Shown here: positions 1-64,000 of the stretch, piece after piece | Layout: each line of letters opens with the position of its first letter | How positions within the stretch are numbered: the stretch's first letter is position 1 | Assembly (NCBI RefSeq): GCF_041260155.1 | Contig: NC_091945.1 | Coordinates: forward strand, 31,316,296 to 31,380,295 | Origin: Ptychodera flava | Taxonomy: Eukaryota; Hemichordata; Enteropneusta; Ptychoderidae | Length of the DNA: 64,000 nt | Reading direction: 5' to 3' | Made by a program: the position numbers and the translations under genes | The notes under the pieces: generated by a model | Databases searched by the model: none | Told to the model about the DNA's origin: nothing | What the model saw: the letters and a program-made list of their open reading frames with translations, nothing else

Positions 1-2228
1 CACTTACATACCGGTAGTAAAAATATACCTGAAGTTTCATAAACTTTTACTGGCTGCCCCACACATGCCAGACTAAGTTACAGCATGAATGCACCATGTT
101 TAGGCCATTTTTCGAAGAACCTTGATTATCCGATTAGGCTTCACCATGCACCATATGTATGCATCACTAAACTATGCATGAAATATGTACTATGCTAGAA
201 AATAAATATTAACCCCAGAAAGGATTGTTTAAGTATTCATTATCAATGGGAGCTGCAGAAAGTTTTTGTATTAAAGCACTGAGTCATTTAATATGAACTG
301 CAGAACATTGTGTCATTAAATATTATCAACACAGTCAATATGAACTACAGAACTTAATCTGGTTGTATTATCAAAATGCCCAGCATTTCTTGTTAAATAT
401 TTCTGCTGTATTCTGACTGTTATAACATTGATGCACTGAAAAATCAGGTATCAAATAGAAATGTCTGCAACTGAGCCAGTGGCTTTGCTTAGAAACTGTG
501 ATTTCAAATCTTATAGTATGGCAATATATCAGTCAACCCTCATATTGTACATAAAATTATTTGAATGTATTATTGAGTTTGAAATGAAACGGTTGTTCAT
601 CACTTAGAAAAATGCTGTGCTCTTTAGCAATAAATAATGTTACGCTGAAAGCAATTGTATCCATTTTTTCAAATTTTGGGCATTTTTTCTAAATGGAACA
701 TGCTTGGCCATCACATATTTCATCAAACTCTTGGATTGATGCCCTTTGCTTCATACAGTAAGGGCTGTATGTAATAAAAAATGGTTCAATGACTGAATTA
801 CAGGTACCAGATATGCCAGAAATTACAGTACATTATTGTAGTGTGAGCATTTTGTTTACCGTATATGAGGGAACTATTATAAAAATAAAAATATAAACCC
901 ACATCTGACCAGTCATTGTAGAGAAGTCAATTTAGTAACAGAAGAAACATCCTCTGTGAAATTTGTCTATTAGTAAATAACGTCAAAAGTTAGTAACTTT
1001 GTCTTGTTTGTCTTGTTGTTTCAGTAAGGGAAAATAGGAGAATGAAAACACCTGGAACAGTAATAAATTATATCACAGTCTACCCAATTCAACAACTCTG
1101 CATTTCCATTATCTCTGATAATGAAGTATGTAAACCACCAGTTTATTGATCATGTCATTTCCTATAGACAGAAAGATGATTTACCAGTACTTTCCACTGA
1201 CAAGATGTCTATTGTATGCCAAAGCTGTATAGACAAGTGCTGGCTACCAAGTGAAGTACCTGCACAGTGTGCCCGTAGTTCCGTAGTTCGTCATTTTACT
1301 GGCTACTTTTACCAGTTTTCCATTCAATCAGTAATTCATTTTTCACTCTGCCTTTTTGTACAATTCTGCATGTTAATGTAGCTTATCAAACACCTGTAAA
1401 TCAAATTCCAAGGGTGTTTGCTTTGGATCTTTCAAAGTATAAAACTCAAATGAAATAACGCAGACAAGTATTGAACCATGAAGTTGGGTCATTTAGAATC
1501 CATTGAGAATATAGGTATGTCTGATAGCATTTAGTGTCAGTGACCACAAGTAGTTTGCGTTAGTTGTCAAAGTTTACTGATTTTCCATATTGTATGCGAG
1601 GTTTTCTTTGGAATATCCTGAGGATTCTGTACAGCAGTTTGCAAGATTGTTGAAGATTCGCTGTCTGTTGTGGTTGTCACAAACAGTCGGTACATGTATA
1701 TATTTATTGTGAGGAAGCGTTGCGGTGACATGTTGTGGATTCATATAAGACTGTGTGCAGAAGGTTCAAAGTCTTACGAAGGCACAAGCACCCTGTTCAG
1801 ATGTTATGCCACTTACATAGGGATGTGTCACCTAGCCCGTCAACCTGTCTGCAATCTTTTTTCAAAACCAATCATATAGTTGGGGTTTTAAAATTTTCTA
1901 CTTATGACTGGGAAATGTGTACATCAGGGGTCAGTTTCTTTTCTAATTGACTAATTTCATTAAACTACGACTGAACTCCTCTGCAATGCTAGTTTTGAGT
2001 GTTTATATATGATACTTTTAATATCAGATGACCACAGTGATGATCTCAGTTCTAAGGATATACCACAATTTCAGAAAAAATTGTCCTCAGCAAAATTAAA
2101 TGGTTAAATGTGTTATGTGATGACTGATTTTTCTTCTACAGAAGAAAAAGAGTGCATTCTGTGTTATTGAAGTCTTACCATAAGGCATACTGCACAGATA
2201 TTAATGCAGATTTCATTTATTTTTCAAG
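1..2228. other. Upstream / 5' non-coding region
   Basis: No gene can be supported here. The sequence is AT-rich, and the short open frames have no recognisable domains and biased, non-coding-like composition. It ends in a pyrimidine-rich run followed by CAAG at 2225-2228, which looks like the splice acceptor of the first coding exon. The region is therefore probably a 5' intron of the MBD5/6-like gene rather than its promoter; the true promoter may lie outside the window. Confidence 0.5.
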
Positions 2229-2683
2229 GGTGCGCGTCCGAAGACCAGCAAACCGGACAAGACAGAGTAAATGGATTTCCACATCACCGATGATTCTGTA
2301 GACTCACATTAAAAGAAGTTACGGCATTTATATTGATAATGACTTCCCAAATTGTCACAGACGCCTCAGAAGATACCTAGACGCTTGCACTAAATGGAAA
2401 ACCAAAGACATGATGTAATTGAGCTGAAATTGTAGCGTTACTCTGTAGTAGATTACAGAAAACTTTCGGGGGAAATAATCTCATCGACCGTCATGAATCT
2501 GAATCAGGGAAACCCCTCGGAGGGTGACGGCAAGAAGGAGGGGGAAGAGAAGGAGAGGGTAGAAGAGCAGCGTGAACAGCAGCAGCAGCAACAGCATGAT
2601 TCATTGCAGTCAGGAAAGGAGTTTGTGAAAGTACCATTTGGATGGCAGAGGCTGGTAGAAAATGGCAGTGTGGTTTACGTAAG
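2229..2683 (+). CDS. MBD5: MBD5/6-like exon with leader and start of MBD domain
   Basis: An acceptor at 2227-2228 opens this exon. The first 264 bases are leader, with an in-frame stop (TAG 2433-2435) upstream of ATG 2493. Coding sequence runs 2493-2683 and ends in phase 2 at a GTGAGA donor. It encodes residues 1-63: an acidic/basic, Gln-rich start with a short CAG-type run ([11 protein letters not shown]), then the first strands of the MBD domain. The ATG is chosen because it is the first in frame after the stop. Confidence 0.85.
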
Positions 2684-5600
2684 GTGAGAAATATTTCTAA
2701 AATTTGATGGGCTTTGCTAAAATAAGTGTAAACAGAATTCAAACAAGTTAAATAGTTTGATAATAAATTTCACAATAGGGCTGAGCCAATAAGCTCGCAC
2801 AGAGTAAGATTTGAAATGTATATTCAGAAGTGACAGTTAACAGTTTACTTTGCTCGAAAAAAATATTTTAAAGATACTCTTATTCGTCACAGGTGCTAGG
2901 TGTTAGTGGCCAAGTACAGCAGCTAGCCAAGCCACGCTGCCTAGGACAGTGACCCTTGACACAAGTCATGATGGCTAGCACTGCTGTCAAAGGGTGTTAT
3001 ATGTGTCATCCCAAATGGAAATATATTGATGTGTTTTAATTAATTTCAAATCCTAAAAGTCATCTTAGTAACTTTATAACTTTATCGCAAGCATATATGG
3101 ATCAAAGTAAAAAATCAAAAGCGGGGGCTGTATGATGTGCAGTGATGCATTCACAAGCAATATGGGATTACAATGGCAGTGACTATGTGGTCAAGGAGAA
3201 AATTCTTATTGTACTGCAGTGATGTGTATGTATCAGTGAGCTACTAAGCTAAGCGTGAGCTAATATTAAATGTAAAAAGAAAAAGCCAAGCACTAAAGAC
3301 AGTGAACCAAAGTGACTTAGTTGTCAAATGCAAATTAATGTCTGACTTGATGACTGAGGGGTTCATCACAAGATTAAGATAAAGTTAGCATTTGGGTTTT
3401 GGATGTTATTGTTATGCTGAAATGGATGTTCTTCATTTGACTACAGACAAGAAATACTTTTGACTGGAAGTACATGTTACATATGCAAAGTACATTAAAA
3501 ACAGCATTTCTGTTCAATCATGGACATCTTTTTTGCAAATTATTTTCTAATAATGGCAATATATCACTCCTGTATTACTCCTGTTTGTGTTTAAATAATT
3601 TCTAGTGTATTCAACAATTTTTGATTATTGATTATCAGATTCTGCTCTAATACTTTTCACCTTAAAACCTTTTTCCTGCCAAGTCCATCACCATCCATCC
3701 TTCCATCTCAGTAAAAAGCCGTACTGAGTCAAATTCATGTTTTCACAAACTTGGCATGCGTTGTGTACAAGAATGTACTGTACTTGTGCACAGCTTGGAG
3801 CATCTTAAAACTCACTGAAACATAGTGTGTGTGACTGGACTGCTATGGTATATCAACTTTACTGAATTTCACTGACTGTGCAAGCTTCTTGGCACCCAGA
3901 AAATTGATGGGAATTTCCATTGACATGGCAGGATTAGTGTTAAAAATAAAAGCCTTGCCAGGATTTTTCAATACACTTCTGTTATGGTACCAGGATAAAC
4001 GCATGTTCAAATGCAAATCTACTTTCACCACAATTCAAAATAGAAAGCAGCCTTATTCAGTCGTTTAATAGCGTATCTGAAAAAAACTGAATTTATTTTT
4101 TGTGAATTGACAATAGCTATAAATAGTTCTTGTTTAGAACAATTTATATTCACAAACTGTAATCTAGCAAAGAATGAGGTATGAAAAGATGCTTTCATAT
4201 TTTGAGACATGTGCCTGGTAGTACTTGCAACTTGAGACGCAGGACAGTCATTTCAGTCAAAAAAACGACGATGACAATTTAATTGTGATAATGTTATTCT
4301 TTGTATATGGAAAATGACATTGTTATTAAATATTGTTGATATTTTAGTTAAATTTTACCGCATTATAGCTTTCCTCAGAAACCAATCAATGACGTCCTTT
4401 ATTTGTTTAGCAGTGAATGCTCTAGTCTTCTGTAGAGATATGACACTATAGTTGTAGTTAGTCAGAAATGAAGCAGTGAGGGATGTTTGTAGGTGTTCAG
4501 TTTTGTATCCCATCCACCCACTGATATTATGGTAATTGTTTCATGGTTGCTGTATGTAATTTTCCATCATCTGCCTGCAATACTTGGCAGTATTTTTGCC
4601 GCTCAGTTATAAAAGATAGCATTGAAATTTCATTTATCGAGTGGCATTGATCAACCTACATTCCCAAAGTGGCACAAATATCTAAATTAGGAAGAATTTT
4701 ACATTATTTTTTACAAATGCATAATTCTCTGTCATAAAATTACCGTATTTACAACCTATGCATACTTGTGTAGTGTTCTTGAGATCTTGGTGATGTTGAA
4801 CTTGTTTGAACACCTTAAATAGCTCCTCATATTGTACCAATCAACAGCAATGAAATTGTTCTGTGTTTGAATTATGTATCTAAAATAGACTAAGATACTT
4901 GAACAACTGCCGAGAAGTAGGTATATGGTAATATATTAAGCCTGGTTGTTTCAATGAGGTAATTTGAACTGCTTTCAATGGGCGCTGTTGGTTAATGTGC
5001 AACCATATTGTATTTGAACTGTGACCCTTCGAAGAATGAATGGTTTTGGATAGTCTTTTGGTGACAAAATCAGGGTCATATGCATATATCTTTTACATAA
5101 AGTATATGATATACCCAAAACCGATGCTGCCTGTTAATTGTCATGAATATTTCCAACAAGAGTTATCATAAGTTTCATAAAGGAGCTCTTTGAAGGAGTG
5201 TCCATTTTAAAAAGGTCTATTCAACTGGATAACTGAAATGTACTTTAAGAAAGATAAACAGAACTGTTGCAGCTTTACAAAACTTGTATCACTCTATACC
5301 CTTGTTGTGATGGTTGTCTTTGGCCCCCTAGAGGTAGTATGTGTCTTGAGAGTGAAAGACTTATACTTTTGCACAAACTTTCCTCAAGGAATCTTTCAAC
5401 CCTTCTCTTTCAAAATAAAAAATAAAATATGGGGTCACCATGGAAATTTTGGTACTAGAGACACAAATTATTCAAGATTTATCGATGTTTGACATTTAAA
5501 ATAGCTGCCATCCCTGTTTTAAGGTGGTTGGAAAGGCTAGAGCGTCAGTTATAAATTTCAACAAAACTATTAAAATATAAAAGTAGTCAACATTCTATGT

Positions 5601-8600
5601 GGAATAAAAAAAACTAGACATTTAGGCACAAAGGCATTGCAGAGTTATAGCCTGTCAAAACTTCTGAAAAACTGACCAAATAAGAAGAAGTTGGGGAGTC
5701 TTTAGTGTATTAACTATGGTAGAGGTCCCCTAGCTTTTAATAAAATGTTTGAAAAGGGAAAGTCATTATTTGCTATTTTTCAGGAATGTTTGACAAGGTG
5801 GTGCTGGCATTCAGAGTGAGTGGCTGCTATTGTAAATGCATTTTTAGATTCTTTGAGTGTCAAAGAGGTGTCAAAAGTGAGATCAACCAAAAAAACTGCT
5901 CTATGACTTCAAAAGAGGGGTGCAAATATGGCTTGTTTTCAACATTTTTGACAGAATAACAGTTTTCCTACATAATTGTATACCAATTTAATCCAACTTT
6001 GAAATGAGATATGGACATGGAATTTTTACAGCCTATTAACAATGTTACAGATAAGATTTGTAAGGCTAAATTTACCTGTATTTGAAGTACTTTTTGAAAA
6101 ATCGAATTTTGAAATTTGAAAGAATTTTTAATAATTTTTTGATATATAAACCCATGTAAAATCATAAAAACAAATTTTATTTACAAATCCTGCCGTACAA
6201 ATCTTACAATAAATAGTGTCAACATATTTATAACTAATTTGGTAATATTAATACTATCCAATTATTATTAAATTCAAATATGTAAAAAAATATGAAAATT
6301 TAAGTTTTTATATTGATTGGTGTCATATTTCAAAATCATGGCTGCAAATATACAATTTTAATCACAACTGGAAGTTGTGATATAGAGGTGGTTTCAACCG
6401 GTGTTTGATGTCGTCCATTTCCGTAAACGACAAAAAGTCAAAAACTGCTGAACAGACTGCGTTGATATTTGGTACAGATACATAGACTGGTTCCAAGGTT
6501 CCAATTCCGAAAAATGGAGCCAAACGGAGCGGAGGTTATATAGTTTTGGGAAATTTCTAACCCCCTTTTTAACTAATTGATTTTAGGGGTCTTTCATATA
6601 TGTAGTTTTGGAATGTACACCAATCCTGCATTGTGGACTGTTTTATGAGTTGTGGAACAGAAATGAGGTTTTGATGAATGTTAGAAATATGCAGGATGGC
6701 TGATTCAAAGTATAAGAGATTTCTATGCTCTTTTGGGTATCAAAAGCATAAAAAAAACCATATTTCATAGTTTAGATTCTCACTTTTGAGATGACCCTAA
6801 GCATTTGTTATGTAAAACATCCTTGAGTCATATACAGACTTTGACATTCCTGAGATTAAGTATCCACGACCTCACATGTTACAGTCTTTCACTACCATGG
6901 TATGGCCCAAACCCATTGTTATCAATGGTGAGTGTGGACCTGTCTACAGGAAATTGGGGTGAACAGGTTAGACAATGCCATGATAAGTTGTAGGTTAGTT
7001 ATCAAGGTAGCACCAGCATAGAGTCCTACGCATGTCCATGTGTTCTCACAGGAAATTACAGGGAAAAAAATTATTTGAGAAGTTTCTCTCCTTTAAATAG
7101 AAGTATATTACAATTTAAACCTGTCATGGATGGATTGCTCTCAAATGATCTGAAACACAGTTATTGCCCATTAGCAACAAGTCTATAGCAAGATTTATGT
7201 ATAGTTCATGGACTTACACAAGGTATTAGACAAAAGATGACCATGACTTTGCTACTTTTCAACATTTATTTCATTCAGATTTCCTCAGCTTAGTGTATAA
7301 TTTTGTAATCTTAATTACTGTCAACTTAGCTTTACTAACTTATTCTAACCTCATTATTCTTACACTACTGTTATACCGAGATGCATATATGATTGTCACT
7401 TAACAAACAATTTACAAATATGTCTTCTGCTTTTTTCTCCATATACATATACATGTCCCTTTTCTCATAAAAATGGGCTTAAAATCGCAATGTGAAAAAT
7501 AGTCTTTCAGCTGTATGTTGCTCATTGACTTCGTGGTCTGTCTAATTAGTCCCCACGGACACCGTCCGGGGGGGACTTATAGGTTTGGTCATGTCCATGT
7601 GTGCGTGCCTGCGTCCGTGTGTGCATCCGTCCATCTGTTCACGCAGATATCTCAGACATGCCCTGGTCAATTTCTTTCAAACTTTGCACAAGGATAGTAC
7701 CCTACCCCATACAGATGCACGTCGATTTGGCCATGTTAGAGGACTTTTTAGTTTACACCACCATAGACTACCATGTATAAGTCAGCTGTCTATAGAATCC
7801 CATGTATAAGGCCAAGTAAAATAAAAATTTAGTTTCTCATCATATTCATATTGCAAAAAGGATTCAGTGACACAGTTTTTAGTCCCCATGGATGAAGTCC
7901 AGGGCCTTATAGATTGGGTCATGTCCCTCCGTTCACGCAGATATATCAAATATTTTGACAAAATCTCCCATGACCTCAGTGACCTTTGACCTCAAATATA
8001 CATATTTGTCCATAACTCAGTAACCACAAGTGCTACACCCTTCATATATGGTATGATGGGACACCTTATGACGCCACATATTGTACCTCATTAATTATGT
8101 GCATATCTAATTTTGAGCGAGCCAATAGAGCTAGGTCTGATTTTTGGTATATAGGGATGACTTAGCAATTCAATTTTTTTTGACAAAATGTCACATGACC
8201 TCAGTGACATTTGACCTGAAATATACATATTTGTCCATAACTCAGTAACCACAAGTGCTACACCCTTCATATATGGTATGATGGGACACCGCATGACGCC
8301 ACATATTGTACCTCATTAATTATGAGTAGTTTCACAATGTGCCAGTTGTGATCAAGTGCCATTGGCGCTATTTTTATATCCTTTGGAGAAAATATTAACT
8401 AAGGGAGTTATCCTGAAAATTTGAACTAAATATCTTGATTCTAACACTTGAAACTTGACATTAACTGTGAGAAAAGAATTGGTGCAAAAATAGCCTATCC
8501 AGCCACCTTAACTCTTAGGAGAAAAATAAAATTGTCGATTTTCGAAAAAACTAAGAGGGTAAAAACTTTTCTTACACCAAGAGCTTTATCAACAATTGTA

Positions 8601-11600
8601 AAAGTTTGAGAGTCTGATTAGCTATCCCTGAGGCATGTTCTAACTAAGTAAGAATTTTAAAACAAAATGCTTGGGTTTATTAAGGCATCTTGTGAGACTG
8701 TCTGATGCTTTAGTATGTAAAACCAGCATTGAAAGCTGTTGATTTTTTTCCTTTGAATTTTTTAATTAAATGAATTTGTTTGGTTTCACTTCCAGCCCAA
8801 ATCAGAGTTTACTCACTTGTCTTGAAAATGTCAAGGGATATCTCCAAACTGACGGGACTTGCAAGTGTGGACTGGAGTGCCCTCTTGTGGTGCACAAAAT
8901 CTTCAACTTTGATGTCAATGTCCTCTCAAAGCAGAGGACGACTGAAGACCTGAAGAAAGACGATGCTCTCACAAATTTGTGCAATCATAAGAGGAAGATC
9001 ATTGCCATGGCAACGCTGCAAAGTAGCGTAGAGGAGCCACCTATCAAGACGAGTGGAGCACTCACAAATGCATGCATTGAAGAAACAGCACAGTCCAAAA
9101 TCAGAACTGGTAAGCAGTCTCAGATAATTAGTACATTTAGATTTGTTCTGAATTTCATACCCACTGACTTTACTTTCCCTACATTATCAGGTGTTTGAAA
9201 GAAAGTTTATTGATGCTCAAGAAACGCTGCCAACAAAATGGGTTTAAACTTTTGAAACTTGAACTTTGCATTTGCTAGCACTGAAGGTTTTGAAAGAGAA
9301 ACATTTTGTGCATATCAGAATTCTCCATTGATTGGAAATGGAAAGGTAATCTTCACAAATACTAAGGTTGATGTCTGAAGATTAAGAAAGCAACACTGCA
9401 GATAATTACTTTCAACGGAGATTGTAATTTACAGAGAGATGTAGACATTTCCCATTACAAATAAGCCAGAAGATATTTTCATAATTATATGATGTTGTTA
9501 CATCTTGTCAGTTTCCCTTGATGCAGTCCTTTTAGAAAGCTTAGGGTTGATAATTGGATAGCCAGTTGTCACACTGTCAATCTTAAGCAAATCCGTGTTA
9601 CTTTACAAATATTGCAAGAATTGAAAGTGTTTTCTGAAAATATGTGTTTAACCACTACTGACAGTGATCCAACTGTGATTTTGAAGATCTGTCATTATTA
9701 CAAATGGGGGACCATTTAATTTTTCACTCTGCTTTTGATTGCTAAATAATGTCTTTGGTGAATCAGGAAAATGTCAAGGAACATGTCAATGACGAAAACT
9801 CCTTGAATTACAGTTGACATGAAAGCATATCATGCCTGTCATGACGCTAAGCTTTTGTTTAGGACGCCTTTAACAAAATATACCTCCTAATAACAACACT
9901 GTATGACTTTTGTTATCAGCAGGAAGTACCATAATTTCAGTTGAACTTGAGTCATACATAGGTTTGTTTTTGTTTACAATGGCTGGTTGAATACTCATTC
10001 AGTGTTAAAAGGGTAAAATATTAAATCTATATTTATAACATAATTTTCATTTGTTCTGTTGCAGGTTCTTCAAGACAGGCATCGTCGAGAACTCGTCCTA
10101 GGGCACGTTCAAGAAAGAAAGCACCAAACCCCAGTGCACTACATCACTACCCAAACATGTCAGTGTATGAACTGCTAGCAATGAGAGGTGAAAGGCCTCC
10201 GTCAATAACCAATTTACACCCATCGTTACCAAACATACCGTTTGATCATCATCTTCAGCAGCACAGCATCCAGGTGCAGCAGTTCCAAATACAGCAGCAA
10301 CTCCAGATGATCCAACAGAAGCAGCAGCACCATCACCACCAACAGCAGCATATGTCTGGCTGCCTTGACCCACAGAATCCTAAAATGAACTTTGACCAGA
10401 GAAGCATGTCTCCAGCTTCTGCCAAGTCACCGATGAGGTCTCCTCTTCATTCACCTCTTCGGTCTCCGTCAACAAAATCACCAATAAGGAATCCGTTTGA
10501 TTTTATCATGCCAGAGGTAAATCCGGACTGTTCTGTGGATCCAGCACAAAGAACCCTTGGCAATCCTTTCATGAAAACATCACCGATGAGGAAAAGTCCA
10601 GTTTGTGCAGGCTTTCCTTCCACCCCAACCCTGCGGCAAACACCCAGTCCAGGGAGGTCATTGCCAAGTCCTAGTCTGTCAATTAACAAACAACGTAGCC
10701 CCGTTTCTAGTGAACGCAGCAATTCCAGTCCTCTTCAAAGTCCAAGAGAGACAAACCCAAATGTTGGGTCAGTTAGGAGTAAATCTGCCACTGAGGACTC
10801 ATCTGGGAATGGAAATGTTCCTGTCACTATACCGTTACCCAGCAATTTGATGCTTCCAGCAACCAGACAACAGCAGTCTGAGAATAAAACTACCACAGGA
10901 ACGCCCGGGCCAGATACAAGTTGTGGCACATCAAGTCCCACTCCAACAACAGAGTCTGTGACCACCACCACAGCCAGTCAAGGCAACCAAGCTTTGCTTT
11001 CCTCAGTGCTAACAAAACTACTTCCATCTGCTCCCATCTCAAGTACTACGGAAAAGATCCTTTCCACCATGAACCCAGCAACATCATTGCAAGGCAAGAG
11101 TGATTCAGTGATTCTGGAAGATAAAATGAAAACGTTCATCCAACAGCAGAATGACTTGACAAAGTCGCTGCTAAATAACTATGTCCAACAGGCGAATGAG
11201 ACAAAAAGCAAACCAGGTATGGCAGGAATAACTCTGCAGCAGATTTTCAGCCAGCAAAACCCAGTCGCGTTTCCAGCAAGCAGTTTGTTGTCGGCAGCTG
11301 CCAAAGCACAGATGGCCAGTCAGTCATCTCAAGCCAACACCACATCCCTCCTAACAAATCCAACGGACACTGGAAGTTCAAGGACTTCCATGATTTCTGG
11401 AATGGGAATGGAAATTCCCAGCTCAGCGTGTAGCAGTGGAGATGGTGTTTCTTCGGCAGTTTCGCTGACAAATGTGTTGCCAACAAACACCAGTGTGCAG
11501 CTTACTCAGACTACTCAATCCACAAGTGCACATACTGGCCGACCCACCGACCAGGATAAATTGAAGTGGACCACCAAGGTGAACAATGTTTCCAAGGGTG

Positions 11601-14600
11601 GAAATCCACACAACATGATGTTTGGTTCCGTAAAAGTAAGTTCAAATTCGTTTGTGCCACCTAGACAAATGACTGATATGTCCATAATGAAATTAAACAC
11701 TGCCATTCTTGGGATGAAAAGTGGACAAAAACTCTTGCATGGGAGTGTGATGGATAAATCTCCGATAGAATGTCTAGAAAGCACTGTTAAAAGCATTGAA
11801 TCTTACAAAGAAGCTGATGTTGTTACCAACTGCACAGCCGATTCAGGGTCAGTCACTTCTGAGCTATCTCATGTTAAACTTTCTGATTCTGTGCTTGTAC
11901 AGGAAACTGAAAGTTCAATTCCAAAGTGTCCAAAAGTGGTGTGTCTCAAACCGGCCAGCTGGTTAATACTGAAATGATGGTTGAAGGGCAACCTCTCCGA
12001 GAGCAAATGAACGTCTCCCCGAGACGCGATTTTTATGGTCCAGCTCATACTGTTAGTAGTGGGATGAACTTGATGAATGTTGCTAATGACAATCAGGGTG
12101 CAAAGACAGCGAATATGTTGGGCAATACTTTACCAAACCGAGATGGTGCTATTCATATCAGTGCATCCACTGGAATGCAAGCAAACAGAACAATGCCTGC
12201 AAACGTGCAAACTAGTTACCCTTTACAATACATGCAAATGAACCCGGCAGTACAGGGCGGTGCTATGGCCTTCCAGGGCAACTTCGGTGAGTTGAATCCA
12301 CAGCAGGTCAACCTTATGATACAACAGCAAACCATGTTCCAAAAACAGCAGCAGCTGCAACAGCAGCAGCAGCAGCAACAACAACTTCATAACAATGTGT
12401 TTTTCAATAAATCTATGCAAGTGTCTTGCAATGTTGGCATGCCAACAAACGCCAATGAACCCATGAACATGAATGTCGCGATGATGATGAATCCGGCAAA
12501 CAGGAACATTCAGGTGGCTGATGGCCGCGGTGTAGCAACCCCAAACATGCAACATTTCCCACCGGGTTTTATGGCCCATGGTGGCCAACAGCAACAACCT
12601 CAGCTGCCGCAGTGGTCACCCCAGCAGATGCAGCAACAACAACAACTACAGCAGCAGCTGCAACAACTCCACCAGTCCCCTTCATCCCTCCCTGCCCAGT
12701 TTGTGAACAATCCGATGAATCCATGTGATAATTTTGTCCCCATTGTACCGGCAGCGGCCAAGAAACAGATGCGACAGCAAGGAGGAAATTTGCCATTTAA
12801 CATGGGTCCCATGAATCTGAACAATCCAATGTTTTGTCAATTCCAACAACAAAGTAATAATAATCCGGGGAATATTCCTATGTCAAGGATGAATATGTTG
12901 AAAAATTTTACGACAATGAACAAGCAAATGTTTCCTATGCACCAACAGCAGCAGATAATGGGAGAAAATGTTGTACTTCAAAACAAGCCAAGCCCGGTTA
13001 TGAATCAGTGTACGGATCATAATGCCATGCAACAGATTATGAACCATAACTTTCAGATAAACCCTAGTCCCAATTCTGGGAATGTCAATGAAACAGCAAA
13101 TGTAGGACATCAGCAACCAAACAGGACAGTGCCTGTCACAAATCCAGTAAACATGTCAGGGAAAACATCCCCAAGAGGAGGAACAGGAGGGGTGACTCAG
13201 TCAAAGCCAAGGGGACAAAGGAAACCAAAGGAAAACCCTCTTTCACAGAGGCCAAAAAGCAATCCCTCCTCCTGTAATGCAGAAATCGATGCCATATATA
13301 AAGCAGTTGTTGATGCTGCCAACTCAGGTGTTCGGGTTGTGATCACAGGAGAGAAAAAGGGTGAAAGGTCATCCGCAGCTAAGGGTGATAGTTCAGCTGG
13401 TTCAAATGCAGAAACAGCAACGACAGAGACAACAACTTGCACAACTTCTGCAACACAAGCGTCATCTGTGTCTTCATCGCCGCCATCATTATCATCATTG
13501 TCATCATCATCATCAGCAGAACACAATAATGAGAGTGCCTTGACAAAACCTAGTCCAGAGTGTGACAGTTCAACTGCAGCAGCGAGTGAATCAGTGGATG
13601 TTCGCACTCCATGCTCTGATACTGCCCAGCAAAACCAACAGTCAGTTTCAGAGAACCAGCAGACAGGACAACACAACTCAACGCCGCAGGATTCAAATCA
13701 AAGTGACAATGAATTGAATCAGGATAGAACGAATGAAACAGAAAACTTTAAAAATGGAGATGTACAAACAAATGATGTAGATCAGTCAAGTACTAATGAG
13801 GGCAGTGCCTTGCCTGTCACAACTGCAAATAATTCTGTGGATATGGTGCACTTCAGGTGTGCTGAGGAACAAGCTGACAGCTCAAAAGGGACCAGAAATG
13901 GAAGGGTGTGTGATTCTGACATTGGTAAAAATACACCCACTAAAATGAGTACTAATGTTGATAACACTAAAAGTGAAACTACTTACAAGTCAAATAACTT
14001 TTCAGAAACTCACATGTTTGACAACATGGCTGGTTACCAGATTAATAACAGGGAGGCAGTACTCGGGAAGGAAAACATGAAAGACAGTAAAAGTCTGCTG
14101 ATGAGGCAACCTGAACACTCTGTTTTGGCCAATTTACATCACAGCAGTGATGCTGTGGACTCTCTGAGAAATGACCTGCATTTCGCTGAGGATGGTTGCA
14201 TGGATGGATATGATGATGGTGATGATGATGATGATATTTACGATGATGAAGAAGACGATGACGAAACTAATGATGCTGAAATGATTTCCAGGCAGATGGG
14301 AGGTAATTTATTCATTTTATATACTGCTGTAGAATTTGAGAGGCGCACTCTCAAGATACACAGAGTGTACTTTTTTAAATGCCTATTTGTGTGCCACAGA
14401 ATACTGAAAGTTTCAAGTTTTGGCATCCTTGTTGATGATTTTGTCATTCCTCTCAGGTCAGTAGTGTAGTTCTGCCAGCACACAAGGAAATTTCATGACA
14501 GGGCCGCACTGGGGGTATTTATTACCTGAAAAATTCTGCACTCAAAAGCAAAGCAAACCTGATAATTATCCTTTTTTGCCCGTTTGTAATTTACCGAGCA

Positions 14601-17600
14601 ATTTCCCAGGGGAGGAAATCAAGAGGATCCATTGATCCATTGATTGATGCAATAATTGCATCTATACAAAGAAATTATTAAGTAAGAGTAATTCCAAAAC
14701 ATACACATCAAAGTTCTGTTTATGATGATTGCTAATCTCAGGGGAGACACAGGTCAACGAAGCTTGCAGATTGGCTTCAGAACATTTCAAGATAATTTAA
14801 ATCAAAGGATGTGAATTTTTGTTCCTTAAATTCACTAAATATGTAATTTGTGCAGTTTTGATATAGGATGGTACAATATGTATGTCCCCCCTAATGTTTA
14901 CCAAATTTATTTTTATAACCCTTGACAGTGGTCAGAGAATTGTTTATTTTTCAAATGCATCAGTAGCTATGAAATAACCTGTTCAGCCCCATTTCAACTA
15001 GCTGCTGCATATACTCAGTCTGTGTTTGTGAATCTGGATATTATGGAATTGAGGAGAACTGCAGATATTACAGAGTAAAAGGACTTAATCCAAATAAATG
15101 TGACAGTTTTTATCAATAATCTGAAGTTGTTTGATATCTTTTAATAAGTCTTTCAGAAATTAAATGTATAAGATCGATGAAAATAGTACCTTATTGCAAT
15201 GAATGTTCCAGTGGAAACCTAAAAATCACATGTTAAATGCCCTTAATACAAGTCGCAGCTAGCAGTTGGTCAATACATACTCAAAGCAGACAAAAATTTG
15301 TCCACATTTCTGAAGGCAACAGCCAATTTTACACAGGTAATGCTGTGTGTTTAAACAAACCAGCAATCCCAATCAGAGCTATGGCTAGACTAGAAAGTAT
15401 TGGTATCATTGTCAAAGGGATTTCATGCCACAAAATAATTTGTTTTCCAGTCCACTCGTCAAAAGTGCAAAATTTAGCTGTTCTTCCATTGATTGCATAG
15501 AGAAGAAGAAGAGACCAATATGTGTAGACAGTGCTTCTCCATATATTTCCAGTTGGCATGAAAAACTAATACATGTAATGAGAGCTCTGGCTGTTCAACA
15601 AATTCTTTAAGATTTGATGGTGACAGTTGACCTGTTTGACCTACTCCCAAAGGAGCTGAATGGTATTAAAAGCCGCCCATTGTTAATGATGCCATTATTG
15701 TAAACAATTTTGAAAATTACTTAATGTTTGAGATGCACTTTTTTATGTCATTGTTGTGTTTATGATTGATTTGCATTCTTGTCATTTAATGGCAGAACTA
15801 ATTTCTGTCGTATAACAATTAGTATGCCTTTTACCACTCCCAGTCTGTAATGCATTCCATCATACAATGCTAACATTGTGATTTCTGTTGTCTGTGTTAT
15901 TCAGACATAGAAAATCCTGACTCGCCAGACTTCATAGACTCCAGTCTGCCAAGGACGTTCGACCTAGGCGACCTCGTATGGGGTCAGATTCGAGGTTTCC
16001 CATCATGGCCTGGAAAGATCGTTGCTGAAAATGATGTCAAGCTCAAGTTGAATAATGCAGAATCAGAAGAAGGGAAGGTAGGTTTCCAACAAACAACACG
16101 TTATTAGAAATATCTAATCAAATTTCAAAACCTTAATTGATAGAGTTACTATTTTAGAGCATGTAAGAACATCATCTTCCACCTGAAAAATGTGAATATA
16201 AAGTTATTATATTATGAGGAAAGTATCCTTTGATAAAGTAAACTCCATTTGCAATAAATTACTAAAAAGATAAAAAAGTACTGTTTTGCAGTCATTGTAA
16301 CTGCGAGTTGTGTTGGATGCCAAAGGTATTTACTTGATGTACCAAACGATAAGAAAATGTTTTGTATCATCAGCCTTGTGAATCAAATCTTCTCAGTGTA
16401 TTATTAGTAACATTATTGTTAAATAGAACAAGAAACATTAATTCTGTATCCATTTTACTGAATGAGATTACTATATTTTTCCATTTAAATTTTGTAAGGA
16501 TAAGTATAGTAGAATTATTGTATCCGAATTATTGATGTGATAATATCATGGCTGTGTAGTCATTTTACTTGCTACAAATGTGTTTACAATGAAAGAAATA
16601 TTGTGGCATTAACGTACATGTATCATTTATTGGTGGTTTGATGTGTTTAAAGTTACCAATGTTCTCATTTCATGTGAGTGTAGTATTTGATATCCGTAAC
16701 GTTTCCCTGATCCGTAAGAAATAAATTAAGAAAGTCTTTGTTGTCTGTTACTTTTGAAAGAGGATGAATCAAGATAATGCTACTGTGATTAGTATTTGAG
16801 GAAACCGATGCTCTCATTTCTCATTTATGTATAATGTGTTTGCAACCGATATCTGTCTGGTCCGTTTCTGTGTTCAGATTGGGCTCAGGTTGCTGTAATC
16901 AAGTATACCATTTTCATTATTGAACCTTCACAAACTCAATTTATTCAGGGCATCATTATCTTAATACCAACCACTCAGAATATCCATGGTGATTGCTCCC
17001 TTTCTTTATACTCATGTTCATTGGCAAAAGTGATAATGTAAAGAGCACATTTCAGTTTTCACAAATGGAGAAAAAAAAAAAACTAACTTTTGATTTGTTT
17101 CATCTAGAGTTTTATTACTGATTGATAAACAACATGGATGCAAGCAACTATGAATCGGTATTTTGATTTTTATTGTATGAAAAACAATAAACTTGCAATG
17201 TTACATGTATTCATTATCTGGCCATATACTTAATGAGAGTGCATATTTTTACCAGCAGGGCTGTCTAGTCTACCTATTTGAAGTGGTAATACACATCCAC
17301 TCATGATTATATACAGTTTTTAACATTGATATTGTTGCTTACACTTTTAAAGTTGATCAGAATGTGCACAGATGCATCCCGACAATGCAGAAACACTAAT
17401 TACATTTAAGAATTCAAATGACATAAAGACAGTGCTTTTTATAAGTTGTACATGTGCAAGAGAAAATGGTGAAATTAGTATAGATTGTAGACATGCTTTA
17501 TCCCTTGACCAGCAATACAACGTATAGTATAACATGCTTGCACTCAATGCCGGTAAGACAGAGGTTGTACATTTTTCCTCGAAATTTTGGATTAAGGGAA

Positions 17601-20600
17601 TTGTCCCTCGTTGTAATTTTCGGATTTGTGATGTCAGTGTACCGGTATATCCATCTGAATCAGTTCGCAATCTAGGTGTTACAATGGACTCTGCCTGCAC
17701 CATGTCAGACCATGTTACAAATATTTGTAGATCAGCATCACATGCGATTTGGAGGTTAGGAAAGATTCGTGATGTTCTTGACCAGCGTACCACGGAGAGG
17801 CTTGTTCATGCCTTCATTACAACACGTTTAGATTATTGCAGCAGTCTTCTTTTTGGTCCCCGAACTTTGAAATACGTAAACTCCAGGCTATTTAAAATTC
17901 AGCCGCTCGGCTTGTTAGCAGAAAGAAGAAAAGGGACCACATAACACCAGTACTACAAAATTTACATTGGCTTCCAGTCCAGAAACGAATTGATTTTAAG
18001 ATTCTTTGTTTCACATACAAAATCATTACAGGCCAAGCGCCTGACTATCTAGAAGAAATGCTTACAGTACGTCATACTGGTCGTACACTTAGGTCCCAGT
18101 CTAGTGGTGTGATCATTTTGCATCAGCATGTTTGCAACACGGCTTTTTATGGCAATAGAGCCTTTTCTGTATGTGCTCCCCATTTGTGGAATGCTTTACC
18201 ATTTGAGATAAGGCTTGCTAATTCATATAACAATTTTAGAAGTCAGTTAAAAACTTCATTTTATTCCTAGACATTTTTAAAATTTTATCTCTTTGCGTTT
18301 TATCGGTGTTTTCTCGCAATTTTTATTTACAACTTACCTCTTTTTAGTCCCCACGGACACTGTCCGGGGGGACTTATAGGTTTGGTCATGTCCGTGCGTG
18401 CGTGCGTGCGTGCGTGCGTTCGTCCGTTCACACAGATATCTCAGAGATGCAAGAAGCGATTTCATTCAAACTTGGTACAAGGATTACTTCATATGTCATA
18501 CAGATGCACGTCGATTTGTTTTGGGATACGATCCAATATGGCCGCCAGGCGGCTATTTTATTACGATTTTTTCAATGTACAGAGCCATAACTCAGACATG
18601 TTTCAACCAATTTTATTCAAAGTTGGTACAAGGACATTGACCAATGTCATAGATATGCACGTCAATTTTTTTTGTGATACGATCCAATATGGCCGCCAGG
18701 CGGCCATTTTATTACGATTTTTTCATGTACAGAGCCATAACTCAGACATGTTTCAACCAATTTTATTCAAAGTTGGTACAAGGACATTGACCAATGTCAT
18801 AGATATGCACGTCAATTTGTTTTGTGATACGATCCAATATGGCTGCCAGGCGGCAATTTTTTATTACGATTTTTTCACGTACAGAGCCACAACTCAGACA
18901 TGTTTCAAGCGATTTTATTCAACGTTGGTACAAGGACATTGACCACTTTCATAGATATGCACGTCGATTTGTTTTGTGATACAAACCAATATGGCCGCTA
19001 GGCGGCCATTTTATTACAATTTTTTCATATACAGAGGCATAACTCAGGCATATCTCAACCGATTCTATTCAAAGTTGGTACAAGGACATTGACCAATGTC
19101 ATAGATATGCACGTCAATTTGTTTTGTGATACGATCCAATATGGCTGCTTTGTGGCCATTTTGTTACGATTTTTTCATATACAGAGGCATAACTCAGGCA
19201 TATCTCAACCGATTTTATTCAAAGTTGGTACAAGGACATTGGCCTATGTCATACATATGTACGTCGATTTTTTATGTGATACGATCCAATATGGTCGCTA
19301 GGCAGCCATTTTATTACAATGTTTTCATGTACAGAGCCATAACTCAGACATATTTCCACCAGTATCATTCAAAGTTGACATTGACCTATTTCATACATAT
19401 GCTCGTCAATTTGTTTCATGTCATGTAGCAGTAACATGTCAATTATTGAAGTTTTGGAAGTAGGCTGATATGTCAAGAAATATGTACTGCATCAAATTCA
19501 TGAAACTTTATACAGATGTTAACTGATGTTAAGCTCACATTGCTTTAACATTGAAAAAGACATTTATCAGTGTCATTTTAATTAATTTGTAATTGCATAA
19601 GTAATGAACTTTCCTAATTAGGGTGATATAGCCACAAATTAATACAACGTCAAATGTGATGAATCTTGATACAGATGTTGATCTCATAGTGTTGTAAATA
19701 CTGCATCAAACTTTAGGAAATATGGTACCAGTGATAATCTGTTAAGTGTTAGAATTGTATGCAAAAATGTTTTGCAACATCCTGTTGATTAATTCCTAGT
19801 TGACTCATTTTATGAACTTTAGGATGGTGGCCTACATTGGTTCTATGTTTTCATCACCATGGAACTCATTCTTGGCCATTGAGCGCCATCTGTATCAAAG
19901 TATTTTTATCACAGACCTAATTAATGAAGAGGACTCTATCCTCTCTGAGGACATGTAATCAAAGTACCCATTATTAACAAGTGGGGACTGTGTCATCAAC
20001 GATGACTTGTTTAGTGTTGTGTAAAGCGCATTGAGATTTTTAAAATGTAATGCGCCCTATAAGAAATAAATATTATTATTATTATTATAATGTGTGACAG
20101 AGATATATATGTAGGAAGGAATTCAAATATTGATCCTGTTATGATGCAATATCACAAACTATGTTCTAACATAATTAATTACTTCACTTATGTCAAATTG
20201 ACAAAAATCTTTAATCAGTTGATTCTGGATGTATTTCTTTCCATTAGTCAAAGTAATACAATCACTGCAACACCTTTCTACCCATGATAAGGCAAAATTA
20301 AGTGTCAATCAAGGATAGATTGTTCAGGCTAAATCTATGAATATGAGAGGCAAGTTCCCCCTTGCAAGATACTAGGATTTTGCAAATTTTCTCTGTGTAA
20401 AGAGTCATTGACAACATGAACATATAGCAAAACATCATATTATGAGACTCCCTGACAATGTACATGTGCTCACCAATGTACCCTAAAAATGCTGTGTGTA
20501 TGTACCTTAGTTGTGGTTCTGACGCTCTTCTCTTTGAAGTTGACTTTATTGCAGAGAACAACAGTTTCTAGCCCCAGTACCTGTAATTATTGATGCTTTT

Positions 20601-23600
20601 CCACTACTGGTATATATGTTCTGTTTGTAAATTATAGTTTCTTGTTCTACCCCTAAATCATGCTGAAATGCCTAGCACTCAAATTGTCATCACAGCCTAT
20701 ATAATGTTCAATTTCATCATTGACAACTGACTTTTAGTTTACCCAAAAGTCATATATCATTTGTCTCATTGTACACATTGCAAGGTCATTACCTCATGTT
20801 TCACATTATGTAGAAGAGAATATACTTGTCTACTAGAACAAAAATAATTAAAAAATTATGACAAGATAAAACCATTGATTTTTAGCTCCCATAGCCATAT
20901 GTATATATGGCAATGGAAGCTATTCTTATAGGCTAGGGAAATGTCTGTATGTATGTATGTCTGTGTGTCTGTATGTCTGTATGTCTGTATGTCTGTCCGT
21001 CAAGATCAAAAACTCCAAAACCGCTGTACATTTCATCTTGATATTTGGTGTGTACATAGATGATGGGCTGTAGATGAGATTTTGTTCAAATGAAGTTGTC
21101 ATTGCCAAAAATATGCAAATTAAGTGAAAAAATGTAAAAACAGTCAAAATTAAAAAAACTCAATAACCACTGAGCAGATTACATGAAAAATTGGCATGTA
21201 AGTACTTTGGGCTAACATGAAATGATTGTGCACATCTTGGGTCAGTATCTTGGACTTGCTATTTTTCATGAATTTTTTTGTAATTTTCTCCCATTTTTGG
21301 TCAAAAAATCTTCTTTTCTGAAACCACAAGTCCGATTGATTTGAAACTTGGTATGGAAGTGCATAGGAGTGACCTTTCCCAAATTTGGGCAAATCGTGGT
21401 GAAATTTGCATATTTTTAGTTTACACGTCCATAGACTCCCATGTATTAGGCAGATCTCCATAGACTCCCATGTATAAGGCCACGAAAAATAAAAATTTAG
21501 TTTCTCATCGTATTCATATTGCAAAAAGGATGCAGTGACACAATTTTTAGTCCCCACGGATGAAGTCCAGTGGGCTTATAGATTGGGTCATGTCCGTCTG
21601 TTCGTCCATCCGTGAGTCCATCCGTTCACGCAGACATCTCGGATATTTTGACAAAATGTCATGTGACCTTGATGACCTTTGATCTCAAATATACATATTT
21701 GTCCATAACTCAGTAACCACGAGTGCTACCACCCTTCATATATGGTATGATGGGACACCTTATGACGCCACATATTGTACCTCATTAATTATGCACATAT
21801 CTAATTTTGAGCGAGCCAATAGAGCTAGAGGTCTGATTTTTGGTATATAGGGATAACTTAGCAAAACAATTTTTTTGACAAAATGTCACGTGACCTCGGT
21901 GACCTTTGACCTCAAATATACATATTTGTCCATAACTCAGTAACCACAAGTGCTACACCCTTCATGTATGGTATGATGGGACACCTTATGACGCCACATA
22001 TTGTACTTCATTTATTATGCGCATATCTAATTTTGAGCGAGCCAAGAGAGCTAGAGGTCTGATTTTTGGTATATAGGGATAACTTAGCAAACAATTTTTT
22101 TGACAAAATGTCACGTGACCTCGGTGACCTTTGACCTCAAATATACATATTTGTCCATAACTCAGTAACCACAAGTGCTACAGCCTTCATGTATGGTATG
22201 ATTGGACACCTTATGACGCCATATATTGTACCTCATTAATTATGCGCATATCTAATTTTGAGCGAGCCAATAGAGCTAGCGGTCTGATTTTTGGAATATA
22301 GGGATAACTTAGCAATACAATTTTTTTGACAAAATGTCACGTGACCTTGGTGACCTTTGACCTCAGATATACATATTTGTCCATAACTCAGTAACCACAA
22401 GTGCTACACCCTTCATGTATGGTATGATGGGACACCTTATGACGCCACATATTGTACCTCATTAATTATGCACATATCTAATTTTGAGCGAGCCAATAGA
22501 GCTAGAGGTCTGATTTTTGGTATATAGGGATAACTTAGCAATACAATTTTGTTGACAAAATGTCACGTGACCGTGGTGACCTTTGACCTCAAATATACAT
22601 ATTTGTCCATAACTCAGTAACCACAAGTGCTACACCCTTCATGTTTGGTATGATGGGACACCTTATGACGCCACATATTGTACCTCATTAATTATGTGCA
22701 TATCTAATTTTGAGCGAGCCAATAGAGCTAGAGGTCTGATTTTTGGTATATAGGGATAACTTAGCAATACAATTTTTTGACAAAATGTCACGTGACCTCG
22801 GTGACCATTGACCTCAAATATACATATTTGTCCATAACTCAGTAACCACAAGTGCTACACCCTTCATATTTGGTATGATTGGACACCGTATGACACCACA
22901 TACTGTACCTCAACAATTATGCACATATCTCATTCTGAGCAAGCCAATAGAGCTGGATGTCTGATTTTTGGTATATAGGGATAACTATAGGAGAGAAATT
23001 TTTTGACCAAATGTCATGTGACCTCGATGACCTTTTACCTAAAATATATGTTTATGTCAATAAATAAGTAACCACAAGTGCTATGTCCTTTGTATTTAGT
23101 AGGATAGGAGACCTTATGACAACACACGCTTTACTTCATTAATTATGTACACATCTAATTCTGGGCAAGCGAATAGAAATAGAGATCTGATTTTTGGCGT
23201 ATAGGGATAAATTAGCAATATAATTTTTTTTTTCAAAATGTCATGTGACCTCGATGACCTTTGACCTTGATATTATACATATATATGCATATCTCAGTAA
23301 CCACAAGTTCTATACCCTCCAATTTTGATAGGATATTAGACCTTAAGATGTCACATCTTGTACCTCATTTATAATGCGCATATGTATTTCTTGGCTGGCC
23401 AATACTGCTAGAGGTCTGATCTTTTTTCCCGATTTAGAACCATAACTTAGACATGCCTCATGTGTTTCAAATTGGGAACAACGACATAGACCTATGTGCC
23501 CATAGATCTCAACATATACACTCCAGTGATACTTCTTAATGACCACATTTTCCTGCCCCATCAAGACTAATACTCCTATTGCAAGTGGGGACTATGTCAT

Positions 23601-26384
23601 TGTAAATGACTTGTTGAGTTAATTGTTGTATCACAGTATTCGATATATCTAATTCTGTATTTTTTCCATTTTATATTCTGAATAAATACATTAAACATAT
23701 TTCACTGTCTCCAGTACATTACATTTTAAGTATTTTCACTTCATGCACTTTATCCCTTTCACACATGTTCAAATATCTGACCTGAGAACAAACACTAAAT
23801 AGTCCAGGATGGGAGCTACAGTGTCATTGACGCTATTTTTTACATTATTTACTCCCCCTTTCAAAACTTTCCCATGAATTGGGCGCAAGTTGAAAATAAT
23901 TTGTTCCAGTATAAGCATATCAGTAAACTCAGTGGAGGAGCTGCCTGTTGAGTTTTGGGTTATCAGTCGGCACATAATAAAACAGACTCATGTTTAGTTA
24001 AACGCCATATCAATATATATACATAGCAAACTGCTGAGCAAAGTTGCTTGGTAATTACCTAATTGGGCATACAGAATATATCTTGAACACTTTGTTTATT
24101 CATTTATTGACAAGAAGAGACAGGATTATCTTAAATCTCAATTTGTCAGGATAGAATGTTAGAACTTGAACACAGATCAGATATGTTCACACAGTTTGCA
24201 TATCAGATTGTAAAATTTGGTCTTTCTTGACAGGTATGGGTGATGTGGTTTGGTGATCACACATACACGCAGGTTGAACCTGAAAAGTTGAAAACATTAT
24301 CTGAAGGTTTAGAAACGCACCACAGAGCAAGGAAAAGAAATAGAAGGTAAGGCCATACATTACCAACTTGATTCGAATTTGTATAACCCTTTCATTACAG
24401 TAACTCTAGTTTAGTCTACCCCTGTTATCAAAAATAGCTCATTTGGAATATTCTACAAGAAATAGGGATGGCAAGCAAGTAAACATCCTTTATTGTTTAT
24501 TCTCAAACGTGCTGTAGATTTTAAAGTCACCAGTCTCTCAATACAAATTAAATACAATGATATATGAAAACCAGGAAGACAAATATATAAGTAAAGTGAG
24601 TAAAGTGGCAATGTGTGACAGATAGATATGACAAACTCTTATATATATCATATATAATATACCAATATGATTGCTGCATGTTTTTTCTGTGAATGAAAAG
24701 TTTGTTCTTCACCGATTTCTAACTCAGAGGCCGTAAGATGAATAGTCACCTTGAAGCCGCCATTCAGGAAGCCATGATGGAATTAGACAAACAGGTCAGT
24801 ACATCTACTACCCCCAAGCCCTATAGACCCCCTCACTGATCAAAGTTGGTTCAATCCAAATCTTTTTTGTTGCACACATGGATCTGTATACAGGAAAATG
24901 GGTAGGAAGGGTTACAGTGCTTTCATCAGGGAGCCTTGACATTTGACTTTATAATCTTGAAAGCTAGCATAAATCTGTATGTAGTACAGGTTGCCTTTTT
25001 CTTTCAGATGTTATTAGAGGAGTTACATTTCCTCTGGGACACGTTCTTAGCCAATGATACTTTCCTCTAGAGTTGCAATTTTGACATCAATAAATCCTAT
25101 GAAAGTGTTATCCTAACATCTCAGATTTCTTTTAATGGGTTATTTTCAGTATCACTGACCTTGTACAGTCAATCTCAGTAGAGTTACAGATTTCTTCAGA
25201 TCACTTTTCATTCAGATGTGTTTTGTCTGATACTTAAACCTAAAAGTTATCTGCTGTGGACAATGGGTTACAGGTAGCTGTCAGATTGGCCATTTAAGCC
25301 ATTGATTCTCAGGAGACCGAGTGCATTAGGGATGTATATTAATAGAAATTAGTCATTTGATATCCTGTTACAGTGACTACATCACGCATTGCGTTTTGGA
25401 ACAGAAATCTTTAGGTATAATTAGACATCTTGCTGAACAAGAAACAATATGTGGAAATGACAAAACCCTTTATCATTGACTTTCTTAATGATCAAGGAAG
25501 CGTATTAAACATAAAGGTGCATATGAATTTTCCAGTGTTTATACATAAAAAAAAGGTGTACGCATCACTTTTCTGCTAACACTGCGTTGGATAACTTTCA
25601 CCATAGATAAACTTATCATTAGACCTTGATCATAGGTTTTTAAAACAAATAACTGTTAACTTAAAGGTAGTTTGTGCCTTGGAAATAAATTACTTCTCAA
25701 ACTTTCCTTCAGCAAACTTTCAACCATACTCTTTTGAAGTCAAGAATAACAAATTTGGGTCACAGTGCAAATTTTGCTTCTAGGGAAAAATTACCCAGTT
25801 AACCATTATTTGAAATTAGAAATGGCAGCTACCTCTGTGTTATCTCTATTTGGAAACTAAGCTGTTGAAAATTTTATTTACTTCATTAGCTCCAAAATGA
25901 GCCCCCACCAGTGGTAGGCCAAAAGAGTAATGTAGAAGTTTTAGAGTCTGAATATCTGTCCCTGAGGCGCATTCTACCTTTACTCAGGAGATGCCTTTTC
26001 CTGTACATTTTACTGTTATTTTTGTTTGTTCAGTGTTTCTAATACCACAAGGAGGTAACATTGTTTTCCATGAAGTATGACTTTAATATGGTTAGTGTAA
26101 ATTTGCAAATCCATACATACTGTGCACTTGATCTTTACAAACAATCATAAATTTTGAAGTTGAAACATGTCAAGACTCTGTCAAATTGTCAAATTCACTA
26201 TCCCATAATCAAACTCTTACAATTGCTTGAGATAACTGTGAAATGCTCTTCTATACTACCAAATGTGACTTCTAATCTGGGTAAACTAATGAACGCTTTG
26301 CACCATTCTTTTCAGCCACTGGATTCTAAACCAAAGGGTTTCTACAAATCTCGGCCGAAAATCAAAAGGAGAAAACTCAGGTGA
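2493..26384 (+). CDS. MBD5: MBD5/MBD6-like methyl-CpG-binding-domain protein (7 coding exons)
   Basis: Coding exons are 2493-2683, 8796-9109, 10065-14302, 15905-16077, 24234-24346, 24728-24794 and 26316-26384, all with GT..AG borders and matching phases. The product is about 1,720 residues, against roughly 1,500 for human MBD5. An MBD domain (about residues 42-115: VPFGWQR, then [17 protein letters not shown]) is followed by a long Gln/Asn/Ser/Pro-rich middle, an acidic run and a PWWP domain ([16 protein letters not shown], then [20 protein letters not shown]). The C-terminal helix reads [16 protein letters not shown] and the tail is basic (KRRKLR). MBD5 and MBD6 form the family that combines these parts. 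Family members are known to bind PR-DUB (BAP1) through the MBD and not to read methyl-CpG; this gene may be the single pre-duplication ortholog of MBD5 and MBD6. The large exon changes reading frame near 11.91-11.98 kb (separate entry). The MBD5 symbol is by family; MBD6 is equally possible. Confidence 0.9.
6359..6560. repeat. Hairpin-led dispersed repeat (family unknown)
   Basis: It opens with a small palindrome (ATCACAACT, 3-base loop, AGTTGTGAT at about 6359-6380). A stretch follows containing AAAACTGCTGAACAGA and TTGATATTTGGTACAGA. The same layout, a terminal hairpin then a TTGATATTTGGT block, recurs in the unrelated-looking repeat starting at 20883. The far end could not be placed, and the family is not recognised. 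Confidence 0.35.
7548..8320 (+). mobile_element. Truncated tandem-repeat element, copy A (Helentron/HINE-like)
   Basis: It starts AGTCCCCACGGACACCGTCC with an internal hairpin, GTCCCC pairing with GGGGAC at 7549-7575. A second start (AGTCCCCATGGATGAAG, about 7880) lies inside. Two ~225-bp core units follow, the anchor GTCCATAACTCAG lying at 8008 and 8233. No GTGGGGACT 3' end is present, so the copy is truncated near 8320. It matches copy C at 21549-23615 in its core and also in about 100 bp of upstream flank (about 7770-7876 against 21420-21548). Confidence 0.6.
8796..9109 (+). CDS. MBD5: MBD5/6-like exon 2, second half of MBD domain
   Basis: Residues 64-168. It joins exon 1 through a split serine codon (AG|C) to read [20 protein letters not shown], matching the family's YxSPSGTxLxSLEQVK. 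It continues with [19 protein letters not shown], the cysteine-rich signature of MBD5/MBD6. The rest is charged and unrecognised. It ends in phase 1 at donor GTAAGCA. Confidence 0.92.
9110..10064 (+). other. Intron 2 of the MBD5/6-like gene
   Basis: A 955-bp AT-rich intron with a good pyrimidine tract and TTGCAG acceptor. I see no repeat or gene within it. Confidence 0.8.
10065..14302 (+). CDS. MBD5: MBD5/6-like giant exon 3, low-complexity central region
   Basis: At 4.2 kb this is the bulk of the protein. It opens with a basic patch ([18 protein letters not shown]-like), then [21 protein letters not shown] proline-directed array of SPMRSP, SPLHSP, SPLRSP and KSPIRNPF follows at about 10409-10500. 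Long Gln/Met/Asn-rich stretches (about 12290-13080), a Ser/Thr-rich block and an Asp/Glu run (about 14200-14275) complete it. The frame used from 10157 stops at 11977, while the frame used to the end is open only from 11911, so the coding path needs a shift. The 3' end is donor GGAG|GTAATT, phase 1, which fits the PWWP exon. Similarity to vertebrate MBD5/6 is weak here. Confidence 0.85.
11911..11979 (+). other. Reading-frame change inside MBD5/6-like exon 3
   Basis: The upstream frame (open from the exon start) ends with a stop at 11977. The downstream frame begins after a TGA at 11908-11910 and stays open to 14302. Possible causes are a one-base assembly error, a true frameshift, or a 278-bp intron from GTAAGT (11636) to an AG at 11912-11913, which joins phase 0 to phase 0 and restores frame. 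The best-looking acceptor nearby (TTGTACAG, 11902) does not restore frame. No choice can be made from this sequence alone. Confidence 0.6.
14303..15904 (+). other. Intron 3 of the MBD5/6-like gene
   Basis: A 1.6-kb AT-rich intron ending in TGTGTTATTCAG. Short open frames inside it show no domain, and I see no repeat. Confidence 0.8.
15905..16077 (+). CDS. MBD5: MBD5/6-like exon 4, N-terminal half of PWWP domain
   Basis: It encodes [17 protein letters not shown], then [19 protein letters not shown]. The PWWP signature is present as PSWP, and the aromatic residues expected for a methyl-lysine cage region are retained. Phase runs from 1 to 0 with donor GGAAG|GTAGGT. The family has the same split PWWP next to an acidic linker. 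Confidence 0.95.
16078..17530 (+). other. First part of intron 4 of the MBD5/6-like gene
   Basis: AT-rich intron sequence with no gene or repeat that I can identify. The intron continues to 24233 and is filled mainly by the LINE and tandem-repeat elements listed next. Confidence 0.75.
18346..20011 (+). mobile_element. Tandem-repeat element copy B, 150-bp units (Helentron/HINE-like)
   Basis: The left end is AGTCCCCACGGACACTGTCC, with its own hairpin, followed by a short GTGC microsatellite at about 18391-18418. About six and a half ~150-bp units follow; the anchor CATAACTCAG recurs near 18587, 18737, 18888, 19038, 19188 and 19338. Unique sequence then leads to GTGGGGACT (19981-19989) and a hairpin GTCAT-5-ATGAC (19992-20006) before TTGTT. 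Short subterminal inverted repeats, central tandem repeats and a 3' stem-loop are the known design of Helentron-type non-autonomous elements. No protein is encoded. The insertion splits an L2-like LINE, which fixes both ends. Confidence 0.65.
18430..19420. repeat. 150-bp tandem repeat array (~6.5 copies)
   Basis: This is the core of element B. Each unit contains ATAACTCAGACATGTTTCAA, a GTTGGTACAAGGACATTG block and the near-perfect palindrome ATGGCCGCCAGGCGGCCAT. The period is divisible by three, so the array stays open in some frames over long distances (for example 18382-18942); these frames are repeat artefacts, not genes. Confidence 0.8.
20089..20882 (+). other. Intron 4 spacer between elements
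   Basis: AT-rich intron sequence after the LINE tail, with no gene or repeat that I recognise. Confidence 0.6.
21549..23615 (+). mobile_element. Tandem-repeat element copy C, 226-bp units (Helentron/HINE-like)
   Basis: The left end is AGTCCCCACGGATGAAGTCC. The right end is GTGGGGACT (23585-23593) plus the hairpin GTCAT-5-ATGAC (23596-23610) and TTGTT. The hairpin stem is identical to that of copy B while the loop differs, so the stem looks conserved. About eight ~226-bp units lie between. No open frame looks protein-coding. The ends match copy B but the internal units differ, so these are two subfamilies sharing termini. Confidence 0.7.
21640..23500. repeat. 226-bp tandem repeat array (~8 copies) with receptor-type sites
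   Basis: The anchor GTCCATAACTCAG is at 21701, 21928, 22153, 22379, 22605 and 22830, with decayed copies near 23055 and 23286. The order in each unit is GTCACGTGAC, a TGACCT half-site, TGACCTTTGACCT (a DR1 on the minus strand), CATAACTCAGTAACCACAAG, then CTAATTTTGAGCGAGCCAAT. The central units are most alike and the 3' ones most decayed. Confidence 0.85.
23819..24233 (+). other. End of intron 4 of the MBD5/6-like gene
   Basis: Unique AT-rich intron sequence leading to acceptor TTTCTTGACAG. Nothing else is seen. Confidence 0.7.
24234..24346 (+). CDS. MBD5: MBD5/6-like exon 5, C-terminal half of PWWP domain
   Basis: It encodes [20 protein letters not shown], then [18 protein letters not shown], with phase 0 to phase 2. 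VEPEKLKTL(S/T)EGLE and RxRKRNRR are near-identical to vertebrate MBD5. This confirms that the PWWP halves are joined across the 8-kb repeat-filled intron. Confidence 0.95.
24347..24727 (+). other. Intron 5 of the MBD5/6-like gene
   Basis: A 381-bp AT-rich intron with no visible feature. Confidence 0.8.
24728..24794 (+). CDS. MBD5: MBD5/6-like exon 6, conserved C-terminal helix
   Basis: It encodes [20 protein letters not shown], then DKQ. The same helix (GKLNNHLEAAI.EAM.ELDK) follows the PWWP domain in vertebrate MBD5/6. It enters with a split arginine codon and leaves in phase 0 at donor GTCAGT. Confidence 0.93.
24795..26315 (+). other. Intron 6 of the MBD5/6-like gene
   Basis: A 1.5-kb AT-rich intron with no recognisable gene or repeat. 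It ends in CATTCTTTTCAG. Confidence 0.8.
26316..26384 (+). CDS. MBD5: MBD5/6-like terminal exon, basic tail
   Basis: It encodes [20 protein letters not shown] and ends LR before TGA (26382-26384). The Lys/Arg-rich end resembles the PKRRK terminus of vertebrate MBD5 and could act as a nuclear-localisation signal. Phase 0 fits exon 6. The exon is short, but the acceptor is strong and the match at the tail is good. Confidence 0.8.
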   Translation, partial: PLDSKPKGFYKSRPKIKRRKLR

Positions 26385-27920
26385 TGGTTTCAGTGCCTGA
26401 CCACATGAACATCAGTGGTATGGGTGTACGTCAGAGTAGGTCTCTATCTACTCACCAAGTACTACTAGAAGTTCAGCTGGATAAAGGACGTCGCATAGTC
26501 AAGACGAAAAAAAAGACTTGAATGGAAAGTTATAACTGTCTGTAGTGATGCTAATCAAGGGTTACTCAGTAAGTCAGGCAAGCGATCCCACCACCAGGCA
26601 ATGGTGACATCCTGAGGAATGGTTTCACCGAACTGTTCAAAACAAGTGGACCATGCCAACACACAGGGTTTGAATCATGCTACATGTTGGGATGCAAAAC
26701 TCTTGCCAGAAACAATTAACTACTGAGTTACGGGGGAGAAATGAATGTGGACTCATAATGTTATGAGAGTGTGGCATTGAAGACATTTCTGTTTCATACT
26801 TAAAACAAAGACATTATGCACAGTGTTAGACAAGAATGATGCCAAAAGCAGTCAACCTAAATGATTTCGTACTTTTTGTGTGATTTCATTATTTTTTTCC
26901 AGTATCAGAATTATTTATTCATAAAACACAAGCAACTCTATCTCACTTACATTCAGCTATTACTCTCTTTCTGACCTTTCCTTCTAGAAAAGAGATTAGC
27001 CGATGTTTGCGTCAGATCTGTGACATTGAACATAGAGGAGTTGTAATTACATCTTTTGAATATCTATTTCAACTTTCCACAGGCTGAGATGGTAATGCAC
27101 CATCGTATTTTCACTTTTGTTTTGCGTTTCTGTTTCTTTCCTGTTGTTTTTTTCCATTTTAAAACTTAAAAAAAGAAAAGAACAAAAACAGTTTTGAAAG
27201 TTTACAAAGCATTTATTTCTTCATGGTCTTTCGTGTAATTTTTGCCCTTCTGATATGTGATATGCAACATTGTGCATGGTTTTAAAACAGGGTATGGCAC
27301 AAGATAAGTGATTTTATAAATTTGAATCGCTAAGATTGTTCAAAACAAATATTGTAAAGCATGATTTCTGTCGAACACTGCGCAAAATTATCATCCTATA
27401 CACAGACAGATGTTAACACTATGTCTCGTGTAAGGTCCTACAAGTTAACATTACCTGAAATTTTATACATTGACACAGTTGTTCGATTTGTCCGTTGTAG
27501 GTAATTTTAATCATAATTATTCTTTCAAATATCAGTTGTTCATAGAACCGTTTTAAGCTCCTGACATTTGAGTAAAATTTGTCTAGGCATTTCATTATTT
27601 AAGTGTTGTTTTTTACAGGAATTTGGAAATGGCAGGGAAATTGTATTCTACACAGTATTTTGGTTCATATTTTAACCAATGGTGATCCAGATTCATTGGA
27701 TGTGTTGTGATGATTTAATATTCGCAACGCAAACAACAAGTAACCACTGCAGAGAGAAATTTTATCTTCTATTGACTCCTCATCAGTAGCCCTTCTTTTT
27801 AACTCAGAATAATTGTACATGAGGTGTATTTTCATGGAAGGTTTTAACAGTTTGCAGTGATTGGGAAGGACAAGTCTTTTTCATGAGGTGCATTTTAACT
27901 TTTACTCAGCCCCAATTTAA

Positions 27921-28005
27921 CCCTTTCACCCCCAGTTCCCTGTATACAGGTCCAACTTTACCATAAAAAACAATGGATTTGGGACAAACCATGGTGGTGA
28001 AAGGG
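27921..28005. mobile_element. 85-bp TTAA MITE (piggyBac-like), copy 1
   Basis: The ends are inverted repeats CCCTTTCACC / GGTGAAAGGG, flanked by TTAA at 27917-27920 and 28006-28009. A TTAA target duplication with CCC-initial termini is the signature of piggyBac-type transposition. A diverged copy of the same length lies at 52635-52718. Confidence 0.7.
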
Positions 28006-29737
28006 TTAAACTGCTTCAGCAGTGTAGCTGCTCTTCATCCTATAGTTGCATTGCAAAGAGAGAAAATTTTTTTGTATATGGGGTTTGAATTGTGCATATT
28101 TCACACAAACAGATCACACCAACTTAGAGTAATAAGGGGACAAATCTCTACCGTTTCCCTTTTTAACGTAAATTCTATTTCCCACAACATGATTAAGTGA
28201 TGAAATATGATAAATTTTACCATTTCAGTCAGAGTTTGCTGCAACCCTTTTTTGTATATTGATGTCAATGAACTCATGTACAGAAACCAGGTGAGGGGGT
28301 TAAACCGAGTAACTATTCTAAATTCTTTTGCCTTGCATTTGTCACAATTCTCTTGTCAAAAATTTTTGTTGTAATATGTGTTATTCGACTCTGATTGTGT
28401 ATTGTGAACGTTTCAGCTTCCTTTTATTCACTGGGACATTGGGCAAAAGAAGAACACTGATTGATAACTATTTGGTGCTTGACAAGACAACTTTTTGAAG
28501 TCTATTCCATCTATCAAATTGGTAAAGGAATGAAAGACAGGAATGCATAGATTTGCCAAAATGCAGACATGTCTGTGTACGTGTTGTGAGAAGTTAAAAT
28601 GTAGTGGGTGTGTCTGAAGATAAAGAAGTGACAAGATAATACTTGTGATAAATTGGTAGGATTCCAGCAATGTGGCTTTGGGTAACTGTCACAGCTAGTT
28701 TGATTTACCATAGGTTAACCTTATCTCCTGTGTACTTTGGTATAAATCAATATCTTTTCAATAACAACGCTTGAACTGTATTCTGTTAAATGTATGATCT
28801 GAATGATTCTTCATTTAGGTTTCTCAAAGTATCCAGTCGGATTGGCAAAATTGTGCTGTTGGAAATAGCCTTTGCCATGTGTACAACCGAGACAGGTCAC
28901 TTTTGGTTATAGCTTCTTTAAAACCATGGAAAGCTCCCATGGAAGTGGAAGATTGTGACCAAGGCATAATGAAAATTGTCCCTTCACCAGTGAAATGATT
29001 GCAACAATTGAGTTGGAAAACATGCTTTGCATTCTGATGCAAAAAAACTTTCATGAACTTTAACATTTTATCTGTGATGGAGTATTGGCTAATTTCTTTA
29101 TTGTTTTTCAGATACGGCATGCACATGGCTTTTATTACATTTCTTTATCACTAGCTTGTTTGATTGACTATCATCTTATGAACAATGATGCTCTGATGTG
29201 TAACTAGCTATAATGTACAACAACCTAGAATGCAATGGCCATGCCAGTACAATGTATAATGTCAATGAGATGTAACTCAATATATTCTCATCAAAATTGT
29301 ACTTCAAGCAATATTCTGTCTTGTCCTCAAATACTGTAATAGACACTTGCTTCATTCACCCTGTTATTTATGCACCCTGTGGTGTTCAGGAGTAGGGTGT
29401 ACATTGATAGACTTTTCTCACTCTTTGAGAAGTGTAGTGCTCCCACACAGTACAGATCACACTCCAAGCTGTGACCACATTCTTTGAAGGCTAACATTGC
29501 CTCTGATGACTCTATAGAACAAAGGCACACAGATGTTTTGCATTACTTATATCATGTTAAGATGCTTTTTCCATCAGAAAGCCTTGGTTCACAATATTTT
29601 GCCAGATTAGGATCTTTACCAAGTAAACATATTCTCACATTATTCATTGTGTTGGGATGCAATCACAATTATATTTTATATTACATAGTTGTATCTAGTA
29701 TGTCTTCTTGATTTGCAAAAATGTAGTGATTTGCCAC

Positions 29738-29797
29738 TTTTATGCAAGTTGTGGCAGTACAAGCCTTATCTAGATTGCTACCACAACTTGACGTAAA
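29738..29797 (+). ncRNA. Candidate pre-miRNA-like hairpin
   Basis: The 5' arm TTTATGCAAGTTGTGGCAG pairs with the 3' arm CTACCACAACTTGACGTAAA: about 18 pairs including one G-U, one single-base bulge and one mismatch. The loop is about 20 bases. Size and shape suit a short animal pre-miRNA, but I recognise no known family seed. It may also be a decayed palindromic MITE. Confidence 0.3.
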
Positions 29798-32472
29798 TGT
29801 ACAAATAATATGAAAGTCAAGTTTCAGATGTAGTGTTTCTTGTCTGTGTTGATTAATTTTGTTATGTAGCATGTAGTGTTTCATGTTGGCCGATTATCTT
29901 ATGTTCTGTATGGTCCAGATAGCAATGTATGCTCCTATATATTTAATGTGAAGTCTGTTGTCATTTTGCTGCTTTATTATTTCACTGATCCTTACACCAA
30001 TAATTGAAAGTTTTTTGCAGTGCATGTTTTTTGTATTTTACCCTCCACTCTGAGTTCAGAACAAATGTGATTGGTAAATACTCTGATCATGTGGGTAACT
30101 TGAGCCAGAACCTGTCTTCACTTTGGGGATGTGCCATCGGAATGCTTCAGTCATTGAGAAAGTGTGAATTTACATGTCCGGATATCACTGATGGAATTGA
30201 ACTTGCAGTGTAAAACTCAGTAGATTGACAGTGCGGCTCTTTATAGTAATGATGAATTTTGACCTGGCAGTGGAAAATCAGAGGGTTATATTTTCTTGTG
30301 ATTTCCATCAGTCATCATGAGACAACAGACAATATGTGTGGAGATTTGGAAACTCATAAATTGACAAGTATTCTGGCTTTGCCAATATGTAGGTAAATGA
30401 CACCAGAGTTCCCTGTCATTTTGCCCTTGGTTTTCTACTTGTACATAAATCCAGCAATGTTTAGGAACAGCAGCAAAGTCACCACAGCTCCAGCCATATA
30501 CCCATGCTCCAAAATCAGAGATTTTGACCTCGTTGTCTTGTCCATGGTCAGATTAAAGGTGACACTCATCTCATCAAATCCATGGGGAAAGTAGTGCGTT
30601 TCAAAAAGAGCATTTGAATGACTTTAAAAAATTTGCTGATGAGTATCTACACTTCCACCATCATGGTTTGGCCAAACACATAGAATAAGGGATGAATGTC
30701 TCAAGTATTTTGATAAATGTCTGCTAATTCTGCCCCTTCTAACTTGGTATGGTTTGGTTGACCAAGAACTGTATTTATTGATACTTCAAGAAGACTGCAT
30801 TACTCAAAAGGGTATAACATTGTAGTTGCTCACAAGTGACAGATGAGTCTATGTGTACTTGACATAAATCAAGTATGTCAGTGGGTAGATTGTCAGCTAA
30901 CCATGCCAGAGGGTCTTGGTTTAACACTGTAATCAGCAATACCTTCAAACCTTCATTGTTCAGTGAACAAATGTTTTTGTATCTTGTGGCACCAGTGGTA
31001 AGAAAGCAGCAAGACTGTCTCTTAGGGTGTGTATTGATACACTGAAATATTGATGGAAAGCCCCTAATTTTGATAGAAATATACTTGTTTATGGCTTGTG
31101 GCTCAAGGAGGAACACAAATGTAAAAAATGATTCTCGTGTCAGCAGAAGGAAAATGTGTAGGTGTTGATAACACCCATATACACCCACACATTTGGCCAA
31201 GACCACTGGTTTATATCCGTCTTTGGCTGAGTATTTACGCAACTATAGAATGTAAGATCAACATGAAATAGTGTGTAACACGTCCTTTTAGACACCTCTA
31301 TTAATAGCAACTTTCAAAGCCAGTGTTATGTTACATAGAACTCTGTATGTTTTAGGAGATTATTCCTCTGAAGAGGTTGTTCATTTATGGGTTCCACTGT
31401 ATTCGTAGGCATGCACATGTCACATATAAAAGCTGTATGACATTGTTTTTCAGACGACAGACTAACCCTTGAGATTTTTGCGTTTCGTTTGTTGTGGTGC
31501 GATGCATAATATTTCATCAGTGGAGATAATTGCAGAAATGGACACCCTCAATTCATCATTTCATATTAGAAATTTCCCTTCGCCATTCTTTTATCACACC
31601 GGGAGGAACTTTTCCTTCGATTTTTGCTATCTGGTGCCCTTAGTAAATTTCTTTGTTCACAGTCCTCAACTTTTCCTCAGATCTGCCCTCTTGCTGGCAA
31701 AAAAACAAACACAGAAATAGAACAATGTAAATACATACACCAATTTTCCAATATATTTCTTGAATGGGGCAAACAAAGGTATTGTTGATTTGTAATACCT
31801 TAACGCTTTGTTTTTCACCATTTTGCGTGAAGACCTACTCGCCCACGTATGGCAAACAAAGAATGTCATTGACCTCACCTGATATTGGTACCAATAAAAT
31901 TAGATTGCAATTTGTCACACACGGTTATCTGAAGTATGTATGTTGAATCTCATGCTGATTTTTCTTATGTAAACAATTATTTATTTTCACAAAATCAACT
32001 CCCCAAGAATATGGAAAGACTTGAAAGAAATAGATCTTGGATAGCGTTGTCAGTTTGAGGTCTTTTTTCTGCTGCTGTGTATATAGACAGTGATAATTCA
32101 AGTACTGCATATGTAGAGTGATACAAGTAAGTTTGAAAGACATTCATGCAATACTTATATTAATTATCAGTACAGAATTGAGTCCTGTTTATTAAATGTG
32201 TTTTTTTGTCAGGAGACACTTTTTAAGACAGATAAGTAGCAAGATTATTTCTGAGAAGTTTTTTATATAAAATGTACACAAAGATGAAATACCTACAGCT
32301 AATTTGATGTAAATAGCAAAATGAACTACTCTGTGAATGTGGCATGTTTGCCACATCAAGATGATATGCAGATGTGGTTGTCAAGGGAAACGTAGACTTG
32401 CAGATGATTGGCAAGCATAGGCACAACTCTGACGAAATTTGGTCATGTTGTGTGTGGTATTTCCACATAGAA

Positions 32473-32498
32473 TTTTTTTTTTTTTTGGGGGGGGGGGG
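32473..32498. repeat. T14-G12 homopolymer pair
   Basis: Fourteen T residues are followed directly by twelve G residues. This is a simple-sequence tract of no clear function, and the assembly may be unreliable here. Confidence 0.9.
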
Positions 32499-33491
32499 TT
32501 TCTAGATAGTCATGCAGTGAGATAAGTCACACAGTTACATGTGGCAGGGTGACACACATGTCAATGGTGTGCTTAGTGTGTACACTGAAATAAAATTGTT
32601 AGTTTGTATGCTGATCCAATGGTAACATTTGCATCAAGAATAAAATTAGTGGGAATGTACAGCCTGATTTATTTATATCAGTTTAACTGTCAGCAGACTT
32701 TTGGCATGTATTTGTACAGAGTATACTGCTTGAAATTTAATATTTTTACAAATAAAGTTTGCATTGCTTTCATGTCCTTTTTTTCTCACAGCTCAAACTG
32801 AAAAGATGTAATTTTTCAGTCGTTTGTCAGTGAAAGGTAAAACAAATATGGGGCATCTCAGAGTTACTGTAGAAATCACATGTAGTTATGGGGTACATAT
32901 AAGTAAGAAAGGGGCATGTTTTTGTATGGATGTTGTAGGAAACTGTGTGCAATGGAGATTTCTTCACTTTGGACAGTGGGGAAAATAAAAGTATGTAGAA
33001 ATATTTAGGGTTACATGAAAAAACATGCTTTTTATAGTTTATCTGCATATATTGTATTGATTCTTTGAAGTAAAACTTTGCATTCTATGTAACACTTGAT
33101 TAAATCACAAAGTGTAATATTTTCATATTATTCCAATGATAGAAATAATACTCTTCCAGTGGAAAAAACAACAATGCTTTTGTGTGATTTTTACCAAAGT
33201 ATGTATGTGTTGCACACAACCGGACAAGTTTCTCATTTGTCTTTTCTAGGGATTTGACTTCTTGAAAATTAATGTGAGGACTATTTTGGCGAGAATCCCT
33301 TGTATTTGAAGTGTCCACAAAGGATTATGAAATCTGTCTGTCACTTGAGAAATATATAAGACCCAGTGTTCTTTTCACCATGTTTGGGGCAAAGAGAGAA
33401 ATCTGCTCATCGCATAACAGGATACTAGAAGTAGAATGAGATAGCCGCACCAGAAAGCAGGTTTGTGAAATCTGATCGGGCTAGCCCTTAC

Positions 33492-34390
33492 CACAGTCCC
33501 TTGGTGGGCTATTCAGCTCTGGGACTATTCGCCCCATAGAGGAGTGTACAGAAGCGAGAAACAATCCAAGTCTGGAAACAGAATGGCTATAAAAACCACG
33601 CCATGTCACATTCCGTGTCCGATTTCACTGTGAAAATTAGCAAGTTCATCTATCATGCAACCGTCGATCGTTCCCTATCATTCTAAAATTTCATACCTGA
33701 TACTTTATCTGATTCAAAAACGCTCGTTTCGTGTGATTTTCGGCCGAATTCGACAGACACCTTGCCAAAACCTAGTGGTGAGCAACATTCCGGTCACCTC
33801 TTGGGTACCTCCACTTTACTGACATTGGCACCGCCTACCCATGAGGGATGACTGGAATGTTGCTCACGCTTATGTTTTGGCGAGGTGTCTCTCGAACTCG
33901 GCCGAAAATCACAGGAAACTAGCATTTTGTAAGCAGATGAAGTATCAGATATGAATTTTCGTGTGATTTTCGGCCGAGTTCAGAAGACACGTCGCCAACA
34001 AAACCTTCCAGTCACCCCTCATGGGTACGCGGCGCTAACGTCAGTAAAGTGGAGGTGCCCAACGTCCACTGTGAGGTGACCGGAATGTTGCTCACGCTTA
34101 TGTTTTAGCGACGTGTCCGTCAAATTCGGCCGAAAATCACACGAAACGAGCGTTTGTGAAGCAAATCAAGTACCAGGTATGAATTTTGAGAATGATAGGG
34201 AACGGTCGACGGTTACATGATAGATGAACTTGCTACTTTTCACGGTAAAATCGAACGTCGAAGATGACATGGTGGCACAATCCCTATACGAAATACCCAT
34301 TCTGTTTCCAGACTTGGGTTGTTTCTCGCTTCTGTACACTCGTCTATGGGTCGAATAGTCCCAGAGCTGAATAGCCCACGAGGGACTGTG
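33492..34390. mobile_element. 899-bp foldback (long-inverted-repeat) DNA transposon, non-autonomous
   Basis: Two inverted arms of roughly 350 bp begin CACAGTCCCT and end GGGACTGTG. They are flanked by a perfect 7-bp direct repeat, CCCTTAC, at 33485-33491 and 34391-34397. The arms match almost base for base around GGGCTATTCAGCTCTGGGAC and the motif ATTTTCGGCCGA. Inside, that motif occurs four times in alternating orientation (33736, 33898, 33966, 34126), so palindromes are nested. There is no open frame of note. The superfamily is uncertain, as a 7-bp target site is unusual. Arm divergence suggests moderate age. Confidence 0.85.
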
Positions 34391-34397
34391 CCCTTAC

Positions 34398-35582
34398 TTC
34401 CCAACCATGTTGTAATGCCATTTCTCTTGCATGGCCACAAAAAGCATTCCTGTATGGGCCTAGCTGTGGTGTTTTATGAGGCTTGAAAGTCAAAATCAGC
34501 CCGTAAAAGTTACTAATAGGCAGGAATCCAGTCTGAAAACACCAAAGCTATATATGGGCCCACACGTCCACCCACAGCCTTTCACAAGGGTTTGACACAT
34601 CCCAGGGTCACAGTGGTGATGAACCCATACAATTGCAATCCAATCCAACTGGCTCTACCTACACATTGACCACTTTACATTTTCATCGGAGAATCCTCGA
34701 AATAGCTTCCCTTTAAACAAAATAAAAGTAAAGTAACATTCCTACTTGTTTACATTACTTGCGGGGTTTCTTTCAGTACAGCAGCTTCATAGCTCTTGAA
34801 ATGAACGTGAACTTTCGGAATGGGACACGCCTACTGTACGAGTACAACTACTACTAGTAGTAGCATGAATAGTCTAATCTTACTGTGTACTATGTATTAA
34901 AGTAAAACATGCTGCGGTCCGTGCCGCTACACCCAGACCTAGGTTGCGTTTTGTTGGGAATAAAACACAACCGAATAGTGGTATGGCTACGTATGATTAC
35001 AGGAAACTTGAATAAGCTATTTAAGGGAAAAGATGGGTAATCATTGAGAAACAAAAAATCGTCTACGGTCAACACAATGCTGCGGATCACAGCGTGAAAA
35101 CAACGAGCAATGACTTACAAGGTAGGTTGAAAAATTTCGTGATCGAACACTTCCGCTATATGCAAGACCTTGATACGCGTCTCATAAAAGCTGAGTAACA
35201 TTGAAATTCAATGAGACACTGCTAAAATTGTCAAGACTTACGCTGTAGCACTCGACGCAGAACAATTTGATCTGCATTTTTTCGCGGTTCCCGTTTCATT
35301 TATGAATGAAAAGTCGATATGCGCGCGCATGCTATTTACACCCATCCGCAAGGAACTATGGGACTGCGAATTTTCGTGTCCGCCATGTTGAATTGTCCAA
35401 ATTTGAAAAATTTTGAAATTTTGACTCTTTCTGTGTAATGCACAGGAGGCCTCAGAAGTCAAAACCTATATGGAAGCCATTTAGGGAACACTAAAAAGTA
35501 CCGCGGCTACCATTTTTTGGTCTACGACCTCGTTAAGGGGTGTCGTGAAGCATTGTAAGTTAGTTATTGTGTCACGATCATC
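34398..35582 (+). promoter_or_regulatory. Promoter and leader region of the EPC gene
   Basis: CpG density rises from about 34.8 kb. Features include a 16-bp palindrome CTACTACTAGTAGTAG (34848-34863), a GCGCGCGCATGC stretch near 35321 and CCGCCATGTTGAA (about 35380), which resembles a YY1 site. There is no TATA box that I trust. The transcription start cannot be placed, and the 5' UTR is probably unspliced into exon 1. Inference from position and composition. Confidence 0.5.
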
Positions 35583-35735
35583 ATGAGTAAGTTGTCGTTC
35601 CGGGCACGGGCATTGGATGCCACCAAACCAATGCCCGTGTATCATAGCCATGAACTACCGGACTTGCCAGATTACTCAGCAATTAATAGAGCGGTTCCCC
35701 AAATGCCGACTGGGATGGAAAAAGAAGAGGAATCG
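35583..35735 (+). CDS. EPC2: EPC exon 1, start of EPcA domain
   Basis: Residues 1-51: MSKLSFRARALDATKPMPVY, then ELPDLPDYSAINRAVPQMPT and GMEKEEES. Almost identical to vertebrate EPC1/2. The ATG context is ATCATGAG. It ends in phase 0 at donor GTGAGT. Confidence 0.97.
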
Positions 35736-38700
35736 GTGAGTGGCTTTTGATCTGATTCTGCGCAATGTCATTGGGCAGCCATTGATGAGCAAGGAAATGG
35801 CGGGTAGTATCAAAGTGCGTTGATGAGGTTGACCAGACAGAGAAGTACAATTTGCATTGTTATCATGCGTTTATTTGGCATACATGTGGATGTTTTGCTA
35901 GTTTGTTTTACATGCCAACGTTGCAAAAGCCGATTTTTCGAGCTCAGTGAAAGTGACTAGGTCACGTGACCGTATGCATGCTGTCCGCCATTTTGAACGT
36001 GGTATAAATTAATTAATAAACCGATATAGGTGTATTGTAAATTCAAGTCGAAGCTTAAATATTCAAATAAGGTTAAAAACAATCCTTTACATTATTATGC
36101 TCATAAAGTGTTCGCTGGAAATGTGATTCCTCTCGAAATAGTTGAACGAAAAGGCAATAAAATTTTAAGGGACGTATGCTCATGAATAAGTAATTAGTGA
36201 CCCAGGAAATGAAAATATAACCTCTGCAGAAGTCGTCTTGTCTGTGCATGCAGTAGATCTTGTTGTGGTCTTTTAGACCAAGAACAATAGTACCCTAGGT
36301 CAAGAGAGGTAGTCTGTCATTATCAATCAGTTTGATAGACAGATCAGACAATATATATTATTTTCCTTTTGTCATCTGAAGTAAATATGCATCTGTCAAA
36401 ATATGCGCTGTCTGTGCCTATGTTTATTTTGTCATTGTTTGAGTTTCAATGAATCTATTCATTTTAATGATAATTTTTATATAAGATAAAACTAATTATA
36501 TGAAGTCCATCTCAATGATATTTGTCATGTTGGGGAAAATGAATGAAATGGATTGATGAACTGCATTATTGAATGTTGTGTTGTATGTTTATGGTTCCTT
36601 TCGCTCATGAAAATATGGTTTTTTTTGTATCTTAGTTTGTGATATGTCATATGTATGAAATTTTTTCTATGTAGAACAAATAAAGCATTTTTGTTGAGTT
36701 CAAAACATTGTGTTTTCCATGAATGTGAAATTCAGGAAAAAAATTGATTGCTTTAATAAGTTGAATCTTAATATCAAAAGATACAGGCAAAATAAATAGT
36801 GCATAAGCACATATAGAAATAGCAAAAATATCATCAAATTCACAAACTGATGAAATTTCCTGTTCATGGTGTTTCACTTTAAAGCCCCAACTCCCGTATA
36901 AAAGCGCGAGAACCTACGAGAGTGGCATAATGGTGGGATATTCAAACGTACTCGGTACGCTCTGGACGTCGTCTATAAAAACCGTTAATTTAGAAATCTA
37001 CCGATTAATTTTTTTTCTTGGAAATTGAGGGATATGTGTATAAGTATTTGGAGCACAATATACTTGGTTTCTGACGAAATCAAATTTGAAATGACGTCTG
37101 GAACCAGGAAAAGGATAAAATACTTGCCGGTAATATCGCCGGTATAACGTTCGATGTTCAGTTTGAATCTGCATGATTGACATGATATGCAAATTGCAAA
37201 TGAGTCATGAGCGATACGTTGTTTACTTTTTACGTACGTAGCGTTTATTGTTCAACGCGGGGGAAAACACCAAATACTCGGAGCGTACCGAAAGATACAA
37301 ACGCACACACACTGTGTATAATAAATACATGCAAACACATTTGATTAGGTAGTTCTCTTTTTGGAAAATTTGTTGGTCCTGAAAAGGACCGTTTTCATTT
37401 ATGTTGGCCTACCTGAGCCGTACATTTTACAGACAGGAAGGCCTATACTGTCATTTATGCCCGACATAAAGTACGGTTGAGACCACGGGCAAGTACCAGC
37501 ACAAATTCTGGCATGATCTCTCACTTTGTCTACACTGTCTGTATATCTTCTGTCTTCTTTTCAAATTTCAAGTTTTACCCTCGAGTCAACGTACTGTTGT
37601 ATGCGTAACTATCGCTTACGCTTAGCTGTAAAAGTGATATACATTTTCTTTCCCGATCTAAAGCCGTGCATGCCTATGTAACACAAAACAAGTAGCCTCC
37701 AGAATCCAATGTGCTGACAAAACCGGGATTTTTTTTGACGCCTGCTATCGCCTTCGGCATATTCGGTCGTCACTGCTGGGTCACTTATGCTGAGCAGACG
37801 TCGAGTTGACAAACGTCGTCGGCCGGCGGCAGCTGAGGTCACCGTACCAATCAGTCACATCAGTTGCACTCAAATGTCCGCGCTCGATCCCCATCACAGC
37901 TAGCTCCAATTCATTCCTGGCAAAGAAAATTCCCGAGGCTACCTCTAGTGCTCATCAGTGACCGCTATCTTCATAAAGCCAGTTGACATAGTGTGATTAG
38001 CAGTCTGACTCTGACTACCACGCGTTTGTAATGAACTAGTATCGCGACTGCGTGGAGAGAGTAGAAGTGCAAGTGCACTCGATTTTGGCGGGATCGTTCA
38101 AAGTAGCGAAATACTAGAACTCACTATTTTATAAGGGGGATGAACATTGAAATGAATACTCCGAGAGATCATGCGATCACTTTATTCTGATTTTATTTTA
38201 GGTGATTAAATATTAACAGGTTTGATTTCTAAAATAAGTATTTTCAGAAGCTTTTTGAAATAATCATAACGACACACCACATTTCATTTCGGTCACCATA
38301 AAACTTGTAATCGAAGCCGTGGGAATAGTCGTCGGTACCCTCCCATCCGCGACAGCGCCGAGTTCATCAGACAACGAAATTTTGAAAAGGAAACTACAAC
38401 TACCATCCGAGAACTGTGGAAAACTACGTTTTATAATGGAGACACAGCCCTGCCTCGCTAAACTAAGGTAGAATGAGGAAAGGATTGTTTGTATTGACAA
38501 AAGCTCTACAAAATTTGGTAGACGACTCGGCCGTTGAGCATTGTGGTAAATGTCCAACGTTGAAATAATCACACTCGATAAATTTGGACATCTAGTGATG
38601 ATCTAGTAGGCGAATTTGCTGTTCTTTCAGAACTGTTTTGATTTTTCCCGTTCTTTCCTGAAATGCGGCATTTCTAGGACGGCGTTTGGACAAACAGTGC

Positions 38701-41700
38701 TTCATTATCAAGGCAAATACGACTCTGCAATCAAGACTCCCTGCAAGAGTGATGTACACTATGACTGACTGAGCCGAGGAAAACTCCGATAATAGATCCC
38801 GTGGCAGAAAAACTACTCGTTGGATTTCTGCATCGTTTACACCGTATACAAAGATGCGGATAGCTATTGCCACTGCCATGATATGCATTATGTTGAATCA
38901 TTCAAAAACGCGCAGAATACAATGACAAACGCTTCGTTTTCGGACGAGAAACGTATACCATGACGCATAGGGGTGTCGATCGATCGCCTGGCAACGTCAT
39001 CACGGTTTGTACAAATCCGAGGCGACGCCGCGCCGAACCTCTGCTCCAGTAAGACTTCGGAAAAAGTCTATGTTCAAGACAAACCTATGGGGGAAATGAG
39101 TGGATGTATCGTATGGAAAGTAAACCGTAAAATTGGGTGAAAATAGTATACGTAAAGTCACCGTGCAGTCAATGTTTACATTATGTGGCGTGCACGTTCT
39201 ATTTTTGGAGGTGTTCAACCAGCTGTTTTAATTTGCTACTTTTTGTTCACAAAGATACCATATTAGTTATGTTTTGCTCCGCCCATTTTTATCGATTTTT
39301 CTCGGTAGGGCCCTACCGAGAGTTACCGGTTTAAGAGAAAGAATATGTTATGTCAGTTCAAGTTGAAAGCTAACTCTCATTGGTCCTTTTACTGTATTTT
39401 GTTATAAAAGTGTGTTTCAGCTGTTTATCCTCTTTTTTTCCAACTTTCATTTTATTGAATGTCTCTTTTGTGCCAATGAAATTTCCCTCAGAAGTTCTTA
39501 AGAAAAATTAGGGAAATTGACTGGTATTAAAGATATAAGTTATATTATCAAATATAATTCTATTGAAGATAAGTTTTGTGTTTTAGTTCATGGAAAATTG
39601 AATATCTTTTCAATGAAATTCTGTATAGAAAGTTTATTCCCAGTTAGAAAATAGGTACACGTACAGTTGACAATTTCCATGCAGCACAAAATCTTTCATG
39701 AGTTTGTTGTCTGTAGGATTTTGTCCAGTAATTTAAAGAGCATTGAGTTCAACAAGTTTTATCTGTTATTTCAGTAAAAACTGTAGGAATACTTTTGTCA
39801 TTCAAAGACTGATGTCTTTTACATATGAGGCGACTGAATAGGATAAGGAAAATCCAAGTGTCTTAAGATCTCACCAGGGATGGAATTTACAAAAGAAGGC
39901 CCTATGATAAACTATTCAAGCAGAAACAAAAATGTTCCTTCTTCTCGGGTGTTTGTGCTGAGGAGACTTGCAATCTGTACTCACACAAGTATGTGCATTC
40001 TCTTACACAAGTATCTTGAAAGTATTTTAAAGACTTCAATTTGCTAATAATGTTGTTGGTGACCTGCTTTTATAGGAGCGGCATCTACAAGAAGCTATGA
40101 CGGCACAGCAAGTGTATGGAACGACAAGCAATTTGATTGTTATACCCACCCCAGAGTTCAAAAGTCAAGTCCCACACTATGAGAAATTGTACATGAATGA
40201 TTGTAAACAACCAAAGCAATACATCCATGTACAGTGTAAGTATTAATTTTTGGACTTTGCATTGAATGTCATAAAAGTCTGTGTTACTGTAGCAATTTCA
40301 TGATGATTAATTAGCTTAATGCAACATTGTTTTGTTGAAGTACATGCTGTGGTACTCTGGAGGTGTTCGTGTATCAAGCAATAAGGATACAACTGGTAGA
40401 CCATATACTGCATAACCTAAGTCATTGACCTCAAGGGTACCTTTGTAGTGTGCTTCATTGATTGTCTTGTTTTACCTCATGACATTTCTAAGTTGGAATA
40501 ATTTTGATACTACTTAGCAGACAGGATAAGGGTTAATGTTGTATTTTCTGGTTTTAACCCTTTGAGTGCTGTAATTTTCTCCCACCAAAATTTTAGTGCA
40601 AAATTTTACCAATTTTTATGAATTTTTCTGTAATTTTTTGATAATTTTTGACCAAATGGACATCACATTTCATTTGCTGCAGATTTTTCTCAAAATTTTG
40701 ACAAAAATCTGAATAAAATTGATTGGGGTTTATTTTATGAAGGGGACAAAAATAGACTTTTGTGCTCTAAGGGTTAATTTACAAGTAGGTAAAAATAATT
40801 CTGTGATGATACTCCATGCAGTTTCTCTACAACAGGGCTGTGATACATGGTACATTTAGTACCTTAGCGGTGTGAACTCAGCTGTCTGTTTTCAGCAAGT
40901 CTTTCAGGCACTTACAGTATAAATTATACAACTGATATATGTAGGGTCATTCTGATGCTTTACTGTTACAGCATTATTTTCATGTTTTTGGGAGTTTGTT
41001 TATGCAATGTAAGTCTTTCGGTACACCCTTGATATTTAGTGGTTTAAAGGAATTAAAAATGACAAACAAAAAATTGTCAAAAGATAGAAGGTTTGTCCAT
41101 TCATTGGAGACTTGAGACATAATCAGGAACACTGTAGACGCTCAAAGTCAGCTCAACCTCCAATTACATGTGTCTGAATCAGTATTCTTTAAACTTTTCA
41201 TTGCCATGGCATGGTTTGCTCTTAATGGATCATTATCAACGGTGATTTTGAACCTGTTTACAACTTATTTTTGGGTTAACAGGGTAAACCAACTTGTAAA
41301 CACCACTGGTAGATGATCAGTCATGGTATGAACCCCTGTTCCCAGGCTTATTTCACAACTTTTATGAAATTCAATTAAGATATCTTTTGGACACCCCGTT
41401 GTATAGATCATAATAAATATTTTCCAAATTCTTCGAAGATGCGTATTTTGTTCTGTGTACAGCGTCAGTTTTATTTTAGTTTCAACATCAACGTGTAAAT
41501 CACTGTGTGTTTATATAGATCTGAATGTCAGTTGAGTAATTCAGTGGCATAAATATGCCACTGTTAACTTGTAATTTGACCTAGAATGTTATTATTCGTT
41601 TCACACAGTGAAATGTAAATCACAAATTCATCGGTAATTTTATACCGGAAAGGTGGCATTGCATTAACTATACTTCACAATTACACTATGAATTAAATTA

Positions 41701-44700
41701 CTTCCCTGCAGTGTAGATTCCTGCACGCTATGAAAGTCCTGTACATGATCCACTGTTATATGTAAATGGGAAAAATGCTGTCAACTTTTTAACCAGTATC
41801 TATATATGGAATAGTTTTTTTTGAATCAAGAACAAGGCAACTAGTAATAGTTGTGATCATTTGCAAAAATTTGATAAACATTTTCCACCTAAAACTCTGA
41901 AATTTCACTAGTTTTAATGATGACTTTCTAAAATCACACAAGAAGCAAGCAATTATCTTACCAATGTTTTATCATAGGCCATGTCATAATAACATATTTC
42001 TGGGTGTTCTAGGCAGTATTTGGTGACATTGACCACTCCGGTGAATGCTTTATTTCCCGGTTATTTTGTTTACCAAAGTTTAATTCATTTTGAACATAAT
42101 AAAGTCTCATAACATAAGTCAGAGATTCAGAAACAGAAAATAAGGACCATACACCCTTGAAAGTCCTCAAATATGTTTGAATTTGAAAACCACCATGAAA
42201 ATTTTACTAAGTGGCGTGTGGTGCAAGTTCATTGCCACTCAAAGAATACATTTGATTGTGGAACGTGTTCAATAATGGCAGCAAACTTGATAGCTATGTG
42301 TGAAGTTGAAATTTTAGTAGGGAGCAAATTGCACTGATGAACAGCTTGTCAGATATGTCATACACAAATCCTTGATCTTTTGCAGCTATCATTGTATAAT
42401 CTGTGTATTCAGCAGTGTACTTTTCTGCCTATATTGATGAAATATACTTTTTAAAGCATCAGTTACTGTTTTTTGCCCTCAGCTCTTGGTATTGAGCAAG
42501 ACATTCCAGACTATGATATGGATTCTGATGATGAAGCGTGGATGAAGAAACAGTCAAAAAATATGGAAATTACTCCTTTACAGTTTGAAGAAATGATGGA
42601 CAGACTTGAAAAGGGTAGTGGACAGCAGGTATGAATACCAACATAATTTGGAATAATATTTAAGAAAGATATTCAGACACTCAAATTTTTACAATACTTA
42701 GAATTTGTGTTGCTGGTCTTGACTCATTTGAGGCATGTTGGGTAAATGAATTTTTCACTGTATTATCATAGTGAAATTCAAAACTTTAATTTCCTTGATT
42801 TTTTTATTCACGTTTTGAAAGAGAATAGTTGAAAATATCACTGAAAGTTTGAGTAAAAGTTTAAACATTTAATTTTTGAGTTGGGTACTACATTGTAAAG
42901 TCCAGTGTACAAATAACTAAAACCTCTGTATTGATATGCAATTTGCACAGATGCGCATGTACCTCCAGCTATGTATTATCTCTTTCCATCAAATTTTAAC
43001 AGAGGGATGTGCTATGTTTCAACAGTGCAAAGCTCCTGTCATAAATCATTTTGCATCTTGTTTCTGTAGGCAGCAGTTAATTAACCCTCTCAGTCAAAGA
43101 CTGTTATCAGTTCAGTTCTTTCTGTTGCCTAGCCGCTTAATCTAATCCACAGAGTTTTGGGAAAAAAAATTAAGGTTTTACTTAATTTCTGATAACATAT
43201 ATGACAGATTTCTGATAATATTCAAAATTTATTTCAAAAAAATTGTGATTATGATAAATATCAGTAAATTGTTCCATCCTTTGGTTGTACATGTACAAAG
43301 TGAATATCATTGCAAAGCTCCATTATTGGAACAAAGATAGCAGACAAAGAAAAAATTATGTAAAATGTCTGAGTGGTAGTGAAAGAAGAAGCTACAGGTT
43401 GTGGAATACAAATCAATTCTACAATTTTCACTTTAAAGTGTCCTTTTCATCATTTTGTCTTTCAGGCACAAGTAGTTTCCTTTTTCTTTACAAAGGGGAG
43501 ACACTGCTGATTCTCATTAGCATTTTCTAGAGAAAATGAATGCCAGTCCCATAGTGCTACCAGTTTATATGTTTTAAATGCCATTTACTCAAGTCGGGCA
43601 TGTATTATGAAATCATTATAAAATCATGCCACCATCTGAATATTTCAGTGACTGCAAGAGATATGTGTAACATTCAAAAGAATTTTGACCTGTGTCTGTT
43701 TGAATTTTCCAGGTGGTAACATTACCAGAAGCTAAACTGTTACTGAAGGAAGATGATGATCTGATAATAGCTGTGTATGACTACTGGTTGAATAAGAGGC
43801 TAAAAGTTGTAAGTACCTGTGTAGTGACATAACGATAGATCAACTCTTTTGATGGATTTATCAAGTTTTCTTGTACTTAAACCCTTTTATCATAATAGTT
43901 TGGTCTGGTTGTATTGTGAGTGTCAAGGAAATTGAGATGAAGTGGTTCAGATTGCTTGATCAGATGTCAATAGCTGAATCGAAACTTGTTTGATACTCTT
44001 TCAATATCAATGCCATCACACTGGAGTATATCACAATTTCAGTGCTACTGTACACCCAGTTGTTGTCCAAGCTTCATGATATGAAAATACGGCTTGATAG
44101 ACACTCCATGGAGATGGCATTTTGTTACGAAGGAAGAGTGATTCCTTTTTCCATCCCCATAGACATAGTGATATGTACAACTGTACTGTGTACCTTCACA
44201 AACAAGTGTCTTGTATATTCATATGAAACTATCCAGGGTTATGAATATTGTGTAAAAAGTGCTATCAAGATCCTATGCTGTCACTCAGTGGAGATTCTGT
44301 AAATTAAAACCGATCAACGATTACCTCAAAATTTTGGAGTGCATACCTGTTTATTCAAAACAAACACCAGTGCATTATATCCTTAAAAGAGGCAGTTCTC
44401 AATCCCTGGTTCTCCTATAAGTGGTTATTGACATTGACTGTTTATCATGTGACTTAAGTCCTTTGTTCTCCATTGAAAGTTGTGTTCAGTTATACAATAT
44501 GCTTAAAGATTAAGCTGATCAACAACCTACCTCTTTATGATTATTGTTCACTGGTGAGCTTCATGTGTGTATGTCGTTCACAGGGACATGCTTTAATACC
44601 TCAAGTGAAACAAGAGAAAAGGGATGGCTCAACAAGCAACAATCCCTATGTAGCGTTCAGGAGGCGGACGGAAAAAATGCAGACGCGGAAAAACAGGAAG

Positions 44701-47700
44701 AATGACGAAGCTTCGTATGAGAAGATGCTGAAGCTGAGGAGAGACCTCAACAGAGCGGTGACTCTTTTAGAAATGGTAAAAAGGAGAGAAAAGAGTAAAC
44801 GTGAAAATCTTCACCTCACAGTTGAAGTCTTTGAGAAAAGGTGTGTGTTCGATTGTGTAGAATCAAATCTAGGAAATACGTCGCAGACCAGACAGTGCCA
44901 ACTTCCAGCTTGCATACCAATGAGACAGTGGAATATTCATGTACACCACCTATGTTATCCAATAACTGCATTATCTTGCAAGTTGAAAAGAACATCTTTT
45001 GAAATTTGACTTTGTAGGAGAGAAACAACTTTCAAAGACTGTGATATGATGTAGAGCGTAGGCAGTACAATGTCATTTAGTGTAAAAGTTATGTTAACAA
45101 AGCCATGATTACACATATTAAAATCTTATTCCATTGTTAAAATCCAATATTTTCTTTTCATATCATTATGAGTACAATCTAGAATTTTGCATATTCTCTT
45201 ACCTATACAGATACTGTGCAGAAGATTACAATGGCACATTGCTTGCAGAATGTGAAGCCCTCCGAAATCAGAGGCCGTCGTACACGCTACCATTGATAAA
45301 TGGTAGCCAGTATGGAGCAGGGGCCAGACATGAATCATGGGCCAACAGAGTTGGGGTATGTATAACTTTTTTCAAAAATATGTTCCTAAATACAGAGTCA
45401 CTGATTCAAAGGTACATAAATGCTTTCACTTGGTTTCAGCTAAGTATGTAAGTATGCTATTATATAGTCACTTCAGATCATCTCTGTGAAGTACAATAAT
45501 CTCATTTTCAGTGTACCATAGACAAGAATTCTACTGCTAGATTAAGTGCGTCTTGTGGTTATTCATGTTTGCTTGCAAAGTTATTTGATGTGGCGGTTTT
45601 GTAGTTTTTCATCTATTTTATTTATTTGCTTTGTTCATTTATATATGATATTTTACCTGTCTTCAGGAGGAGGCTGTTCGGAAGAAGAGAAAGTATGAAA
45701 AGAAGAAACACAAAACGCAGAATCAACCAAGACAACAGACTAGCAGTACCGTGCCATCCTACAATGATCTAGATTCACATTTGCATGATCTTAGTACAGA
45801 TGAAGACGTTTTCTCACCAGTAAGTATTGGCTTTCTTCATTTAAAAATCAGTAAAAACTGTCCACAGTAGAAAGTGTCTGTGTTTTGTTAACCTCAGGTG
45901 ATGTACATGGTGCATTGAAGCAATACAGACTGTTTGGTGTGGGTCCTGTCATTATGGTAATATGCGACTTAAAATGGAGTCTCAATGTTTTTTCCAAACT
46001 TCTGTCTTGGAACTTTTAACATATTTCACTCAGTAATTGAGGATAAAAATCAAGGTTTGCTCCAGTGTTAGGATTAGAGAAAAAAATCGTCAGAAATGTT
46101 GTGACATTTGAAATAAAAAATGGCTTTACCAACCCTATGCTATTTAACAAGAAAAAAGTCAATTTCTGATTTTCACAATATACAGCACATGATTAAATGG
46201 ATCCATACAAACAGACTGCAAAGAGTGTTGTGAAAGTTAGAGTGTATGAAAAACTCTGCCTGAGGCACCTCGTAACCCAAACAATCATGAAAGAGTGTAT
46301 AGAAATATAATGTCAGATCATAAACTCTGTGTTTGTATTTAAGTCCTGTGGACTTGACGTGATTTATGGGATAAAAGGGTTAACATATGTGAGATAATGA
46401 TAGTATACAGTTAAAGTGTAAAAAGTGGAAACAAAATTGCTTGAATGAACAGCTAAGTTTGTCTTCTGAACAAAAGTGCCATTATAAATATTTTATTGAA
46501 ATGAAATGTGAAAATGTCTACTATGTTATTGCTGTTCTGCTGTTCTGAGTATGATGATGTCAACATAAAAACCTGAATACATATTTTCTGTTTGAAAGTT
46601 GAGTTTGTTTTAAAAATCAATGTCAGCAAACCTGACATCAAACCTGAAGCATAATAGCAGACATGAACTATCGTGATATTATTATTATTATTATTATATC
46701 TTTATTTCGGACTTGAGCGTCCATATAATAGTCAAATAAGGCTATAGTATGAAAATTCAGTTACAAAATTAAATTATGGTTGAAAAGATAGAAAAATTGA
46801 TTATATCTACATACATAATCCAATGGGTTTCTTTTTAAACAGACATTTAAACATAGAGTAACTTATTCCAGTGCTTTACCATCTCTGAGTTGAAATACAA
46901 TGATTTACATACATTTCGTACAATTGCATTGCTACTTTTCAAAAGTCTTTGTCTCAGGCTGTTTATCTGATTTCTCAGAAGAGCATCAAAGTTGCTTATT
47001 CTGTTAGATACAAACATTAGACTCGCGCTGCTCCGTTTCTCATAACCCAATAACAGTCGTGCTGCATTATTGTAAGCAACTATCAAGTGACTTATATTCT
47101 TCAAATTTGTTACTCTTCCCTCCAAGGTGCAATCCCCGTCAGACCGAGAGGATGAAAATGATCCCGATGGTCAATTTGCTTTTAGAAGGAAGAAAGGATG
47201 TAATTACTATGCAGTAAGTATTCACAGATGTACACTCAGAAAGGTATAACGGTATAACTGGTCAAGGTCATATAGTAATGCATAAACCATTTATCTATGA
47301 GTGAGTCATATGGTGTACATTTCCAATTACTCCATAAATGTTAGGTGAGTAAATTGTCATCGCAAGAAATGATTACCGCAAGAAATGATTACGTACAAGG
47401 AAATGCAGAAAGAGTGAATTTTTACAAAGACTTGAGAAACAGAATATTTGTGACGCTGTATTGAACAGGTACATAGTTTTGCTCTAACCAGGTACATGCT
47501 ATATAAATACATGGCAAGGACGTTTTTGTATTTGTCTGAATGCAAAGTTGATACCATACTAGTATTCCACTAGTCCTTTTTCGGCAAAACCTACCCATGC
47601 CACTAAAGCATCCTATCATGTATAGCATCTTATGAGATATTCTTTCCTTTTCCAGCCCCACACGGAGCAAATGGGAAATTGGCCGTGGTGCAGCCGAGAA

Positions 47701-50700
47701 GAAGGTGGCTGGGGTGACCATAGATTTCGTTTTACATGTACCTCACTCAGGAATCCTCGTAGATGTATAGGATACGCCAGGCGGAGAGTTGGTCGAGGGG
47801 GAAGGTAGGTTTTATGAATAAGATTGTCTAGATATGCTATTTTGTGTCAACAGTGAACTTACTCAGTTCACCAGAAAATGACCATTTATTAAAAAATGGT
47901 ATCCAAACAACATGAAAAGTAAATAAGATTACATTTTCATTTAATTGTTAAAAGCAATTTCCATACTTGCCCATTGTTTGTTATTTGCTTCCTAGTATCC
48001 TCATCAAACTTGTCAAATGAGAAATGTAAACGTTTGTATAATCCCTTATTTCTCAAACATGCAAGTGAAAATTTCAGAGATACTGACCTGCACATTACCT
48101 CTACACATAATCTTAGTCAAACGGTATCCATCTACCTTTGTATTGTCATCATTAATCTTGTTATAACATTGCAATCATTGAATGGGGAGGTAATATATAA
48201 TTTAAGTAGTGTTTTCGCTTGAGAACTTACTAGTATGTAAAATGTTTTGGAACCTCATTACCATTTCTGGTGTCCAACTTGCAGGATGACACTGTGACTG
48301 CTAGGGAACATGACTAGCAAGCTCTTGTAAAATTAAGCTTGATGTTGAACTCTGATATAACATTTTTTTATGTGGGAAAGAGATCAGTTCAGCTTGGCTA
48401 AACCTTTAAACACACCATTGATGCTATCTTGTCGTTGTGGTTTCAGGATAATTCTAGACAGAGTTTACACACAGTTATATGACTCTCAATGATCATTGTT
48501 GTTGTCATTTCAGGATAATTCTAGACAGAGTTTACACACCCTTAGATGACTATCTCAATGATCATTCCAATTCATCATCACTGCCAAATGGTCTTCCTCT
48601 TAATGAAATTCTTCGAGAAATCAAAGATCAAAAATGGTAAGTTCATTTCGTTGTCCCTCAACACTTCATGACCAAGTTATGTCGTGAAGTCTTCCATTAC
48701 TGCACAACATAAACAGAGGAAATATACGCAGTTGGATACTTGTGTGTGAACAACAGTAAAAATAGTTTGTCTGCAAGCAGTCAAATTTCTTCATACGGTC
48801 AAAGTAATTCTGCTGATTTGCAATGGCATGGATTGTTATATTTGATTGGTAGGTTGTTATTATTTCCTTCAACATAAGGAGTCTGAAACTAGCACTATTG
48901 AGTAGCTGATTGGCTGTTCTGAAATGATTCAACAAAGGCAAAGAGTTTTAAGCTAACCAATTGGCTAAATACTTCAAAGACACTGCATGTGAGCCTGAAT
49001 TATTTGTTTCCTCATTCTTAAACTGTAAGTTAAAAGTTTGTATTTTGTATATATGTTCTTATATCCCCTCTGCCACAAAAGGTAAATCACTCTGCAAACA
49101 TCAGTCAATAACGATTCCCTGTGAGCTGCATTTAACTGAATATAAACAAAATTTGTTTCATAAAAGATTAGTACTATTGATGTATTACAAAGTCTTGTAG
49201 ATTAGGATATCATGTACTAGCAAACTGTTAGAAACACCAGCATGACTTCTGACCTGGCTGATCAAAGGAAGTCCAATGAACATGTACAAACAGCTCAGTG
49301 CCAATTTTCCAGGCACACACATTGTGCAGTGTTATTGTAGAGTGAAGGCCATCAGCCTGGTTGTGTTTGCTTGCATGTCTCAGGTAACAAAACTTTTGCC
49401 CCAACACAACAACACACGGTACATTTTCTACCATTTCCATCACTTCCATACATTCTGGGAAATGCTGTGAAACAAGATCACTCTCAAGAATTTGCCCTTT
49501 TTCCTACCTGCTGTATTCCATTTGCAATTATTATCGACAGAAAGTCGGTTGAATATTGGAAAATTAGTTAATCTGAACAATGACTGTATCATATATTGCT
49601 TGATGATGTCTCGGCCTTTTAGTGACCTTGTGACTTTTGTGACAACACTGCTCATTGAAGCATAAAGAATCACTTGGACTTTGAATGTTCCTTGTAGTTC
49701 TTATGAGTGTATAGTGTACGTGTTGTTATGTTATCAAAATGGACTTAGGACTTTTCTCCTACTTGCTTTGATAAACGTATCTTTGATAGTTTCGGTTTGC
49801 AGTTTGAAACATTCCAGGTAGCACGGACATTTGAAAAATTACAACAACAATATGAATCTTTTCCCTGTGGCTTTTATTTTTTGACTTCATAGTGTATAGA
49901 TGTAGCAAGCTTCTTTTCTACCGGGCAATAGACTCTTCATAGTGTATAGATGTAGCAAGCTTCTTTTCTACCAGGCAATAGACTATCTTCATAGTGTATA
50001 GATATAGCAAGCTTTTTTCTACCAGGCAATAGACTATCTTCATAGTCTATAGATATAGCAAGCTCCTTTTCTCTGAGATGTAGCTAGGCAGCAGGGTGAT
50101 GAATGATCAGCTGAAAGTAACATCAAGACATCAATTCTGAATGTAATGCTGTCTGTGTTTTCTTTGTAAACAGGTTACATTTTAGACCAGGGACGCCTGC
50201 AGGAGACAAAACTAGTCAATCAAACGCGCCTTTCACTGTGCCTGTCACGTCGTCATCCTCATCAACTGCCTCATCAGACAAAGACATGCATGCATTCAAT
50301 GCAGAACAGTTCCAAAACCACCAAGAACAGTTGGCGCAAATGCAGAAACAACAGCTTGAACAATTGACCCAGGAAAAATCCATCCTGGATTCCTCAATTA
50401 ACCTGGAAGCTTCGTTTTGTTCTCAACCGACGTCCAAATTCACTCTAGACTCTGCTACTGCACATTTTGCTGTGTCTGCCTTAATAAACACTGACCAATG
50501 TCCTAATTTAGTGCAACCCAGTTCTGTTGGAAGTACAAGGACTCCACAATCACAAGTTGCAAATAGCGCCCTCCATGAACCAACTCCAAAAAGTAAGTAA
50601 CAGCCTCTTCATATCAGCAGTTTGTCAGCAGCCCAGAACTTGTTCATGAAAAGACGTCATCTCATTTGTGATAATATTTATTCACCCATTGTACGTGTTT

Positions 50701-53700
50701 ACTGATTGGTCTAACAATGAAATAAAGTAAAATTGACTAACTAAAGACAGCCATTTTGACATTTGTACCAGTAAAGGTCAGCCTCACCAGGTAGATAAAT
50801 GCACTGCTTATAGGAGCTGTAGGTGGTTGTGTTTGGTAAAGATAAGAGGCTGACTTTCAGCTTGTTGAAAGATATAATGTCATGAGTTATACGATTTACA
50901 CACCAGTCTGTCATATACGCTGTGCTAAATCTAAGAAGGAAACTATGAAATTGTAGACAGTCTATGGTGAAATAGACCAGTCACCGACCATTTTATGAGA
51001 CAAGTGAGATTTGCTCAAGATAGAAGATAGCAGGTCATTTCTGAAAGGCTATTTTTCAAATGAAGCCAGAAACACACAGTTAAAACATAAAAAGAAGAAA
51101 TACAGAAGTTGTACTCAGGTTGATTTCACTGTGTAAGCAATCTGGCATCTGAAGTAACAGTCAGAGAAAAAACAATCTTTGTAACCACATTTACGTTTTT
51201 GATGTAGATACCGACACTGAAACTTCAAACAGAGGTTGTGATTCAGGTTATATATGTGTACCTCATTCGTATGGCTTCCTGTGTTCAACACCACCCTTGA
51301 ATACAGAATGGATTGACTAAAACGCAACTGTGGAAAATGAGACACAAGCTTTCACGTATATAACAATTTCCTTTCTGTGAAACTATCAAGCTGCTATTGT
51401 GGAAAATTTTATGTGCTCAGAGTATGTAATGTGATACTGCTCACACTTGTCACTAGGTTCTGGTTGTGCATGCATGACTATCATCTGTTTGTATAGTTTT
51501 GTATCATAAAGGTATTGCTCACACACTCCCAGCTGATACTTTCACAGTGTTGGTAAGGGAGTAAGCAGTGTTTTGTGCTTGCTGGTATTCCTCCTGAAGA
51601 TATCTCAAAATTTAAAGTCTCTCATAGTGCTATAGGAAGCCATATGAACGAGGTACACATATATGACTGACACATATATAGCCTAAACCATTGAAAGTTT
51701 CTCATAATTACCTCAAATTGCTGTTGCTAATTGCTAAGAGACTGAGTGTTAAATACCAAAATATACATGACAAAACTTGTCCCAGTAAATGAAAGCACTA
51801 AATAATTATTCATGTTTTCCTCTAGTAACTGCACCTGGACATTCCCTTGCTCCAGCTGCAACAGTTCTCCAGTTGAATTATCCTATTTCAACTACATCCA
51901 CTACCACGACACCGTCAGCGTCAAGTTCAGGACTCTCCACATTGACAGCCTCTTCAACGACATCAAAACAGACGACATTAGCAAGCTCAGCGAATATGCT
52001 GAAGTCACGAAGCCCTGCCACAGTTGGTAGCAATGTAAGTGTGGCAGCTACGCAAAATGCAACGTCCATTGTGTCCAAATCAGTCACGTCGCAAGTCACA
52101 CCGTCGACATCAGCACAGAGTACGTTGTTCAAACTGTCCTCAACGCCAAACAGCTTAGACAGTATATCAAGGTGAGTGTGATTCAAGATTCAAATGAGCA
52201 TGTACTGTGCGATTCAAGACGAAAATGAATATGTACAGTGCAATTCAAGATTCAAATGAACACGTATGTACGGTGCAATTCAAGATTCAAATGAACATGT
52301 ACTGCATGCTAGTTTAAATTGCAGATTGGATACAATTTACATAATAATGTAGACTTTCTATTGCAATATAAAAATTTATTGATAACCACCAAAATTGGAA
52401 CATTTCCCACCACTGCAGTACAAGCGATCAACTTTTGAATATATCTTATGATCAATGTAATTGCTTTCTTTTGAAAATAGTTTTGAAAAAAATTTAAATA
52501 AAATGCATAAATAGCAAATATTATTACTGACCTACCTGTATTTAATTTTTCTCACTCTTTGTTTCTTGTCTTAAAATTTAGTCACTTTCCCACCAAGTCA
52601 TCATGAAAACCTTCTCTGTTATTTTATGCATTAACCCGTTCACCCAATTTCCCAGTGTTGAGGTCGCACTTTGCCATAGAAAAGAATGGGATTGGATCAA
52701 ACCATGGAAGTGACAGGGTTGATAGCTACTGAAAGAATCTTGCCTTCTGCCCACCACTCAACAGTGATTTTGCGTATGGAACAAAACTTTTGCTTCTCAT
52801 CAAACCATTTGCTTTCACAGGGTTCTCAAAAACTTTTGAAGTAGGCGGAAAATTCAGAAAAGTAGGCGGTTAGCTTCTGTGTGCAACCAGGTTCCCTGGG
52901 CGGGCGGGGGGGGGGGGGGGGGGGGGGGAGACAGTTCTGAGCAATTTCATGCATTCTTATACAGTGTATAAAAGGCTATTCCAACATACACACAGGAGGG
53001 AGGGTTTCAGGCAGGGGGTCCCCTCCCTGTGTGCAAGAAATTTTTAAAATTTGAAGACATTTTGGAGTAATTTCATGCATTATTGTATTGTATGAAAGAC
53101 CCTTTCAGCATGAGAGTGTTAAGGATTATATTGAAATTTGAAGACATTTCTCAGCAATTTCATGCATCCTTATACAGTATATAAAGGTTATTTCAACATA
53201 CACAAAGGGGGAGGGTTTCAGGGGAGGGGTCCCCTCCCTGTGTGCAGGAATTTTTTAAAATTTGAAGACATTTTGGAGTAATTTCATGCATTATTGATTG
53301 TATGAAAAACCATTTCAGCATGAGAGTGTTAAGGATTATATTGAAATTTGAAGACATTTCTGAGCAATTTCATGCATTCTTATACAGTGTATAAAAGGTT
53401 ATTTCAACACACACAAAGGGGGAGGGTTTCAGGGACGGGGTGGGCAAGAACTTTTTAAATTTTGAAGACATTTGGAGTAATTTTATGCATTCTTGTACAG
53501 TATTAAAGACCATTTCAGTATACAGAATAATCATTATCATTGCCAATTACAACATGTTTTCAAGGGATAAAGTTTAAAAGAAAAGTCAGAAAAATTAATT
53601 TGATATCACTCAGGCCTGTCAACTGCATTCAGTTGACAAGGATAATAGCAAATTTCACCAGACTGTTGTGTAGAATTATGTTTAGCTCATGACTTGAACA

Positions 53701-55108
53701 AACTTTTGAAATACATCATAGAAGGGGCCTAGGGTTTTCACAATCCAGATAATGATCCGCTAGAATCCTGACCAGCCTGGCTGTACAAAGTGTTTTACTG
53801 ATTTAAATAAACTTGATTGACGATACAGTAAAATCAAAGAATTTATTCAATTCAATGAATTATAGGAACACAATTTTCAGTGAATTTAATTCACTGTACT
53901 GATTTCACAATAAAACGAATCTGCGAGCTGATTATTGATTTTTGCTGATGTTGAATATATTGAAAAAGAGAGCTAAATTTCAGTGTTCATGTTTGATAAT
54001 TTAACCTCAAACTAACGACACTGAACGCCAGCCTGTACTACGCCGTGTGTGACGCCGTGTGTGTACAAAGTACCGGTAGTCAATTGTAACACACTACACA
54101 CAACGCGATATCGGTCGACCTGAAATTTGACACTGTGATCGACGTAGCATTTCAATAGTACGAAAAGTGAGACCAAGTAATTTTTTGTTTGTTAGATTTG
54201 ATCTAAACCTCCCAAAACCAACAGACAAAGTCAGAAAATCAAAGTTTTCAAGCGTCGACTTTCGTTCTCTTCCGCGATGCACACAACCACGGCCCCTCCA
54301 CAAAACGCGATGTCGATCGACTGAGTTGAATATTGACATCGTGATCGACCATGGATAGATTGACGTGGCGTTTCGAAAGTATGAAAAATGAGACTCAGTA
54401 ACTTGTGGTCGCTTTAGATTTGATCAAAAACCTACCAAACCCATCAGACTAGGCCCTACTCTTACGCAGAAAACCAAAGCTCTCAAGCGTCGACTTTCTC
54501 TTCCGCGTTTGAGTGAAACAAAAGTCGGCTTCATTCGGAAATGGTCGGCTATTCGCGGGCATAACGTAATTGTATGTTAGTCCAATTTTCGGCTGTACCC
54601 GATGTGAACGTCGGAATAATTCGGGCTGTGATCGGGCGAGCCAGGTTGACCTCGAGAGCGATTCCCAGTGTATAGTACACCACGTTCGACGTTCGCTGAT
54701 CGCGGTACTACAGTGATAGCAACAAGTTCACCGCGTAAATTGCTAGACTACATATAGCCACATCGGCACTTCTGAAATATTATCTGCGGCTTGCAAGACC
54801 ACCAAAAAAATCTAATTATTGTTATCAAAACCAGAATTTCCGGGCCAGAGAGCGAAACAGTGCTGAAAAGTAGCCGGCCAAAATACGAAAGTAGCCGGTC
54901 AATTTGGCCGGCATCCGGCTAAAAATGAACACGCTGCTTTCATTAAAGTATCCAGTTTGGATAGAAAGCTGCTAACAACTCAATCTGGTTTATCAACTTT
55001 TTTCCTGATCACCACTTGTATTCCTTGTATTTCAGAGAAACACACGAAAACAGAAACTCGCTAACCAGCATGAGTAACGACAAAACAGTTGTCATGGAAG
55101 TGACGTGA
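35583..55108 (+). CDS. EPC2: Enhancer of polycomb homolog (EPC1/EPC2-like), 13 coding exons, 768 aa
   Basis: Exons are 35583-35735, 40076-40235, 42483-42628, 43713-43808, 44584-44840, 45211-45355, 45667-45819, 47127-47213, 47656-47804, 48514-48636, 50174-50592, 51826-52171 and 55036-55108. All have GT..AG borders and the total is 2,307 bases, exactly 768 codons plus stop (human EPC1 836, EPC2 about 807). The start MSKLSFRARALDA, the core QEKRDGSTSNNPYVAFRRRT, the NDPDG.FAFRRK and YARRRVGRGGR blocks, WLHFRPGTPAGDK, the Gln-rich stretch and the end VMEVT all match vertebrate EPC proteins. EPC is a scaffold of the NuA4/TIP60 H4/H2A acetyltransferase; its N-terminal EPcA region binds the catalytic module. 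It probably represents the pre-duplication ortholog of EPC1 and EPC2; the symbol follows the human neighbour of MBD5. Confidence 0.96.
35960..35971. promoter_or_regulatory. Perfect E-box / CLEAR-type palindrome GGTCACGTGACC
   Basis: A 12-bp perfect palindrome with the GTCACGTGAC core known as the CLEAR element (bound by TFEB/MITF-type bHLH-Zip factors, also USF). It lies about 225 bases into EPC intron 1, a usual place for a promoter-proximal site. Function is inferred only. Confidence 0.45.
39301..39320. repeat. 20-bp perfect palindrome
   Basis: CTCGGTAGGGCCCTACCGAG equals its own reverse complement. It lies in EPC intron 1 at the end of a CpG-richer stretch. It may be the centre of a decayed palindromic element or a protein-binding site. 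Confidence 0.7.
40076..40235 (+). CDS. EPC2: EPC exon 2
   Basis: Residues 52-104 plus one base: ERHLQEAMTAQQVYGTTSNL, then IVIPTPEF and CKQPKQYIHVQ. Matches the family's HLQRAISAQQVYG...MVIPVPE region of EPcA. Phase 0 to phase 1, donor GTAAGT. Confidence 0.95.
40558..40773. mobile_element. 216-bp TTAA-flanked MITE-like element
   Basis: It is flanked by TTAA (40554-40557 and 40774-40777). The left end is CCCTTTGAGTGCT, and the right end read inward is CCCTTAGAGCAC, giving imperfect inverted repeats. Same TTAA/CCCTT design as the 85-bp MITEs but a different body. The interior is rich in AATTTT. Confidence 0.55.
41542..41563. repeat. Short perfect hairpin in EPC intron 2
   Basis: Arms CAGTGGCATA and TATGCCACTG with a two-base AA centre, 22 bases in all. 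No flanking pairing of note, so it does not look like a miRNA precursor. Confidence 0.6.
42483..42628 (+). CDS. EPC2: EPC exon 3
   Basis: Residues 105-153: SLGIEQDIPDYDMDSDDEAW, then ITPLQFEEMMDRLEKGSGQQ. The PDYD.DS.DE acidic block and the PLQFEEM.DRLEKGSGQQ block are hallmarks of EPC proteins. Phase 1 to phase 0. Confidence 0.97.
42629..43712 (+). other. EPC intron 3
   Basis: A 1.1-kb AT-rich intron with no visible feature. Confidence 0.8.
43713..43808 (+). CDS. EPC2: EPC exon 4
   Basis: Residues 154-185: VVTLPEAKLLLKEDDDLIIA, then VYDYWLNKRLKV. Corresponds to QEAKLLLKEDDELIREVYEYWIKKRK of vertebrates. Phase 0 on both sides, so it could be skipped without a frame change. Confidence 0.95.
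43809..44583 (+). other. EPC intron 4
   Basis: A 775-bp intron. The open frames at 44042-44302 and upstream of exon 5 show no domain and read through intron. Nothing else is seen. Confidence 0.75.
44584..44840 (+). CDS. EPC2: EPC exon 5, basic helical core
   Basis: Residues 186-270: GHALIPQVKQEKRDGSTSNN, then PYVAFRRRTEKMQTRKNRKN, DEASYEKMLKLRRDLNRAV and KRREKSKRENLHLTVEVFEK. This is the most conserved block of EPC (EPL1 N-terminal domain), with a long predicted helix. It ends in phase 2 at donor AAAAG|GTGTGT. Confidence 0.98.
44841..45210 (+). other. EPC intron 5
   Basis: A 370-bp AT-rich intron ending in TACCTATACAG. No feature is seen. Confidence 0.8.
45211..45355 (+). CDS. EPC2: EPC exon 6
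   Basis: Residues 271-319: RYCAEDYNGTLLAECEALRN, then QRPSYTLPLINGSQYGAGAR. Matches the vertebrate EKRYNLGDYNGEIMSE.MAQR and PIIPITNSSQ region. Phase 2 to phase 0, donor GTATGT. Confidence 0.9.
45356..45666 (+). other. EPC intron 6
   Basis: A 311-bp AT-rich intron with a T-rich acceptor TGTCTTCAG. Nothing else is seen. Confidence 0.8.
45667..45819 (+). CDS. EPC2: EPC exon 7
   Basis: Residues 320-370: EEAVRKKRKYEKKKHKTQNQ, then a Gln/Ser-rich linker and LHDLSTDEDVFSP. The KRKYEKK motif and the following DLN-to-SSDEE-like segment match EPC1. Phase 0 on both sides. Confidence 0.92.
45820..47126 (+). other. EPC intron 7
   Basis: A 1.3-kb intron. Its last ~450 bases are an antisense LINE fragment reaching the splice acceptor (separate entry). 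The first part is AT-rich and unremarkable. Confidence 0.8.
46678..47125 (-). mobile_element. 5'-truncated LINE fragment, antisense, abutting EPC exon 8
   Basis: The minus strand reads LIVAYNNAARLLLGYEKRSS, then ASLMFVSNRISNFDALLRNQ and INSLRQRLLKSSNAIVRN, which is the region after the palm of a non-LTR reverse transcriptase (the xVAYNNAxRLL motif). The 3' tail, ending CCGAAATAAAGATATAATAA with a TAA microsatellite, is at 46678-46760. The open frame runs up to 47125, where exon 8's acceptor AG sits, so the LINE or a few adjacent bases supply the pyrimidine tract. It belongs to the CR1/L2/Jockey-like group; the exact clade is uncertain. Confidence 0.8.
47127..47213 (+). CDS. EPC2: EPC exon 8
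   Basis: Residues 371-399: VQSPSDREDENDPDGQFAFR, then RKKGCNYYA. Matches the EEDNDPDGPFAFRRKAGCQYYA block. Phase 0 on both sides; skipping would delete 29 residues in frame. Confidence 0.97.
47214..47655 (+). other. EPC intron 8
   Basis: A 442-bp intron with a small 18-bp direct duplication (GCAAGAAATGATTAC) near 47361-47392. Otherwise nothing. Confidence 0.75.
47656..47804 (+). CDS. EPC2: EPC exon 9
   Basis: Residues 400-448: PHTEQMGNWPWCSREEGGWG, then HRFRFTCTSLRNPRRCIGYA and RRRVGRGG. Matches PHLDQTGNWPW and RCIGFARRRVGRGGR of vertebrates. Phase 0 to phase 2. Confidence 0.97.
47805..48513 (+). other. EPC intron 9, with duplicated acceptor
   Basis: A 709-bp intron. Its last 83 bases are a near-copy of the start of exon 10 including a second acceptor (separate entry). 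The rest is AT-rich. Confidence 0.8.
48431..48566 (+). repeat. 67-bp tandem duplication of exon 10 acceptor and start
   Basis: Copy 1 (48431-48497) and copy 2 (48498-48566) both contain a TTTCAG acceptor followed by GATAATTCTAGACAGAGTTT and ACACAC. Copy 2 continues into the conserved exon. Reading from the copy 1 acceptor in the correct phase gives IILDRVYTQLYDSQ and then TGA. Confidence 0.9.
48514..48636 (+). CDS. EPC2: EPC exon 10
   Basis: Residues 449-489: RIILDRVYTPLDDYLNDHSN, then SSSLPNGLPLNEILREIKDQ and a split tryptophan. Corresponds to RVLLDRAHSDYDSVFHHLD and LVNIKSCRW in vertebrates. The downstream of two duplicate acceptors gives the open frame. Confidence 0.92.
48637..50173 (+). 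other. EPC intron 10
   Basis: A 1.5-kb intron with a ~51-bp minisatellite near its end (49885-50080). The rest is AT-rich and unremarkable. Confidence 0.8.
49885..50080. repeat. 50-52-bp minisatellite, 4 copies
   Basis: Units start at 49885, 49935, 49987 and 50038 with CTTCATAGTGTATAGAT, then TAGCAAGCTTCTTTTCTACC and GGGCAATAGACT. The last unit is partial. It ends about 95 bases before the EPC exon 11 acceptor. Confidence 0.85.
50174..50592 (+). CDS. EPC2: EPC exon 11, Gln-rich C-terminal domain
   Basis: Residues 490-629: WLHFRPGTPAGDKTSQSNAP, a Ser run, then MHAFNAEQFQNHQEQLAQMQ and FTLDSATAHFAVSALINTDQ. Matches RWRHFRPRTPS, AFTAEQYQQHQQQLALMQKQ and TLDSASAQFAASALVTSEQ of EPC1 (EPC C-terminal domain). 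Phase 2 to phase 1. Confidence 0.96.
50593..51825 (+). other. EPC intron 11
   Basis: A 1.2-kb AT-rich intron ending in TTTTCCTCTAG. No feature is seen. Confidence 0.8.
51826..52171 (+). CDS. EPC2: EPC exon 12, Ser/Thr/Ala-rich segment
   Basis: Residues 630-744: TAPGHSLAPAATVLQLNYPI, a Thr/Ser-rich stretch, then FKLSSTPNSLDSISR. Low conservation, but the phases fit (1 to 2) and the vertebrate C terminus has the same composition followed by SVDSVPRENHE. Donor AAG|GTGAGT. Confidence 0.88.
52182..52308. repeat. ~40-bp tandem repeat next to the exon 12 donor
   Basis: Four units of GATTCAAGA.TCAAATGA followed by CATGTACTGTGC, starting 10 bases after the donor. Confidence 0.75.
52635..52718. mobile_element. 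84-bp TTAA MITE (piggyBac-like), copy 2
   Basis: Diverged relative of the MITE at 27921-28005. It starts TTAA|CCCGTTCACC, shares ATGGGATTGGATCAAACCAT-like interior sequence and ends GTGACAGGG|TTGA. Same length, so a full-length older copy. Confidence 0.65.
52906..52928. repeat. G23 homopolymer
   Basis: Twenty-three consecutive G residues preceded by TGGGCGGGC. A potential G-quadruplex on the + (sense) strand of EPC intron 12; length is likely variable or mis-assembled. Confidence 0.9.
52930..53530. repeat. ~200-bp higher-order tandem repeat in EPC intron 12
   Basis: AGTAATTTCATGCATT recurs at about 53066, 53278 and 53474. Each unit holds a related half (AGCAATTTCATGCATTCTTA then TACAGTGTATAAA) and a GGGGGAGGGTTTCAGG block. 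Half-units of ~100 bp are thus combined into ~200-bp units. Confidence 0.75.
54103..54507. repeat. 202-bp diverged tandem duplication
   Basis: Copy 1 is 54103-54276 and copy 2 is 54305-54507. Both run from ACGCGAT.TCG through TTAGATTTGATC to CAAGCGTCGACTTTC and TCTTCCGCG. CpG-rich compared with the intron around it. Confidence 0.7.
55036..55108 (+). CDS. EPC2: EPC terminal exon 13
   Basis: Residues 745-768: RETHENRNSLTSMSNDKTVV then MEVT and TGA (55106-55108). The vertebrate end reads VPRENHE...DNTVAMEVT, so this tiny exon is well supported. Confidence 0.95.
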
Positions 55109-58100
55109 CGTGACTTCAAACCATCCTGACCGAGGGGAAAAAAATCTCTGCCAAACTATAGAAAAAAAGCACTTACATGTAGGACTTCAGTAGGGACACT
55201 CAGCGATTTTGGGGAAGTGTTATCAAGATCTTTGTCTGAACGTATGGTGTTTTGACAAGTTGAGTTTTGGTAGTTTTATTGTATCAAGACTGTGCAAAAA
55301 TTTTCTCTGTGTATCATTCTCATGGACCTCAGCCTTTGAAAAACTGTGATATAGTCTTTTGTAGATACGACTGTCTTCTTCCACAGCACATGTTGATGCC
55401 AAATTGTGTAGATACTTCCTCTTTGTCCTGAAAGGAGAAAAAAAACATCAAAAAAGCACAGGAAAAAAACAGTTGATTTGTTACAGTGACAGGAATGTGT
55501 TAGTACTGAAGATTTTGACTTATCCTGTATGAAAAAAGCAAAATAATAGCACTTTCATCGCTTCACTTTCATGCCATGCTAATTTCATATATTATACTAG
55601 ATATTCATCAAATTTCAACCAGCTTTACCACATATTGTAACACACTGCTGTGGGTAATTTTCACGTAAAAAAAACAGCAAATCATCCTAGCATATGACTT
55701 GAAATCCATGATTACCCAGGTTTCAATTCATTGCTGACTCCTTGTAATAGAGTCAACACTGCATTGTGTGCATGTATGTGCATATGTGTGCACATGTCTG
55801 TGTGCTTAGCTTTTGGCTCAGGATGCTTGCACATCTGTGTGTAGGTGTTGGGTTCTTGCTCAGGGTGCTGGATTGATAAATGTAACCGGGGTTCTGCACC
55901 ATTTTGTCCTTAAACCTCTCCATAGTATATCATTGCAAACATATAATGGAAGGGCAGAAATATTCCCAATCCATATACCACGTCTTCATTCCAAGCTTCA
56001 CATTTGTGTGTGCATAAAATGTCAAACTGGAACACATTTGAAGGTAGCCACTCTGACATTAGGTCCTCTGCAGAGACCACATATATAGAATACAAAAAGC
56101 GATTTTGTTATATGTGCATCTTAAAATTTAGTCCACACTTCCTGCATTTCATTCCGACACTGTACAGTGCTCTCCATGCTTGAAATGCATTCTTTCCAAA
56201 GTGGTCACATCATATTAGATCCTGAGACATATAAACTCTTTCCATGGAATGCATGGCAAATTTGGAGAGCCTTTTATAATACATGGTTAACTGTTTGTGA
56301 AATGTAACATTTAAGTTGGGAAGTTCCTCTTTGAGAAGAGTAATAAGAATGGTAATATATATCCGAAGCATATGGAATTGAAACTAAATCATTGTATAGG
56401 TATTGGCTTCTCATTTACACGACACGAACATTGACTTCTAGAGTACAGAATTCTATCTAGCTTTTTAGGTTTATCGTTGTCTATATAGGCCTGTCCTCTG
56501 ATCATTCAGAATTAAGTATATTCTGTGTCTGTGAAATAACTTTTATCTTCAACAAACAATTGGTTGTGTTCATAATTGTCAAAATATGGGTCAACTGAAT
56601 AAGTGGAGGGTTCCTTGCCAAATCAAGTATACTTTCAGTTTCCATTTGAAAGAGTTTTTATGAAAGCAGGGTTTTAGCTTTTTGTGCAGAAGAAAATAGA
56701 AGCTTAGTGTCTATCTAATCCATGTTTTGCCACATGGAGACAAGAATTCATTTTGTCACCTTGTTGCTAATTTTAAAACTCAATTTGCCCAAATTTACTG
56801 CTATGTTTTATAAGTGAACCTTTTGAACTGCATATAGAGCTACATCTAAAAATGTCATATTTCTCCAGTACCCCGGAGTTTTCTTTATCATTCTGCTTGA
56901 TTGTACTCCTAAAATGCCGGACAAAAATTCCATATGTCTTCAGCAGAGTGTGCTTTTCCAAGCACCTGTATCACATCACAATGTCATTACCTCTGACTCC
57001 CTTTCTGTAATAGTTAATGTAGTACATGTAGTATTGGACCAAAAATTACTGGCAGAGAATTTCCAATGAAATACAGACAAAAAAAAAATGATTGTCAGAT
57101 TGTAAATGACTGTTGTAAAATTGTACAGACATAGTTGGCACTTGGGAGGTTGCTTTTGATTGTAATTAAATATAGTTTTGGTATACAAATTCAGAGTGTT
57201 ACTCACTCCAGGTCACCTAACAAGGCCATTGACCTCAGGTCATTGAACTATAGTCCATTGTAAGTAATGCTGTAGAAATATCCACTCGAGCCTCTTATGA
57301 AACGTTGCAGACTTACACATATTTGCCGAAAGTAGCTCACCCCCTCCAACCTTTTATAGAGATTTCTACGAGAACTCCTATTATATGCTTTTGTCAGCAA
57401 ATAAATGTAAAGGAACCTTACTGAGACTGTTAAAAAACTTATATTCAGCGAAGACAGTTATTTTAGCATGTATAGCAGCTTTACCCGTTCTCTGTTTCTT
57501 CCCCAGGTCCATGAGAATGTCCATTATATAACTATATGTACATCTTTTCTTCACAAGAGCAAAAAAAATGTATTGTAAATAATTAAAAAAATATACAACA
57601 GCAAAATTCAGGTTAAAACTCCAGTTACTTTGATCATGGGTATTCTTCGCGTGGTGTTCAGTGCATCACCGCTCTAGTTGTTCAGGGTCCTTCATCCCTG
57701 CTGCAGTATGTTGAACCTCCCCTGCTTATGCATGAGTAAAATAGATGTTATATTTTTGTAAAATAATCTTTGTTCTGATATTTCATTCTTTGGCACAGTA
57801 CACGGAAAGGTGGAAAATGAAAATAAATAATTATTTGTATATATGAATATATTCCCTAATCTTTGAGTTTTTTTACTGTGTGTTGTGAATTTTCAAATAG
57901 GGGTTTCACATTTCTGTTGCTTTGATCACATGATTAAAGTTGTTAGGGACTTTTCTGTGCTGACTGCTTTGTTATTGCAACTATGGTGGCCTGGCTCATC
58001 ATGCAATCTCCATGAACAACTTGCGGCAAGAGCTGCACTGATTTTACCACAAAAAGCATTCTTCATGATCACAGTAACTGGAGTTTTAATTCACATTGTA

Positions 58101-58333
58101 AAGGAATGGTAAAAGAAAAAAATCAACAAATGACAATTGTTTTGTAACATTTTTTGTATTTGTATATTTATTGTATCAGATACCTCCCGCTTTCTGGGAT
58201 GTATTTCGTGTCGCAGGTTTTGATGTCTTTCAATGAAGACAGGAGAATTGTTGCGTACAGATTTAATTGTCCTTTCAGCAATGCAACTTTTAACAATGAA
58301 GTCAAGTTGCGTTGTAACAACTTTGAAAATAAA
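55109..58333 (+). other. Probable EPC 3' UTR and polyadenylation region
   Basis: No gene is seen in 3.2 kb of AT-rich sequence with a TG-rich stretch near 55765-55805. AATAAA occurs at 57822-57827 and at 58328-58333; the second is followed within 20-30 bases by GTGTCAAGTGTGTCTTT, a good GU-rich downstream element. The long 3' UTR is inferred. Confidence 0.5.
58328..58333 (+). terminator. Candidate polyadenylation signal for EPC
   Basis: AATAAA with a GU-rich element just downstream. An alternative AATAAA at 57822-57827 has a GU-rich run about 50 bases on. Confidence 0.35.
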
Positions 58334-58509
58334 AGAAATGTAAAAATGTGTCAAGTGTGTCTTTATGTCATTTATATTCCTCTTTCCAACAGTTGAAGAC
58401 TTTCATAAAGTTTCTGAAGGATAGGCATGTACACCAGTGTTCTCCGTGAATAAACAAAATTTGCATTCACCGTAATATTCCAATAACTTAGAAGAACGCA
58501 TAGAACGAG

Positions 58510-58640
58510 TGCATTGAATTGTGAAGGTCAAGAGGTCAAAAGTCTGTGCATTGAATTGTGAAACAAAAGGCCAAAAGCCAGTACATTGAAGCTTTAAGGT
58601 CAAAGGGCCAAAGTCAGTACATTGAAGAGTGAGGCTCAAG
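58510..58640. repeat. ~36-bp degenerate tandem repeat
   Basis: About four units beginning GCATTGAATTGTGAA or ACATTGAA and containing AAGGTCAAAGGGCCA-like segments. The repeat leaves one minus-strand frame open by chance. Confidence 0.6.
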
Positions 58641-61239
58641 ACACAGCCAAAACAAAACCATCAAGGTGCTCTTGTGTTTACCACCCTGCCTCTCATCCAC
58701 ATCTGCTTATCTTAGCATATAAGGAGCGTCGTGTCAGCCATATTGTTCTCTCTACCCAGGGGTCAACTAAGCGTCCCCTACAACTGGTTAGCGTGACCCA
58801 AAATTGACCCCTGATCAAAACAATTTGTGCTGCCTTTGTTACTGTAACGCTGTATAATAATTTTATCCACATCCATCATTGAGATAATAGTTCTAGAAGT
58901 GTACCACTCATAGAATCAATATGACATTCCTCATGGCAAACTGAAGGCAGACAAGTTATTATCTCAAATGGCCCAGCCTAAATTGATGGTGGTCCTAAGT
59001 TCCTGGTTCTTGCAATTAAGTAGTTCCTTAATAATAATGGGTTCTTATAAAGAGCACATGCCCACAAGTACATGTGATCAAGGCACTTTACAATTATTAT
59101 GTATCTACACATGCAATGCAGTTTGTGTTCCTTTGAAAGTTAATGAGTTTGTCTTCAGATAAAACTGATAAGCAATCTACCCCTTTAACTGTCTATGCTT
59201 TAACAAGCCTAAATCACCTTCACACCACATTGCAACTGTCTCAAAAGCTGTTGTAATGAACTCTTGCTTTCACAGAATGAATTAGTACCCAACACAAGAT
59301 TTTTAGACTCATTTTCTGAAGTTAAATAAAACTCTTTTTGAATTTTGTTCTACTACAATGCCAAAATAATGTTACTCCATCTGCACTGCCTGTTGAATGT
59401 AGCAGACATGAAGTCCACAAACTCACTCGCAAAGAGATGCAGATCTGTGGTAAAAGCTGATCAATTGATAGTGCATATATCCACTAGCCTCTGAAAAGTG
59501 ACCTGTCTAAATTTCTTCTCAAACTATACTCTGCTTTTGTCAAAGAAAAAGTGATGTGGATATGTTAATTTGTTCATCTCCTCTAAAAACAAGTGTCTGC
59601 TCTTCTTACATGTGAACCAATAAAAACACTAAGTAGTGATTTCATACTGAAACAAAAAAATCTGAACATTATATCTTTAGTATACCATGTAAAACTGTAA
59701 CAAAAATAAGTAACACGAATCTCAGGAAGAAGTTTTTAGAATAGAGTTACAAATCGATGGGCGACATGGCTAGGCTCTACCCTTTGTGATGGTGTGTCCA
59801 CGTCCGTAAAATTGTCGGTCGTTGAGGGCGCTATGCGAATTCCGACTCCCACTTGGCCATTCATGTTCTACGTAAGTGTGCTGCGTGTAAACTGCCTTTT
59901 AAAGACATTTCTTCTACGTTTCATGCATCCATTAAGCGTGAACGATTTTCTTCCTATTGGCAAATTTTCTTAATTTTTTAATTGTAAGGGAAGAAAAAAT
60001 GCGTGGTGAGCCATGACACTATCACATGTAATCAGTTTAATATGAAAAAAAACCAACAATTTTAATGTCAAAAGAATACATGAAGTATAAATAATAAAAG
60101 CACAACGAAGATTTATAAAGAGCCAATCTCTCGATGTCGGCACTTTACAAACTTCAAAATAATTTAAAAAGTACAAAATGATCATCAAAGTAAAATAACA
60201 AATCAAGCAACTATAATATTAAAAAAAAAAAACAAGAAAAAGCTGATAAAATGCTCAGCCCAACATTAAAAAATAAGAAAGACAAAATTCATCAGATGCA
60301 GGCAGAAAATCAACCCAATAATGGTGCACATTCCTTCTTGAGTTGCACTGTCTGAATTCAGTTAGAAATTATTCCTGACTTCGGTGCAGCACATGTGAAT
60401 GCTTGATGACAAAATATTTCCTATTTGCATATGGAATTTTTAAGAAACTGTTGATTTCCTGAATGCAGATTGTTGGCTGGTTGATAGTGTGTTAGTAGGG
60501 CTAATAAATGCTGAGCCTACAGAGAAGTCATTTGAATGAAAATCATATGAAATCACAGATCAGATCCAATTTAAATTAAGCAATTGCGCATATTGATTGG
60601 GAAAGAGGAGCCTGTTTAATATCAATCAATTACGGTATTATAACTCAACTCACACCAGCTGAGAGTGTGGTACAGTACATTTCATAATTGGACAAAGTAC
60701 AATTCAAGAGGACAACAAAGTATCCTAGTTCTACAATAAGCAAGCTGTTTAACAGTGAGAATGCTACTGGAAGGTCAGCACAAATCAGTGTTCTTCAAGA
60801 ATATAACAAGATCTAGAAAATTATACCCAATAACCCTTTTAATTAATTTTTTGTGGGTAGGGAGAGTTCAATTGTGACGGAGGTTTTGTTGGCCAATTTT
60901 AGCATAGTATAGACTCTCTGGCGGTCTACTCCAGCCTTAATAACTGAACGCTCCCTAAATGGAATTGTGTCCTATATAAACTGACAAGGTGAGAATACCA
61001 TGTGAATGATTTGGTGATCACATTTCAATTTCACGAAAGCACAGGTTACTTTTCAATGCAATCCAGTCATATGTGATTAGGCTACCTCCATTGGTATCCT
61101 GCGGATAGACCCCCTTGTCTGTGACACAAAAAAGTGTCACTGAGGCTGTCCAGGCAATGTATACCTGATCACAAGGGACTCTTGCAACTCCCCCAAGCCA
61201 ACGCACAGTAGGCTGCAGCACAGGCCCTCCACACACCAT
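58641..61239. other. Intergenic region
   Basis: AT-rich sequence with no supported gene. A more GC-rich patch at 59755-59880 has a donor-like TCTAC|GTAAGT (59869), but neither frame nor repeat family is recognised. Confidence 0.5.
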
Positions 61240-61783
61240 AGGCACTTTGATCGTCGCTTCGCGACGCCCCTGTTATTTCATAGGGTTGCCGCGACGCAAC
61301 GATCGGAGCGTCTGTGGTAGACTAGTCGCCGCCGCCATGGCCCAGTGGTAGCTTCTGAATATGTTCTCGACTAAACCTGTATATTATTAAGAAAGCGATG
61401 AAACAAGAAATCACTGGTTATTACTTCAGCACGTAAGTTGAGTCGTCGAGCACTTGCGTGGGCTGTCAGCCGGTCGGACGTCGGGCAGCCGATAAAGCTA
61501 AATAAAACACGTGTGCGCACAACCATGTGGTGAAGTCAGTGACCTCTGACCTTATACGATGGCGCAGCCGCAGTTGACAAAAATGGCTGCTGTGGACGGT
61601 TGAAATACTACCGGGCTTCATCACAACAAGATAGTTATTTCCGGGGATATCGAGTTAAAAGTGGGGCAAGTATTTGCCGGAACAAAACGGAGACACTGTT
61701 CAAGTGAAAGTCACCAGATTCAGTTCGAATATAGGCTGTTTCACAGAGTTAACCACGGTAGACGAGTCTTAACAGGGATAAAG
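61240..61783 (+). promoter_or_regulatory. CpG-rich promoter and untranslated first exon of a downstream gene
   Basis: GC and CpG content rise sharply (GATCGTCGCTTCGCGACG at about 61249, GTCGCCGCCGCCATGG near 61325). CACGTGTGCGCAC, an AAAATGGCTGC YY1-like site and short upstream ATGs follow; one at 61559 gives a 14-residue frame ending in TGA. The stretch ends with AAAG|GTGAGC at 61783, a strong donor. I infer the first, non-coding exon of a + strand gene whose coding exons lie beyond the window. By synteny with human 2q23 a KIF5-type kinesin gene is a candidate, but no kinesin sequence is seen. Confidence 0.5.
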
Positions 61784-64000
61784 GTGAGCCAACGTACGCA
61801 AATGTAATCCGTGCACTGTCTGTGTGTTGTGTGTGACATTGTACCGTGTGTGTAGCGAAAGGATTTCCGCACCAAGCTTTGCCAAATGTGTATAACTTTC
61901 AGCAAGAAGATGGCCACTCAACGAGTAATTCTGCTCTGCCTGTTTAGTTTTTTTATCTATCGACGGCAGGATGGTCGAAAAAGTTCCAACATTGTCATTG
62001 TTTTGCGAGAGCGAAACAAATGATTTCCACAAGCTGAGCACTGAGTACCTGTCAAAGTAAGCTTTGTAGTTGGGTGTGTACCGGCGAAGTATGCCATTGA
62101 CAAACCTTTGTGAAGTGGTCTTGACTAGGAAAGTTCTAGGTCACTACATTGCTATGTTGCTATGAATAAGGCATTCTGAATAGTTTTACGGGCCCTTCAA
62201 GATGAGTAAACCCGGAAGCATTGTTTGCGGGGTGCTTCCTAAACCGTCTCCGGTAAATGCACCGGTTGGATATATCGATGGCACATAAGCACCAGCAATC
62301 ATGACGTAATTTGACGTAACGTCTAATTCACACCGATAGAGCTCTCGCTCCCCAGAAAAAGACAGCGAGCCTACCTATGTCCCGTGTAATTCGTGTAAAA
62401 TGTCCCTCACTAATCGAGTCACTGACGAACGTTAATTTCTGTCTGATTGCCTCAGGAAGAAAAACTTGTCGTTTTCTTTTTCATGAGCAAATATCATCCC
62501 GTCGTTTTTGTAATTCATTCATTTGCTTGAGTTTCAACATAAGAAACTGTCCAGTTAGAATTTCAAAAAGTAAAACTTAGTTTTGACCGCTATAAATAAT
62601 ACCAGATCTATCGAAAAAAAGTCATACTCAATGGTTTACTTTTACAGTTCTTAAGCAAAATGTCTCATTGAAATGCCTGCCCTGCTCTGAGAAAGTTTCA
62701 GTGGTCTTGTATTTCAAGGGCAGATCCTTTTACCACTGAATAGTAGCCCAGTAGCTGATAGGTGCTTTGTAAATTACTATTGGTAATATATAACCAAATA
62801 CTTTTGGTTTTACAAATTGACCATATTCAAAAAAGCGTTGTTCTCAACATGGTCTTACATACTTTTTTCAACACTTTACGGGAATTTTAGTACCAAATAT
62901 TTAGAATCCTTACTACAATAGCCCTCTTTAAAATGCCATTTTCAATGTCATCAGAATGTCACGTCAGTGTTGCAAGAAGTAATTGTAATTCAATCAGGAT
63001 GTCAGTGGCCCAAGTAGCCTTGTCAAGCTCCCGCATATTTTTGTGAAGGTAGACTTCCTTGAGACTTGCTTTTCCTGACCCCATATGACCTTCTGATTGT
63101 CTGCGTTGGTGAAAGGGCGGAAGCAGACGTGACCCTTTTTTCCTTGCACACACCAATGGTAGCCCAAAATAGATGCTTAATTTCTCACAGTTGTTATGCA
63201 TAAAAGTTATTTTATGAGAAGTTTCTGTTCCCTTTTCAACAAATTACTTTTTATAGCTATCATAAATGCCATACTGTCTTATCATTGGCAGTCTAATTTT
63301 TCAATATCATATTAGTCTAAAAACTCTAATTATTTAATTCCCTTTTTTATGTTTTAAGTAGCATCAATAGGTGTCAAAGACATTTATTGATCCAGTTTGT
63401 AGCTGGATGGATTCAGTTGGTGTTGATAGTGTCATTACATTAAAAACTTACTTTCGTGATATTGATACTACATTAATTGCCACTACCACTACCTGCTTAT
63501 TTTTGTGAAAATGAAAAATTTATATTTGAAGTTTGCCATTTTTCATGAATTTTATTTGATAAGAAATACCACTTATATTGTTTGACATCACTTGGATGGT
63601 AGCCATTTTGAATTTTAAGTGTCGATAAATATCAGGTAATTTGTCACCCAGTGCCAAAGTGTGCACCTTGACTGGAGATTTTTGCTCTTGATTTCAAAAG
63701 TTAATGCTTTTAAGTTTCCTGGAGAAAAGTTTAGGTGGAAGTTTAAGTCCACTATAACTTCAAGGTGTGAACTACCTCAATCATTAATTTACATAACAGT
63801 CCACTTTTTTATGTTTGAACGTCTATGTACTCTGAATTAAAAACTTCCTGGTCAAAATGTAAAACTTTCTTTTTACCAATTGCTCATTCAACTTCTCAGC
63901 ATCAGTAGCGAAGTAGACCCTTCCCAAAGTCCTTTTTACATTCACCCTTATGTTCTCAACCACAATGAAGAAAAGTTTTCAGAATTTTCCACACCATCAA
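61784..64000 (+). other. Putative first intron of the downstream gene
   Basis: AT-rich sequence following the strong donor. I see no exon, repeat or RNA gene up to the window end. Confidence 0.4.

Follow-up and report, generated by a model that had tools for sequence, protein, structure and literature searches.

DR1 and E-box motifs of a 226-bp satellite in Ptychodera flava, most probably passengers of an intronic HINE-type element

A 226-bp tandem array in an intron of the hemichordate Ptychodera flava carries, on the minus strand of several of its units, a perfect DR1 nuclear-receptor site next to the palindromic E-box GTCACGTGAC, which raises the question of whether a mobile array has brought working regulatory sites into a host gene or whether the sites merely travel with their carrier. 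We analyzed the surrounding stretch of 64,000 nucleotides of contig NC_091945.1 at its full length, here called the window. The locus is very likely an ordinary satellite-carrying HINE in the intron of an MBD5/6-like gene, with a founder unit that held the sites and with the sites now present as passengers. The repeat units of the window fall in two loci.

21646 to 23425, plus strand: tandem array of a 226-bp unit, 7.9 copies (B1 to B8; Tandem Repeats Finder, 89% matches).
7548 to 8324, plus strand: copy A, a mosaic carrying about 1.65 units, with 5′ ends at both 7548 and 7881; a 3′ end was not found in it.

The second stretch of units, that of copy A, covers 7953 to 8324. Ten units from the two loci (A1, A2 and B1 to B8, with A2 and B8 incomplete) were aligned. 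Mutual identity among B1 to B5 was 94 to 97%, and B6, B7 and B8 matched the seven close units (A1, A2 and B1 to B5) at 88 to 92%, 77 to 81% and 77 to 79%, respectively; B6 to B8 are referred to as the three older units. The left neighbour of the array is also common to both loci, as 7745 to 7880 matches 21413 to 21548 at 89.7%. Exact strings from the 226-bp unit or from its sister array had no match in viral or prokaryote contig collections, as expected for an animal repeat. Each unit contains a 28-bp motif block.

21658 to 21685, minus strand: motif block of B1, CATGTG, DR1 with one mismatch.
21885 to 21912, minus strand: motif block of B2, exact E-box, exact DR1.
22110 to 22137, minus strand: motif block of B3, exact E-box, exact DR1.
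22336 to 22363, minus strand: motif block of B4, exact E-box, exact DR1.
22562 to 22589, minus strand: motif block of B5, exact E-box and DR1, third half-site altered.
22787 to 22814, minus strand: motif block of B6, exact E-box, DR1 with one mismatch.
23013 to 23040, minus strand: motif block of B7, CATGTG, DR1 with one mismatch.
23240 to 23267, minus strand: motif block of B8, CATGTG, exact DR1.
7965 to 7992, minus strand: motif block of A1, E-box lost, exact DR1.
8190 to 8217, minus strand: motif block of A2, CACATG, DR1 with one mismatch.

String searches of the whole window placed exact copies of GTCACGTGAC at 21885, 22110, 22336, 22562 and 22787, with a single exact copy outside the array at 35961, compared with a mean of 0.04 per window in 100 window shuffles. 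Exact minus-strand copies of AGGTCAAAGGTCA were found at 7980, 21900, 22125, 22351, 22577 and 23255, compared with a shuffle mean of 0.00 per window. A preliminary description of this DNA had listed an E-box in five consecutive units and a DR1 in four of them plus 23255 and 7980, and all of these motif coordinates were right. It had also placed an AGGTCA three bases past the DR1, which held for four of its five E-box units and failed in B5, where this half-site is altered; read from the alignment rows, the third AGGTCA is present in nine of the ten units. The CLEAR sequence GTCACGTGAC was exact in five of the ten units, carried a single CpG mismatch in four (CATGTG at 21658, 23013 and 23240, CACATG at 8190) and was lost in one (A1, 7965). 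A DR1 proper, with two AGGTCA half-sites at 1-bp spacing, was exact in six units and had one mismatch in the other four, and both motifs were exact together in four of ten.

Neither exact motif arose in any of 2000 shuffles of unit B4, and the presence of the sites in one random unit is above chance. As all ten units derive from a single founder, they represent a single event multiplied by tandem duplication, not ten independent matches. The wider window is also rich in DR1-like strings, which occur with at most two mismatches at 10 places outside the units, compared with 1.83 in all in the shuffled whole window. In composition counts that leave out 7548 to 8324, 18346 to 20010 and 20882 to 23620, AGGTCA was over-represented (44 vs 29.2, sd 4.9) and CACGTG depleted (2 vs 6.2, sd 2.6) relative to dinucleotide shuffles. 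The AGGTCA excess and the 10 DR1-like strings together indicate that half-site words are common beyond the array. A panel of known consensus sites gave seven entries in the 226-bp unit against 0.9 in shuffles, but this test was given no weight because the panel included the array's own motifs, the very ones under study. Removal of DR1, loose DR1, DR3, CLEAR and the I-SceI half left two entries, RUNX and HIF, and the HIF core is part of the E-box.

Five TGAC/GTCA cores lie within the first 40 bases of unit B4. The DR1, the third half-site and the E-box arm may be read as overlapping variants of one short repeated word, which would make their co-occurrence less remarkable than that of three independent sites. 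It is conceivable that this TGAC-rich patch serves the element or the array itself, for example in recombination or replication through its palindromes, instead of being a transcription factor site. Such a role would agree with the array of A and that of B each beginning some 12 bp ahead of the palindrome and with the density of the cores, since five within 40 bp recur outside the array only at 55091 in the window. However, single-strand DNA folding of the patch in B4 was not clearly better than that of shuffles on either strand (z −1.03 and −0.29), and we regard this explanation as unlikely.

A different alternative is that the array acts as a regulatory platform, on which HNF4/RXR/COUP-TF-class and MiT/TFE factors bound to the spread DR1 and E-box sites change host gene expression. 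The exact sites in tandem speak for it. To follow how the 28-bp block has changed, cells of the alignment of ten units were compared with CpG cells separated, together with sliding windows, circular shifts and a unit tree. Because the cells are not independent, all p values of these comparisons are rough, and the consensus leans toward the close units. Against a regulatory platform, the ten-unit comparison gave no excess conservation of the block, with 20 of 280 block cells changed vs 124 of 1868 elsewhere (p=0.70), 10 of 240 vs 111 of 1812 at non-CpG cells (p=0.31), and 4 of 130 vs 111 of 1812 for the DR1 alone (p=0.18). Also against it, the block was the more changed part of the seven close units (14/196 vs 26/1304, p=0.0003), mostly through CpG, the non-CpG cells giving 6/168 in the block vs 22/1266 elsewhere (p=0.13). 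In favor of it, the block was relatively spared in the older B6 to B8, both overall (6/84 vs 98/564, p=0.016) and at non-CpG cells (4/72 vs 89/546, p=0.014), with 2/39 vs 89/546 for the DR1 alone (p=0.07). In these three units none of 200 sliding windows was less changed than the block, with ties starting at 7 to 13 (the block being 13) and at 182; this is the one result that favors the retention of sites proposed in the preliminary description. The results for close and older units point in opposite directions. In the full set of ten, variability is lowest in the 28-bp windows that begin at 55 to 56; these contain CCATAACTCAG and lie outside the block, which also argues against a regulatory platform. 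Of 227 circular shifts, 40 equaled or undercut the E-box in the number of distinct non-CpG changes, 59 the DR1 and 40 the block. As six of the seven inner branches of the unit tree are open, ancestral unit states cannot be set. T17 and A27 are common to B1, B7 and B8 in the alignment rows, and CATGTG, rather than CACGTG, may be the older form of the E-box.

The E-box has changed in the manner of the other CpG-containing sequence of the unit. CpG cells were changed about four times as often as non-CpG cells (23/96 vs 121/2052, p=2e-8), and the CpG of the E-box no less than other unit CpG (5/20 vs 18/76, p=1.0); the observed/expected CpG ratio of the window is 0.49. The E-box variants thus match deamination products in four of the five changed units. 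In vitro, TCACGTGA is bound by human MITF, and TCATGTGA moderately less so (PMC10539308). One or the other form is present on one strand in nine of the ten units, so that E-box drift stays within the range of one factor family. Variants of this kind keep a regulatory reading alive without supporting it. Precedents for a regulatory platform are offered by the ISX Helitrons (PMC4384637) and by HNF4alpha on Alu (PMC3252374). Taken with the comparisons above, a regulatory platform nevertheless appears improbable. Retention or delivery of sites for regulation, as the preliminary description had proposed, is unsupported, as the block changes as often as the rest over ten units, its E-box CpG is lost like other unit CpGs, and the least variable stretch lies elsewhere, at CCATAACTCAG. 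More speculatively, a HINE could have seeded the genome with composite DR1 and MiT/TFE arrays, the units being kept within the MITF/TFEB range (TCACGTGA to TCATGTGA) and the intronic copies serving as multi-site lipid or lysosomal sensors; we consider this very improbable indeed.

The favored reading, of passenger sites in a satellite-carrying HINE, draws on the anatomy of the carrier, which is shared with a second element upstream.

21549 to 23613, plus strand: element B, HINE-type, with the central 226-bp array; 5′ AGTCCCCACGG, 3′ AAGTGGGGACT, ends compared with those of C; 3′ limit approximate, after ATGACTTG and before TT.
21549 to 21574, plus strand: 5′ inverted repeat AGTCCCCAC of B with a weak hairpin (−6.5 kcal/mol), TTTTT before it.
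21592 to 21625, plus strand: short degenerate GTCC/GTCY-type run, read by eye and not called by Tandem Repeats Finder.
23583 to 23593, plus strand: 3′ inverted repeat AAGTGGGGACT of B, 9 of 11 bases complementary to the 5′ repeat.
23596 to 23610, plus strand: 3′ hairpin of B, GTCATT-GTA-AATGAC, TTGTT after it.
18346 to 20009, plus strand: element C, with similar ends around a 150-bp array (18459 to 19377); 3′ limit approximate.

The 5′ sequence AGTCCCCACGG is exact at 7548, 18346 and 21549 and has one mismatch at 7881, and AAGTGGGGACT occurs at 19979 and 23583. A 5′ subterminal inverted repeat with a hairpin is found at these 5′ ends, with folding energies of −13.4 kcal/mol in C and −11.7 in A and weaker values of −6.5 in B and −4.2 at the 7881 end. 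The 3′ repeat is complementary to the 5′ repeat at 9 of 11 bases in B and C alike, although the end repeat as an 11-mer with at most two mismatches is not rare in the window (10 found, 4.06 expected). A 3′ palindrome with perfect 6-bp stems is present in both elements and includes one compensated pair, a C-G pair of C corresponding to T-A in B (GTCATC/GATGAC vs GTCATT/AATGAC). Two to five T precede all four 5′ ends, and TT follows ATGACTTG at both 3′ ends. The combination of a microsatellite and central tandem repeats is represented by the CGTG array of C (18393 to 18427) and by both central arrays, and in B by the run read by eye, the relative position of which equals that of the CGTG array. 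The fit to a HINE is incomplete in two respects, since a matching 3′ subTIR of about 11 to 12 bp or more would be expected and the 5′ hairpin of B is weak. This Helentron/HINE-type anatomy supports the proposal in the preliminary description that the array is mobile.

The 9-bp inverted repeats on both sides of B and C would also suit a MITE-like transposon with terminal inverted repeats as the carrier, in place of a Helentron derivative. However, the similarity between B and C continues past the 3′ inverted repeat through the hairpin in these two 3′ ends, and no target-site duplication was seen in the flanks adjoining the repeats, making a MITE-like carrier doubtful at best. Over the 3′ inverted repeat and hairpin, 26 of 32 positions agree between B and C, compared with 9 of 32 in the stretch that follows and 6 of 32 in the one that precedes. 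From this pattern the inverted repeat looks subterminal, and the neighboring parts differ.

The cores of the two elements are largely different. The 226-bp unit as a BLAST query had no match in the 150-bp array of C, and the tail of B to the right of its array (23422 to 23507) matched the 150-bp units at 68 to 71%. The CCATAACTCAG box is common to both cores, with 11 exact matches in the window, all of them inside A, B or C (18585 to 19347, 21703 to 22842, 8010 and 8235), and a box shared in this way by different HINE cores might contribute to the formation of arrays or to transposition. Several 150-bp units of C (18459 to 19377) carry CAATATGGCCGCCAGGCGGCCATTTT or a close variant, which resembles back-to-back YY1 sites. 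Directly to the left of B, 20883 to 21548 shows another HINE-like 5′ end (TAGCTCCCATAG...) with a hairpin of −11.6 kcal/mol and a ATGTCTGT microsatellite, and its last 136 bp recur to the left of the second 5′ end of copy A. Element C is flanked by reading frames (17528 to 18270) and by a GCGC...(ATT)n tail (20010 to 20090). The frames, which had no match in Pfam, resemble the terminal part of a non-LTR reverse transcriptase; together with the tail they would suit an insertion of C into the 3′ region of a LINE.

B and C fit the anatomy described for Cg_HINE of Crassostrea gigas and for DINE-1/HINE, the likeness being one of anatomy. Cg_HINE (PMC7492417) has a 5′ subTIR with an inverted repeat, a GTCY-type microsatellite, a short satellite-like array and a 3′ subTIR with a palindrome, and inserts in T-rich sequence without target duplication. 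In group 2 of Cg_HINE, related ends enclose cores that are unrelated, a situation much like that of B and C here. The consensus units of the 13 Cg_HINE clusters measure 138 to 181 bp, compared with 226 and 150 here (PMC7492417). With DINE-1/HINE (PMC4067079), B and C share what look like subterminal inverted repeats, a 3′ stem-loop, an apparent TT preference and microsatellite or central repeats; the subTIRs there are 12 to 15 bp in mite and 13 bp in Drosophila, with autonomous partners known, whereas 9 bp are shared here.

On the basis of this anatomy, we suggest that B would be a non-autonomous element copied in trans by a Helentron Rep/helicase and spread by rolling-circle replication. Its founding unit would already have held the E-box/DR1 block or a close form. 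The likeness of the close units and the divergence of the right edge suggest that the core grew by unequal exchange or slippage, with the motif block carried passively and the E-box CpG lost through what would be ordinary deamination. In vitro, the intact sites would probably be recognized by their cognate factors; there is no indication that they affect the host gene.

Of the two precedents, Alu, a primate SINE, differs from the array here in not being a tandem array in a Helentron. It is similar in being a dispersed repeat with receptor sites to which HNF4alpha binds, the binding having been measured there (PMC3252374). In Drosophila miranda, dosage-compensation sites have been dispersed by the ISX Helitrons, and ISX/ISY likewise are Helitron-class elements with a binding motif for a host regulator; binding and selection were demonstrated there (PMC4384637), whereas the present motifs have been read in the DNA. 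Full-text searches of one paper collection found no paper joining TGACCTTTGACC with transposable elements and, for nuclear-receptor motifs in invertebrate satellite DNA, only telomere work, judged by title. Satellite-carrying Helentron derivatives are a known route for short tandem arrays through animal genomes. In the present case a founding repeat, complete with perfect receptor and E-box sites, has been multiplied and carried into an intron, providing raw material on which regulatory rewiring could draw, as with ISX and Alu. The window offers such raw material and not evidence of its use.

Both elements lie in one intron of the host gene.

16078 to 24233, plus strand: host intron containing C and B and splitting a PWWP domain (GT/AG exon joints, PWWP match of the joined exons).

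The PWWP domain (Pfam E 1.4e-17) is encoded jointly by the exon that ends at 16077 and the one that begins at 24234. This supports the preliminary description in placing the array in an intron of a chromatin-type gene. The upstream frames (8770 to 14470) look MBD5/6-like in our reading. The 8770 frame had no MBD match in Pfam, and a PDB search gave no MBD match for the MBD5/6-like frame, so that the name rests on the PWWP match and on the analyst's reading. CLEAR elements sit, by definition, near the start of lysosomal and autophagy genes, and B1 to B8 are positioned otherwise, inside an intron within the PWWP domain of the MBD5/6-like gene. An Enhancer of polycomb (EPC) gene has its ATG at 35583 (match to human EPC1 chains, E 5e-21, residues 1 to 51). 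The MBD5/6-like gene (8770 to 24330) and the EPC gene (35583) are adjacent and share a strand. In human, MBD5 lies next to EPC2, and the adjacency may represent an old gene order; a search of the same paper collection found nothing on MBD5/EPC2 synteny. A search of the window against Rfam at gathering thresholds gave no structured RNA match.

Outside the arrays, a lone GGTCACGTGACC palindrome lies at 35961 to 35970, about 0.4 kb past the EPC start codon, and is perhaps a likelier working E-box site than the satellite. Finally, the window holds other tandem arrays, one of 211-bp units at 52929 to 53518 and one of about 36-bp units at 58508 to 58641, the consensus of the latter containing AAGGTCA.
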